Notes under the pieces: generated by a model
The model's database searches: none
Seen by the model: only the letters and a program-made list of their open reading frames with translations
Told to the model about the DNA's origin: nothing
Made by a program: the position numbers and the translations under genes
NCBI GenBank assembly: GCA_030427255.1
Contig: JAUHWY010000028.1
Coordinates: forward strand, 1-36,909
Direction of reading: 5' to 3'
Source of the DNA: Bacteroidia bacterium
GTDB taxonomy: Bacteria > Bacteroidota > Bacteroidia > CAIKAF01
DNA length: 36,909 bases
Shown: positions 1 to 36,909 of the stretch, piece by piece
How the letters are laid out: every line of letters begins with the position of its first letter
How positions within the stretch are numbered: the first letter of the stretch is position 1

Positions 1-333
1 CATCTGCCGGAATGGCAGGTCCTAAGCCCAGTAAAAGCGTTGCTACAGACTTAGTTTTTCCGCCGGATTGGAGGGGTCAGCATGCTCCGGAATATCCAGA
101 CAATGTACAAATCACCGAACAGGCTTTTTATAACAGTCATTTTCCAGGCTTACATACGGTTAAATTTGTGTTACCATGCTGCTGTTGTGCTTCATGTGCC
201 TTGCATATATCTCAAATCAGTGCTCGATTCTAAAACATAGGTGGCACAAGGTGGCGTAACCCATGCAAGATAAGAAAAACCTTGATTTGTGCATCCCTGG
301 TTGTTTTTTGAACCAACAGATTTAGACGATTGA
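1..333. other. Intergenic, no recognisable gene
   Basis: I see no convincing gene here. A 73-codon open frame (12-233, +) has low-complexity Cys/Ala content and no recognisable motif, and the minus-strand frame at 192-386 runs into the tandem repeat. No tRNA, terminator or promoter of the local consensus is evident. The region may be the eroded edge of an accessory block that continues to the left of the window. Confidence 0.5.
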
Positions 334-690
334 GGCAATGCATTTACCTCGCCTTGGTATATCGGGGTTCCAAAAGTGGATAGCATTTCTAGAATTTAGG
401 TTATGCATTGGTGAATAAGTGGATAGCATATATCTCGCTTTGGTATATGAGGGGTCAAGAAATGGATATCATATACCTTGCATGGGTATATTAGGGGGGT
501 AAAAAGGGAATATCATATACCTCGTTTTGGTATATCGGAGGTCAAAAATTGGATAGCATATCTAGAATTTAGGTAATGCATTGGTGAATAAGTGGATATC
601 ATATATCTCGCATTGGTATTTAATTGGTCAAAAAGTGGATAGCATATCCAGAATTTCTATAATGTTTTGGTCAAAAGAGGTATAGCATAT
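334..690. repeat. 43-bp tandem repeat array, about 8 units
   Basis: Units begin at 334, 377, 420, 463, 507, 550, 593 and 636, with a partial ninth at 679. The period is 43 bp except for one unit of 44. Each unit starts with a variant of TGGATAGCATAT. Two subtypes alternate. Type A (units at 334, 420, 507, 593; 463 is divergent) continues as ACCTCGTTTTGGTATATCGG and ends in GGTCAAAAA. Type B (377 and 550, partly 636) continues as TCTAGAATTTAGGTAATGCA and ends in TTGGTGAATAAG. The period is not a multiple of three and no frame stays open, so the array is non-coding. Its function is unknown; it sits downstream of the rloAB pair. Confidence 0.9.
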
Positions 691-876
691 GTTCCCTAGG
701 ATGGGGTTTGGTTACCAAATGGCGCAAGAAAAGTCCTTTGGAGGCAGCGCATAGGCATATTGTAAGCATTTGGATTTGGTTTTCCGGTTTTGGCAGAACA
801 CTACAAAGGGTCCAATGAGGGTTTCATTATAGACCTTGGAGGCCAAACCATACCTTAGTTGTTGCCGGCCGGCATT
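691..876. other. Intergenic, no recognisable gene
   Basis: This is the stretch between the tandem array and the 3' end of the RloB gene. The minus strand stays open for about 54 codons past the RloB stop codon, down to a TAA at 712-714, but that segment matches no family I recognise. There is no terminator-like hairpin with a T-tract after rloB. Confidence 0.4.
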
Positions 877-1587
877 CTACCCTTCTACATACTTCAAAAG
901 TTCTCTAACCAGTCTGAACACGGTGGTTGATGATTCTTCTCCAGCCGGATTTGTATGGTCAAAGTGATTGTAATTTCTCTCCGCTCTTTCTATGGCAAGT
1001 TCCGCTCTTTTTCTGCTCGTTTTGTCGTCTGTTCCGTCAAGTATTTCAAAAAATTCTTCGTCTATTAATTTGGTGCCCTTGCCATCATAAATTACTTTGA
1101 ATGGCTTAAGGTGTTCGTTTATTTTATCGTTATAGCTGTCTCGGTGCATTCCACCCCCTTGATGGTCGGTAAAGTGCAATATCAGCCAATATTCGAACGA
1201 TTGATTTGAATATGCTACTCCAAAATGGTTGGTCTCCGCTATTTGTATTGCGGCATTGAAATCGTTGTCGTTAAAATCGTCTTTGTCAAATACACACCAA
1301 ACTTGGTCGTAGTTTCCTTCTTGGGCTAAGGCAAGGGCTCTATTTACCAAAGAAACGGTATTAAATCCTTCACCAAGGGTCTTAACTTTTGCAGAAGTAA
1401 TTCTGAATTGATTGAAATAGGAGGGTTCGGTATTTTTACCTTCGCAAACAATAAGAATGAAGGGTTTTTCTGTTAACTCTGGAATTGGTCTTTCCAGGCT
1501 CGGTTCTTTTCTTCGCTGAGCCCTTAACTGTTCAAGATGCTTTTTTTTAGCTGCTTTTTGTTCAGCTTTCTTGTCCTTCATTTTCAT
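877..1587 (-). CDS. rloB: RloB-family TOPRIM-like defence protein
   Basis: This 236-residue protein matches the RloB family (named after restriction-linked ORFs in Campylobacter). Residues 1-35 are a highly charged Lys/Arg/Glu-rich leader. The core begins with a beta-strand ending in an acidic residue (FILIVCEGKNTEPSYF, Glu49), then VWCVFDKDDF (Asp101, Asp103, Asp104) and NQSFEYWLILHF (Glu132). This acidic arrangement resembles TOPRIM nucleases. The gene overlaps the upstream ATPase gene by 26 bp, so the two are almost certainly translated together. By analogy with PARIS and OLD-type pairs, the ATPase may sense a phage trigger and release or activate this nuclease-like partner; that mechanism is inference. 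Met3 (1581) is an alternative start. Confidence 0.82.
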   Translation of the reverse strand: MKMKDKKAEQKAAKKKHLEQLRAQRRKEPSLERPIPELTEKPFILIVCEGKNTEPSYFNQFRITSAKVKTLGEGFNTVSLVNRALALAQEGNYDQVWCVFDKDDFNDNDFNAAIQIAETNHFGVAYSNQSFEYWLILHFTDHQGGGMHRDSYNDKINEHLKPFKVIYDGKGTKLIDEEFFEILDGTDDKTSRKRAELAIERAERNYNHFDHTNPAGEESSTTVFRLVRELLKYVEG

Positions 1588-2896
1588 TTTCCGTCAAGAG
1601 AAAATTTAAGTTATCAAAAAAGCCAAGGAATGGAACTGCACCATATTTTCCCTTGATATAGTTATCTTCAAAGGGCTCTGTTTTTCTTACTTCATCGGAT
1701 TTAAAGTCAGCCAAAGAATAGAGTTTTGCTTCTCCGTATTTATTTTTGTTTGTAAACCAAATTTGGTCTCTTCTGAAAAGCCCTGAACTTAATAAGTTTG
1801 TGTCGTGAGTATTAAAAATCAACTGGGCATTTTTCTTATTAAACTCTTTGGAGTTAAAAAGCAAGGCGATTTTATAAACCAAATTGGGATGAAGTTTTGC
1901 GTCTAATTCATCCACAACCAATGTGTACCCATTTTCAATCACATCAAGAATGGGTCCGGTTAACGCAAAGAATTTTCTAGTTCCGGATGATTCATCATCG
2001 TCTAAAGAAAAACTAATGTTCCCAACAGCTTTTAAGTGCTCATTGTATTTTTTATGCTTTGTCAATACATCATACACATACTCTTGCTTTTCTTCACGAA
2101 CTTCTTTAATGATTTTATCTCTAATTTCTTTGGGCATCCCTATTGGAAGACTATTGATGTCGATTTTTTGCAATTCGATATCTTGAATTCCTAAATCAGC
2201 AGCTTTTAATAATTCTAAAATTTTGATTTTTTGTTCGGGATTTTCTGTTTTCCAAATTGTAAAGCCTTGGTAGCCAAATTCGTTTAACCCGGATAACGTT
2301 TTTAGTTTTTTAAACCAATCCAACACATGGATTGCTGTCTTTTCATTGAATTGAGCGGCTGTGGAAATCAATAAGGCATTGTCTCGAACAAGTCCTTCTT
2401 TAACCACTGTATTTCCTTTGGAGAAACTGCGTTCGTGCGTATGGAAGGTGCTCCCTTCTCTGTAAAAGAGTTCAACTTCTTTTGTTTTTGGTTTATGAAA
2501 AAGCCATTCGGATACAACTCTATCTGTTGTCGCTTCAAAGCCATAGCGATAAAGCACCTTGTTGTGAACAAAAATGATTTCAAATTCAGAGGGTTCGTTT
2601 TCTGTCTGCGTGCTAAGTTTAAATGGCTCAACTTCAATTGTGTCCCCTTTTTGACTTTCCTTTGAGCTATTGATTACGAAATATCGCATAAATGCAAAAG
2701 CATCAAGCAGCTTGCTTTTACCGCTTGCATTTGCGCCATAGATAGCTGCACTTTTAAGAAGTCTCAGACCAAAGTTTTCATTGATTACGATGTTTTCGTG
2801 CTCTCGGGTTTGTTTATCATAGTTAGAAGCAATAAGGCTCAAGGTAGCTTTGTCCTTAAATGTTCTAAAGTTTTTAATTGAAAATTGCAGAAGCAT
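1562..2896 (-). CDS. rloA: RloA-like AAA_15/ABC-type ATPase
   Basis: This 444-residue ATPase is of the SMC/ABC-like AAA_15 type, related to RloA and to the ATPase half of overcoming-lysogenization (OLD) and PARIS systems. The N-terminus MLLQFSIKNFRTF is the usual first strand. Walker A is GANASGKS at 54-61, an ABC-signature-like segment DESSGTRKFF lies at about 301-310, Walker B is LVVDELDAKLHP at 326-337, and the switch histidine is in FNTHDTNLL (His364). The middle (about 80-290) is a less conserved helical insert. It is the first gene of a two-gene minus-strand operon with rloB and has its own promoter at 2927-2960. All nucleotide-binding motifs are intact, so the gene looks functional. 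Its role in phage defence is inferred from family and partner. Confidence 0.85.
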   Translation of the reverse strand: MLLQFSIKNFRTFKDKATLSLIASNYDKQTREHENIVINENFGLRLLKSAAIYGANASGKSKLLDAFAFMRYFVINSSKESQKGDTIEVEPFKLSTQTENEPSEFEIIFVHNKVLYRYGFEATTDRVVSEWLFHKPKTKEVELFYREGSTFHTHERSFSKGNTVVKEGLVRDNALLISTAAQFNEKTAIHVLDWFKKLKTLSGLNEFGYQGFTIWKTENPEQKIKILELLKAADLGIQDIELQKIDINSLPIGMPKEIRDKIIKEVREEKQEYVYDVLTKHKKYNEHLKAVGNISFSLDDDESSGTRKFFALTGPILDVIENGYTLVVDELDAKLHPNLVYKIALLFNSKEFNKKNAQLIFNTHDTNLLSSGLFRRDQIWFTNKNKYGEAKLYSLADFKSDEVRKTEPFEDNYIKGKYGAVPFLGFFDNLNFLLTENENEGQES

Positions 2897-2926
2897 CTTT
2901 CCGTCCGTTTTTGATTGACTTCATAC

Positions 2927-2960
2927 AAAAATAGTCTTTATTCTGACGATTTAATCAAAA
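2927..2960 (-). promoter_or_regulatory. Promoter of rloA-rloB
   Basis: On the minus strand a TATTTTTG box (2934-2927) matches the Bacteroidota -7 consensus TAnnTTTG exactly. A TTTG (2960-2957) lies 22 nt upstream. The box ends 30 nt before the rloA start codon. Confidence 0.6.
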
Positions 2961-3246
2961 TAAACGATTTTTTCGATTCTATTGGTTCGAAAAACCTGTT
3001 TATGTTGTTTTTGGGCGTTTTCCGGTAAGCACTCAATACCGGTAACCGTTTCGCATGCTTCGCAATATTTTAGTGATAGATTAAGCGTACAAAGTAATGT
3101 TAATGATATAGTTAGACGGTATGGTTGATTTCATCTACTTATCAGGTTTTTTGAAGCTCAAATATCCAAATCATCTAGGGGCATAGGGCTTTTTCTAATA
3201 GGGTAGAACCAATTTGTGTGAAATTATTTGTGGTTTTTCTTAAAAG
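2961..3246. other. Intergenic, no recognisable gene
   Basis: This AT-rich spacer lies upstream of the rloA promoter. No open frame of note, RNA gene or terminator is visible. It ends where the GC-rich palindromic element begins. Confidence 0.4.
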
Positions 3247-3438
3247 AATGCCGCAACGGAGCTTACGCGCCCCGGCGGAGGCCAATTAGCCTGCCGAAGT
3301 GGGGTGCAAAGCCGCCGCCCAACTAAGAGCGACCGGAGGAAGCTCCTTAGTTGGGCTTGGCGGCGTAGCTAGCCCACGAGGCAGCTAATGGCCGGAGACG
3401 GATAAGGCGCCCAAATAAACCGAATGAATTTTTTATTT
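3247..3438. repeat. GC-rich palindromic element, family 1, copy 1
   Basis: This element is about 190 bp and nearly identical in its outer parts to 5459-5648. The outer arms pair imperfectly: GCGCCCCGGCGGAGGCCAAT at 3267 against the complement of GGCCGGAGACGGATAAGGCG near 3390. A strong inner hairpin pairs 3311-3327 (GCCGCCGCCCAACTAAG) with 3346-3364. The loop is AGCGACCGGAGGAAGCT, itself closed by AGC/GCT. It lies downstream of abiEii in an otherwise AT-rich spacer and its base composition is clearly higher in GC than the flanks. Positions 3439-3596, up to abiEii, hold nothing I recognise. Confidence 0.85.
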
Positions 3439-3596
3439 CAGTCCCAAAAATTGTTTGAAAGGAAGAAAGGGCTGTCAGGAAGGCATGCGATTGGCTGTTT
3501 ACAGGTGCGTTGAATGAAAATGGTGCATCAAGGGCTTCGGTAAGGTTGATATAAAGCTTACTCCTTGGACTTTTCCTTGAGATTGTAAACCATGTT

Positions 3597-4391
3597 TTAA
3601 GCCATTTTCATGGCTAATGATTGTTCCAACCATTCAAAAGCTTTCTCCTGATTGTATTTCATGTTTGGGTTCAATAGCCCTTGCATGTCTCCCGAAAACT
3701 GTGGTGAGTGTTTCTTTAGCTCCATGTTGCGTAAAAACTCTTTTTGAGTTGGTGGCTTGCCAACCACAAACTTCAAATACTCATTATAACAGTGAATAAT
3801 CCTATCAAAATCGAGTGCTGCATGTTGATGTGCATAGTAGAGATCGAATAGGTCTCTACCTTTTTTGCGCTGGTACAATGCTCTAAGTTTGGTGCCCAGG
3901 AGCTCGTTTAGTTGATAGGTGGTAATGTGGCATTTTCCGGAAAACCATTGGCTGTTTACGGAGAAGGGGAAGGAATTCCAACCAAGTAAATTGAAGTGTT
4001 CCCGGCAATTGATCTCTATTTTTAGCCTTAAACGAATGTCTGGCGAGTATTCCGAGTAGAATCGATACAAAATGGTAGTATTATTTGCCTTTGATTTGAC
4101 TACTCTATCTTCTTCAAAAAAAGTGAGGACTTCACCAATTCGCTTTAAAATAGGTTTGATTGGGCCTTCCTTGATCTGGACCAGATCAATGTCTTCGGAA
4201 TATCTTGGTGCAGGATTCAGGTAGAGTTTATGGAGTGCGGTACCTCCGCGAAATGCGAGGTTTTTGCTTAAAAATTCATTGGAGTAAAGTGCTACTAATG
4301 CCCTACATATGATTAGGTCTTGCTCTACTTGTTCGTTGGTAGTCCAAGGGGCATGGTCTTTCCATTGTGCTATGTAGGGTTTGGCAATCAT
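3597..4391 (-). CDS. abiEii: AbiEii-family nucleotidyltransferase toxin
   Basis: This 264-residue protein is the toxin of an AbiE type IV toxin-antitoxin pair, a nucleotidyltransferase. The signature motifs are all present: FRGGTALHKL (48-56), RYSEDIDLV (63-71, with the Asp67-x-Asp69 metal pair), the third acidic strand KIEIN (124-128), and GTKLRALYQRKKGRDLFDL (166-184). Characterised relatives of AbiEii (for example MenT) transfer nucleotides to tRNA acceptor stems and so halt growth. The start codon overlaps the antitoxin stop by 4 bp (ATGA, 4388-4391), which is the normal antitoxin-first order. No truncation is seen. Phage defence or plasmid-type stabilisation are both possible roles. Confidence 0.88.
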   Translation of the reverse strand: MIAKPYIAQWKDHAPWTTNEQVEQDLIICRALVALYSNEFLSKNLAFRGGTALHKLYLNPAPRYSEDIDLVQIKEGPIKPILKRIGEVLTFFEEDRVVKSKANNTTILYRFYSEYSPDIRLRLKIEINCREHFNLLGWNSFPFSVNSQWFSGKCHITTYQLNELLGTKLRALYQRKKGRDLFDLYYAHQHAALDFDRIIHCYNEYLKFVVGKPPTQKEFLRNMELKKHSPQFSGDMQGLLNPNMKYNQEKAFEWLEQSLAMKMA

Positions 4392-5182
4392 AAATCACTA
4401 TCTAAATCTATATTCATGTCCACTTTCCAATGGTTATTCGCTTTGCCGGGCTTTTGATTTTTATTGGGACTTAACAATACCGGGAAAATTTTCTTTTCAT
4501 TGAAATACTCTTGCAATGCACCTAAAAGGTTTTGGTCCATGTGTAGTTCTTGAAAGATAAGCCCTAGCCTTTGAATGGAGCTTATGTGCGGATACCATTG
4601 AAGCAAGTCTTTGATATCCTCAGTAGTGATAGATTCAGCCAACTCCTCCAAAATGGCAAGAATCCTATTGAGGCCACCCATTTTGGTTTGGTAGTGGATC
4701 AAATCAATGGCTGTTAAAGCCGGAGATGAAATATTGAACAAGCCTGCATCTGACTTTCTTTTTGAAATATTTTTTTCAGGCCAATGGCTCGTTGCTTTAA
4801 TACTCAGGTAGTTATTCCCCTTTTTTATATCCCTTATGTTCGGGATTTTTGTCATAAGGTAACTTTGCTGAACCTGTTGGTGACTTGCTCCATGAAAAGC
4901 TGCTGCTGAGAAAAATGCGATATAGTAGGGTTTTCGGATATAAGCAAAGAGTCTATCTACGTAAAGTTCTAAAGGAAGTCTTTCGTATTGCCTATACCTT
5001 GGAGGTAGAATTAAATAGAATCCCTGTCGGAGCGTTATGACCTCTTTTTTTTTGGAAAGGCGCAGGATTTCATGGCGTAAAGCCACATCGGTTTTAGAAA
5101 CTTCTCGTTTTAATTCCTCCCAGGAAAATGCGTATTGTTCGTACGCCAAACATTTATCCACAAAATCCGCAACGCTCCGCAT
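4388..5182 (-). CDS. abiEi: AbiEi-family antitoxin, winged-helix regulator
   Basis: This 264-residue protein fits the AbiEi antitoxin family. Residues about 15-60 form a winged helix-turn-helix (FSWEELKREVSKTDVALRHE, then KKEVITLRQGFYLILPPRY). The next part (65-110, ELYVDRLFAYIRKPYYIAFF) is the characteristic segment linking DNA binding to the C-terminal toxin-neutralising domain. It is the first gene of a two-gene operon with the AbiEii toxin. AbiEi proteins usually repress their own operon from inverted repeats in the promoter. The upstream region has a near-consensus minus-strand -7 box (TATATTTC, 5205-5198) but no good TTTG partner, and I did not find a clear operator. The overlap with the toxin start implies coupled translation. 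Confidence 0.85.
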   Translation of the reverse strand: MRSVADFVDKCLAYEQYAFSWEELKREVSKTDVALRHEILRLSKKKEVITLRQGFYLILPPRYRQYERLPLELYVDRLFAYIRKPYYIAFFSAAAFHGASHQQVQQSYLMTKIPNIRDIKKGNNYLSIKATSHWPEKNISKRKSDAGLFNISSPALTAIDLIHYQTKMGGLNRILAILEELAESITTEDIKDLLQWYPHISSIQRLGLIFQELHMDQNLLGALQEYFNEKKIFPVLLSPNKNQKPGKANNHWKVDMNIDLDSDL

Positions 5183-5458
5183 TTAGTATTTTTATGCGAA
5201 ATATAGTGAAAAGTGGCGATAGGCGCATGCAATTACTAAAGGGGTCAAGAGGAGAGGACTATTACAAGCTAAGAAACATTTAAAGTTTCCCGAGATAGAG
5301 CTCACCATTAAAATATAGAACTCTTACTTTTTTTAGGTTCAAATTATTGGCAGCAGAGCTTGATTGCTGCCGATTTTTGTATTTGGAATAGGGGAGGGGA
5401 GTTTTGGCACTTTTGGTTTGGGGGGTGGAGAATGGGAAAGGAAACCCAATGGATTCAA
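5183..5458. other. Intergenic, with one small hairpin
   Basis: This is the spacer upstream of abiEi. It contains a hairpin GGCAGC (5349-5354) / GCTGCC (5366-5371) followed by GATTTTT on the plus strand, which looks terminator-like but has no plus-strand gene before it. The several overlapping small open frames here match nothing recognisable. Confidence 0.4.
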
Positions 5459-5648
5459 GAATGCCCAACGGAGCTTAACGCGCCCCGGCGGAGGCCAATT
5501 AGCCTGCCGAAGTGGGGTGCACAGCCTCTGCGGGGGCAAGAGCGACCAAAGGAAGCTCCTTGCCCCTGCATAGCGGCGTAGCTAGCCCACAAGGCAGCTA
5601 ATGGCCGGAGACGGATAAGGCGCCCAAATAAACCCAATGAAATTTCTT
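5459..5648. repeat. GC-rich palindromic element, family 1, copy 2
   Basis: This is the near-identical partner of 3247-3438 in the outer 60-70 bp on each side. The inner hairpin (5528-5540 with 5559-5573) has a different sequence, CTGCGGGGGCAAG paired with CTTGCCCCTGCATAG, yet still folds. The loop AGCGACCAAAGGAAGCT (5541-5557) is conserved. It sits just downstream of ptrB. Confidence 0.85.
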
Positions 5649-5715
5649 ATTCCGGTCAACTAAAGGTCTGCATTCCACATTTTTGAGTCGGGATTTTCAT
5701 TGAAAACACAGCGCA

Positions 5716-7767
5716 TCACTGGGCGCAGGCCAACAAAAAGGCGTATTCTAAGGCAACTTCCTCCAATCGGGCATATCGCCCCGTTTTGCCGCCATGGCCG
5801 CTGCTTAGGTCGGTGTGCAAAAGCAGTTTTTTGTCCGAGGTCGACCGCATTGCCCTTAATTTGGCCACCCACTTGGCCGGTTCCCAATACTGTACTTGCG
5901 AGTCGTGCAGTCCGGTGGTGACCAATAGGTTGGGATAATCTTTGGCCTCTACATTATCGTAGGGGGAGTATTTTTCTATCCATGCATAGCCCTCCACATC
6001 TGCAGGGTTTCCCCATTCATTAAACTCGCCGGTAGTTAGGGGTATGCTCGTATCCAACATGGTGGTAAGCACATCCACAAAGGGTACTTGAGCTACCATG
6101 GATCGAAACAGCTGAGGTTCTAAATTCATTACGGCTCCCATGAGCAGACCTCCGGCGCTTCCACCCATGGCATGCACTCGGTCCTTTGCTGCATAGCCAT
6201 GGTCTATGAGCCAATGGGCGCAGTCTATGAAATCTGTAAACGAATTCATTTTGTGTTCCAGCCTGCCCTGTTCGTACCAAGTACGCCCCATTTCTTGTCC
6301 ACCTCTAATGTGGGCAATGGCAAAGGTCCAACCGCGGTTTAGGAGACTTAGGCGGGTAGAGCTGAATCCGCTGTCCATGCTTGCGCCATAGCTCCCATAG
6401 CCGTACAAAAGCAAGGGCCCTTTGGCTTGGTTGGGGTCGCTGCTCTTTTTGTACACAAGACTTATGGGAATTTTTGTTCCGTCTTTGGCCTCGGCCCAAC
6501 AGCGCTCGCTTTGATAGGCTTCCTCTTCAAAACCGCCAAGAACTTCCTGTTTTTTGAGGAGGCGTTCTTCTCCGGTTGCCAAGTTCCATTCTTTGATGGA
6601 TTGAGGACAGGTGAAGGAGGTGAATCCAAACCGAAACCAAACTTGGTTGGCGTCCGGGTTGGTGCCGGCCCAACAGGTTCCTGTGGGGTCTTCCATAGGA
6701 AGTTGCCGTAGGGAGTTTCCATTAAAGTCGAGCAGTCGTAAGCGGCAGTGGGCCTCCCTTCGTTCTTCTACCACTATGCCATGCGTATTGAGGTGCATTC
6801 CCTCCAAAAGGCTTTGATTTTGCTCGGCCAGTATGGTTTCCCAGTCGTTTGGATTTTCTTGCCCCGGCAGGCAGCGGGCTATTTTGAAGTTCTTGGCCTT
6901 CCAATTCGACAACAAGTAAAAGGAGCCTTGAAAATGGTCGGCGTAGTACAGATGCTCTCCTTGGCGAGGAGATAAACGCTTTGGCGCATCGGCCGGTTGC
7001 GTAGCCGAAATATACCACACTTCGGTTTGAAGGGTGCTTATAGAGCTCAGCAGGATATAGGCATCGTCTTGGCTTTTGCTCAAATCTATCTGAAAGGCCT
7101 CGTCTTTTTCCTCAACCACCAACTCCGCTTGGGAAGAGTCAAAAGGTCTACAACGCCAAATTTGATGGGTTCTGAGGGTTTCTTCGTCTTTGCGGTTAAA
7201 GAATAGGGTTTGGTTGTCGGCGGCCCAGGCGTAGGAGCCGTCGGTATTGGCTTCTTCAAAGTCCAACCAGGCTCCGGTGCTTAGGTTTTTCACTTTTAGG
7301 GTGTATTGTCTCCTACCTAATCGGTCTAGGCCTAAGGCCAACCATTGATTGTCGGGACTCACGGTGAGTCCTTGTTCATGGAAATAGTCATGGCCTTGGG
7401 CTTCTTGGTTTACGTCAAGAATGATTTCTTCTTCGTTGCTATCTAAATGGGTTTTTCGGCAGTAAATGGGATATTCTTTTCCCTCCTCATACCGCACATA
7501 GTACCAATATCCGCGCAGGGCGTAGGGCACGGATAAATCGGTAGGTTTTAAGCGGCCTTTCATTTCCTCAAACAACTCTTGTTGCAGGGGGGCATGGGGT
7601 TGCATGACCTTTTCCAGGTAATCGTTTTCGGCTTTGAGGTAGTTGATTACTTCGGGGTTTTCTCGTTCACGGAGCCAATAGTAATCGTCGTTTCTGGTAA
7701 TTCCGTGAACGCTGTGTAGGAAGCTATGTTTTGGAGCCTTAGGTGCTCCATCGGGATACTGATCCAT
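5716..7767 (-). CDS. ptrB: Oligopeptidase B (S9A serine peptidase)
   Basis: This 683-residue protein has the size and layout of oligopeptidase B/protease II, which cleaves short peptides after basic residues. Residues 1-75 are the N-terminal helical segment (DDYYWLRERENPEV). About 75-410 form the beta-propeller that screens substrate size. About 415-683 form the alpha/beta hydrolase domain. The triad is visible: Ser537 in AMGGSAGG, Asp622 in GLHDSQVQYWEPAKW and His658 in SSGHGG. No signal peptide is present, so it is probably cytosolic. A matching -7 box (7785-7778) ends 10 nt before the start codon and supports this start. It is divergent from the esterase operon at 7871. No terminator is seen before the palindromic element that follows. 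Confidence 0.93.
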   Translation of the reverse strand: MDQYPDGAPKAPKHSFLHSVHGITRNDDYYWLRERENPEVINYLKAENDYLEKVMQPHAPLQQELFEEMKGRLKPTDLSVPYALRGYWYYVRYEEGKEYPIYCRKTHLDSNEEEIILDVNQEAQGHDYFHEQGLTVSPDNQWLALGLDRLGRRQYTLKVKNLSTGAWLDFEEANTDGSYAWAADNQTLFFNRKDEETLRTHQIWRCRPFDSSQAELVVEEKDEAFQIDLSKSQDDAYILLSSISTLQTEVWYISATQPADAPKRLSPRQGEHLYYADHFQGSFYLLSNWKAKNFKIARCLPGQENPNDWETILAEQNQSLLEGMHLNTHGIVVEERREAHCRLRLLDFNGNSLRQLPMEDPTGTCWAGTNPDANQVWFRFGFTSFTCPQSIKEWNLATGEERLLKKQEVLGGFEEEAYQSERCWAEAKDGTKIPISLVYKKSSDPNQAKGPLLLYGYGSYGASMDSGFSSTRLSLLNRGWTFAIAHIRGGQEMGRTWYEQGRLEHKMNSFTDFIDCAHWLIDHGYAAKDRVHAMGGSAGGLLMGAVMNLEPQLFRSMVAQVPFVDVLTTMLDTSIPLTTGEFNEWGNPADVEGYAWIEKYSPYDNVEAKDYPNLLVTTGLHDSQVQYWEPAKWVAKLRAMRSTSDKKLLLHTDLSSGHGGKTGRYARLEEVALEYAFLLACAQ

Positions 7768-7777
7768 TCTTTTTTTT

Positions 7778-7785
7778 CAAAAGTA
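7778..7785 (-). promoter_or_regulatory. -7 box of ptrB
   Basis: TACTTTTG on the minus strand is an exact TAnnTTTG match ending 10 nt before the ptrB start. No clear TTTG partner is visible 17-22 nt upstream. Confidence 0.5.
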
Positions 7786-7819
7786 ATGGAATCCGCGGTA
7801 CAGGTAGCATTTCTATGGC

Positions 7820-7850
7820 TTGGCTTTGGCTGCGGCAGCTCGTATCTTTA
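7820..7850 (+). promoter_or_regulatory. Promoter of the esterase operon
   Basis: TTGG (7820-7823), a 19-nt spacer and TATCTTTA (7843-7850) fit the Bacteroidota promoter. Because the box lies downstream of the ATG at 7820, it argues for a coding start at 7871 or 7856 instead. Confidence 0.55.
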
Positions 7851-7870
7851 AGGCCATGGAGGCCAAAGAA

Positions 7871-8509
7871 ATGCGCATTACGGTAAGCCGTCAGGCACGG
7901 ATTTGGACCCTGGGTGGAAACGGGGGCGATGCAGTTATATTTTGGGTTGTGTTGCATGGTTATGGGCAATTGGCTGAGTTTTTTGTCCGGAAGTTTGGGG
8001 CCATTGCATCAGAACATCGCATGATTATTGCTCCTGAAGGACTTAGTCGTTTTTATACCCAGGGCTTTAGCGGTAGGGTAGGGGCCTCATGGATGACCCG
8101 TGAAATGCGGTCCGAGGAGATTGAAGATTACCTCGCTTATTTGGATCGGGTGTACGATGAAATCCCCCCGGAGGCGCAGGTGTATTTGTTGGGTTTTTCT
8201 CAGGGGGCAGCTACGGCCGCGCGTTGGTTCTATTCCGGCCGCCGAAAACTTAAGGGTTTGGTATTGTGGTGCGGAGTTTTCCCCCCAGATTTGCCCGAAC
8301 CGCAGGAGCCGCAGGCTTCCGATTTGCCCCTAATGGTAGTTCGAGCTACAGACGATCCCTTCAACAGTCCGGAAGTGGAAGCGGAAATGAAGCGAAATTT
8401 ACAGAAAGCAACATCATCGCCGAGGTTGTATACCTTTAGTGGAGGACATGACCTTTCGGATAAACCCTTGGTGGAGGTTGTGCGAGAAATGGAAAACTTA
8501 CGGTCATGA
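7871..8509 (+). CDS. Alpha/beta hydrolase, carboxylesterase/phospholipase type
   Basis: About 212 residues from ATG 7871. The fold is that of the small carboxylesterase/phospholipase (YpfH/Abhydrolase_2-like) hydrolases: the oxyanion strand WVVLHGYGQ, the nucleophile elbow LLGFSQGAATAAR, the acid in VVRATDDPFN and the histidine in FSGGHDLSD. There is no signal peptide, so it is probably cytoplasmic. The natural substrate cannot be told from sequence. I chose 7871 because a promoter box ends at 7850; 7856 is an alternative and 7820 would lie inside the promoter. The stop codon overlaps the start of the permease gene by 4 bp, so they form an operon with the glycosyltransferase. Confidence 0.82.
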   Translation: MRITVSRQARIWTLGGNGGDAVIFWVVLHGYGQLAEFFVRKFGAIASEHRMIIAPEGLSRFYTQGFSGRVGASWMTREMRSEEIEDYLAYLDRVYDEIPPEAQVYLLGFSQGAATAARWFYSGRRKLKGLVLWCGVFPPDLPEPQEPQASDLPLMVVRATDDPFNSPEVEAEMKRNLQKATSSPRLYTFSGGHDLSDKPLVEVVREMENLRS

Positions 8510-9708
8510 GCTCAAATCAGAAAGATCCTTTAATTAGGTGGTTGCGGCAGCCCTCTCTTTGGCTTCCCATTCTCTTGTTTGCTTCCTTTCTTATTGGTTT
8601 CACCTTACTTTTTCCCAATGTTTTGGCCTACCTCATTTTAGGGGCTGTGTTTGCATTGATCGGAAGTCCGGTGTTTAATGTATTGGCTAAAGTTTCTATT
8701 TCTAATCGAAGTCCGGGAAAGAACCTAAGGGCATTGCTTGCTGTACTGGCCATTTTGCTGGGTATGGCTGTAGTAGGATTAGGGCTTGCTCCTTTGGTCT
8801 GGCAACAGGCGCGGGTACTTTCCGAAATCGAAACCGAACAAGTGCTGCATAACCTGGAGGGGCCCATTGAAGAAATAGCTGCTGAGCTGGAGCAAAGTCC
8901 TTTGGGGAAATACCTTCAAGACTCCCTTTTGCAGGAGCCGTCTTCAGCCAAAGCCGCACCGACCGGAGAGCAAAGCAGCGAAGGGTTAAAGCCAAAGCTG
9001 ATCACCTTTTTGAATCGGTTTCTGAATTTCGCTAGTGTGGGGAATATTTTGGGTTCAGTTGTGGGCGTATTTTCCAACCTTTTGCTAACGCTAGCTTCCT
9101 CTTTGTTCGTTTGCTTTTTCTTAATTCGTGATAGAGACAGGTTATTGCCTTTTTTGTTGGGCTTGGTGCCAAAGAACATTCGACCCACCATACAAGAAAC
9201 CTTGTCTTTAAGCCGCAAATTGCTCACCAGTTACTTTTTGGGGATATTGCTTCAGCTTTCCATTGTTATTCTATTAGAAATGTTTGGTCTAATGTTGGTG
9301 GGCGTAGGGCCGGGTTTGGCGCTTACCATTGCTGTGTTTGCGGGGCTGTTCAACATCATTCCTTATGTAGGCCCCATAATTGGTGGCGCCATTGGAGTAG
9401 GGCTTGGACTTTCGGCCAACCTTCATTTGGATGCTTACCAGGAGCTGATTCCTCTTTTGCTTCGCATGGGTCTTGTTTTCTTTATTGTTCAGCAAATTGA
9501 TGGTTTTTTGTTGCAACCCTTGATTTTTTCAAAAAGGGTTAATGCGCATCCCCTCGAGATATTTTTGATAGTGTTTATAGGTGGCAGTTTAGCAGGAATT
9601 GCCGGAATGATATTTGCTGTGCCGGTGTATACGGTTGCCCGCGTGCTTGTAAAGGAGTCTTGGAAGTCGCTTACCGAGGCCTATGCAAACGAAGAACAAA
9701 AGTCCTAA
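8506..9708 (+). CDS. AI-2E family transporter / permease
   Basis: This 400-residue membrane protein belongs to the AI-2E transporter family (PerM/YhhT/TqsA-like). The N-terminal part has paired hydrophobic helices (about 17-45, 68-95), followed by a soluble segment (about 100-165) and a block of C-terminal helices. The family's conserved stretch is visible as FNIIPYVGPIIGGAIGV (about 282-298), with DGFLLQPLIFSKRVNAHPLE after it. Substrates in the family vary (autoinducer-2 export, Na+/H+ antiport), so none is assigned. It overlaps the upstream esterase (ATGA) and the downstream glycosyltransferase by 26 bp, which indicates tight translational coupling. Confidence 0.88.
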   Translation: MSSNQKDPLIRWLRQPSLWLPILLFASFLIGFTLLFPNVLAYLILGAVFALIGSPVFNVLAKVSISNRSPGKNLRALLAVLAILLGMAVVGLGLAPLVWQQARVLSEIETEQVLHNLEGPIEEIAAELEQSPLGKYLQDSLLQEPSSAKAAPTGEQSSEGLKPKLITFLNRFLNFASVGNILGSVVGVFSNLLLTLASSLFVCFFLIRDRDRLLPFLLGLVPKNIRPTIQETLSLSRKLLTSYFLGILLQLSIVILLEMFGLMLVGVGPGLALTIAVFAGLFNIIPYVGPIIGGAIGVGLGLSANLHLDAYQELIPLLLRMGLVFFIVQQIDGFLLQPLIFSKRVNAHPLEIFLIVFIGGSLAGIAGMIFAVPVYTVARVLVKESWKSLTEAYANEEQKS

Positions 9709-10729
9709 GAGGGTGGCTCAAAAACGCATTTATTATGGGGTCTTAGATTGGGGACTTGGACATGCCACCAGGTCAAGCCCTATCATTGAGGCACTGCTTA
9801 TTCAAGGTTGCGAAGTGCACTTGTTTGGCAATGGCCTTTCCGGTCAATGGCTGCAACGCCGCTTTCCTCAATGTACTTTTCATGAGTTGCCCGGCCCTCA
9901 GATTAGCTATCCTTCTCGAGGAAATAGGTTTTGGTGGTCTATGGCTCAACAAGCTCCTGCTTTAAGCAGGTGGATTCGAAGGGACGAGGCCTTTCTTGCC
10001 TCTTTGCCTAGGCCGGACGCTACGATTTCTGACCATCGTCCGGGGTTCAAAATACGGAACGTGCCATCCGTATTGGTGGCGCATCAGCTCAATTTGCCCT
10101 TTCCTGCGGTGCTTAGGCCGTTTCAGCGCGTTTACCACCGCCTTATGAGTGGTTTTACCCACTATTGGGTTCCTGATTTGCCTCAAGAGCAGCTTTCAGC
10201 TAAGCTTAGTAAAGGACCTTTTCCTGCGGTTTGCATAGGCTATTTATCGGCGTGTAAACCAATAGCCACGAATAGCTTAGGTCCGCCTTTATGGTTGATG
10301 TCCGGCCCGGAACCCCAACGAAGTATTTGGGAAGCCGAGGGACTAAAGCAGCTTGCGCCTCATGTGCCTAAACTGCGCTGGGTACGGGGTACCAACCGAC
10401 CAAAACCATCAGGTATACCCGAAGCTTGGGAAGTGGTGGACTTAGCATTACCAAAGCAGCTGAACCCTTGGTTGCAAGAGGCTCCTTGGGTCTGGTGCCG
10501 ATCGGGCTACTCCAGCTTAATGGACCTGCGTACGCTAGGAAAAAGAGCATTTTTAAAGCCTACCCCCGGACAAGCCGAGCAAGAACTGCTGGCCCGATGG
10601 CACCACGGCCAATTTGGTTGGCTTTGCCAAGACCCCAATCCTGCCTTACTCGGCTCCTGCCCCAATCCTGCCATAGGTTCGGAGAAGCTTCTGAACCAAG
10701 CGCTGCAAAATCTTCTTAACTCAATTTAA
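9683..10729 (+). CDS. Glycosyltransferase, GT-B fold (MurG/MJ1255-like)
   Basis: This 348-residue protein resembles GT-B glycosyltransferases of the MJ1255/Glyco_tran_28 group common in Bacteroidota. The N-terminal motif YGVLDWGLGHATRSSPIIEA (about 18-37) is the family's Gly-rich acceptor-side loop. The segment ISDHRPGFKIRNVPSVLVAH and the late CRSGYSSLMDL (about 271-281) correspond to the interdomain and nucleotide-sugar-binding regions. No membrane helix or signal peptide is present. The start ATG lies within the end of the permease gene, so it is the third gene of an operon. The sugar donor and acceptor are unknown. The downstream gap (10730-10858) shows no terminator. Confidence 0.75.
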   Translation: MQTKNKSPKRVAQKRIYYGVLDWGLGHATRSSPIIEALLIQGCEVHLFGNGLSGQWLQRRFPQCTFHELPGPQISYPSRGNRFWWSMAQQAPALSRWIRRDEAFLASLPRPDATISDHRPGFKIRNVPSVLVAHQLNLPFPAVLRPFQRVYHRLMSGFTHYWVPDLPQEQLSAKLSKGPFPAVCIGYLSACKPIATNSLGPPLWLMSGPEPQRSIWEAEGLKQLAPHVPKLRWVRGTNRPKPSGIPEAWEVVDLALPKQLNPWLQEAPWVWCRSGYSSLMDLRTLGKRAFLKPTPGQAEQELLARWHHGQFGWLCQDPNPALLGSCPNPAIGSEKLLNQALQNLLNSI

Positions 10730-10858
10730 GGACGATTAGAGAACCATAACCACTTCAAAAGCCTTACTTTGTAGATTGGTACAAATAGTGCCTTGGTTTG
10801 CATACGTTGCATGAAGGAAACACCCTAAAAATCAAACGGGCATCCTCGTTAGACTATG

Positions 10859-10866
10859 TATCTTTG
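10859..10866 (+). promoter_or_regulatory. -7 box of the S41 protease gene
   Basis: TATCTTTG is an exact match to TAnnTTTG, ending 17 nt before the ATG at 10884. No convincing TTTG lies upstream. Confidence 0.5.
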
Positions 10867-10883
10867 ACCGATAAAATAGACCT

Positions 10884-12503
10884 ATGAAGAAAAGCGGTGT
10901 CTGGATTGTTCTTCCTCTACTCATGGCCATTTCCATAATTCTTGGAGTTTTTTTAGGGCAAGCCATAGGAGGACAACTCCAAACAGAAGAGGGAAAAGTC
11001 TTTGGTTTTGCACCTAAAGACGACCATAAAATCCAGCGATTGTTAAGCCTTATCCGCGATAATTACGTAGATACCATCGACACCGATGCCCTAACCGACA
11101 AAGCTATTGAGTCGCTTATGGCAGGGCTTGATCCGCATTCTGCGTATTGGCCTCCGGTAGATAATGCGGCCATGGAAGAAGAAATGGACGGTTCTTTTCA
11201 GGGCATTGGAATACAATTTGATGTGGTTTCAGACACCATTGTTGTGGTGGCACCCATACCCGGAGGTCCTTCCGAACGTATGGGCATACGCGCCGGAGAC
11301 AGGATTGTAGAAATCGAGGACGAAAATGTCGCCGGTATAGGTATTGAACGCGACAAAGTGGTCAAAAGCCTAAGAGGCGAAAAGGGAACCAAAGTTAAAG
11401 TAGGCATCTTGAGGCGTGGCCTTACCAAGCCTTTTGATGTGACTATTGTTCGCGACGATATTCCTCTCTACACGGTAGACGCGAGTTATATGATTACTCC
11501 AACCACCGGGTATATTCGCTTAAGTCGCTTTGCCGGAACCAGCCACGAGGAAGTACGGATGGCTTTAGATAGCCTCAAAAAGACAGGTATGTCCAATTTG
11601 ATTTTTGACCTGAGAGGAAACCCGGGAGGAGTGCTTGATGGCGCCGTGGAAATTGCCGATGAGTTTTTGCCCAACCGACAAATGATTGTGTATACCGAAG
11701 GCCGCATGCGGCGCCGGGAAGTGTATCGTGCTTCGCAAGGTGGAAGCTTCGAACGCGGAGATTTGGCTATCCTTATTGACGAAGGCAGTGCCAGCGCCTC
11801 TGAAATTGTGGCAGGCGCCATTCAAGACCACGACCGAGGCTTAGTTATTGGACGTAGAAGCTTTGGAAAGGGTTTGGTTCAAGAACATATTTCTCTCAAC
11901 GATGCCTCTGCCATTACTTTAACTGTGGCAAGATATTATACCCCTTCCGGTCGTTCCATTCAACGTCCATACGACGATGGTGCCGAAGCCTATTACCAAG
12001 AAGCTATGGACCATATTGGGGCATTGGACACCCTAGAGGGGCCGGATTCCCTTAAGTTTAAAACAGATAAGGGACGGACCGTTTATGGAGGCGGAGGTAT
12101 TTATCCGGACGTATACATGCCTATGGATACTTCTTATTTCTCCGATATGCTGCTGGAGGTTTCTGCTCGTGGTTTGTTGTTTGATTTTGGATTTGCCTTT
12201 GCCGACACTTACCGCAAAGCCATGCTTAAGGAGTTTCCTACAGCCGACGACTTTTTAAGTGGCCGCGTGGGACAGCCGGGGCCCTGGATCACTAAACTCC
12301 AAAGCGAACTAAAGGTCTATCTTTCTAAGAACCTAAGCAGTTTTTCGGCCAAAGACTGGGAGAAATCGGCAGACCAAATCCGCCTAAGGGCCTTAGCAAC
12401 CGTTGCTCGAAATGTGTGGGGCAATCAAGCTTGGTACAAGGTTACCAACCAAGAAGATCCCATCATTAAACGTGCCCTTTTGGAGCTGAAAGCTGCTTCT
12501 TAA
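10884..12503 (+). CDS. C-terminal processing protease, S41 family
   Basis: This 539-residue protein is a Ctp/Prc-type periplasmic serine protease. Residues 6-28 are a signal or membrane anchor. After a short helical region, a PDZ domain spans about 105-190 (GIGIQFDV, GGPSERMGIRAGDRIVEI). The S41 core follows. By alignment of spacing with known Ctp proteases (Ser-Lys 25 apart, Lys-Gln 4 apart), the catalytic residues are Ser304 in GSASASEI, Lys329 in SFGKG and Gln333. Residues about 360-539 form a C-terminal domain common in Bacteroidota versions. Such enzymes trim C-termini of envelope proteins. The gene has its own promoter and the short gap after it suggests that the next gene is separately transcribed. 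Confidence 0.92.
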   Translation: MKKSGVWIVLPLLMAISIILGVFLGQAIGGQLQTEEGKVFGFAPKDDHKIQRLLSLIRDNYVDTIDTDALTDKAIESLMAGLDPHSAYWPPVDNAAMEEEMDGSFQGIGIQFDVVSDTIVVVAPIPGGPSERMGIRAGDRIVEIEDENVAGIGIERDKVVKSLRGEKGTKVKVGILRRGLTKPFDVTIVRDDIPLYTVDASYMITPTTGYIRLSRFAGTSHEEVRMALDSLKKTGMSNLIFDLRGNPGGVLDGAVEIADEFLPNRQMIVYTEGRMRRREVYRASQGGSFERGDLAILIDEGSASASEIVAGAIQDHDRGLVIGRRSFGKGLVQEHISLNDASAITLTVARYYTPSGRSIQRPYDDGAEAYYQEAMDHIGALDTLEGPDSLKFKTDKGRTVYGGGGIYPDVYMPMDTSYFSDMLLEVSARGLLFDFGFAFADTYRKAMLKEFPTADDFLSGRVGQPGPWITKLQSELKVYLSKNLSSFSAKDWEKSADQIRLRALATVARNVWGNQAWYKVTNQEDPIIKRALLELKAAS

Positions 12504-12588
12504 GTTTTTTTTATCCGGGTACTTTTAGCTAATTTACCTGCTGTTAACAGGTCGTTAGATCTTTGTTATTTGATCTTTAATTTCTATT

Positions 12589-13818
12589 ATGAAGATTATC
12601 AGCACTCTTAGCTTCTGCTGTGCCGCCTTTATCTCGGTACGTGCCCAATCCGAATGCGATGGAGGACGTTACCAGACTCCTATTTTTCAGCAGGTAAGCG
12701 TAAGTTCCGACATTTCCTATGGGCAAGCTGTGAACAGCGACAATTTTACCGTAGATCTGCTGTGCGATATTTACGAGCCCGCAGGGGACAATGCAACCAA
12801 TCGGCCTGTGGTCATTATGGCCCACGGCGGTAGTTTTTATGCCGGAAATAAAACAGCCGATAGTTCTGTTGTCTATTTCTGTCGAGAGCTGGCAAAGCAT
12901 GGCTACCTTACCGTTTCCATGAATTATAGATTGGAGAATCCCCTAAACATTTTCACCAGCTCAGACATCGAAAAAACCTTCCTTGAAGCGGTCTTCAGAG
13001 CGGTGCAAGACCAAAAGGCGCTTATTCGCTTCCTCAGAAAGTCGGTGGCAGAGCAAAACAACCCCTACGGCATTGATCCAAACCGCATTATTGTGGGGGG
13101 AAACTCCGCAGGAGCCATCTTGTCGTTACATAACGCCTATTTAGATGATGCGGCAAAAGTGCCGTCTAAAATCGATACAGCAGCCCTGGGTGGCCTGGAA
13201 GGAAGCTCAGGAAATCCGGGCTATTCTTCCATTCCACAAGCGGTGGTAAACATTTGCGGAGCCTTGGGTGATTCGGTTTGGCTCGAAAGCGGAGACCAGC
13301 CCTTTGTTTCCCTTCATGGCGATCAAGACGAGGTGGTGCCCCACAATACCGGAGTGGCCGATCCCGGAATTCCTATTATGACCGTTGACGGTTCCGCTTC
13401 CCTTAAGCTCAGAGCAGACAATGAAGGTGTAAACAATGCCTTTTATTTGCTAAAAGGGGCGGAGCACTCACCCCAAAACGGCAGCAATGCTTATATGGAC
13501 ACGGTATTTACCTTTGCCCGTGACTTCCTTGCCGATTTGGTGTGCAACGGAATCCTAGACATCCATCCCATTGCAGAAACGAGCACCCCTGTTCCTTTTC
13601 CAAACCCCAGCTCTAGTGGGTCATTCTTGGCCATCGACCAAGGGTGGACCGGGCATTTGGCTCTTTTCGACGCCTTGGGACGCCTTTGCTTAGAACGTAG
13701 GCTCGATCAACCGGTGGGCTCGGTAAGTCTACCTCAGAACCTAAAGCCCGGCGTTTATTGGTTGAAACATACCCAACCCAACGGTGCCGTAAAGCACCAT
13801 AAATTGCTGATTCAATGA
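12589..13818 (+). CDS. Secreted esterase/lipase with T9SS sorting domain
   Basis: 409 residues. A signal peptide (1-19) is cleaved after VRA. The body is an alpha/beta hydrolase of the esterase/lipase type: oxyanion motif MAHGGSFYAG (78-87), nucleophile GGNSAGAIL (Ser173), acid in HGDQDEVVP (Asp247) and His293 in GAEHSP. From about 333 to the end is a type A T9SS sorting domain (PFPNPSSSGSFLAI, LFDALGRL, LKPGVYWLKH), so the protein should be exported through T9SS and anchored or released at the surface. A near-consensus -7 box GATCTTTG lies at 12558-12565. The stop overlaps the next gene's start by 4 bp. The substrate is unknown. Confidence 0.88.
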   Translation: MKIISTLSFCCAAFISVRAQSECDGGRYQTPIFQQVSVSSDISYGQAVNSDNFTVDLLCDIYEPAGDNATNRPVVIMAHGGSFYAGNKTADSSVVYFCRELAKHGYLTVSMNYRLENPLNIFTSSDIEKTFLEAVFRAVQDQKALIRFLRKSVAEQNNPYGIDPNRIIVGGNSAGAILSLHNAYLDDAAKVPSKIDTAALGGLEGSSGNPGYSSIPQAVVNICGALGDSVWLESGDQPFVSLHGDQDEVVPHNTGVADPGIPIMTVDGSASLKLRADNEGVNNAFYLLKGAEHSPQNGSNAYMDTVFTFARDFLADLVCNGILDIHPIAETSTPVPFPNPSSSGSFLAIDQGWTGHLALFDALGRLCLERRLDQPVGSVSLPQNLKPGVYWLKHTQPNGAVKHHKLLIQ

Positions 13819-14279
13819 CACGCCTTTGGCTTTTGGGCTTCTTTGCAATAAGTATGGCTTGTGGAAATCCCTCGCCTGAGGGAGAGAAACCAATACATGA
13901 ACAAGCGTCCGGCCAAACCGCCGGCTTAAATCCAAACGGAGATTCCGAGTTGGCTTTGCTTATGCGTGAAATGACTGATTTTATGCGTCAAAGCCTGGAT
14001 AGCCTTCAAAAAGAATCGCCCGTACCCAAAGTTCCGGACAAGCTTCAGGGCTTAACTACAGCCGATGCCACCGAAGGAATGATTCAAGACCGAAACCACT
14101 TCAACGGTTTTGCAAGTATGTGGTTGAGTAAGGCGAAAACCTTAGACACGGCCCAATCCCTTGCCTCCCGGCGCGAAGCATACCAAAGCCTGCAGCAAAG
14201 TTGCTTAAGTTGCCACAGTCAATACTGCCAAGGTCCTATTCCCATGATTCAAGGGCTTAGCCTTCCTGAAAACGAGTAG
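13815..14279 (+). CDS. Lipoprotein with C-terminal CxxCH haem motif
   Basis: 154 residues. The N-terminus is a short hydrophobic stretch ending in a lipobox-like ISMAC (Cys16), followed by a Pro/Glu-rich linker. The C-terminal half is predicted helical and carries a single CLSCH at 130-134, the motif for covalent haem c attachment. A CxxCH near the C-terminus of a helical domain is the layout of class II cytochromes (c'/c556), but overall similarity is too weak to assign a family. It overlaps the esterase gene (ATGA), so the pair is co-translated. It is convergent with accC, only 3 bp away, and no terminator separates them. Confidence 0.65.
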   Translation: MTRLWLLGFFAISMACGNPSPEGEKPIHEQASGQTAGLNPNGDSELALLMREMTDFMRQSLDSLQKESPVPKVPDKLQGLTTADATEGMIQDRNHFNGFASMWLSKAKTLDTAQSLASRREAYQSLQQSCLSCHSQYCQGPIPMIQGLSLPENE

Positions 14280-14282
14280 GAA

Positions 14283-15761
14283 TTAACTCCTTTTAATCTG
14301 CCAAGCAGAGGCCTGCTGTTGGTGGGGACGTTGGCCGGAGGCTTCTTCTTTGGCATACACCAAAGAGGCTCCTAAAGCCGCAGCCAGACCCTCTTGCAAA
14401 GCACTCACCTGTTCCCGCATTTTTTCCGGACTAAAGTGCTCTTCTACAAACCGTGTAGTAAAACTACCGTCTCTAAACACCGGGTGGTCCATTACAAATA
14501 AGCAAAACTCCAAGGTGGTGGCAATACCGTCTACTTCGTAATGGGCAATTGCTTCTTTCATGGCCTCAATGGCCTCTTCGCGATTTGACCCATGCACAAT
14601 AAGCTTTGCCAACATAGGGTCATAAAAGATGGGAACATCCATTCCCTCCAAAAAGCCGCTATCAACCCGAATGCCGGGCCCCAGAGGCTCTCTATATCTG
14701 CGCAGCCGGCCTATGTCCGGTAAGAAATTGTTTACGGGATCTTCGGCATACACGCGCACTTCAATGGCGTGTCCTTGAATCTGCAAATCCTCTTGGCGCA
14801 TGCTCAGCGCTTCGCCCCGCGCTACCCGAAATTGCCACTCCACCAAGTCTAAGCCGGTAATCATTTCAGTTACCGGGTGTTCAACCTGCAACCGGGTGTT
14901 CATCTCAAGAAAGTAGTAAGCACCGTCTTGAAAAATAAATTCAACGGTTCCCGCCCCTTCGTATTGGCAGGCTTTGGCGACCTCTACGGCACTTTGCCCC
15001 ATGGCCTTGCGCAATTCCGGCGTTAACACCGCCGAAGGTGCTTCCTCTATTACTTTTTGGTGACGTCTTTGTACCGAACATTCCCGTTCAAACAAGTGTA
15101 GCACATTGCCATGACGGTCTGCCAAAACTTGAATTTCAATATGTTTGGCTTTGCCTAAATACTTTTCTATGAATACACTTCCGTCTCCAAAGGAGTTTTC
15201 GGCCTCCGAAACGGCACGCTGCAAGTGTTCTTCAAAGTCGGCGGCTTGCTCTACCACACGCATACCTTTGCCTCCACCACCGGCCGAGGCTTTAATAAGC
15301 ACTGGAAATCCAATTTCGGCAGCAATTTTTTTAGCTTCTTCTTTATCGCTAATGGCCTCCTCGGTGCCGGGTACCATGGGCACTTGATAGGCTTTTACAG
15401 CCGCTTTTGCGCCCAATTTGGAACCCATAACCTCCATGGCTTCCGGAGAGGGACCTATAAAACAAATGCCTGATTCGGTTACTTTACGGGCAAATACCGG
15501 ATTTTCCGATAAAAAACCATAGCCCGGATGAATCCCATCTACGCCCAAGCGCTGAGCAGCTTCCAAGATTTTGTCCATCACCAAATACGATTGGTTCGAG
15601 GGAGCCGGACCAAGGCAAACCGATTCATCGGCGTAAGCTACATGAGGGGCGTTTTTGTCGGCTTCCGAATACACAGCCACTGTAGATATTCCCATCTTGC
15701 GACAGGTTTTCATAATGCGCAAAGCAATCTCTCCGCGGTTGGCAATTAGAATTTTTTGCAT
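14283..15761 (-). CDS. accC: Acetyl-CoA carboxylase biotin carboxylase subunit
   Basis: 492 residues. This is the ATP-grasp enzyme that carboxylates biotin with bicarbonate and ATP. The order is normal: N-terminal domain (MQKILIANRGEIALRI, 1-17), the Gly-rich ATP loop KASAGGGGKGMRV (157-169), metal and substrate residues in YYFLEMNTRLQVEHPV (282-297), and the C-terminal domain (about 335-450). It is longer than the usual roughly 450 residues by a tail of about 40 residues that is Ala/Gln/Ser-rich. No accB (biotin carrier) gene is adjacent, which leaves open whether it serves acetyl-CoA carboxylase or an acyl-CoA carboxylase such as propionyl-CoA carboxylase. Citrate synthase lies upstream on the same strand behind a terminator. 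Confidence 0.88.
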   Translation of the reverse strand: MQKILIANRGEIALRIMKTCRKMGISTVAVYSEADKNAPHVAYADESVCLGPAPSNQSYLVMDKILEAAQRLGVDGIHPGYGFLSENPVFARKVTESGICFIGPSPEAMEVMGSKLGAKAAVKAYQVPMVPGTEEAISDKEEAKKIAAEIGFPVLIKASAGGGGKGMRVVEQAADFEEHLQRAVSEAENSFGDGSVFIEKYLGKAKHIEIQVLADRHGNVLHLFERECSVQRRHQKVIEEAPSAVLTPELRKAMGQSAVEVAKACQYEGAGTVEFIFQDGAYYFLEMNTRLQVEHPVTEMITGLDLVEWQFRVARGEALSMRQEDLQIQGHAIEVRVYAEDPVNNFLPDIGRLRRYREPLGPGIRVDSGFLEGMDVPIFYDPMLAKLIVHGSNREEAIEAMKEAIAHYEVDGIATTLEFCLFVMDHPVFRDGSFTTRFVEEHFSPEKMREQVSALQEGLAAALGASLVYAKEEASGQRPHQQQASAWQIKRS

Positions 15762-15777
15762 GGGACGAATTTAACAC

Positions 15778-15804
15778 AAAAAAAGGGGCAGTTTCCCGCC
15801 CCTT
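15778..15804 (-). terminator. Intrinsic terminator of gltA
   Basis: On the minus strand, a GGGGC/GCCCC stem (802-798 with 789-785 in the 15,7xx-15,8xx range) is followed by seven T residues. It is 20 nt after the gltA stop codon. Confidence 0.75.
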
Positions 15805-15823
15805 GCTGTTAGGTTTTATAGCT

Positions 15824-17110
15824 TCAACGATCGGCAATGTTTACATAATTGCGTTCGTTGGGACCTACGTACACTTGACGCGGTCTTCCAATCGGCTCCT
15901 TATTGGCTACCATTTCTTTCCATTGGGCAATCCATCCGGGCAAGCGGCCCAAGGCAAACATTACCGTGAACATATCTTGCGGAATACCCATGGCGCGGTA
16001 CATAATGCCGCTGTAGAAGTCTACGTTTGGATACAGCTTACGCTCCACAAAATAGGGGTCATTCAGGGCAACTTCTTCCAATTTTTTGGCAATATCCAAT
16101 ATCGGATCTTTCATGCCCAATTTGTTCAACAAGTCGTCGCAGGCCTTTTTAATGATTTTGGCCCTTGGGTCAAAGTTTTTGTACACTCGGTGTCCAAATC
16201 CCATCAAACGGAAGGGGTCGTTTTTGTCTTTGGCCCGCTCAATCCATTTGTCGATAGACCCGCCATCTTCACGAATGCGGTCCAACATTTCAATTACCGC
16301 TTGATTGGCACCTCCATGCAAGGGACCCCACAAGGCTACAATGCCTGCGGAAATAGATGCATACAAGTTGGCTTGAGAAGAGCCTGCCAAACGCACCGTT
16401 GAGGTAGAGCAATTTTGCTCATGGTCGGCATGCAAAATCAAAAGCTTATCCATAGCGTTCACCACCACCGGATCGATTTCATAATCGTCGGTGGGAAGGG
16501 CAAACATCATGTGTAAGAAATTCTCTACATATCCTAATTTGTTTTTAGGATATACAGCAGGGTGCCCAATGCTATTTTTGAATGCCCAAGCCGCCATGGT
16601 GGGGAATTTGGCAATCAACCGCTTAATGGTCAAATTCACCTTGTCTTCGCTGCGGTGTGGGTTGAGCGACTCAGGGTAAAAAGTGGACAAAGAGGTAGTT
16701 ACTGAGGCAACTACGCCCATGGGGTGTGCATAGGTAGGAAAGGAGTTGTAAAACCCTTTCATGTCCTCGTGAATAAGGGTATGCTCAGAAATTTCGCGAG
16801 CAAACTGATCCATAACCTCTTTGGTGGGCAACTCTCCATAGATAAGGAGGTGGGCCACTTCCAAAAAGTTTGATTTTTCTGCCAATTGCTCAATAGGGTA
16901 CCCTCGGTAACGCAAAATACCTGCTTCCCCGTCCAAATAGGTAATGGCGCTGGTAGTAGCTCCCGTATTTTTGTAGCCGGAGTCTAAGGTAATGTGTCCG
17001 GTAGCACTCCGCAGGCTGGTAATGTCAATCGCACGCTCCTGCTCGGTTCCTACAACCACAGGGAGTTCGTAGCTCGCATCGCCCAAACGCAATTCAGCAT
17101 GATCTGCCAT
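15824..17110 (-). CDS. gltA: Citrate synthase
   Basis: 428 residues, the type II (hexameric, E. coli-like) length. It condenses oxaloacetate and acetyl-CoA to citrate at the entry of the TCA cycle. The catalytic residues are present: His230 in LILHADHEQNCSTS, His265 in WGPLHGGANQAV and Asp364 in YPNVDFYSG; GFGHRVY (304-310) binds oxaloacetate. The first 60 residues form the beta-rich N-terminal domain typical of type II enzymes. A one-mismatch -7 box (17170-17163, minus strand TACTTTCG) lies about 50 nt upstream of the start. The gene is divergent from rpsO, and the spacer between them holds two palindromic elements. Confidence 0.97.
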   Translation of the reverse strand: MADHAELRLGDASYELPVVVGTEQERAIDITSLRSATGHITLDSGYKNTGATTSAITYLDGEAGILRYRGYPIEQLAEKSNFLEVAHLLIYGELPTKEVMDQFAREISEHTLIHEDMKGFYNSFPTYAHPMGVVASVTTSLSTFYPESLNPHRSEDKVNLTIKRLIAKFPTMAAWAFKNSIGHPAVYPKNKLGYVENFLHMMFALPTDDYEIDPVVVNAMDKLLILHADHEQNCSTSTVRLAGSSQANLYASISAGIVALWGPLHGGANQAVIEMLDRIREDGGSIDKWIERAKDKNDPFRLMGFGHRVYKNFDPRAKIIKKACDDLLNKLGMKDPILDIAKKLEEVALNDPYFVERKLYPNVDFYSGIMYRAMGIPQDMFTVMFALGRLPGWIAQWKEMVANKEPIGRPRQVYVGPNERNYVNIADR

Positions 17111-17254
17111 GGATTCTTTATGGTGTTAATTGGTGAATTATTATGAGAACATTCGTCGGTGCCGAAAGTAATAAATTAAGGTGATTTTTCAGCTACACTT
17201 CTGCCATATTAAATACGTATTTTCAAAATATGTTCACGTTTTCCATTTTTTTTT

Positions 17255-17402
17255 GGGGGCCTGAACCGGGTCCTCCCTGCTGGTCCTCAACGGAGGGCTA
17301 AGGCAGGCTATGGCTCCGGGGTCCCCCAAAGGATTGGGGGCCTCCTCGCTTCATGCCTGCCTAAACCCTCCGTTTCCGGGCCATTCGTTCGGCCCCTGGC
17401 CC
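17255..17402. repeat. GC-rich palindromic element, family 2, copy 1
   Basis: About 148 bp. The main stem pairs 17289-17308 (AACGGAGGGCTAAGGCAGGC) with 17355-17375. An inner hairpin CCCCCAA/TTGGGGG lies at 17323-17340, and the outer arms GGGGCCTGAAC and GTTCGGCCCC pair. The unpaired blocks (GTCCTCAA, CTCCGGGGT, CTCCTCGCTTCATG, TTCGTTCGG) recur in 29482-29630. It occupies the gltA-rpsO spacer. The remaining bases, 17111-17254, hold only the gltA upstream region and an oligo-T tract. Confidence 0.8.
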
Positions 17403-17452
17403 AATCCATCTTCCAAAAATGCAGCGCATGGTTTTTATTGGAAGTATATTTT

Positions 17453-17601
17453 GCGCCCCGGATAGAGGCCGGGAGCGGACCTTGGCAGCGGCCTGGTGCG
17501 GCGTGGAGCGAGGACTTTGAAGCTTTGCGGAAAAGCCCGGAGCCCCGCCGCACCGGCCGAGGCCAAGGGCCCGAAGGCCGAAAGCCGGAAAGGCGCCCAA
17601 A
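17453..17601. repeat. GC-rich palindromic element, family 1, divergent copy
   Basis: It starts GCGCCCCGGATAG and ends CCGGAAAGGCGCCCAAAA, matching the ends of the family 1 elements at 3247 and 5459. The inner stem is a different and longer sequence: 17480-17506 (beginning CCTTGGCAGCGGCCTGGTGC) pairs almost completely with 17543-17568. It lies 50 bp after a family 2 element and 53 bp before the rpsO promoter. Confidence 0.7.
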
Positions 17602-17653
17602 ACATTCCCACTTATTTTTCAAGCCAAGACTCTTTAAATATTGCCATATTTGT

Positions 17654-17684
17654 TTTGTAAAATGGCACAAAGGTTTTACTTTTG
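17654..17684 (+). promoter_or_regulatory. Promoter of rpsO
   Basis: TTTG (17654-17657), exactly 19 nt, then TACTTTTG (17677-17684). This is a perfect match to the Bacteroidota housekeeping promoter. It lies 30 nt before the rpsO start. Confidence 0.8.
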
Positions 17685-17714
17685 CCATCCTGTTATTTCA
17701 GATGATTACCGCAC

Positions 17715-17984
17715 ATGTACCTGACAAGCGACGTTAAAAAGAACATTTTCAAGGAAATTACCGGCTCAGAAACCAATACCGGCTCTGCCGAAGGTCAAAT
17801 TGCCCTTTTTTCCCACCGCATTAAGCATCTTACCGAGCACCTAAAAAAGAATCCCAAGGATTTCGGCACGCAGCGCTCTCTTATTGCCTTGGTTGGCAAA
17901 AGGCGTAAACTGCTGAATTATCTTATGAATAAGGATATCGAAAGATACAGGGCCATTATTAAGGAATTAGGGCTTCGGAAATAA
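17715..17984 (+). CDS. rpsO: Small ribosomal subunit protein S15
   Basis: This 89-residue protein has the standard S15 length and motifs: GSAEGQIALFSHRIKHLTEH (23-42), LIALVGKRRKLLNYL and the C-terminal RYRAIIKELGLRK. It binds 16S rRNA and helps assemble the 30S platform. It has its own strong promoter and terminator and is followed by pnp, the arrangement also found in E. coli and many other bacteria. Confidence 0.97.
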   Translation: MYLTSDVKKNIFKEITGSETNTGSAEGQIALFSHRIKHLTEHLKKNPKDFGTQRSLIALVGKRRKLLNYLMNKDIERYRAIIKELGLRK

Positions 17985-17990
17985 ACCACA

Positions 17991-18024
17991 AAAAAAAGGC
18001 AACGGCAACGCTTGCCTTTTTTTT
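17991..18024 (+). terminator. Terminator between rpsO and pnp
   Basis: GGCAA (17998-18002) pairs with TTGCC (18012-18016) across a 9-nt loop, flanked by seven A residues and eight T residues. The A/T symmetry would allow it to work in both directions. Confidence 0.75.
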
Positions 18025-18056
18025 GTATCCTTACCGTGCATAATAGTTAGATAGAT

Positions 18057-20264
18057 ATGATGTTAAATCCAATTACCCAGTCCATTGATTTGGGTGACGG
18101 CCGGACCGTTACCATTGAGACTGGAAAGCTTGCCAAGCAAGCCGATGGGTCAGTAGTGGTGCGCATGGGCGACACCATGCTACTGGCCACTGCCGTTTCT
18201 AAGAAGGAAGCCGGCGACGAAGTGGACTTTATGCCACTTACCGTAGATTACCGCGAAATGTACGCGGCTGCCGGACGTTTTCCCGGCGGTTTCTTTAAGC
18301 GCGAAGCGCGACCCTCAGATCACGAAATCCTTATTTCTAGATTGGTCGACCGTGCCTTGCGTCCAACTTTTCCCGATGACTACCACGCCGACACGCAAGT
18401 GCTCATTTATTTGGTGAGTCACGATAAAAATTTATTGCCCGATTGCCTTGCCGGTTTGGCCGCTTCTGCTGCCATTGCCGTTTCCGACATACCCTTTACT
18501 TCGCCCATTTCTGAAGTACGGGTAGCCCGTATCGATGGTCAAATGGTGATTAACCCCTACCGCGACGACTTGGAGCGCGCCGATTTAGACCTTATGGTTG
18601 CCGGCAACGAGCGCGACATTGTTATGGTGGAAGGCGAAATGAAAGAAGTACCCGAAACCGTGTTGCTGGAGGCTATGGCTGCCGCACATGCCGCCATTAA
18701 GGTGCAGGTGCAGGCCCAAAAAGAGTTGGCCGAAAAGGTGGGAGCTCAAAAGCGCAGCTACGAACACGAAAAACACGACGAAGCCCTGCGCGAAAAAATC
18801 CACGCCTTTGCTTACGATCGTGCCTATGCCATTGCTAAAGAAGGGTTGGCCAATAAGCAAGAACGTTCTGAGCGATTCAAAGCCATTCGCGAAGAGTTCG
18901 TAGCCGAACTCAGCGAAGAAGAAGCTGCCGATCAAGCCTTTTTGATTAAAACCTATTTTCACGATACCGAGAAAAAGGCTGTACGGGATGCGGTGCTTAA
19001 CGAGCGTCGCCGCTTAGACGGCCGTGCACTCGATGAAGTGCGCCCCATTTGGATTGAAACCGACTACCTGCCTTCGGCACATGGCTCTGCCGTGTTTACC
19101 CGCGGCGAAACCCAATCCCTCACTACCGTGACCTTGGGAACCAAACTCGACGAACAAATCATTGATGGTGCAGTAATTGAAGGTAAAAACCGCTTTTTGT
19201 TGCACTACAATTTCCCTCCATTCTCTACCGGCGAAGCCCGCCCCATGCGTGGTACAGGCCGTAGAGAGGTAGGACACGGACATTTGGCCATGCGTGCCCT
19301 AAAGCCTATGGTCCCCGATACCTTTGATTATTCCATACGGATTGTATCCGATATCTTGGAGTCGAACGGTTCCAGTTCAATGGCCACAGTTTGTGCCGGT
19401 TCTTTGGCCTTGCGCGATGCCGGTGTGCCTACCCATAGCCATGTGTCAGGAATTGCCATGGGACTCATTGCCGACGAAGAGACCGGAAAATATGCCATTC
19501 TCTCCGATATTTTGGGAGACGAAGACCACCTGGGCGATATGGACTTTAAAGTAGCCGGTACCGACAAAGGGTTGACCGCTTGTCAAATGGACATAAAAGT
19601 AAATGGTCTTTCGTTTGAAGTGCTTACCGAAGCTTTGGAGCAAGCCCGCCGAGGTCGTGCCCACATTTTGCAAACCATGCAAGAGGCACAACCCAATCCA
19701 AGAGACGAGTTTAAGCCTTTTGTGCCTCGTATTGTTACCATGGAAATCCCAAACGATTTTATTGGTGCGGTTATTGGCCCCGGAGGAAAACACATTCAGG
19801 AGCTGCAGCGTGAAACCAATACTACCATTAGCTTAGAAGAGGTGGGCAATTTGGGTATTATTGAAATTGCCGGTGCCGATCCCGAAGGCATCCGCGAGGC
19901 CCAGCTCAGGATTCAACTGATTACTGCTGTTCCTGAAGTAGGGGAGGTGTACAAAGGCACGGTGAAAAAGATTACCACCTTTGGAGCTTTTGTTGAAATC
20001 TTACCTAAGAAAGAAGGCTTGTTGCATATTTCTGAATATGCTTGGGAAAAAACAGCAGACATTGCCGATGTGCTTAATGAAGGCGATAGCTTGGAAGTGA
20101 AATTGATTGAGGTCGATGAATCTACCGGTAAGCTGCGCTTGTCGCGTCGGGCTTTAATGCCAAAACCAGAGGGTTGGGTAGAGCCTGCGCCAAGACCAAG
20201 GCCACAAAATCGCGACGGAGATCGCCGCGGTGGCGGAGGCGGTGGCAACCGCAGACGCTATTGA
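18057..20264 (+). CDS. pnp: Polyribonucleotide nucleotidyltransferase (PNPase)
   Basis: 735 residues. This is the phosphorolytic 3'-5' exoribonuclease of mRNA decay. Two RNase PH-like domains are present (about 10-215 and 310-540), with [21 protein letters not shown] cut here as [16 protein letters not shown] in the first and a Ser/Asp-rich active site in the second ([36 protein letters not shown]). A KH domain follows ([15 protein letters not shown], about 562-576), then an S1 domain (about 630-700, [20 protein letters not shown]). The tail is Arg/Gly/Pro-rich ([13 protein letters not shown]), as in many Bacteroidota RNA-binding proteins. ATG codons at 18057 and 18060 are both possible starts. 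It is followed by a perfect terminator. Confidence 0.97.
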
Positions 20265-20285
20265 TCTTTAGTCATTTTTTTTTAG

Positions 20286-20313
20286 ACGGCCTGCATGCAG
20301 GCCGTTTTTTTTT
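20286..20313 (+). terminator. Terminator of pnp
   Basis: A perfect 20-nt palindrome ACGGCCTGCATGCAGGCCGT is followed by a run of T, 21 nt after the pnp stop. Confidence 0.85.
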
Positions 20314-20370
20314 GAAACAAATCTTAAATGAGCTACGTATAAGAGAACACACCAATACAGGTTCAATTCC

Positions 20371-21234
20371 ATGCGTCAATTAAAAATCGCCAAACAGGTC
20401 ACCAACCGAGATACGGCATCCCTCGACAAATACCTTCAGGAAATAGGTCGGGTAGATCTTATCACTCCTGAAGAAGAAGTCGACCTTGCTCGCCGGATTA
20501 AGGAGGGCGATCAAGTGGCCATGGAGAAACTGGTTAAAGCCAATTTACGCTTTGTGGTTTCTGTTGCCAAGCAATACCAAAACCAAGGCCTTACGCTTCC
20601 CGATTTAATCAATGAAGGTAATTTGGGGCTTATCAAGGCGGCAAAACGTTTTGACGAAACCAGAGGGTTTAAGTTTATTTCTTATGCCGTGTGGTGGATT
20701 CGTCAATCTATTTTGCAAGCGCTGGCCGAGCAAGCCAGAATTGTGCGTTTGCCACTCAACAAAATTGGTAGCATCAACAAAATCAACCGCACCTTTTCGG
20801 AGCTGGAACAGCAGTTTGAACGGGAACCCTTGGCGGGTGAGATTGCGGAGTTGTTGGAAATGAATGAGCAGGAGGTCAAAGACTCCATCTTATCTTCCGG
20901 AAGGCATGTAAGCATGGATGCTCCATTGCAAGATGGCGAGGAGGGCGATATGTACGACGTAATGCGCTCCAGCGATAGCCCGGCACCCGACAATAGCCTA
21001 ATGAACGAGAGTTTGCGGGGCGAAATTGAAAGGTCCTTGGCTTCCCTTACTCCCCGCGAAGCCGACGTGGTGCGCTTGTTTTTTGGCTTAGGTGGCGAAC
21101 AAGCCATGACCTTAGAAGAAATAGGCATACGATTTGACCTCACCAGAGAACGGGTACGTCAGATTAAAGAAAAGGCCATCCGACGACTCAAACACAACAA
21201 CCGCTGTAAAATGCTTAAAAGCTACCTAGGTTAA
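20371..21234 (+). CDS. rpoD: Primary sigma factor of RNA polymerase (SigA/RpoD)
   Basis: 287 residues, the short Bacteroidota form of the housekeeping sigma factor with no region 1.1. Region 1.2 is at about 16-48 ([16 protein letters not shown]). Region 2 is at 51-120, with [20 protein letters not shown] and VWWIRQSI for core binding and -7 melting. Region 3 is at about 125-200. Region 4 is at 215-287, with the recognition helix in [17 protein letters not shown]. In Bacteroidota this factor reads TTTG/TAnnTTTG promoters, and that motif recurs through this window. No strong promoter box was found in the short gap after the pnp terminator. Confidence 0.95.
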
Positions 21235-21253
21235 TGGTATAATAACTACTCTT

Positions 21254-21283
21254 TTTGTCCTTGGTTTCTGAACACTATCTTTG
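21254..21283 (+). promoter_or_regulatory. Promoter of rpe
   Basis: TTTG (21254-21257), 18 nt, then TATCTTTG (21276-21283). The box ends 4 nt before the rpe ATG, so the transcript is predicted to be leaderless or nearly so. Confidence 0.75.
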
Positions 21284-21287
21284 ACGC

Positions 21288-21953
21288 ATGGCTCAGCATG
21301 CGCATACCCTTGTAGCTCCATCTCTGCTTAGCGCAGATTTTGGAGCCCTTAATCAAGCCGTTGATTTTGTTAATGCTTCCCAAGCAGATTGGTTTCACTT
21401 GGATGTGATGGACGGCCGTTTTGTGCCCAATATTTCCTTTGGTTTTCCCATCATTAAGGCCATACAGGCGCGTGCCACCAAACCTTTGGATGTGCATTTA
21501 ATGATTGAGCAACCCGAACATTACCTTCAGGCGTTTAAAGAAGTGGGTGCCGATGTGTTAACGGTTCATGTAGAAGCTTGCACCCATGTGCATCGCACCT
21601 TATCTGCCATTCGCGACCTTGGCATGAAAGCCGGCCTGGCATTTAATCCGCACAGCTCTTTAGATATATTGCAGGATTTGAGTCCGGTGTTGGATTTGGT
21701 GTTAATTATGAGTGTTAACCCCGGTTTTGGTGGTCAGCGTTTTATTCCGGCTACCTACCGGCGGATTGAACGCGCCCGCCGTTTGCTCCAGCAAAACGGA
21801 GGAGAGGATGTACTTATAGAAGTAGACGGAGGCGTAAGTGTTTCTAATGCGGCCGAATTAAAAAAGGCGGGTGCAGAAGTTTTGGTTGCCGGTTCTTCGG
21901 TTTTTGGAGCTTCGGATCCTTACGAAGCGGTTAAGCAATTGCACCAAGCTTAA
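21288..21953 (+). CDS. rpe: Ribulose-phosphate 3-epimerase
   Basis: 221 residues with the complete TIM-barrel signature of the pentose phosphate pathway enzyme that interconverts ribulose 5-phosphate and xylulose 5-phosphate. The start region VAPSLLSADFGAL, the metal ligands His37 and Asp39 in FHLDVMDG, His70 in DVHLMIE and Asp180 in IEVDGGVS are present, as is the phosphate loop MSVNPGFGGQ. The ATG is fixed by the promoter box, which ends 4 nt upstream. It is convergent with the dehydrogenase gene that ends 23 bp further on; no clear terminator separates them. Confidence 0.96.
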   Translation: MAQHAHTLVAPSLLSADFGALNQAVDFVNASQADWFHLDVMDGRFVPNISFGFPIIKAIQARATKPLDVHLMIEQPEHYLQAFKEVGADVLTVHVEACTHVHRTLSAIRDLGMKAGLAFNPHSSLDILQDLSPVLDLVLIMSVNPGFGGQRFIPATYRRIERARRLLQQNGGEDVLIEVDGGVSVSNAAELKKAGAEVLVAGSSVFGASDPYEAVKQLHQA

Positions 21954-21976
21954 TTTACAGGGGAATTTATCTCCTT

Positions 21977-23176
21977 TTACTCCTTGCCGGCTACCCAATC
22001 GGCTAAGTATCCATAGTGTTTTCCGAGACTCCCCTCTTGAGCAATGGTGGCTTTTTGAAAGGTATCGGCTTCGGGGTTTTGCAGGAATGCTTCAAGTATT
22101 GGGACTAATTCCCTGCCAAAATCTTCGGAAGCATCTTGCGGCATAGCACAAGGCAGGTTGTCTACAGCCATAACCGTAATGCCTTGCGGGTCAAATGCCT
22201 TATCGAGTATCCTTTTTTCCGTTTTAGACACTCCGTAATAAGGATCTTCAAGGGTAGATGGCCTTAGCGTAACAGGTATGGGGCCGTCGATATCGCAGCT
22301 AATATCGCCTACGACTTGAAGCAGGGGCAAATCGTTTTTTAGTTGTTGGTATTGGAACAGGTAGGGCGAACCTTTTGCCCAATAATGGCCGGTAATAAGC
22401 ATGTGCGCCGGCTTAAGGTAAGGCAAGAGGCCCGATGTATAGCGGTCGGGATGTTTAAAGAACTCTTGCAAATCGAATCCACCATCGGAGCTGCGCACAT
22501 TGTATCTGGTAAAGTCTACGTTTAAAAATGCAGGCCCCACCATGCGTTCGAAATCGAGCAAAGAGGCTTCTTTAAAACCTGCGGTAGTCAATACTTCTCT
22601 GGCGCCGTTGGCCACCCGTCCCTCTCCGGTGAGTAATACCTTCAGATTTCCCGGATTAAAGCTTTTGAGCAATTTATCCATGGCATATCTGCCTGCCAAA
22701 TCTTGAGGTGCAGGTAAATCTTGCTTGCCTTGTCTTAGGGCCCAGGCCCTCAGGCTATGGTAAGCTCCCACTACTCCGGCGTAGCGCCCAAAACCTATGG
22801 TTCGCATGCCTTGTTCGTCGCGTAGGCATTCGTAATCAATGAGTCGAATGTTTTTGGCCAAAACTGCTTTTAGCAAGTTTAAATTGTAGGGCTGTTTTTT
22901 TATGGTATGGGAGAAAAAGAAATAGGTTTTATGGGGAATCAAGGCGTCTATGGGCACTTCTTTTACGCCCAAAAGCACATCGCAGTCTTGCAGGTCTTTA
23001 CGAATTTCCAATCCGGCATCCAGGTATTGTTGGTTGGAGAATGCGCGCCCCGGATACGACTCCACCACCAAATCGATTTCCGGATGGTTTTGCTTTAGGG
23101 AGGCAGCCTGATTGGGCGACATAGGTACTCTAAAGTCAGGGGGGCTTTTACGTTCTTTAAGGATTCCTAGGCGCAT
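21977..23176 (-). CDS. Saccharopine/lysine-ketoglutarate reductase-like dehydrogenase
   Basis: 399 residues from the chosen start. It belongs to the alanine dehydrogenase/transhydrogenase-like group and resembles LYS1 and the LKR half of LKR/SDH. Visible features are the N-terminal RLGILKERKSPPDFRVPMSP, a Rossmann Gly-rich turn VLLTGEGRVANGAREV, the segment VVGDISCDIDGPI and the C-terminal VDNLPCAMPQDASEDFGREL, which corresponds to the conserved SEDF segment of that group. It probably forms or cleaves an amino-acid adduct of lysine and 2-oxoglutarate with NAD(P), but the substrate is inferred. I start at Met 23176, not the upstream ATG at 23248, because the family begins here and a -7 box lies 12 nt before it. 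Confidence 0.75.
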   Translation of the reverse strand: MRLGILKERKSPPDFRVPMSPNQAASLKQNHPEIDLVVESYPGRAFSNQQYLDAGLEIRKDLQDCDVLLGVKEVPIDALIPHKTYFFFSHTIKKQPYNLNLLKAVLAKNIRLIDYECLRDEQGMRTIGFGRYAGVVGAYHSLRAWALRQGKQDLPAPQDLAGRYAMDKLLKSFNPGNLKVLLTGEGRVANGAREVLTTAGFKEASLLDFERMVGPAFLNVDFTRYNVRSSDGGFDLQEFFKHPDRYTSGLLPYLKPAHMLITGHYWAKGSPYLFQYQQLKNDLPLLQVVGDISCDIDGPIPVTLRPSTLEDPYYGVSKTEKRILDKAFDPQGITVMAVDNLPCAMPQDASEDFGRELVPILEAFLQNPEADTFQKATIAQEGSLGKHYGYLADWVAGKE

Positions 23177-23188
23177 AAGGTCTTTTTG

Positions 23189-23196
23189 CAAAAATA
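23189..23196 (-). promoter_or_regulatory. -7 box of the LKR-like dehydrogenase
   Basis: TATTTTTG on the minus strand matches TAnnTTTG exactly and ends 12 nt before the start at 23176. It lies inside the longer open frame, which supports the shorter protein. Confidence 0.55.
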
Positions 23197-23276
23197 GAAC
23201 TTGCAGGCGGTAATTTTGGGAAAAACCGTTAATGTACTTGACATGCATGCTTTTTTTTACAAACTTGCGGGCAGTT

Positions 23277-23588
23277 ATGAGTTCCTACAAAATCATGCAG
23301 CATATGCATTACAACTCTTGGAACCCCAAGGAGGAAGAAGAGAGCGAGTTACTGACGCTTACAGGCGACGAAAAGCAGCTTATTTTACACAACGACGATC
23401 ACAATACCTTTGACTGGGTTATACGAACCTTAATGGAAGTATGCCATCACGCTCCGGAGCAAGCCGAGCAATGTGCATTTTTGGTTCATTATAAAGGCAA
23501 ATGCATTGTAAAACACGGCCCGGAGCCGGTGATTGAGAAAATGCACCTTACGGTTGTGCAACGCGGACTTACCGCCACGGTTCAGTAA
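23277..23588 (+). CDS. clpS: ATP-dependent Clp protease adaptor ClpS
   Basis: About 103 residues from ATG 23277. The ClpS core is clear: LILHNDDHNTFDWVIRTLME, then the HHAPEQAEQCAFLVHYKGK segment and CIVKHGPEPVIEKMHLTV. ClpS hands N-degron substrates to ClpA/ClpC and binds bulky N-terminal residues through the pocket formed around the HNDDHNTF strand. The start is uncertain: ATGs at 23277, 23295 and 23304 are all compatible, and the most upstream one (23232) would add a hydrophobic stretch not seen in ClpS. It is divergent from the dehydrogenase gene. Confidence 0.85.
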   Translation: MSSYKIMQHMHYNSWNPKEEEESELLTLTGDEKQLILHNDDHNTFDWVIRTLMEVCHHAPEQAEQCAFLVHYKGKCIVKHGPEPVIEKMHLTVVQRGLTATVQ

Positions 23589-23631
23589 ACTTCTTTTCCG
23601 TAAATCCCCCTTTTGCTGTACCATTTTCCCT

Positions 23632-23639
23632 TATCTTTA
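23632..23639 (+). promoter_or_regulatory. -7 box of the nfeD-floA operon
   Basis: TATCTTTA, one mismatch from TAnnTTTG, ends 9 nt before ATG 23649. A TTTG at 23612-23615 is 16 nt upstream, slightly short. The position rules out the earlier TTG codon as start. Confidence 0.5.
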
Positions 23640-23648
23640 AGGCTGGAA

Positions 23649-24119
23649 ATGACACTCACTACGGTTATATTGCTTATTGTTTTCGGCATGATTTTAATTC
23701 TTGCCGAAATATTTTTTATTCCCGGAGCCACCATAGGAGGTATATTGGGAGCCTTAGCCGTAGCCGGAGGTGTTATTGCCGCATTTGTTTATTTAGACCA
23801 GCCCACGGCTTGGCTAGTCTTTGGCATAACTTTAGCCGTAACGGGAGTGCTCAGTTACCTTGGATTCAAAACCCGTACTTGGGAACGTTTTGAGGTCAAA
23901 GGAAAAATTGCATCCAAAAGTCCGGGAATGGACCACAAACTTCAAGCAGGCGACAAAGGCATTACCCTGAGTCGCTGCAACCCCATTGGACGCGCTAAAT
24001 TTGGCGACTTCATCGAAGAAGTCTACGCCAAAGGCGATATGCTGGACGCCGATACTCCGGTCGAAATTTTGCGCATAGAAAATCAACATATATTCATCCG
24101 TAAATCCACAGAATCATGA
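23649..24119 (+). CDS. NfeD-like membrane protein
   Basis: 156 residues. Two to three hydrophobic helices fill residues 3-75 ([60 protein letters not shown]). They are followed by a soluble beta domain (about 85-156, [20 protein letters not shown]), the OB-fold typical of short NfeD proteins. NfeD proteins work with SPFH proteins, and here the next gene is a flotillin-like one, with a 4-bp ATGA overlap. The start was placed after the promoter box at 23632. Confidence 0.85.
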
Positions 24120-25111
24120 ACAACCCATTGGTATTGATCGGCATTATTTTCGCCGGAATTCTCCTGTTTTTCCTCATATTTTTCTATTTCCTTCCCTTTG
24201 GATTATGGATATCGGCTCAGTTTGCCGGAGTACGCATTAGCCTTATTCAATTGGCATTTATGCGCATTCGAAAGGTGCCACCCGGCATTATCGTTAAATC
24301 TATGACCATTGCCACCAAAGCAGGTTTAAATGTGTTGCGCGACGACTTAGAAGCCCACTACCTGGCCGGAGGTAGGGTTTTGCCCGTTATCAATGCCTTA
24401 ATCAGTGCCGATAAGGCCAATATTGATCTGGACTTCAAAACGGCTACTGCCATTGACTTGGCAGGAAGGGATGTGTTCGAAGCCGTACAATTGTCGGTGA
24501 ATCCCAAAGTAATCAACACGCCACCGGTTGCAGCCGTGGCCAAAGACGGCATTCAGCTCATTGCCAAGGCACGGGTAACGGTACGTGCCAACATTCGTCG
24601 CTTGGTAGGTGGCGCAGGAGAAGACACCATCATTGCACGTATTGGTGAGGGCGTTGTTTCCTCTATTGGCTCAGCCGTTTCACACAAAGAAGTACTCGAA
24701 AATCCCGACCGAATTTCCAAAACTGTACTGTCACGCAGTCTTGATGCAGGAACGGCTTTTGAAATTCTGTCCATTGATATTGCCGACATAGATGTAGGTA
24801 AAAACATTGGTGCGCAGCTGCAAATAGATCAGGCCGAAGCCGATAAAAACATTGCCCAAGCCAAAGCCGAAGAAAGGCGCGCCATGGCCATTGCCCTAGA
24901 GCAAGAAATGAAGGCTGCCGCACAAGAAGCACGGGCCAAAGTTATCGAGGCGGAAGCTGAAGTGCCCAAAGCCCTAGCGGATGCCTTCCGTAGTGGAAAT
25001 TTGGGCGTGATGGACTATTACAAAATGCAGAACATCAAAAGCGATACTAGCATGCGTGAAGCCATTGGCAAGTCTGACACCGGTAAAAGCAGCGGGAAGG
25101 ATTCCAAATAA
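24116..25111 (+). CDS. floA: Flotillin-like protein FloA (SPFH family)
   Basis: 331 residues. One N-terminal membrane-inserting segment (about 5-30) is followed by an SPFH domain ([20 protein letters not shown], about 40 onward). A long Ala/Glu-rich helical part with the characteristic repeats sits at about 240-290 ([20 protein letters not shown]). This is the FloA/YqfA type that forms membrane foci and affects membrane fluidity and secretion. The NfeD gene directly upstream is the usual partner. The NUDIX gene starts immediately after its stop codon, so a three-gene operon is likely. Confidence 0.92.
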
Positions 25112-25717
25112 ATGAGCAAGAACCCCTGGAAAACGCTAAGTCGTAACCTCATTTACAAAAACCCTTGGATTGAGGTTCAAGAACATGAGGTGGTCAATCC
25201 CTCCGGAAATAGCGGAATTTACGGCGTAGTAAACTTTCAAAATTTGGCCGTAGGTATTGTACCAATTGATGAGGAGGGCTTCACCTATTTAGTGGGGCAA
25301 TACCGTTATCCGCTCAACCATTATTCCTGGGAAATTATTGAAGGCGGTTCGCCTTTGGGGCAATCCTTATTGGAAGGAGCAAAACGAGAATTGAAAGAAG
25401 AAACAGGCTTAGAGGCAAAGGAATGGCATTTCTTAGCCGACCTGCATACCAGCAATTCGGTAACCAATGAACATGCGACCCTTTTTGTGGCTTTTGGATT
25501 GAGTCAGGGAAAGGCCCAACCCGATGAAACCGAAATGCTCAGCATACAAAGGCTTAAATTGGAGGAGGTATTTGCTATGGCGCACCGTGGGGAGATAACC
25601 GATGCCATGTCTTTGGTGGCCTTGCACCGATTGGAATCTTGCTGGGACAGCAACCAACAGCAAATGACAGCAACGCCTCAACGTTTGCCCATTTGGCAAG
25701 AAAAATATCCCTTGTAG
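25112..25717 (+). CDS. NUDIX hydrolase, ADP-ribose pyrophosphatase type
   Basis: 201 residues. The NUDIX box runs from Gly78 to Leu100, with the catalytic metal-binding part RELKEETGL intact (92-100). The Glu expected after Gly-x5 is Gln84 (PLGQSLLEGAKREL), a departure from consensus at a non-catalytic position. The N-terminal part (ENPWIEVQEHEV-like, VGQYRYPLNHYSWEIIEGG) is that of ADP-ribose/nucleoside-diphosphate sugar pyrophosphatases. Substrate remains unproven. The ATG abuts the floA stop with no gap, so it belongs to that operon. Confidence 0.85.
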   Translation: MSKNPWKTLSRNLIYKNPWIEVQEHEVVNPSGNSGIYGVVNFQNLAVGIVPIDEEGFTYLVGQYRYPLNHYSWEIIEGGSPLGQSLLEGAKRELKEETGLEAKEWHFLADLHTSNSVTNEHATLFVAFGLSQGKAQPDETEMLSIQRLKLEEVFAMAHRGEITDAMSLVALHRLESCWDSNQQQMTATPQRLPIWQEKYPL

Positions 25718-25771
25718 CCTCTTGAGCACTTAGAGCCTGAATTTGTCTATTTTTATCCAAACTTTAGGCTT

Positions 25772-26698
25772 ATGCTTCGGACGGTACTTATTCTAATCGT
25801 TACCTTGATTGTTTTACCTGTCGTAACGTTTTATGTAGACGATACCCCAATGACAGCGGATCAAAAATCCGTGCTCATGGAATCGCTGTACATTTGCATT
25901 GGTTTTGCCTCAGGTACATTTATTATCAGCACTCTAACCCGAAATTACAGCCAAGTCGACAAAATTTGGAGTATTGCTCCCTTGGTCTATGCTTGGCACA
26001 TTGCCTGGCGCGGCGATTGGGATCCAAGGTTGGTGCTCATGGCAAGTTTGGTAAGCCTTTGGGGGCTTCGACTTTCCTATAATTTTTCACGTAGAGGCGG
26101 CTATTCCTGGAAGTTTTGGGAAGGAGAAGAAGATTACCGCTGGGCCGTATTGCGCCAAAAGCCTGAGTTTTCGGGAAAGTGGGCTTGGATGGCCTTTAAC
26201 CTCTTTTTTATTTCCGGCTACCAGTGCTTTTTGATTTGGCTGTTTACCATGCCCATTATGGTGGCCTACCAAGGTTTGGGAACTCCACTGATGTGGTTGG
26301 ACTATCTCGCAGCAGCCTTAATTTTGGCATTGATTGTAATGGAAACCGTTGCCGACCAACAGCAGTGGAATTATCAAAAAGAAAAATACCGCCGCATAAA
26401 TGCCGGAGAGCCTTTGGAAGGTATTTACGCCAAGGGGTTTACCCACACCGGACTTTGGAAAATAAGCCGCCACCCCAACTATTTTGCAGAACAAAGCATT
26501 TGGGTGGTTTTCTATTTCTTTAGTGTGGCAGCTACGGGTGCGACCATGTGGATCAACTGGTCCATGGCGGGTTGCCTGTTGTTGCTTATCCTCTTTAAAG
26601 GAAGTGCCGACTTTAGCGAGGGCATTTCCAAGGAAAAATATCCGGAATATGCCGAATACATTCGTAAGACCGGCAGGTTTATTCCCAAACTCTTTTAA
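25772..26698 (+). CDS. DUF1295 membrane protein, steroid-reductase/ICMT-like
   Basis: 308 residues with about six or seven hydrophobic helices. The C-terminal region GLWKISRHPNYFAEQSIWVV (about 227-246) carries the SRHPNYF signature shared by DUF1295, steroid 5-alpha-reductase-like and isoprenylcysteine methyltransferase-like enzymes, which bind cofactor there. The middle segment SYNFSRRGGYSWKFWEGEEDYRW is typical of DUF1295. Real function and substrate are unknown for this group. The ECF sigma gene begins 11 bp after the stop, so the two could be co-transcribed. Confidence 0.8.
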   Translation: MLRTVLILIVTLIVLPVVTFYVDDTPMTADQKSVLMESLYICIGFASGTFIISTLTRNYSQVDKIWSIAPLVYAWHIAWRGDWDPRLVLMASLVSLWGLRLSYNFSRRGGYSWKFWEGEEDYRWAVLRQKPEFSGKWAWMAFNLFFISGYQCFLIWLFTMPIMVAYQGLGTPLMWLDYLAAALILALIVMETVADQQQWNYQKEKYRRINAGEPLEGIYAKGFTHTGLWKISRHPNYFAEQSIWVVFYFFSVAATGATMWINWSMAGCLLLLILFKGSADFSEGISKEKYPEYAEYIRKTGRFIPKLF

Positions 26699-26709
26699 GC
26701 TACCAGGGT

Positions 26710-27282
26710 TTGCCCCAAGGCAAAACTTTACTGGAGCAATGGCTCGCCGGAAACGATAAGGCCTTTGAAGCTTTTTACGATCGCTACGCCGATTTTGTAT
26801 TTCAGCTTTGCATGCGTTTGTTGCAAAACAAAGAGGAGGCAGAGGAGCTTTGCCAAGACATTTTTTTGAAAGTGGCCGATAAAGCCAACAGCTTTAAAGG
26901 CGACTCCACCACCACCACCTGGCTCTATGCCATCGCCAGCCGTAAATGCCTCGATCGACTGCGCCAACGCAAAAGAAAAAGCTATGCAGTTTGGAATCAA
27001 CGAGCTCAAGCCAAGGAAGATACCCTTGCTTTTGTAGATTCAAATAACCCTCAGACAGACTTAGAAAAGGCCGAGCAAATGCACCATTTCTGGCAGGCCA
27101 TGGAACAATTACCGCCCCGCCAAAAAGTGGCCATCACCTTGGTTTTTTTGGAAGGTTTGCCCCAAAAAGAGGCCGCCTTGGCTTTAGGTATTCCGCTTAA
27201 AGCTTTGGAATCCTTGCTGCAACGCGGCAAGAAAAACCTAAAACAGAGATTAGATTCACCCACAAACGAAGGAAACTATTGA
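26710..27282 (+). CDS. ECF-family RNA polymerase sigma factor
   Basis: 190 residues from TTG 26710; no ATG exists close to the expected N-terminus. Region 2 spans about 17-85 (AFEAFYDRYADFVFQLCMRL, EEAEELCQDIFLKV, TTTTWLYAIASRKCLDRLRQ). Region 4 spans about 125-180 (LPPRQKVAITLVFLEGLPQK, ALALGIPLKALESLLQRGKK). It is the first gene of a three-gene cassette with a small membrane protein and a Spy/CpxP-like protein, which points to an envelope stress or metal response. The next gene starts at or just after its stop. Confidence 0.88.
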   Translation: MPQGKTLLEQWLAGNDKAFEAFYDRYADFVFQLCMRLLQNKEEAEELCQDIFLKVADKANSFKGDSTTTTWLYAIASRKCLDRLRQRKRKSYAVWNQRAQAKEDTLAFVDSNNPQTDLEKAEQMHHFWQAMEQLPPRQKVAITLVFLEGLPQKEAALALGIPLKALESLLQRGKKNLKQRLDSPTNEGNY

Positions 27283-27305
27283 ATTCCTCGTCAAACAGTG
27301 TACCT

Positions 27306-27551
27306 ATGCATTCAGATTTCCCATACCAAGGTCCAGTGCCGGAATTTAAAGCTCCTTCGGAACTCAAAGCGCGCGTATTACAGAATGTCCACAGGCAAAG
27401 GAAACTTAGCTTGACCCTTTGGTGGTCCGCTGCAGCCTCTCTTTTGTTGTTGTTGGGACTTAATTTAAGCCTGTTGAAACGTTCCGGCCAAACGGACGGA
27501 AGCTATTCCGCGACTTCCATTACTACACCTTTAGACCCCTACGCAGAATGA
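27306..27551 (+). CDS. Small single-helix membrane protein, likely anti-sigma
   Basis: 81 residues from ATG 27306; a TTG at 27279 overlapping the sigma stop would give 90. The N-terminal 40 residues are hydrophilic and cytoplasmic-like (FKAPSELKARVLQNVHRQRK). A single membrane helix follows (LWWSAAASLLLLLGLNLSLL, about 40-59), then a short outside tail. Small size, one helix and position directly after an ECF sigma gene are those of a minimal anti-sigma factor such as CnrY. No family domain is recognisable, so this role is inference. The stop overlaps the next start (ATGA). Confidence 0.6.
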   Translation: MHSDFPYQGPVPEFKAPSELKARVLQNVHRQRKLSLTLWWSAAASLLLLLGLNLSLLKRSGQTDGSYSATSITTPLDPYAE

Positions 27552-28018
27552 AAACTTGGATGTGGATTCCCTTTTCCTTGGTAGCTGTGCTCATGGCAGC
27601 TAATATTTGGGTGCTCATTCGCTCTTACCATCAAGCTCCCATGCCTCACCTACCACCACCAAAGCTTATGGTGGTGGAAATGCTGGATTTTGATGCCCAA
27701 CAGGCCAAGGATTTTAGAAAAAATGCCGAAGAACACCATCGCTCTATGCTCCAATTAGACCAAAAGCAACGCGCATGGACTCAGGTGTATTTTGAAACCC
27801 AAGGATTGGAAAGGCAAGAAGCTTTGGACAGCATTCAAGCCTTTATGCTTCAAAAACTGGAAAAGACCGAGGCCCATTTTCAGTTTCTGGAAGCGCTGTG
27901 CCGGCCCAATCAAAAAGCTCAATTTCCTGAGGTTAAGGAAGCACTCATGCACCGCATTTTGCAACCCGGACCGCCACCCAAGGGAAGACCTCCAAGGCCT
28001 GGAATGGGAAATCCTTAG
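27548..28018 (+). CDS. Spy/CpxP-like periplasmic heavy-metal sensor
   Basis: 156 residues. One N-terminal membrane helix (about 5-24, WIPFSLVAVLMAANIWVLIR) anchors a helical outside domain. The domain has the long amphipathic helices of the Spy/CpxP/ZraP/CnrX group: LDFDAQQAKDFRKNAEEHHR, SMLQLDQKQRAWTQVYFETQ and MLQKLEKTEAHFQFLEALCR. The tail is Pro/Gly/Arg-rich. In CnrYXH, a protein of this group senses metal and relieves the anti-sigma; the same three parts occur here in the order sigma, anti-sigma, sensor. The signal sensed is unknown. Confidence 0.72.
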   Translation: MKTWMWIPFSLVAVLMAANIWVLIRSYHQAPMPHLPPPKLMVVEMLDFDAQQAKDFRKNAEEHHRSMLQLDQKQRAWTQVYFETQGLERQEALDSIQAFMLQKLEKTEAHFQFLEALCRPNQKAQFPEVKEALMHRILQPGPPPKGRPPRPGMGNP

Positions 28019-28082
28019 AAAAAACCGAAAGAACGCGAAGGGCTTTGTTTTTTTCAGCGTCTAATGTATAAAACCAATTGCC

Positions 28083-29474
28083 ATGAAAAAATTAAGCCTG
28101 ATGCTTGCCACCCTTTTGCTTTTGGGGAGTTTGGTGGCAGCCATTGACCTGAACAACCCCTTTGGCTATGCTACGCAAAGCATTCCCAATTACATTACCA
28201 AAGACAATACTCCGGCCAACAATTTGGCGGACAATAAAAAAGCCACCCTTGGACGCATTTTATTCTACGACACCAAGCTTTCGGCCAACCAAACCATTGC
28301 TTGCGCCAGTTGCCACAAGCAAGCTTTTGCTTTTGGCGATACCGCCTTGCAATCCGTAGGCCTAAATGGTGGACTTACCGGTCGCCACAGCATGCGACTT
28401 ATCAATGCCCGCTTCGCCGACGAGCAGCGTTTTTTCTGGGATGAGCGTGCCACCTCCTTAGAAAACCAAAGCACCATGCCTATTCAAGACCATATAGAAA
28501 TGGGCTTTAGCGGAACCAACGGCGACCCGGATTTGAATGCGCTCATTCAACGCTTAGACACGGTTTCTTATTATCCCGGACTATTTACTTGGGCTTTTGG
28601 CGACCCCACCATTACGGAAAACCGCATGCAACAAGCCTTGGCGCAGTTTGTACGCTCCATTCAAAGCTTCGACAGCAAATACGATGCAGGCTTGGCCCAA
28701 ACCGGAAACCCCGGAGCTCCCTTTCCTAATTTTACCCAGCAAGAAAACCAAGGAAAAGCCATTTTTACGGCGCCTCCGCCCAACGGAGCCGGTTGTCAGG
28801 GCTGCCACCGAGCGCCCGAATTCGACATTGGGCCCAACAGCGGCAACAACAATGTCGTGGGTGTGGCCGGAAGCCCCGGTGCCACGGACTTCACCAACAC
28901 CCGAGCTCCCAGTTTAAGGGATTTGGTGAACCCCAACGGCGTGCAAAACGGCCCTTTTATGCACGACGGCAGCTTAAACACCCTAGCCGAAGTAATTGAT
29001 CATTACAATCTTATTCAGCCGATTCCGGGCAACCCAAATTTGGACAACCGTCTGGCCGGCCCCGGGGGACAAGGTCAGAATTTGCAGCTTACCAACAACG
29101 AAAAAGCAGCTTTGGAAGCATTTTTGCGAACCCTAAGTGGCACAGCCGTGTATACCGCAGAACAATGGTCCGACCCCTTCGATGCCCAAGGCAACATTAG
29201 CATCATTGGTTTGCCCAACACCGGTTTTTCGTCCGCCGATGCCTTTGATTTTGAGCTGTTTCCCAACCCCAGCCGCGACTGGGTAAAACTTAGCCTCCCC
29301 GGCGGCCAGTACCGTTTGGAGCTCCTTAGCCTCAGCGGGCAGCAACTAAGAGCCATGGAATTCGAAGGGCAAATGCTCCTCCACATCGAAGGTTTGGCCT
29401 CCGGAATCTACATTGTACGTGTGGTGGACCAAACCCAAGGCAAGAGCTATAGCCGACGCTTAATAAAGCAATAG
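28083..29474 (+). CDS. Dihaem cytochrome c peroxidase with T9SS domain
   Basis: 463 residues. A signal peptide (1-20) leads into a CcpA/MauG-type dihaem peroxidase: first haem motif CASCH (74-78), second CQGCH (238-242), and the Met293 region PFMHDGSLNTLAEVIDHY typical of the family. Conserved blocks LGRILFYDTKLSANQTIACA and SMRLINARF are present. From about 385 the protein ends in a T9SS sorting domain (ELFPNPSRDW, LLSLSGQQL, LASGIYIVRVV), so it should be placed outside the outer membrane. It would reduce hydrogen peroxide or oxidise a partner. It follows the ECF cassette by 64 bp on the same strand and could be part of its regulon. Confidence 0.9.
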   Translation: MKKLSLMLATLLLLGSLVAAIDLNNPFGYATQSIPNYITKDNTPANNLADNKKATLGRILFYDTKLSANQTIACASCHKQAFAFGDTALQSVGLNGGLTGRHSMRLINARFADEQRFFWDERATSLENQSTMPIQDHIEMGFSGTNGDPDLNALIQRLDTVSYYPGLFTWAFGDPTITENRMQQALAQFVRSIQSFDSKYDAGLAQTGNPGAPFPNFTQQENQGKAIFTAPPPNGAGCQGCHRAPEFDIGPNSGNNNVVGVAGSPGATDFTNTRAPSLRDLVNPNGVQNGPFMHDGSLNTLAEVIDHYNLIQPIPGNPNLDNRLAGPGGQGQNLQLTNNEKAALEAFLRTLSGTAVYTAEQWSDPFDAQGNISIIGLPNTGFSSADAFDFELFPNPSRDWVKLSLPGGQYRLELLSLSGQQLRAMEFEGQMLLHIEGLASGIYIVRVVDQTQGKSYSRRLIKQ

Positions 29475-29481
29475 AGTTTTT

Positions 29482-29630
29482 GGGGGGGGCTTTTCCGGCC
29501 CTCCCTGCAAGTCCTCAAACCAAAGCTAAGGCAGCCTATGCCTCCGGGGTTTTCGGCTAAGGCCTCAAACTCCTCGCTTCATGGCTTCCTAAGCCTTGGT
29601 TTTACGGGCTTTTCGTTCGGTCCGGGCCCC
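29482..29630. repeat. GC-rich palindromic element, family 2, copy 2
   Basis: It is homologous to 17255-17402 in its unpaired blocks (CTCCCTGC, GTCCTCAAA, CCTCCGGGGT, CTCCTCGCTTCATGG, TTCGTTCGG). The main stem pairs 29517-29536 (AAACCAAAGCTAAGGCAGCC) with 29583-29603 using a different sequence from copy 1. It fills the convergent gap between the peroxidase gene and the unknown membrane protein gene. Confidence 0.8.
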
Positions 29631-29668
29631 AAGATCACCTATTTTATGAGGGAGCCGCGATTCGAGGC

Positions 29669-30238
29669 TTAATCGGCAAGTTTGATTACATTTCTTAGTT
29701 TGGGCTTACCCTCCGCATTGGTGTACTTTTCTTTGACCACCTCATATGTTGCTACCATTTTAGTATGCAAGTAAAAACTAATGCCGATTGAAATGGCAAC
29801 GATGCTTAGGTTAATAAGCAGCCAAGGATCCGGGAAGTTGGAAGATAGTTCCGGTAAAGCGCGTACCACGCCAATTAGGCCAAGAAAGGCAGACGCCTTA
29901 TAATAATCGGACCGATGGTTCACAATCCCATACACTAGAATTATTTTGATGGCAGGAGCCAAGAGTATAATTGGGAGAAATTGCGCTCCACGGTCTAGGC
30001 TTAGCAATAGGCCTCCCAACAATTGCAGAAAAGTGGCCACAATAAGGATTATAATTAGTGCAGCGCGCCAATTTTTGTACTTCCAACGCTTTTCTAAGGT
30101 AGGCACATAGCGAACAATTTTTGCTATTGTTTCCGGTTGCTCTTTAATTTCGGCATAGACCGCATCAAAGGTTTCCTGATGGTTTTTCCCCTCTTTAATG
30201 TATTCCTTGGCCATTTTTCTTACTACGCTCTTTTTCAT
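29669..30238 (-). CDS. Hypothetical four-helix membrane protein
   Basis: 189 residues, function not recognised. The first 50 residues are charged (KMAKEYIKEGKNHQETFDAV, then a predicted helix ending at WKYKNWR) and could be cytoplasmic. Four hydrophobic segments follow at about 57-80, 86-105, 113-130 and 137-160, and then a charged tail (KEKYTNAEGKPKLRNVIKLA). A near-consensus -7 box (TACTTTTA, minus strand 30261-30254) lies 15 nt before the start. There are no partners nearby on the same strand; both flanks hold palindromic elements. Confidence 0.65.
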   Translation of the reverse strand: MKKSVVRKMAKEYIKEGKNHQETFDAVYAEIKEQPETIAKIVRYVPTLEKRWKYKNWRAALIIILIVATFLQLLGGLLLSLDRGAQFLPIILLAPAIKIILVYGIVNHRSDYYKASAFLGLIGVVRALPELSSNFPDPWLLINLSIVAISIGISFYLHTKMVATYEVVKEKYTNAEGKPKLRNVIKLAD

Positions 30239-30423
30239 AGCCTATATTTTAACTAAAAGTATATATTTTTCGTAAATAGAGAAGGGCTGTTTTCGAAAAT
30301 TGAACCTTTGTACCTAAGGTTAATACAGATATGCGCCAAATATATTCAATGTAACTGTAAGGACAGATCGGTCAACCTTTAATGGACCAAAAGAGTTGGG
30401 ATTGGATTTCCGGGCAGTGATTT

Positions 30424-30570
30424 GGGCCCCGGATGGACGCGATAGCCTGCCGAAGGAAACAGCGTGATTGGGCGCTTTGAAAAGGGCGGCGCCTTAGCAA
30501 GCCCCTTTGAAAAGCAGCCCAAACCGATGTTTGCAAGGCAGCTAAAGCGGAGAGCCGGATTAGGCCCCCT
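30424..30570. repeat. GC-rich palindromic element, family 1, divergent copy
   Basis: It shares the family 1 end motifs (GGCCCCGGATGG near 30425, then ATAGCCTGCCGA; AAGGCAGCTAA and CCGGATTAGGCCCC at the other end). The inner stem pairs 30470-30487 (GGGCGCTTTGAAAAGGGC) with 30501-30520. It lies between the unknown membrane protein gene and mscS. The rest of 30239-30792 shows no gene; small frames in it are translations of the palindrome. Confidence 0.72.
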
Positions 30571-30792
30571 AAAAAAAACCGAGACCGGTGACGCGTTGCT
30601 ATTCTGGCGGCGACTTGGCGTTGCATCCAAATCTCAAAGTCCTCATTTACCATTAGTAAACTCCGGCCTGCCCTGACCGCAGCGTCAGGTGCTTTTCGAT
30701 TTGTACGCGCCTTAATTCGCCTTGAAAACACAACGCATCAACGGTCTCACCCTTCCAAAGGGAAAGGTGTTTCTTGTTTGTAGGTATATGTT

Positions 30793-31629
30793 TTAGGATG
30801 GGTTTTCTCCGTGCACAATGTGCAGTTCGCGTTGGGGGAATGGAATGGAAATGCCGTTTTTGTCGAAGGCTGTTTTCACTTCTTCCATCATGTAGAAGTA
30901 TACTTCCCAATAATCGGGTGTGTTGGACCAAACGCGTACCACAAGATTTACGGAGCTGTCGCCCAGTTCGTTAAGTCCAATGAAGGGGGCGGGATCTTTT
31001 AAGATTTTTTCGTTTTTCTCAATCACTTCCATAAGCAAGGCTTTGGCCTGTTTGAGGTCGTCGTTGTAGCCGATGCCAAACACAAAATCGACCCTGCGCT
31101 GTGGCAAGACGTTGTAATTGGTGACCCGGTCGCTGCTGATGCGTCCGTTGGGCAAAACCACCACTTTGTTGTCGAAGGTTTTGAGGTAGGTGTGGAAAAT
31201 TTGGATTTCGGTGACGGTACCGGTGGCGTCGGAGGTTTCAATTACATCGCCCACGCGAAAGGGTTTAAGGATAAGAACCACCAATCCTCCGGCGAAATTT
31301 TGAAGGGTGCCGGACAGCGCCAAACCAATGGCCACACCGGTGGCGGCGAGCAGGGCGGCAAAGGCCGACATTTCTACCCCCATGGTGCCCAAGGCAGCCA
31401 CCAGTACTACTACCCGTAAAACAATCTTAATTAAAGACTTAATAAAGGGCTTAACGCTGGGGTCCAGGTCCTTTTTTTCGATGAGTTTTTCGATTTGTCG
31501 GCTCACCACGCCTACCAATCGCCAGCCCAAAAACAGCACCGCCAATCCGGCAATAAACTGTCCCCCGTATTGCAGGGCCAGGGGCTTTATGCTGTCCATC
31601 CAACTGCTGAGGTCTTGTTGTAAAATCAT
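30793..31629 (-). CDS. mscS: Small-conductance mechanosensitive channel, MscS type
   Basis: 278 residues, close to the minimal MscS length of about 286. Helices lie at about 20-45 and 65-90. The pore-lining TM3 with its Ala/Gly packing runs GVAIGLALSGTLQNFAGGLV (about 98-117). The beta domain follows (KPFRVGDVIETSDATGTVTE, VVVLPNGRISSDRVTNY), and the C-terminal alpha/beta part ends in ISIPFPQRELHI. It opens on membrane tension to relieve hypo-osmotic shock. It starts 18 nt after the stop of the upstream secreted protein gene on the same strand and may be co-transcribed with it. Confidence 0.94.
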   Translation of the reverse strand: MILQQDLSSWMDSIKPLALQYGGQFIAGLAVLFLGWRLVGVVSRQIEKLIEKKDLDPSVKPFIKSLIKIVLRVVVLVAALGTMGVEMSAFAALLAATGVAIGLALSGTLQNFAGGLVVLILKPFRVGDVIETSDATGTVTEIQIFHTYLKTFDNKVVVLPNGRISSDRVTNYNVLPQRRVDFVFGIGYNDDLKQAKALLMEVIEKNEKILKDPAPFIGLNELGDSSVNLVVRVWSNTPDYWEVYFYMMEEVKTAFDKNGISIPFPQRELHIVHGENPS

Positions 31630-31647
31630 AAGCTAGCGTCTTTTTGA

Positions 31648-33150
31648 TTACCTCACGAAGAAACGAAATCTTCCTAAAAAGCGGTTTCCGCTGGTTAGCG
31701 GGTTGTTGTTGTTCGTGCTGATGTTGCCGGCATTGTCGAACATGAGTTCATGGCCGGCATTGTAGCTGGTAAATGAGCGGGTGTTGCAGCCGCTTTGCGG
31801 TTGCCGGTATTGAAAGGCAGAAACTACGATGAATTCGGCGTAGCCAAAAGGACTGCGTTGCACATTGAGCACATAGCCATTGCCCCAGCTGCCACCCCAG
31901 CCGTTATTGCTGGAGTTTTTGCCGGCTATGGTAAGTCGGTGGCCGGTATTTAAACTAACCGGGTTGTTGTGGTCGGCCCCGTGGTTGTATTGGCTGCTGC
32001 TGTTGTTGCTGGAGGTCATGTTGTTGTACGACCAACCGTTGTTTCGGGTGCCCCAGCCACTGTATACGATGTTGTTGTTGTTGTCAATCATTTGTACCAT
32101 GACCTCGTTTCCGCTCCATCCGGCCATGGTCCAATCTACGGCTCGGTCAAACCAAGCATTGTCGTTGGGGCAAGCCAGGTCCTCGTTGGTGGTGTTTACA
32201 AAAGTAACGGCTTCGGTCCAGCCGCCATTGTTGGTGGTCATATCGCAGTATACGCTAATGGGCGCATTCCCCCCCGGGCCGTCGGGGTCGATGGTATAGG
32301 TGCCGTCTTGTGCGTTTGGGTTGGATTGTTTGATGGCCAGGCAGCTGATTTGGTTGCCGGCAGAAACGGCAAGGGTTTGAGGCTGGGAATTGCCACAGGC
32401 GTTGTTTGCGGTAACGGTAATGCTGCCTTGCCCGGTGGTAAAGTTCACCACAATAGACGTGGTATTTTGGCCGGAAACAATGCTAGCTCCGGGGGGGACG
32501 GTCCAAGTGTAGGAAGTGGCACCGGAAACAGGTGCCACAGAGTAGCTTACGTTTTGTTGGTTTGGATTCACGCTGCCGGGGCCGGTGATGGATGCGGGTG
32601 GGTTCAATAATGGATTTACCACAATCAAATATCCGTTGGAGCTGGAGGAGCCGCAAGATTGCGTAGATGCGGTAACTCGGTAATATTGGTTGGGACCTTG
32701 GTTGGGCACTTGTGTGCTTAGGCTGGTTCCAGTTTCTCCCGGAATGGGTGACCAGTTGACATTATCGGTCGAAACTTCCCATTGCAGGCTTCCGTTGCTG
32801 CCGGAGGTGCTCAATTGGGCGTTGGTGCCTCCGCAGATGGTATCGGCTTGTGCCGAAACTAGGCCGGGTTGGCTGGCGCATTCGCAGCCAAATTTGTCCC
32901 AAAATGTGCCTCCAAAGACCTCGAAGCAGCGGCTGTCGGTATTGTAAATTAGGAGTCCTTGGGCCGGATTTGCAATGGCTTGGCGCTGAGCATCGGTAAG
33001 TCTGGGAACCAGTATACCTTGGTTGGTAGATTGCACTTCTAGAGCAGAGGAGGGGTCCGGAGTTTGGGTATTGATGCCCACGGACTGAGCTACCAAACTA
33101 GAAGCACTTAAAGATAGTAGACCTAGAGAGAGAATAAGGGAACGAAACAT
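31648..33150 (-). CDS. Secreted fibrinogen-like adhesin
   Basis: 500 residues. The signal peptide (1-21) ends in SLVAQ. Residues 22-80 match the N-terminal module common in Bacteroidota surface proteins ([49 protein letters not shown]). Ig/PKD-like beta modules follow (about 95-180 and 183-262). The C-terminal part (270-500) begins like the eukaryotic fibrinogen-related/collagen C-terminal domain: Cys270, [13 protein letters not shown], then [16 protein letters not shown] with Cys302 and Trp311. It is rich in Asn, Ser and Gly. No T9SS sorting domain is seen, since the C-terminus ends in GRFRFFVR. It probably binds glycans or surfaces, by inference. The promoter region is shared divergently with thrS. 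Confidence 0.75.
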
Positions 33151-33271
33151 ATTGAACTTTGCTGGTTATAGGGCGAAAAGGTACGGATTAGCTCTAAAAA
33201 TGTCTATTTTTTTTCCTAATAAAGGCAACAATCTTCTTTGGATTATTTGCAGTGTGTTATATACTCAGGTA

Positions 33272-33303
33272 TTGGCAAGCTCTCATGGGAATGGCTATCT
33301 TTG
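33272..33303 (+). promoter_or_regulatory. Promoter of thrS cluster
   Basis: TTGG (33272-33275), 20 nt, then TATCTTTG (33296-33303), ending 7 nt before ATG 33311. It places the start at 33311 and excludes the upstream ATG at 33152. Confidence 0.75.
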
Positions 33304-33310
33304 CCCCGCT

Positions 33311-35254
33311 ATGCGCCACATTGAATTGACATTGCCCGACGGCAGCAAAAGGGAAGTACCTGAAGGAACTACCGCCTTAGAGGTAGCCAAGTCCATTAGC
33401 CATGGATTGGCCAAAAAAGTATTGGTAGCCGATGTAGACGGAAGGCTTACGGAGCTTTCTACACCACTCACGGCCAATGCCCGTTTGACCTTGCTAACAT
33501 GGGATGACGCATTAGGGAAGTCTGCATTTTGGCACTCTTCGGCCCACTTGCTTGCCGAGGCGGTTCAGGAATTGTATCCGGAAGCTTTGTTCACTATTGG
33601 TCCTCCGGTAGAAAACGGCTTTTACTACGATATAGATTTTGGAGACCAAATGCCGGGCGAGGCCGATTTGCTGGCTTTGGAAAAGAAAATGATGGAGTTG
33701 GCCAAGCAAAACAATACGTTTCGCTTGTATCCCATAAGCAAGGCTGATGCCCTTGCATTTTATAAAGCCAGGAACAATCCGTACAAAGTAGAACTCATTG
33801 AAGCCTTGCCCGATGGGGAAATTACTTTTTGCGATCAGGGGAGCTTTACCGACTTATGTCGTGGGGGGCACCTGCCTCATACCGGATACATAAAAGCGGT
33901 GAAGCTGCTGAACATTGCCGGGGCCTATTGGCGAGGGAACGAGAAGAACAAGCAGCTTACCCGCATTTATGGCATTTCCTTTCCCAAGCAAAGCTTGTTG
34001 GAAGCGTATTTGGAACGATTGGAGGAAGCCAAAAAGCGTGACCATAGAAAAATTGGCCAAGAATTGGGTCTGTTTACCTTTAGCCAAAGGGTAGGGAAGG
34101 GGCTTCCTTTATGGTTGCCCAAAGGTGCTGAGCTAAGAGAGCGTTTGGAGCGTTTTATGCGGGATGCACAAAAAAAGGCCGGTTATCAGCCGGTGGTTAC
34201 TCCGCATATTGGAAGCAAGCAGCTTTATGAAACCAGCGGCCACTGGGATAAATATGGCGAAGACAGTTTTCAGCCCATTCAAACCCCGGAGGAAGGCGAG
34301 CTGTTTATGCTCAAACCCATGAATTGTCCGCACCATTGCGAGATTTTTAAGGCGCAGCCACGCAGCTATCGAGATTTACCGATTCGTTATTCCGAATTTG
34401 GTACCGTGTATCGCTACGAGCAAAGTGGGGAGCTTCATGGATTAACCCGCGTTCGAGGTTTTACACAAGACGATGCCCATATTTTCTGTGCTCCCGAGCA
34501 GGTAAAAGGCGAGTTTGTGAAGGTGATTGACTTGGTGCTTTATGTATTTAAGGCGCTTTCATTTGAGGATTTCACCGCCCAAATTAGCCTTAGGAGTAAG
34601 GAGGACAGGTCTAAATACATAGGCAGCGACGAAAACTGGGAGAAAGCGGAGCAAGCCATTGTGGAGGCGGTTCAGGAACGCGACTTGAACACCGTAATTG
34701 AGTACGGCGAAGCGGCTTTTTACGGACCAAAGCTGGATTTTATGGTCAAGGATGCCCTAGGCCGCAAATGGCAGTTGGGAACCATTCAAGTGGACTACAC
34801 CCTACCTGAGCGTTTTGAGTTGGAATATACCGGAGCAGACAATGCCAAGCACCGGCCGGTGATGATTCACCGTGCCCCTTTTGGAAGTTTGGAGCGGTTT
34901 ATTGCGGTGCTTACCGAGCATTGTGCAGGAAATTTCCCATTGTGGTTGAGTCCGGAGCAGGTAGTTATCTTGCCTATTAGCGACAAGTACAACGAATACG
35001 CTCAAAAACTTTTGCAATTGCTGAATAATTCCGATATTCGCACCCTCATTGACGAACGTACCGAGAAAATCGGCCGAAAAATTCGAGACAGTGAGCTGAA
35101 AAAAATACCTTTCATGCTCATTGTAGGAGAAAAAGAAGCTGAAACCGGCACAGTGTCTGTGAGGGCTCATCAACAGGGCGATTTAGGAGCTATGGAAATA
35201 GATTCTTTTGTCGAATTGGTGCATGAGCAAGTAAAAAAACAAACCGATAATTAA
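33311..35254 (+). CDS. thrS: Threonyl-tRNA synthetase
   Basis: 647 residues, the family's usual length. The TGS domain is at 1-60 ([20 protein letters not shown]). The editing domain follows, with [16 protein letters not shown]. The class II catalytic core holds the zinc cysteine in [15 protein letters not shown] and the motif 3 segment [14 protein letters not shown]. The anticodon-binding domain is C-terminal ([15 protein letters not shown]). The open frame runs 53 codons further upstream, but that part is not family-like and includes the promoter. It leads the thrS-infC-rpmI-rplT cluster. No leader peptide or T-box was seen, consistent with the short predicted leader. Confidence 0.96.
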
Positions 35255-35269
35255 CCAAACGAGGAAACA

Positions 35270-35821
35270 CTGAGACACCGTAAACCATTTAGGCCCCGCC
35301 GGGTAAATATTGAGCCCGAGCATAAAATCAACGACAGAATACGGGCACCCAAAGTGCGCGTGGTTGGCGATAATGTGGAAAACGGCATTTACTCTTTGAG
35401 AGAAGCCCTAGATTTGGCTGAAGATGCCGGCTTAGATTTGGTCGAAATTGCCTCGCAAGCCGATCCACCCGTTTGTAAAGTTATCGACTATAAAAAGTTC
35501 CTCTACGAGCAAAAAAGGAAGCAAAAGGAAATCAAAGCCAATGCAACCAAAGTAATCGTAAAGGAAATTCGTTTCGGCCCCCAGACCGACGACCATGATT
35601 TTCAATTCAAATTGAATCATGCGAAAAATTTTCTGGAAGAAGGCGCTAAAGTAAAAGCCTATGTGTTCTTTAAAGGAAGGTCTATTCTGTTTGCCGACCA
35701 AGGAGAAATGCTCCTGCTCAAGTTCGCTCAAGAACTTGAGGAGTATGGAAAGGTCGAAAACCTGCCCAAACTAGAAGGCAAGCGAATGACCATGATGATT
35801 GGGCCTAAGAAAAAGAAATAA
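35270..35821 (+). CDS. infC: Translation initiation factor IF-3
   Basis: 183 residues if started at CTG 35270. The N-domain is complete ([53 protein letters not shown]) and the C-domain follows ([20 protein letters not shown] to [16 protein letters not shown]). No ATG exists between the in-frame stop at 35252 and the conserved region; the first GTG (35354) would delete conserved residues. CTG 35270 gives the basic N-terminus [12 protein letters not shown] seen in other Bacteroidota IF3 and has GAGGA 5 nt upstream. ATT at 35309 is the alternative. A rare start codon is the hallmark of IF3 autoregulation in E. coli (AUU). It begins 15 nt after thrS. Confidence 0.92.
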
Positions 35822-35850
35822 ACCTGCCGTAAGGCATATATTGTATCGTC

Positions 35851-36045
35851 ATGCCAAAGATGAAAACCAATTCCAGCGCCAAAAAGCGTTTTACCATTAC
35901 CGGTACTGGAAAAGTAAAAAGGAAGCATGCGTTTAAACGCCACATCCTTACCAAAAAAGCAACCAAGCGTAAGCGTCACCTGACCCATTTTACTATGATG
36001 GATCCTGCCGACGTGAAAAACGTTAAACTAATGTTGCTCAAGTAA
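35851..36045 (+). CDS. rpmI: Large ribosomal subunit protein L35
   Basis: 64 residues, the normal L35 size. [20 protein letters not shown] and the basic [20 protein letters not shown] segments identify it; it binds 23S rRNA. It is 29 nt after infC and 31 nt before rplT, in the standard order. No separate promoter or L20-binding structure was recognised in the gaps. Confidence 0.97.
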
Positions 36046-36076
36046 GCAATTTGCTATTCATTAATTTTTATATACG

Positions 36077-36421
36077 ATGCCACGTTCCGCAAACAAAGTA
36101 GCCTCTAAAGCAAGAAAGAAAAAGGTTTTAAAGCTGGCCAAAGGTTCTTATGGCCGCCGGAAAAACGTGTGGACAGTCGCCAAAAACTCGGTTGAAAAAG
36201 GCCTTGGCTACGCCTACCGAGATCGCCGTAACAAAAAGCGCAATTTTCGCGCGCTTTGGATCCAGCGTATCAACGCCGGTGCACGGGAGCATGGAATGAG
36301 TTACTCTCAATTCATGGGCGCAATCCACAAACACAACATTGAGCTAAACCGCAAGGCCCTTGCTGATTTAGCCTATCAACACCCAGAAGCTTTTAAAGCT
36401 TTGGTCGAAAAAATTCGATAA
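36077..36421 (+). CDS. rplT: Large ribosomal subunit protein L20
   Basis: 114 residues, the normal L20 size. The basic N-terminal arm ([30 protein letters not shown]) and the globular part ([36 protein letters not shown]) are typical. It is needed early in 50S assembly and in other bacteria represses its own operon. It is the last gene of the cluster, before a strong terminator. Confidence 0.97.
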
Positions 36422-36446
36422 TTTTCGGTTGTGTTTGATGTTCTTA

Positions 36447-36471
36447 GGGTGGCTTTGCCACCCTTTTTTTT
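36447..36471 (+). terminator. Terminator of the thrS-rplT cluster
   Basis: The stem-loop GGGTGGCTTTGCCACCC (36447-36463) is followed by eight T residues, 25 nt after the rplT stop. Confidence 0.88.
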
Positions 36472-36545
36472 GCCTATTCGCGTTTTGGCTTGCCACCTTT
36501 TTCGCGCTAAAGCCACACCCCATGGATACCTTTGCGGCAAACACC

Positions 36546-36816
36546 CTTTGCGCCTTCGCGTCCCTGCGTGCCCTTATACTGCGCTAAGGGTTTCACTCAA
36601 ATTCGCCAAGTCGCAAAGGGGCGCTTGACGGCGCCTTCTATTTCACGCCTTGGTTCTGCTGCGCTAAAGCCTTTGCGCCTTGGCGTCCCTGCGTGCCCTT
36701 ATACTGCGCTAAGGGTTTCACGCAAAGTCGCCAAGCCGCAAAGGGGCGTTTGCCGGCGACATCTATTTCACGCATAGTCCCTTCCGTGCTGAAACCTTGG
36801 CGCCTTCGCGTCTCCT
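36546..36816. repeat. 125-bp tandem repeat, two copies plus a partial third
   Basis: Copy 1 runs 36546-36670 and copy 2 36671-36795; a third starts at about 36796 and fades by 36816. Each begins CTTTGCGCCTTCGCGTCCCT or a close variant, continues GCGTGCCCTTATACTGCGCT and ends with an inverted segment CGCCAAGTCGCAAAGGGGCG, so each unit can form a large hairpin. Short pieces of the same repeat (TTCGCGCTAAAGCC at about 36501) precede copy 1. The type resembles the CTTTGCG-rich repeats widespread in Bacteroidota intergenic DNA. The 81-codon frame through it (36532-36777) is an artefact. Bases 36472-36545 and 36817-36909 hold no recognisable gene. Confidence 0.8.
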
Positions 36817-36909
36817 ATGTTTGCTACCGCATATATTTGTTATGGATAAGTGGAAGAAATGGGAGCACATTTGCGCCTAAGTCGCCCTTTGGTAGACTCT
36901 CGCAGAGAC

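What the first reader, a model, noticed from the sequence alone, without database searches (positions are those of the whole stretch)
334..690. 43-bp tandem array with two unit types
Eight units keep a 43-bp period very exactly (one is 44) although their sequence has drifted, and two subtypes (A and B) are interleaved, with B units at 377 and 550 four units apart. Period conservation despite drift, at about four helical turns (43/10.5), suggests phased protein binding or a higher-order duplication. There are no CRISPR-like constant repeats or unique spacers.
Basis: seen in the sequence. Interest (0 to 1): 0.6.

Follow-up and report, generated by a model that had tools for sequence, protein, structure and literature searches.

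The report
Dispersed 43-bp repeat arrays, defence islands
The window holds one of six related non-coding arrays of 43-base repeats that this bacterium has copied, as blocks, into gene islands rich in anti-phage genes; the spacing of the repeats is kept almost perfectly although their letters have drifted, which hints that a protein reads them.

Summary
The array is real (window 334-690); its natural period is an 86-bp A/B dimer. The genome carries six arrays of one family and a sister species (G004) keeps a two-unit remnant. Of 53 units scored, 51 are exactly 43 bp. The two 44-bp units sit at the same position of the window and C53 arrays, which align without a gap over 319 bp at 78% identity: arrays were copied between loci as blocks. 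Three share a G-rich leader. In the five loci compared, the array lies in DNA missing from the sister species, near abortive-infection, toxin-antitoxin or restriction genes. It is not translated, has no conserved RNA fold, and was not found in the other collections searched. The closest known kind is BrickBuilt of Porphyromonas (dispersed leader plus minisatellite), but terminal inverted repeats were not found, so I do not file it as a MITE. Best reading: a dispersed minisatellite element whose pitch is held by protein binding (the binding is inferred). Helical phasing is not shown; predicted curvature is strong in only two of six arrays.

The parts
334..690 (+). whole 43-bp tandem array (orientation named by the leader-bearing copies elsewhere)
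334..376 (+). degenerate first unit; its right part (356-383) matches the end of the leader of the C51 copy
377..419 (+). unit type B
420..462 (+). unit type A
463..506 (+). unit type A, 44 bp; a 44-bp unit is at the same place in the C53 array
507..549 (+). unit type A
550..592 (+). unit type B
593..635 (+). unit type A
636..678 (+). unit type B (degenerate)
679..690 (+). core of a last, broken-off unit
877..1587 (-). RloB / AbiLii-like gene, transcribed toward the array
1562..2896 (-). AAA ATPase, AbiLi-like
3256..3418 (+). copy of a dispersed about 165-bp G+C-rich repeat (separate family)
3597..4391 (-). AbiEii toxin family gene
4388..5182 (-). AbiEi antitoxin family gene
5467..5631 (+). 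second copy of the 165-bp repeat, at the edge of the island: synteny with sister species G004 starts at 5437

Best explanation
The array is one copy of a non-coding, dispersed minisatellite element: a G-rich leader (present in three of six copies) followed by about 7 to 11 full units of 43 bp, mostly alternating A and B. Shown: six copies in one genome, block-wise copying between loci, a kept pitch, no gene across it, no conserved RNA fold, location in accessory islands. Inferred: the pitch is kept because a DNA-binding protein contacts the near-invariant core TGGATAGCATAT (and the weaker block GGTAATGCATTG) once per unit and binds neighbouring A/B units together; the copies spread by recombination between repeats, or by a borrowed transposase, within hypervariable defence islands, where they can also act as shared homology.
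For: Six loci in G000 and a remnant in G004. Register: window 372-690 aligns gap-free to C53 5643-5961 (oriented coordinates) at 78%, including the shared 44-bp unit; shifted by one unit the identity falls to 61-63%. Other gap-free blocks: C3-C39 381 bp at 78%, C39-C44 338 bp at 84%, C53-C3 296 bp at 87%. Indel control: 15 gap openings per 137 substitutions in non-coding DNA of the window against its G004 orthologue predicts about 7.6 for the 69 substitutions seen, against 0. 40 of 47 neighbouring units alternate, 0 of 20,000 permutations as high (the arrays are copies of each other, so this p is too small). Leader of C51 and C44 98% alike over 81 bp, C39 81%; no complete leader elsewhere in G000 or G004. 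All-against-all BLAST of the six loci lists no other similarity at the array edges. Conservation is 1.5 to 2.0 bits at 11 of the 12 core positions and 1.0 at position 3.
Against: No binding protein is identified. Predicted curvature is outstanding in only two of six arrays. The strict pitch could also follow from recent copying plus a low indel rate. An alignment of 4-unit segments with cheap gaps placed 376 gap openings in 2,533 substitutions; I read those as artefacts because gap-free diagonals of even identity exist, but it is a result against me. No mobilising enzyme is linked to the arrays.
Confidence: 0.5

Rival explanations
1. A neutral minisatellite element: copied by recombination or transposition, with no function; the pitch looks kept only because copying is recent and length changes are rare in it.
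For: Found only in one species plus a remnant in its sister, sited in repeat-rich accessory DNA, right ends broken at different points of the unit, the G004 copy decayed to about two units.
Against: Substitution divergence of 13 to 22% without a net indel in the blocks against 15 gap openings per 137 substitutions in nearby non-coding DNA; very uneven conservation within the unit.
Confidence: 0.3
2. A centromere-like or silencing platform that works like sopC of the F plasmid: tandem 43-bp repeats loaded by a ParB-type protein, left over from or used by a mobile replicon.
For: Same unit length and a comparable plan, an inverted repeat inside the unit: in A units the six pairs of TATACC-N7-GGTATA are kept in 13 to 29 of 29 units. 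PMC6238139 describes twelve 43-bp repeats with ten 16-bp inverted repeats bound by ParB (passages).
Against: The neighbouring proteins scanned gave no ParA or ParB hit. B units lack the dyad. Six arrays would be odd for a centromere. The equal unit length may be chance.
Confidence: 0.1
3. The array is transcribed as the 3' untranslated tail of the defence operon and acts as an RNA (for example a regulator or decoy).
For: In all six loci the gene on the right side is transcribed toward the array. No terminator-like site on the minus strand between 877 and 690. The plus strand of the window array folds better than 99 of 100 shuffles.
Against: Consensus fold of 19 dimers: 4 pairs, none with compensatory change, -0.57 kcal/mol. 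The better-folding strand is not the one the operon would read; the minus strand is matched by 6 of 100 shuffles. No Rfam match in the window.
Confidence: 0.06
4. The array is a recombination or attachment site that lets defence modules be exchanged, in the manner of an integron cassette site.
For: Two arrays in the same orientation (C51 and C44) appear to flank a type III restriction-modification operon whose parts lie on contigs C44 and C51. The C39 array abuts a fragment like the C-terminal end of an integron integrase.
Against: The unit has no attC core sites by eye. No integron integrase over the family cut-off was found in G000 or G004. No clean empty site and no convincing target-site duplication were seen.
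Confidence: 0.04

Closest known systems
BrickBuilt minisatellite-MITE of Porphyromonas gingivalis (PMC4596501)
   Same: Bacteroidota; tandem repeat without spacers, imperfect units, a leader on one side, dispersed in many intergenic places, narrow host range, leader missing in some copies (abstract and sections 5 and 9 read).
   Different: 23-nt units against 43-bp A/B dimers; BrickBuilt has leader and tail with small terminal inverted repeats, and 4-base target duplications are reported at two loci; here no common tail, no terminal inverted repeats, no convincing duplication. Its listed neighbours are mostly ordinary chromosomal genes; here the arrays sit in accessory islands with defence genes.
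sopC (parS) of the F plasmid
   Same: Tandem repeats of 43 bp with an inverted repeat inside the unit (passages of PMC6238139).
   Different: As I recall, sopC is a single array beside sopA and sopB with one motif; here two alternating unit types, six places, and no ParA/ParB hit among the neighbours scanned.
CRISPR arrays
   Same: Tandem plan with a leader on one side.
   Different: No constant repeat and no unique spacers; no cas gene among the neighbours scanned, where only regulators (WYL, CasR-like, CARF-like helix-turn-helix ends) and a PDDEXK model tagged Cas-associated were hit.

Membership tests
BrickBuilt-type minisatellite MITE | tandem minisatellite core without spacers | tested here: met
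BrickBuilt-type minisatellite MITE | multiple intergenic copies in one genome | tested here: met
   six loci
BrickBuilt-type minisatellite MITE | common leader and common tail | tested here: not met
   leader in C51, C44, C39 only; no shared tail
BrickBuilt-type minisatellite MITE | terminal inverted repeats | tested here: not met
   best exact inverted match 5 or 6 bases in each of six loci, reached by 79 to 193 of 200 shuffles
BrickBuilt-type minisatellite MITE | target-site duplication | tested here: inconclusive
   C3 shows an 8-base direct repeat 20 and 27 bases outside the array ends (0 of 200 shuffles); the other five show none above chance
sopC-type centromere | 43-bp tandem repeats with an inverted repeat per unit | tested here: inconclusive
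   period met; the dyad is present in A units only
sopC-type centromere | linked ParA/ParB genes | tested here: not met
   Pfam scans of neighbours, (not every neighbouring ORF was scanned)
CRISPR array | conserved repeats with unique spacers | tested here: not met
integron attC site | attC core sites and a functional integron integrase | tested here: inconclusive
   no TIGR02249 match over the cut-off in G000 or G004; attC cores judged by eye only

The most novel reading that the evidence does not exclude
The arrays are loading platforms for an unknown sequence-specific protein that coats A/B dimers cooperatively, marks or silences newly gained defence islands, and at the same time gives those islands shared, same-orientation homology through which defence modules can be swapped, as the pair of arrays around the type III restriction operon suggests.
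Probability: 0.15. Interest if true: 0.65.

Novelty: new variant of a known kind. Interest (0 to 1): 0.4.

Why it matters
If the kept pitch reflects a binding protein, these arrays would be a marker by which a Bacteroidota-like cell recognises or organises its accessory defence islands, and a simple pull-down would find that protein. If they are neutral, they are still a clear example of a tandem array that travels as a block, which shows that unit number and order at one locus can be inherited from another locus rather than grown in place.

Tried and rejected
Helical phasing or curvature as a general property: only two of six arrays stand out (wedge angles recalled). RNA structure: rejected. 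Protein coding: rejected (units carry stops and 43 is not a multiple of three). Weak model hits in three other genomes of the class (G061, G080, G088): looked at and not tandem arrays. Own integrase or transposase: none linked. The one reverse transcriptase gene of G000 (C13) is of a defence RT type by PADLOC, so I do not take it as the mobiliser of the arrays. Naming the organism: not achieved; the best matches of a neighbouring peptidase in named genomes are only about 52% identical. The continuation of the interrupted repeats at C39 and C53 on the far side of the array was sought and not found. The indel test with cheap gaps was unhelpful and was replaced by gap-free diagonals.

Full report
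Observation. The array is present as described. One search finds eight cores at spacings 43, 43, 44, 43, 43, 43, 43 in 365-690, and one search finds period 43 with a stronger fit at 86. The unit order from 377 is B A A A B A B. A consensus: TGGATAGCATATACCTCGCTTGGGTAATGCATTGGTCAAAAAG. B consensus: TGGATAGCATATCCGGAATTTAGGTAATGCATTG plus a variable tail. Both are read from the units; positions 27-33 of A come in two forms.

It is a family. The own genome (G000, 3.2 Mb, 57 contigs) holds the same repeat at C53, C3, C39, C44 and C51. A sequence profile of 19 dimers finds no further array in G000 and only a remnant of about two units in G004 among 16 genomes of the order. Among 395 genomes of the class, 5 have a match: G000, G004 and three single weak matches without tandem repeats.

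Arrays travel as blocks. The window array and the C53 array align without gaps over 319 bp with 69 substitutions, and the single 44-bp unit of each falls on the other. A shift of one unit lowers identity from 78% to 61-63% (the shifted values are slightly low because of the 44-bp unit). C3-C39, C39-C44 and C53-C3 also share gap-free blocks of about 300 to 380 bp. Three arrays begin with the same G-rich leader (C51 and C44 98% alike, C39 81%). The arrays end at different points of the unit, and beyond leader and array the edges share nothing that BLAST lists.

The pitch is kept. Of 53 units scored, 51 are 43 bp and the two 44s look like one event. As a control I aligned the window's shared part (5437-17404) with its orthologue in G004: non-coding DNA shows 137 substitutions and 15 gap openings, coding DNA 1,497 and 9. 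At the non-coding rate the 69 substitutions between the window and C53 arrays should bring about 7.6 gaps; none is seen, and identity is even along the block (0.72 to 0.82 in 40-bp bins). My own arithmetic gives a Poisson chance near 5e-4. The block was chosen as the best gap-free diagonal, which favours this result, but it spans 319 of the 357 bases of the window array. Against it stands the cheap-gap alignment, which placed 376 gaps in 2,533 substitutions; I hold those to be artefacts of aligning tandem DNA with cheap gaps.

Surroundings. Genes on the right of all six arrays are transcribed toward the array. Window: AbiL pair (RloB and an AAA ATPase) and an AbiE pair. C3: DarTG and an AbiD-like gene. 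C53: an M41-peptidase-like protein, WYL, a YhcG nuclease (PDC-S02), HigB and an AbiE pair. C44: a type III methyltransferase about 3 kb to the left; the three genes on its right have no Pfam match. C51: a fragment of a type III restriction enzyme. C39: the two genes on its right have no Pfam or PADLOC match, and one on its left has a weak match to a candidate defence family (PDC-M72A). I did not measure how common such genes are elsewhere in this genome, so the link with defence is an observation, not an enrichment test. For the five loci compared with G004 (C39, C3, C53, window, C44) the array lies in DNA without an orthologue at that place there; C51 was not compared.

C44 ends inside a restriction gene whose remainder seems to begin C51, with a repeated sequence at the cut that also opens the window contig. 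If the contigs are neighbours, two arrays of the same orientation flank one type III restriction operon. This is inferred from reading the two ends, not from an assembly.

Function. No gene covers the arrays. The consensus fold of the dimers has four pairs and no compensatory change. A units hold an imperfect dyad TATACC-N7-GGTATA, B units do not. Predicted curvature is beyond all 100 shuffles only for the window and C53 (angles recalled from memory). The sharply conserved core and kept pitch fit protein binding best, but no protein is named.

Known kinds. BrickBuilt of P. gingivalis (abstract and sections 5 and 9 read) is the nearest. Its terminal inverted repeats and common tail were tested here and not met. 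sopC of F shares the unit length (passages read). Paper searches for such an array in this group found none (search listings only apart from the papers named); the library lacks most subscription papers.

Noticed in passing
window 3256-3418 and 5467-5631; L014 8887-9050; dozens of places in G000 and G004: A G+C-rich repeat of about 165 bp with inner inverted symmetry (by eye) is dispersed through both genomes and lies at the edges of several variable islands.
   Followed up: partly
G000 C5:6400, C42:19714, C42:35164, C44:18462, C35:69465, C39:17716; G004 many: Short fragments resembling only the C-terminal end (about residues 249-315) of integron integrases are scattered, often beside the 165-bp repeat. 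In copies at C35 and C39:830 the related repeat breaks at a CTAACGG that looks by eye like an attC core.
   Followed up: partly
G000 C44 end and C51 start (L146, L147); window 1-111: A type III restriction gene seems split by a repeated, IS-like sequence whose end also opens the window contig (97% over 111 bp).
   Followed up: partly
L145 1789-3932 (G000 C13:131288-133431): A defence-type reverse transcriptase with a following gene of no PADLOC match; the best PADLOC models are RT-Protease XI and RT-TIR XII although the gene is short (417 aa).
   Followed up: no
window 36545-36812: A 125-bp tandem repeat, 2.1 copies, at the right end of the window.
   Followed up: no
L012 3884-5929 (C53): A 681-aa protein with a ClpB small domain and an M41 peptidase domain beside a WYL regulator, with no PADLOC match; its stop codon lies about 10 bp from the array.
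   Followed up: no

What the first reader, a model, noticed from the sequence alone, without database searches (positions are those of the whole stretch)
877..2896. RloA/RloB pair as a likely two-gene anti-phage module
An intact ABC-type ATPase overlaps a small protein with TOPRIM-like acidic motifs. This combination parallels PARIS (AriA/AriB) and OLD-type systems, but here without a restriction-modification locus, the setting in which the rlo genes were first named. It has its own promoter and lies beside a toxin-antitoxin pair, as in defence islands.
Basis: partly seen in the sequence, partly recalled or inferred. Interest (0 to 1): 0.6.

Follow-up and report, generated by a model that had tools for sequence, protein, structure and literature searches.

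The report
AbiL phage-defence pair in a cassette
Two overlapping genes encode an ATPase sensor and a nuclease of the known AbiL anti-phage family, which is ordinary in itself, but close relatives of this pair travel between Bacteroidota as cassettes in integron-like gene arrays that earlier surveys barely report in this phylum.

Summary
Window 877-1587 (RloB, 236 aa) and 1562-2896 (RloA, 444 aa), both on the minus strand, are intact and overlap by 26 nt. RloA is a Rad50/SMC-like ABC ATPase. RloB is a Toprim-type protein: D101, D103 and E132 are invariant in 78 relatives and E49 is nearly so, and its profile aligns in register with OLD Toprim motifs. The genes are under strong purifying selection and the two proteins coevolve. 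Most likely RloA restrains RloB until phage infection, when RloB cuts nucleic acid. Substrate and trigger are unknown. The neighbouring pair is AbiE, but it is not a conserved neighbour and there is no larger defence island. The unexpected part lies beyond the question. The module is a discrete 2.17-kb unit (860-3028). In 13 of 79 relatives, 8 of them among the 13 closest, it is flanked by attC-like hairpins, in arrays with an IntI-like recombinase upstream in the six genomes examined. Such sites occur in 46 of 80 Bacteroidota genomes. The window's copy keeps both cassette edges but no site.

The parts
1562..2896 (-). RloA / AbiLi, SMC-like ABC ATPase, 444 aa
   Evidence: Pfam AAA_21 1.8e-36; PADLOC AbiLi 1.6e-101; AF2 model pLDDT 89.5, VIA Z 20.6 to Rad50 and 17-18 to retron/Septu PtuA
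877..1587 (-). RloB / AbiLii, Toprim-type putative nuclease, 236 aa; E49, E54, D101, D103, E132 as presumed metal ligands
   Evidence: Pfam RloB 1.4e-44; PADLOC AbiLii 1.2e-31; conservation; AF2 pLDDT 94.0; profile alignment to OLD Toprim in register; best VIA match OLD C-terminal region 6nk8, Z 8.4
2926..2933 (-). Bacteroidota-type -7 promoter box TATTTTTG
   Evidence: conserved as TAnnTTTG in 17 of 17 sequences compared
860..3028 (-). Whole mobile unit (cassette): leader with promoter, rloA, rloB, first bases of a former attC-like site. 3028 = TT of the presumed G^TT crossover, 860 = just after the AAC core
   Evidence: DNA similarity (83-87%) to 12 loci in unrelated hosts mostly ends at 860 and at 3007-3028 while flanks are unrelated
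3597..4391 (-). AbiEii nucleotidyltransferase toxin (neighbour, not part of the module)
   Evidence: Pfam AbiEii 2.4e-36, PADLOC AbiEii 9.7e-117
4388..5182 (-). AbiEi antitoxin (neighbour, not part of the module)
   Evidence: Pfam AbiEi_1 7.1e-20, PADLOC AbiEi 4.6e-91
108..440 (-). Weak trace of a decayed tyrosine-recombinase C-terminus of the kind found at attC-like arrays
   Evidence: tblastn 35.4 bits, against at most 24.6 bits in 40 shuffles

Best explanation
rloA-rloB is an AbiL-type abortive-infection module. Shown here: RloA has the fold and all ATP-site motifs of a Rad50/SMC-like ABC ATPase (Walker A, Walker B, an ESSGT stretch that I read as the ABC signature); RloB is a small protein with Toprim metal-ligand motifs (E49, E54, DxD 101/103, E132); the genes overlap, share a conserved promoter, are under purifying selection and coevolve. 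Inferred from relatives: RloA forms a higher-order ATP-bound assembly that keeps RloB inactive; a phage product alters that assembly; RloB then acts as a two-metal nuclease on tRNA or DNA and stops growth of the infected cell. Trigger and substrate are not known. The unit arrived in this genome by horizontal transfer, most likely as a gene cassette of an integron-like array whose recombination site has since been lost.
For: AbiLi and AbiLii are the best PADLOC matches of the two genes. RloA: AF2 pLDDT 89.5, Foldseek 4e-10 to Rad50 and PtuA and 1.1e-7 to full-length Thermus OLD, VIA Z 20.6 to Rad50. RloB: pLDDT 94.0; best VIA match is the OLD C-terminal Toprim region, Z 8.4 over 146 residues; hhalign aligns E49 and D101/D103 with the OLD EGxTE and DxD motifs, P 0.003, against 0.017 for a lumazine-synthase decoy and 0.25 for the reversed profile. 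rloA sits directly upstream of rloB in nearly all relatives; Mantel r 0.94 over 87 pairs, 0 of 999 permutations; dN/dS about 0.06-0.11. Published: L. lactis AbiL is an abortive-infection system; an RloB-type Toprim toxin (node D44) from C. algidicarnis is neutralised by its ATPase in E. coli (PMC10440598); F. nucleatum AbiLii is toxic in E. coli (PMC3985639); the Toprim nuclease AriB of PARIS is held by AriA and cuts tRNA (PMC12409363). Transfer: GC 0.37 against 0.48 for the window beyond 5.7 kb, no RloB in five congeners, 83-87% DNA identity in unrelated hosts.
Against: No experiment on this pair. RloB gave no significant Foldseek hit and its OLD match (Z 8.4) barely exceeds unrelated Rossmann-like folds (Z up to 7.7). 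L. lactis AbiLii was not toxic in E. coli, and F. nucleatum AbiLi did not neutralise its AbiLii (PMC3985639), so simple antitoxin action of RloA is uncertain. No complex was modelled. The window copy has no attC-like site at its edges.
Confidence: 0.8

Rival explanations
1. The pair acts mainly as a toxin-antitoxin module (RloB toxin, RloA antitoxin) that stabilises arrays or plasmids; phage defence is incidental or absent.
For: C. algidicarnis D44/AAA behaves as a toxin-antitoxin pair in E. coli (PMC10440598); relatives lie on plasmids and in cassette arrays, where such modules are common (PMC8618304).
Against: F. nucleatum AbiLi did not neutralise AbiLii (PMC3985639); L. lactis AbiL was isolated for phage resistance; all ATP-site motifs are invariant, which an inert antitoxin would not need.
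Confidence: 0.13
2. RloAB is a two-protein OLD/Rad50-like DNA nuclease that attacks phage or plasmid DNA directly, without abortive infection.
For: OLD Toprim domains cut DNA with two metals and a similar set of acidic ligands (PMC6755086); RloA is closest to Rad50 in fold.
Against: The closest two-gene system, PARIS, cuts tRNA (PMC12409363); AbiL is classed as abortive infection. My data do not decide RNA against DNA.
Confidence: 0.15
3. The unit moves by ordinary homologous exchange or plasmids, and the attC-like sites beside relatives are incidental to this copy.
For: The window copy has no site at either edge; 66 of 79 relatives show none within about 200 bp; one 87% relative is on a plasmid.
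Against: Similarity ends at the crossover base 3028 in six of twelve comparisons and just after the AAC core at 860 in eight of twelve; GTTA lies 131-135 bp before rloA in eight of the eleven closest relatives.
Confidence: 0.3

Closest known systems
AbiL (AbiLi/AbiLii) abortive infection system, first from a Lactococcus lactis plasmid
   Same: Same two genes in the same order; best PADLOC match for both proteins
   Different: Bacteroidota subfamily with its own promoter leader; relatives carried as integron-like cassettes
PARIS (AriA/AriB)
   Same: ABC ATPase plus separate Toprim nuclease, small two-gene module
   Different: RloB does not match DUF4435/AriB models; RloA matches the AriA model only through the shared AAA_21 domain (same span and near-equal score)
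OLD nucleases / Gabija GajA
   Same: ABC ATPase with Toprim domain and similar metal-ligand motifs
   Different: Two separate proteins here; no GajB-type gene at the locus
Septu and retron PtuA
   Same: RloA fold and profile matches
   Different: Partner there is an HNH nuclease (PtuB), not RloB
Integrons and sedentary cassette arrays
   Same: attC-like hairpins with AAC/GTT cores, one- or two-gene cassettes in one orientation, IntI-like recombinase at the head of the array in relatives
   Different: The recombinase has no counterpart of IntI4 residues about 211-244 and scores below the IntI cut-off; it lies on the same strand as the cassettes

Membership tests
AbiL | AbiLi-type ATPase gene directly followed by AbiLii (RloB) gene | tested here: met
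AbiL | Intact ATPase motifs and RloB domain | tested here: met
AbiL | Phage resistance by abortive infection | not testable with these tools
   needs phage challenge
Toprim nuclease | Glu after strand 1, DxD after strand 3, alpha/beta core | tested here: met
   motifs at the ends of predicted strands 43-48 and 95-101, conserved; profile alignment in register; fold match weak
PARIS | AriB (DUF4435) effector | tested here: not met
   RloB has no DUF4435/AriB match up to E 1
OLD / Gabija | ATPase and Toprim in one polypeptide (with GajB for Gabija) | tested here: not met
   two ORFs; no GajB match among the proteins scanned at the locus
Integron cassette (window copy) | Recombination site (attC) at the 3' end | tested here: not met
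   no hairpin or model match at the edges
Integron cassette (window copy) | 5' boundary at the crossover TT | tested here: met
   similarity ends at 3028 in six of twelve comparisons
Integron (relatives) | Array of folded attC sites with AAC/GTT cores | tested here: met
   19 of 20 pairs with compensatory change, 0 of 500 shuffles as high; 32 sites in one array
Integron (relatives) | IntI with its specific additional domain | tested here: not met
   197-223 bits against the TIGR02249 cut-off 265; alignment to IntI4 skips residues about 211-244

The most novel reading that the evidence does not exclude
Bacteroidota widely carry integron-like cassette arrays run by IntI-like recombinases that lack the IntI-specific additional domain and so fall below the usual integron-integrase cut-off, and AbiL is one of the defence cassettes they circulate; the window's copy is a stranded cassette of this kind.
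Probability: 0.6. Interest if true: 0.75.

Novelty: new member of a known kind. Interest (0 to 1): 0.5.

Why it matters
As a module it adds a well-preserved Bacteroidota AbiL, one of the less studied ATPase plus Toprim systems, with clear residues to mutate and a second, distant copy in the same genome. If the cassette reading holds, it explains how such modules spread with their own promoter, and it suggests that integron-like arrays are common in a phylum where a 2022 survey (PMC9024848) reported almost none. Both are directly testable.

Tried and rejected
Sequence search of solved structures with RloB, single or as a profile: no relative. Foldseek for RloB: nothing below E 0.001. Filing as PARIS: no DUF4435/AriB match. 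Filing under Rfam: no family matches the hairpins in three loci. Sigma-70 promoter scan: no more than chance. AbiE as a conserved partner: no relative near the related loci. attC-like site at the window copy: none with default filters, none below E 1.7 with filters off. Integron integrase of TIGR02249 grade: none over the cut-off in 23 genomes, the window's own included. Negative control for the hairpin model: 0 matches in 100 kb of E. coli K-12.

Full report
Observation. Pfam gives AAA_21 (1.8e-36) and RloB (1.4e-44). PADLOC names them AbiLi (1.6e-101) and AbiLii (1.2e-31), the known AbiL abortive-infection family. The neighbours at 3597-5182 are AbiEii and AbiEi. The ten ORFs scanned from there to 21.2 kb are housekeeping-type: prolyl oligopeptidase, citrate synthase, PNPase, sigma-70 factor and others. 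The window begins at a contig end, so the left side is unseen.

Conservation. A scan of GTDB genomes gave 79 related loci, all but a few in Bacteroidota, from 89% identity downward; rloA lies directly upstream of rloB in nearly all. In a 78-sequence RloB alignment Y57, D101, D103, E132 and W134 are invariant; G50, T53 and E54 are kept in 76, E49 in 71. In 71 RloA sequences the Walker A and B residues, G305, H336, Q358 and D377 are invariant; E302 and S303 are kept in 70. dN/dS against nine close relatives is 0.06-0.11 for both genes, and RloA and RloB distances correlate with r 0.94 over 87 pairs, 0 of 999 permutations as high. RloB occurs in 65 of 392 sampled Bacteroidota genomes but in none of five congeners. 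The own genome has a second, distant pair.

Fold. The RloA model (pLDDT 89.5) is a Rad50/SMC-like ABC ATPase head: Foldseek 4e-10 to Rad50 and PtuA, VIA Z 20.6 to Rad50, 18.1 to retron Ec83 PtuA. The RloB model is confident (pLDDT 94.0) with E49 just after strand 43-48 and D101 at the end of strand 95-101. Foldseek finds nothing significant. The best VIA match is the C-terminal Toprim region of an OLD nuclease (6nk8, Z 8.4, 146 residues, 4.1 A), barely above unrelated Rossmann-like folds at 7.7. A profile comparison with OLD Toprim sequences from Bacteroidota aligns E49-G50..T53-E54 with EGxTE and D101/D103 with DxD, P 0.003; decoys gave 0.017 and 0.25. A similar ligand set is used by the B. 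pseudomallei OLD nuclease (E400, E404, D455, D457, E508; PMC6755086); E54 and E132 are my proposed equivalents of E404 and E508. HHpred evidence that RloB is related to OLD Toprim domains was published earlier (PMC10440598). I accept the Toprim assignment with good but not full confidence.

Mechanism. In PARIS the ATPase AriA holds the Toprim nuclease AriB, which is released by phage triggers and cuts tRNA (PMC12409363). An RloB-type Toprim toxin from C. algidicarnis (node D44) is neutralised by its ATPase in E. coli (PMC10440598); F. nucleatum AbiLii is toxic in E. coli, but its AbiLi did not neutralise it and L. lactis AbiLii was not toxic there (PMC3985639). The most likely working is therefore an ATPase sensor that restrains a Toprim nuclease until infection. 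Architecture, motifs and coupling are shown; trigger, substrate and assembly are inferred.

Cassette boundaries. DNA identity of 83-87% with 12 loci in unrelated hosts covers 860-3028 and mostly stops there: the left end is 860 in eight and the right end 3028 in six comparisons, while flanks differ. On the minus strand 3028 begins TTACCGG, the position after G in the GTTA of relatives, which lies 131-135 bp before rloA in eight of the eleven closest; the leader holds a TAnnTTTG promoter box in 17 of 17 sequences. The left end falls just after the AAC of CCGGCAACA. GC content is 0.37 for the pair against 0.48 for the window beyond 5.7 kb.

attC-like sites. In relatives these edges abut imperfect inverted repeats with AAC and GTT cores. 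Fourteen such sites fold into a 20-pair hairpin in which 19 pairs show compensatory changes; 86% of cells pair, against 59% in shuffles and at most 46% when slid. A covariance model (R1) finds them next to rloAB in 13 of 79 loci: L006-L010, L012, L013 and L060 of the 13 closest, and L016, L021, L023, L025, L036. Nearly all lie on the strand of rloAB; most opposite-strand hits mirror the same palindromes. In Christiangramia gaetbulicola a 34-kb array holds 32 sites; the cassettes between them carry one or two ORFs, 32 of 33 on the same strand, rloAB being one cassette. Its other products are mostly unknown, with one further candidate defence pair, PDC-M03. E. coli K-12, 100 kb, gives no match. 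In a sample of 80 Bacteroidota genomes 46 have at least one site at E 1e-4 or better; the own genome has 13 at E 4e-4 or better, none next to the window pair.

Recombinase. In the six genomes where I fetched the best IntI-like gene together with downstream sequence, it lies 0.6-4 kb upstream of attC-like sites and on their strand. These genomes were chosen for a high IntI-like score, so this is not an unbiased sample. The proteins score 197-223 bits with TIGR02249, below its cut-off of 265, and NCBIfam's XerA/integron-integrase model scores near its cut-off. The alignment of one of them to IntI4 breaks at about residues 211-244. The own genome shows a frameshifted C-terminus of this kind about 700 bp before four sites on contig C35, and the window has a weak trace at 108-440.

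What is known. IntegronFinder 2.0 reported only integrase-only elements in Bacteroidetes earlier and one complete integron, in Salinibacter ruber (PMC9024848); reviews list Bacteroidota among phyla with integrons (PMC8618304). I found no paper describing such arrays across this phylum, but the library lacks preprints and most subscription journals, so novelty is not established.

Verdict. The pair is a new member of AbiL, ordinary as a module. The cassette context is the notable part; for the window copy it rests on boundary coincidence, for the relatives on strong structural evidence. No recombination was tested.

Noticed in passing
L203:8703 to L205:5423 (Christiangramia gaetbulicola contig, about 649-685 kb): An array of 32 attC-like sites over 34 kb with one or two ORFs per cassette and an IntI-like tyrosine recombinase 1.3 kb upstream; rloAB is one cassette.
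   Followed up: yes
80 sampled Bacteroidota genomes: attC-like hairpins (model R1) in 46 of 80 genomes, up to 29 per genome, often clustered.
   Followed up: partly
L112:7686-9555 (own genome contig C13): A second, distant RloA-RloB pair in the same genome.
   Followed up: partly
window 3244-3439 and 5457-5652: A GC-rich element of about 200 bp flanking the AbiE pair; 39 matches in the own genome, several next to fragments with stops that match the C-terminus of integron integrases.
   Followed up: partly
window 341-690: A 43-bp tandem repeat (8 copies) just downstream of rloB; related repeats on five further contigs of the genome.
   Followed up: no
window 108-440, minus strand: Weak trace of a decayed tyrosine-recombinase C-terminus with stops.
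   Followed up: partly
L211:7466-12178 (own genome contig C35): Frameshifted recombinase C-terminus followed by four attC-like sites: a decayed array in the window's own genome.
   Followed up: partly
L064:4151-8657 and L031:6641-11598: Two RloA-type genes in one locus: two RloA-RloB pairs in L064, a second RloA-type gene in L031.
   Followed up: no
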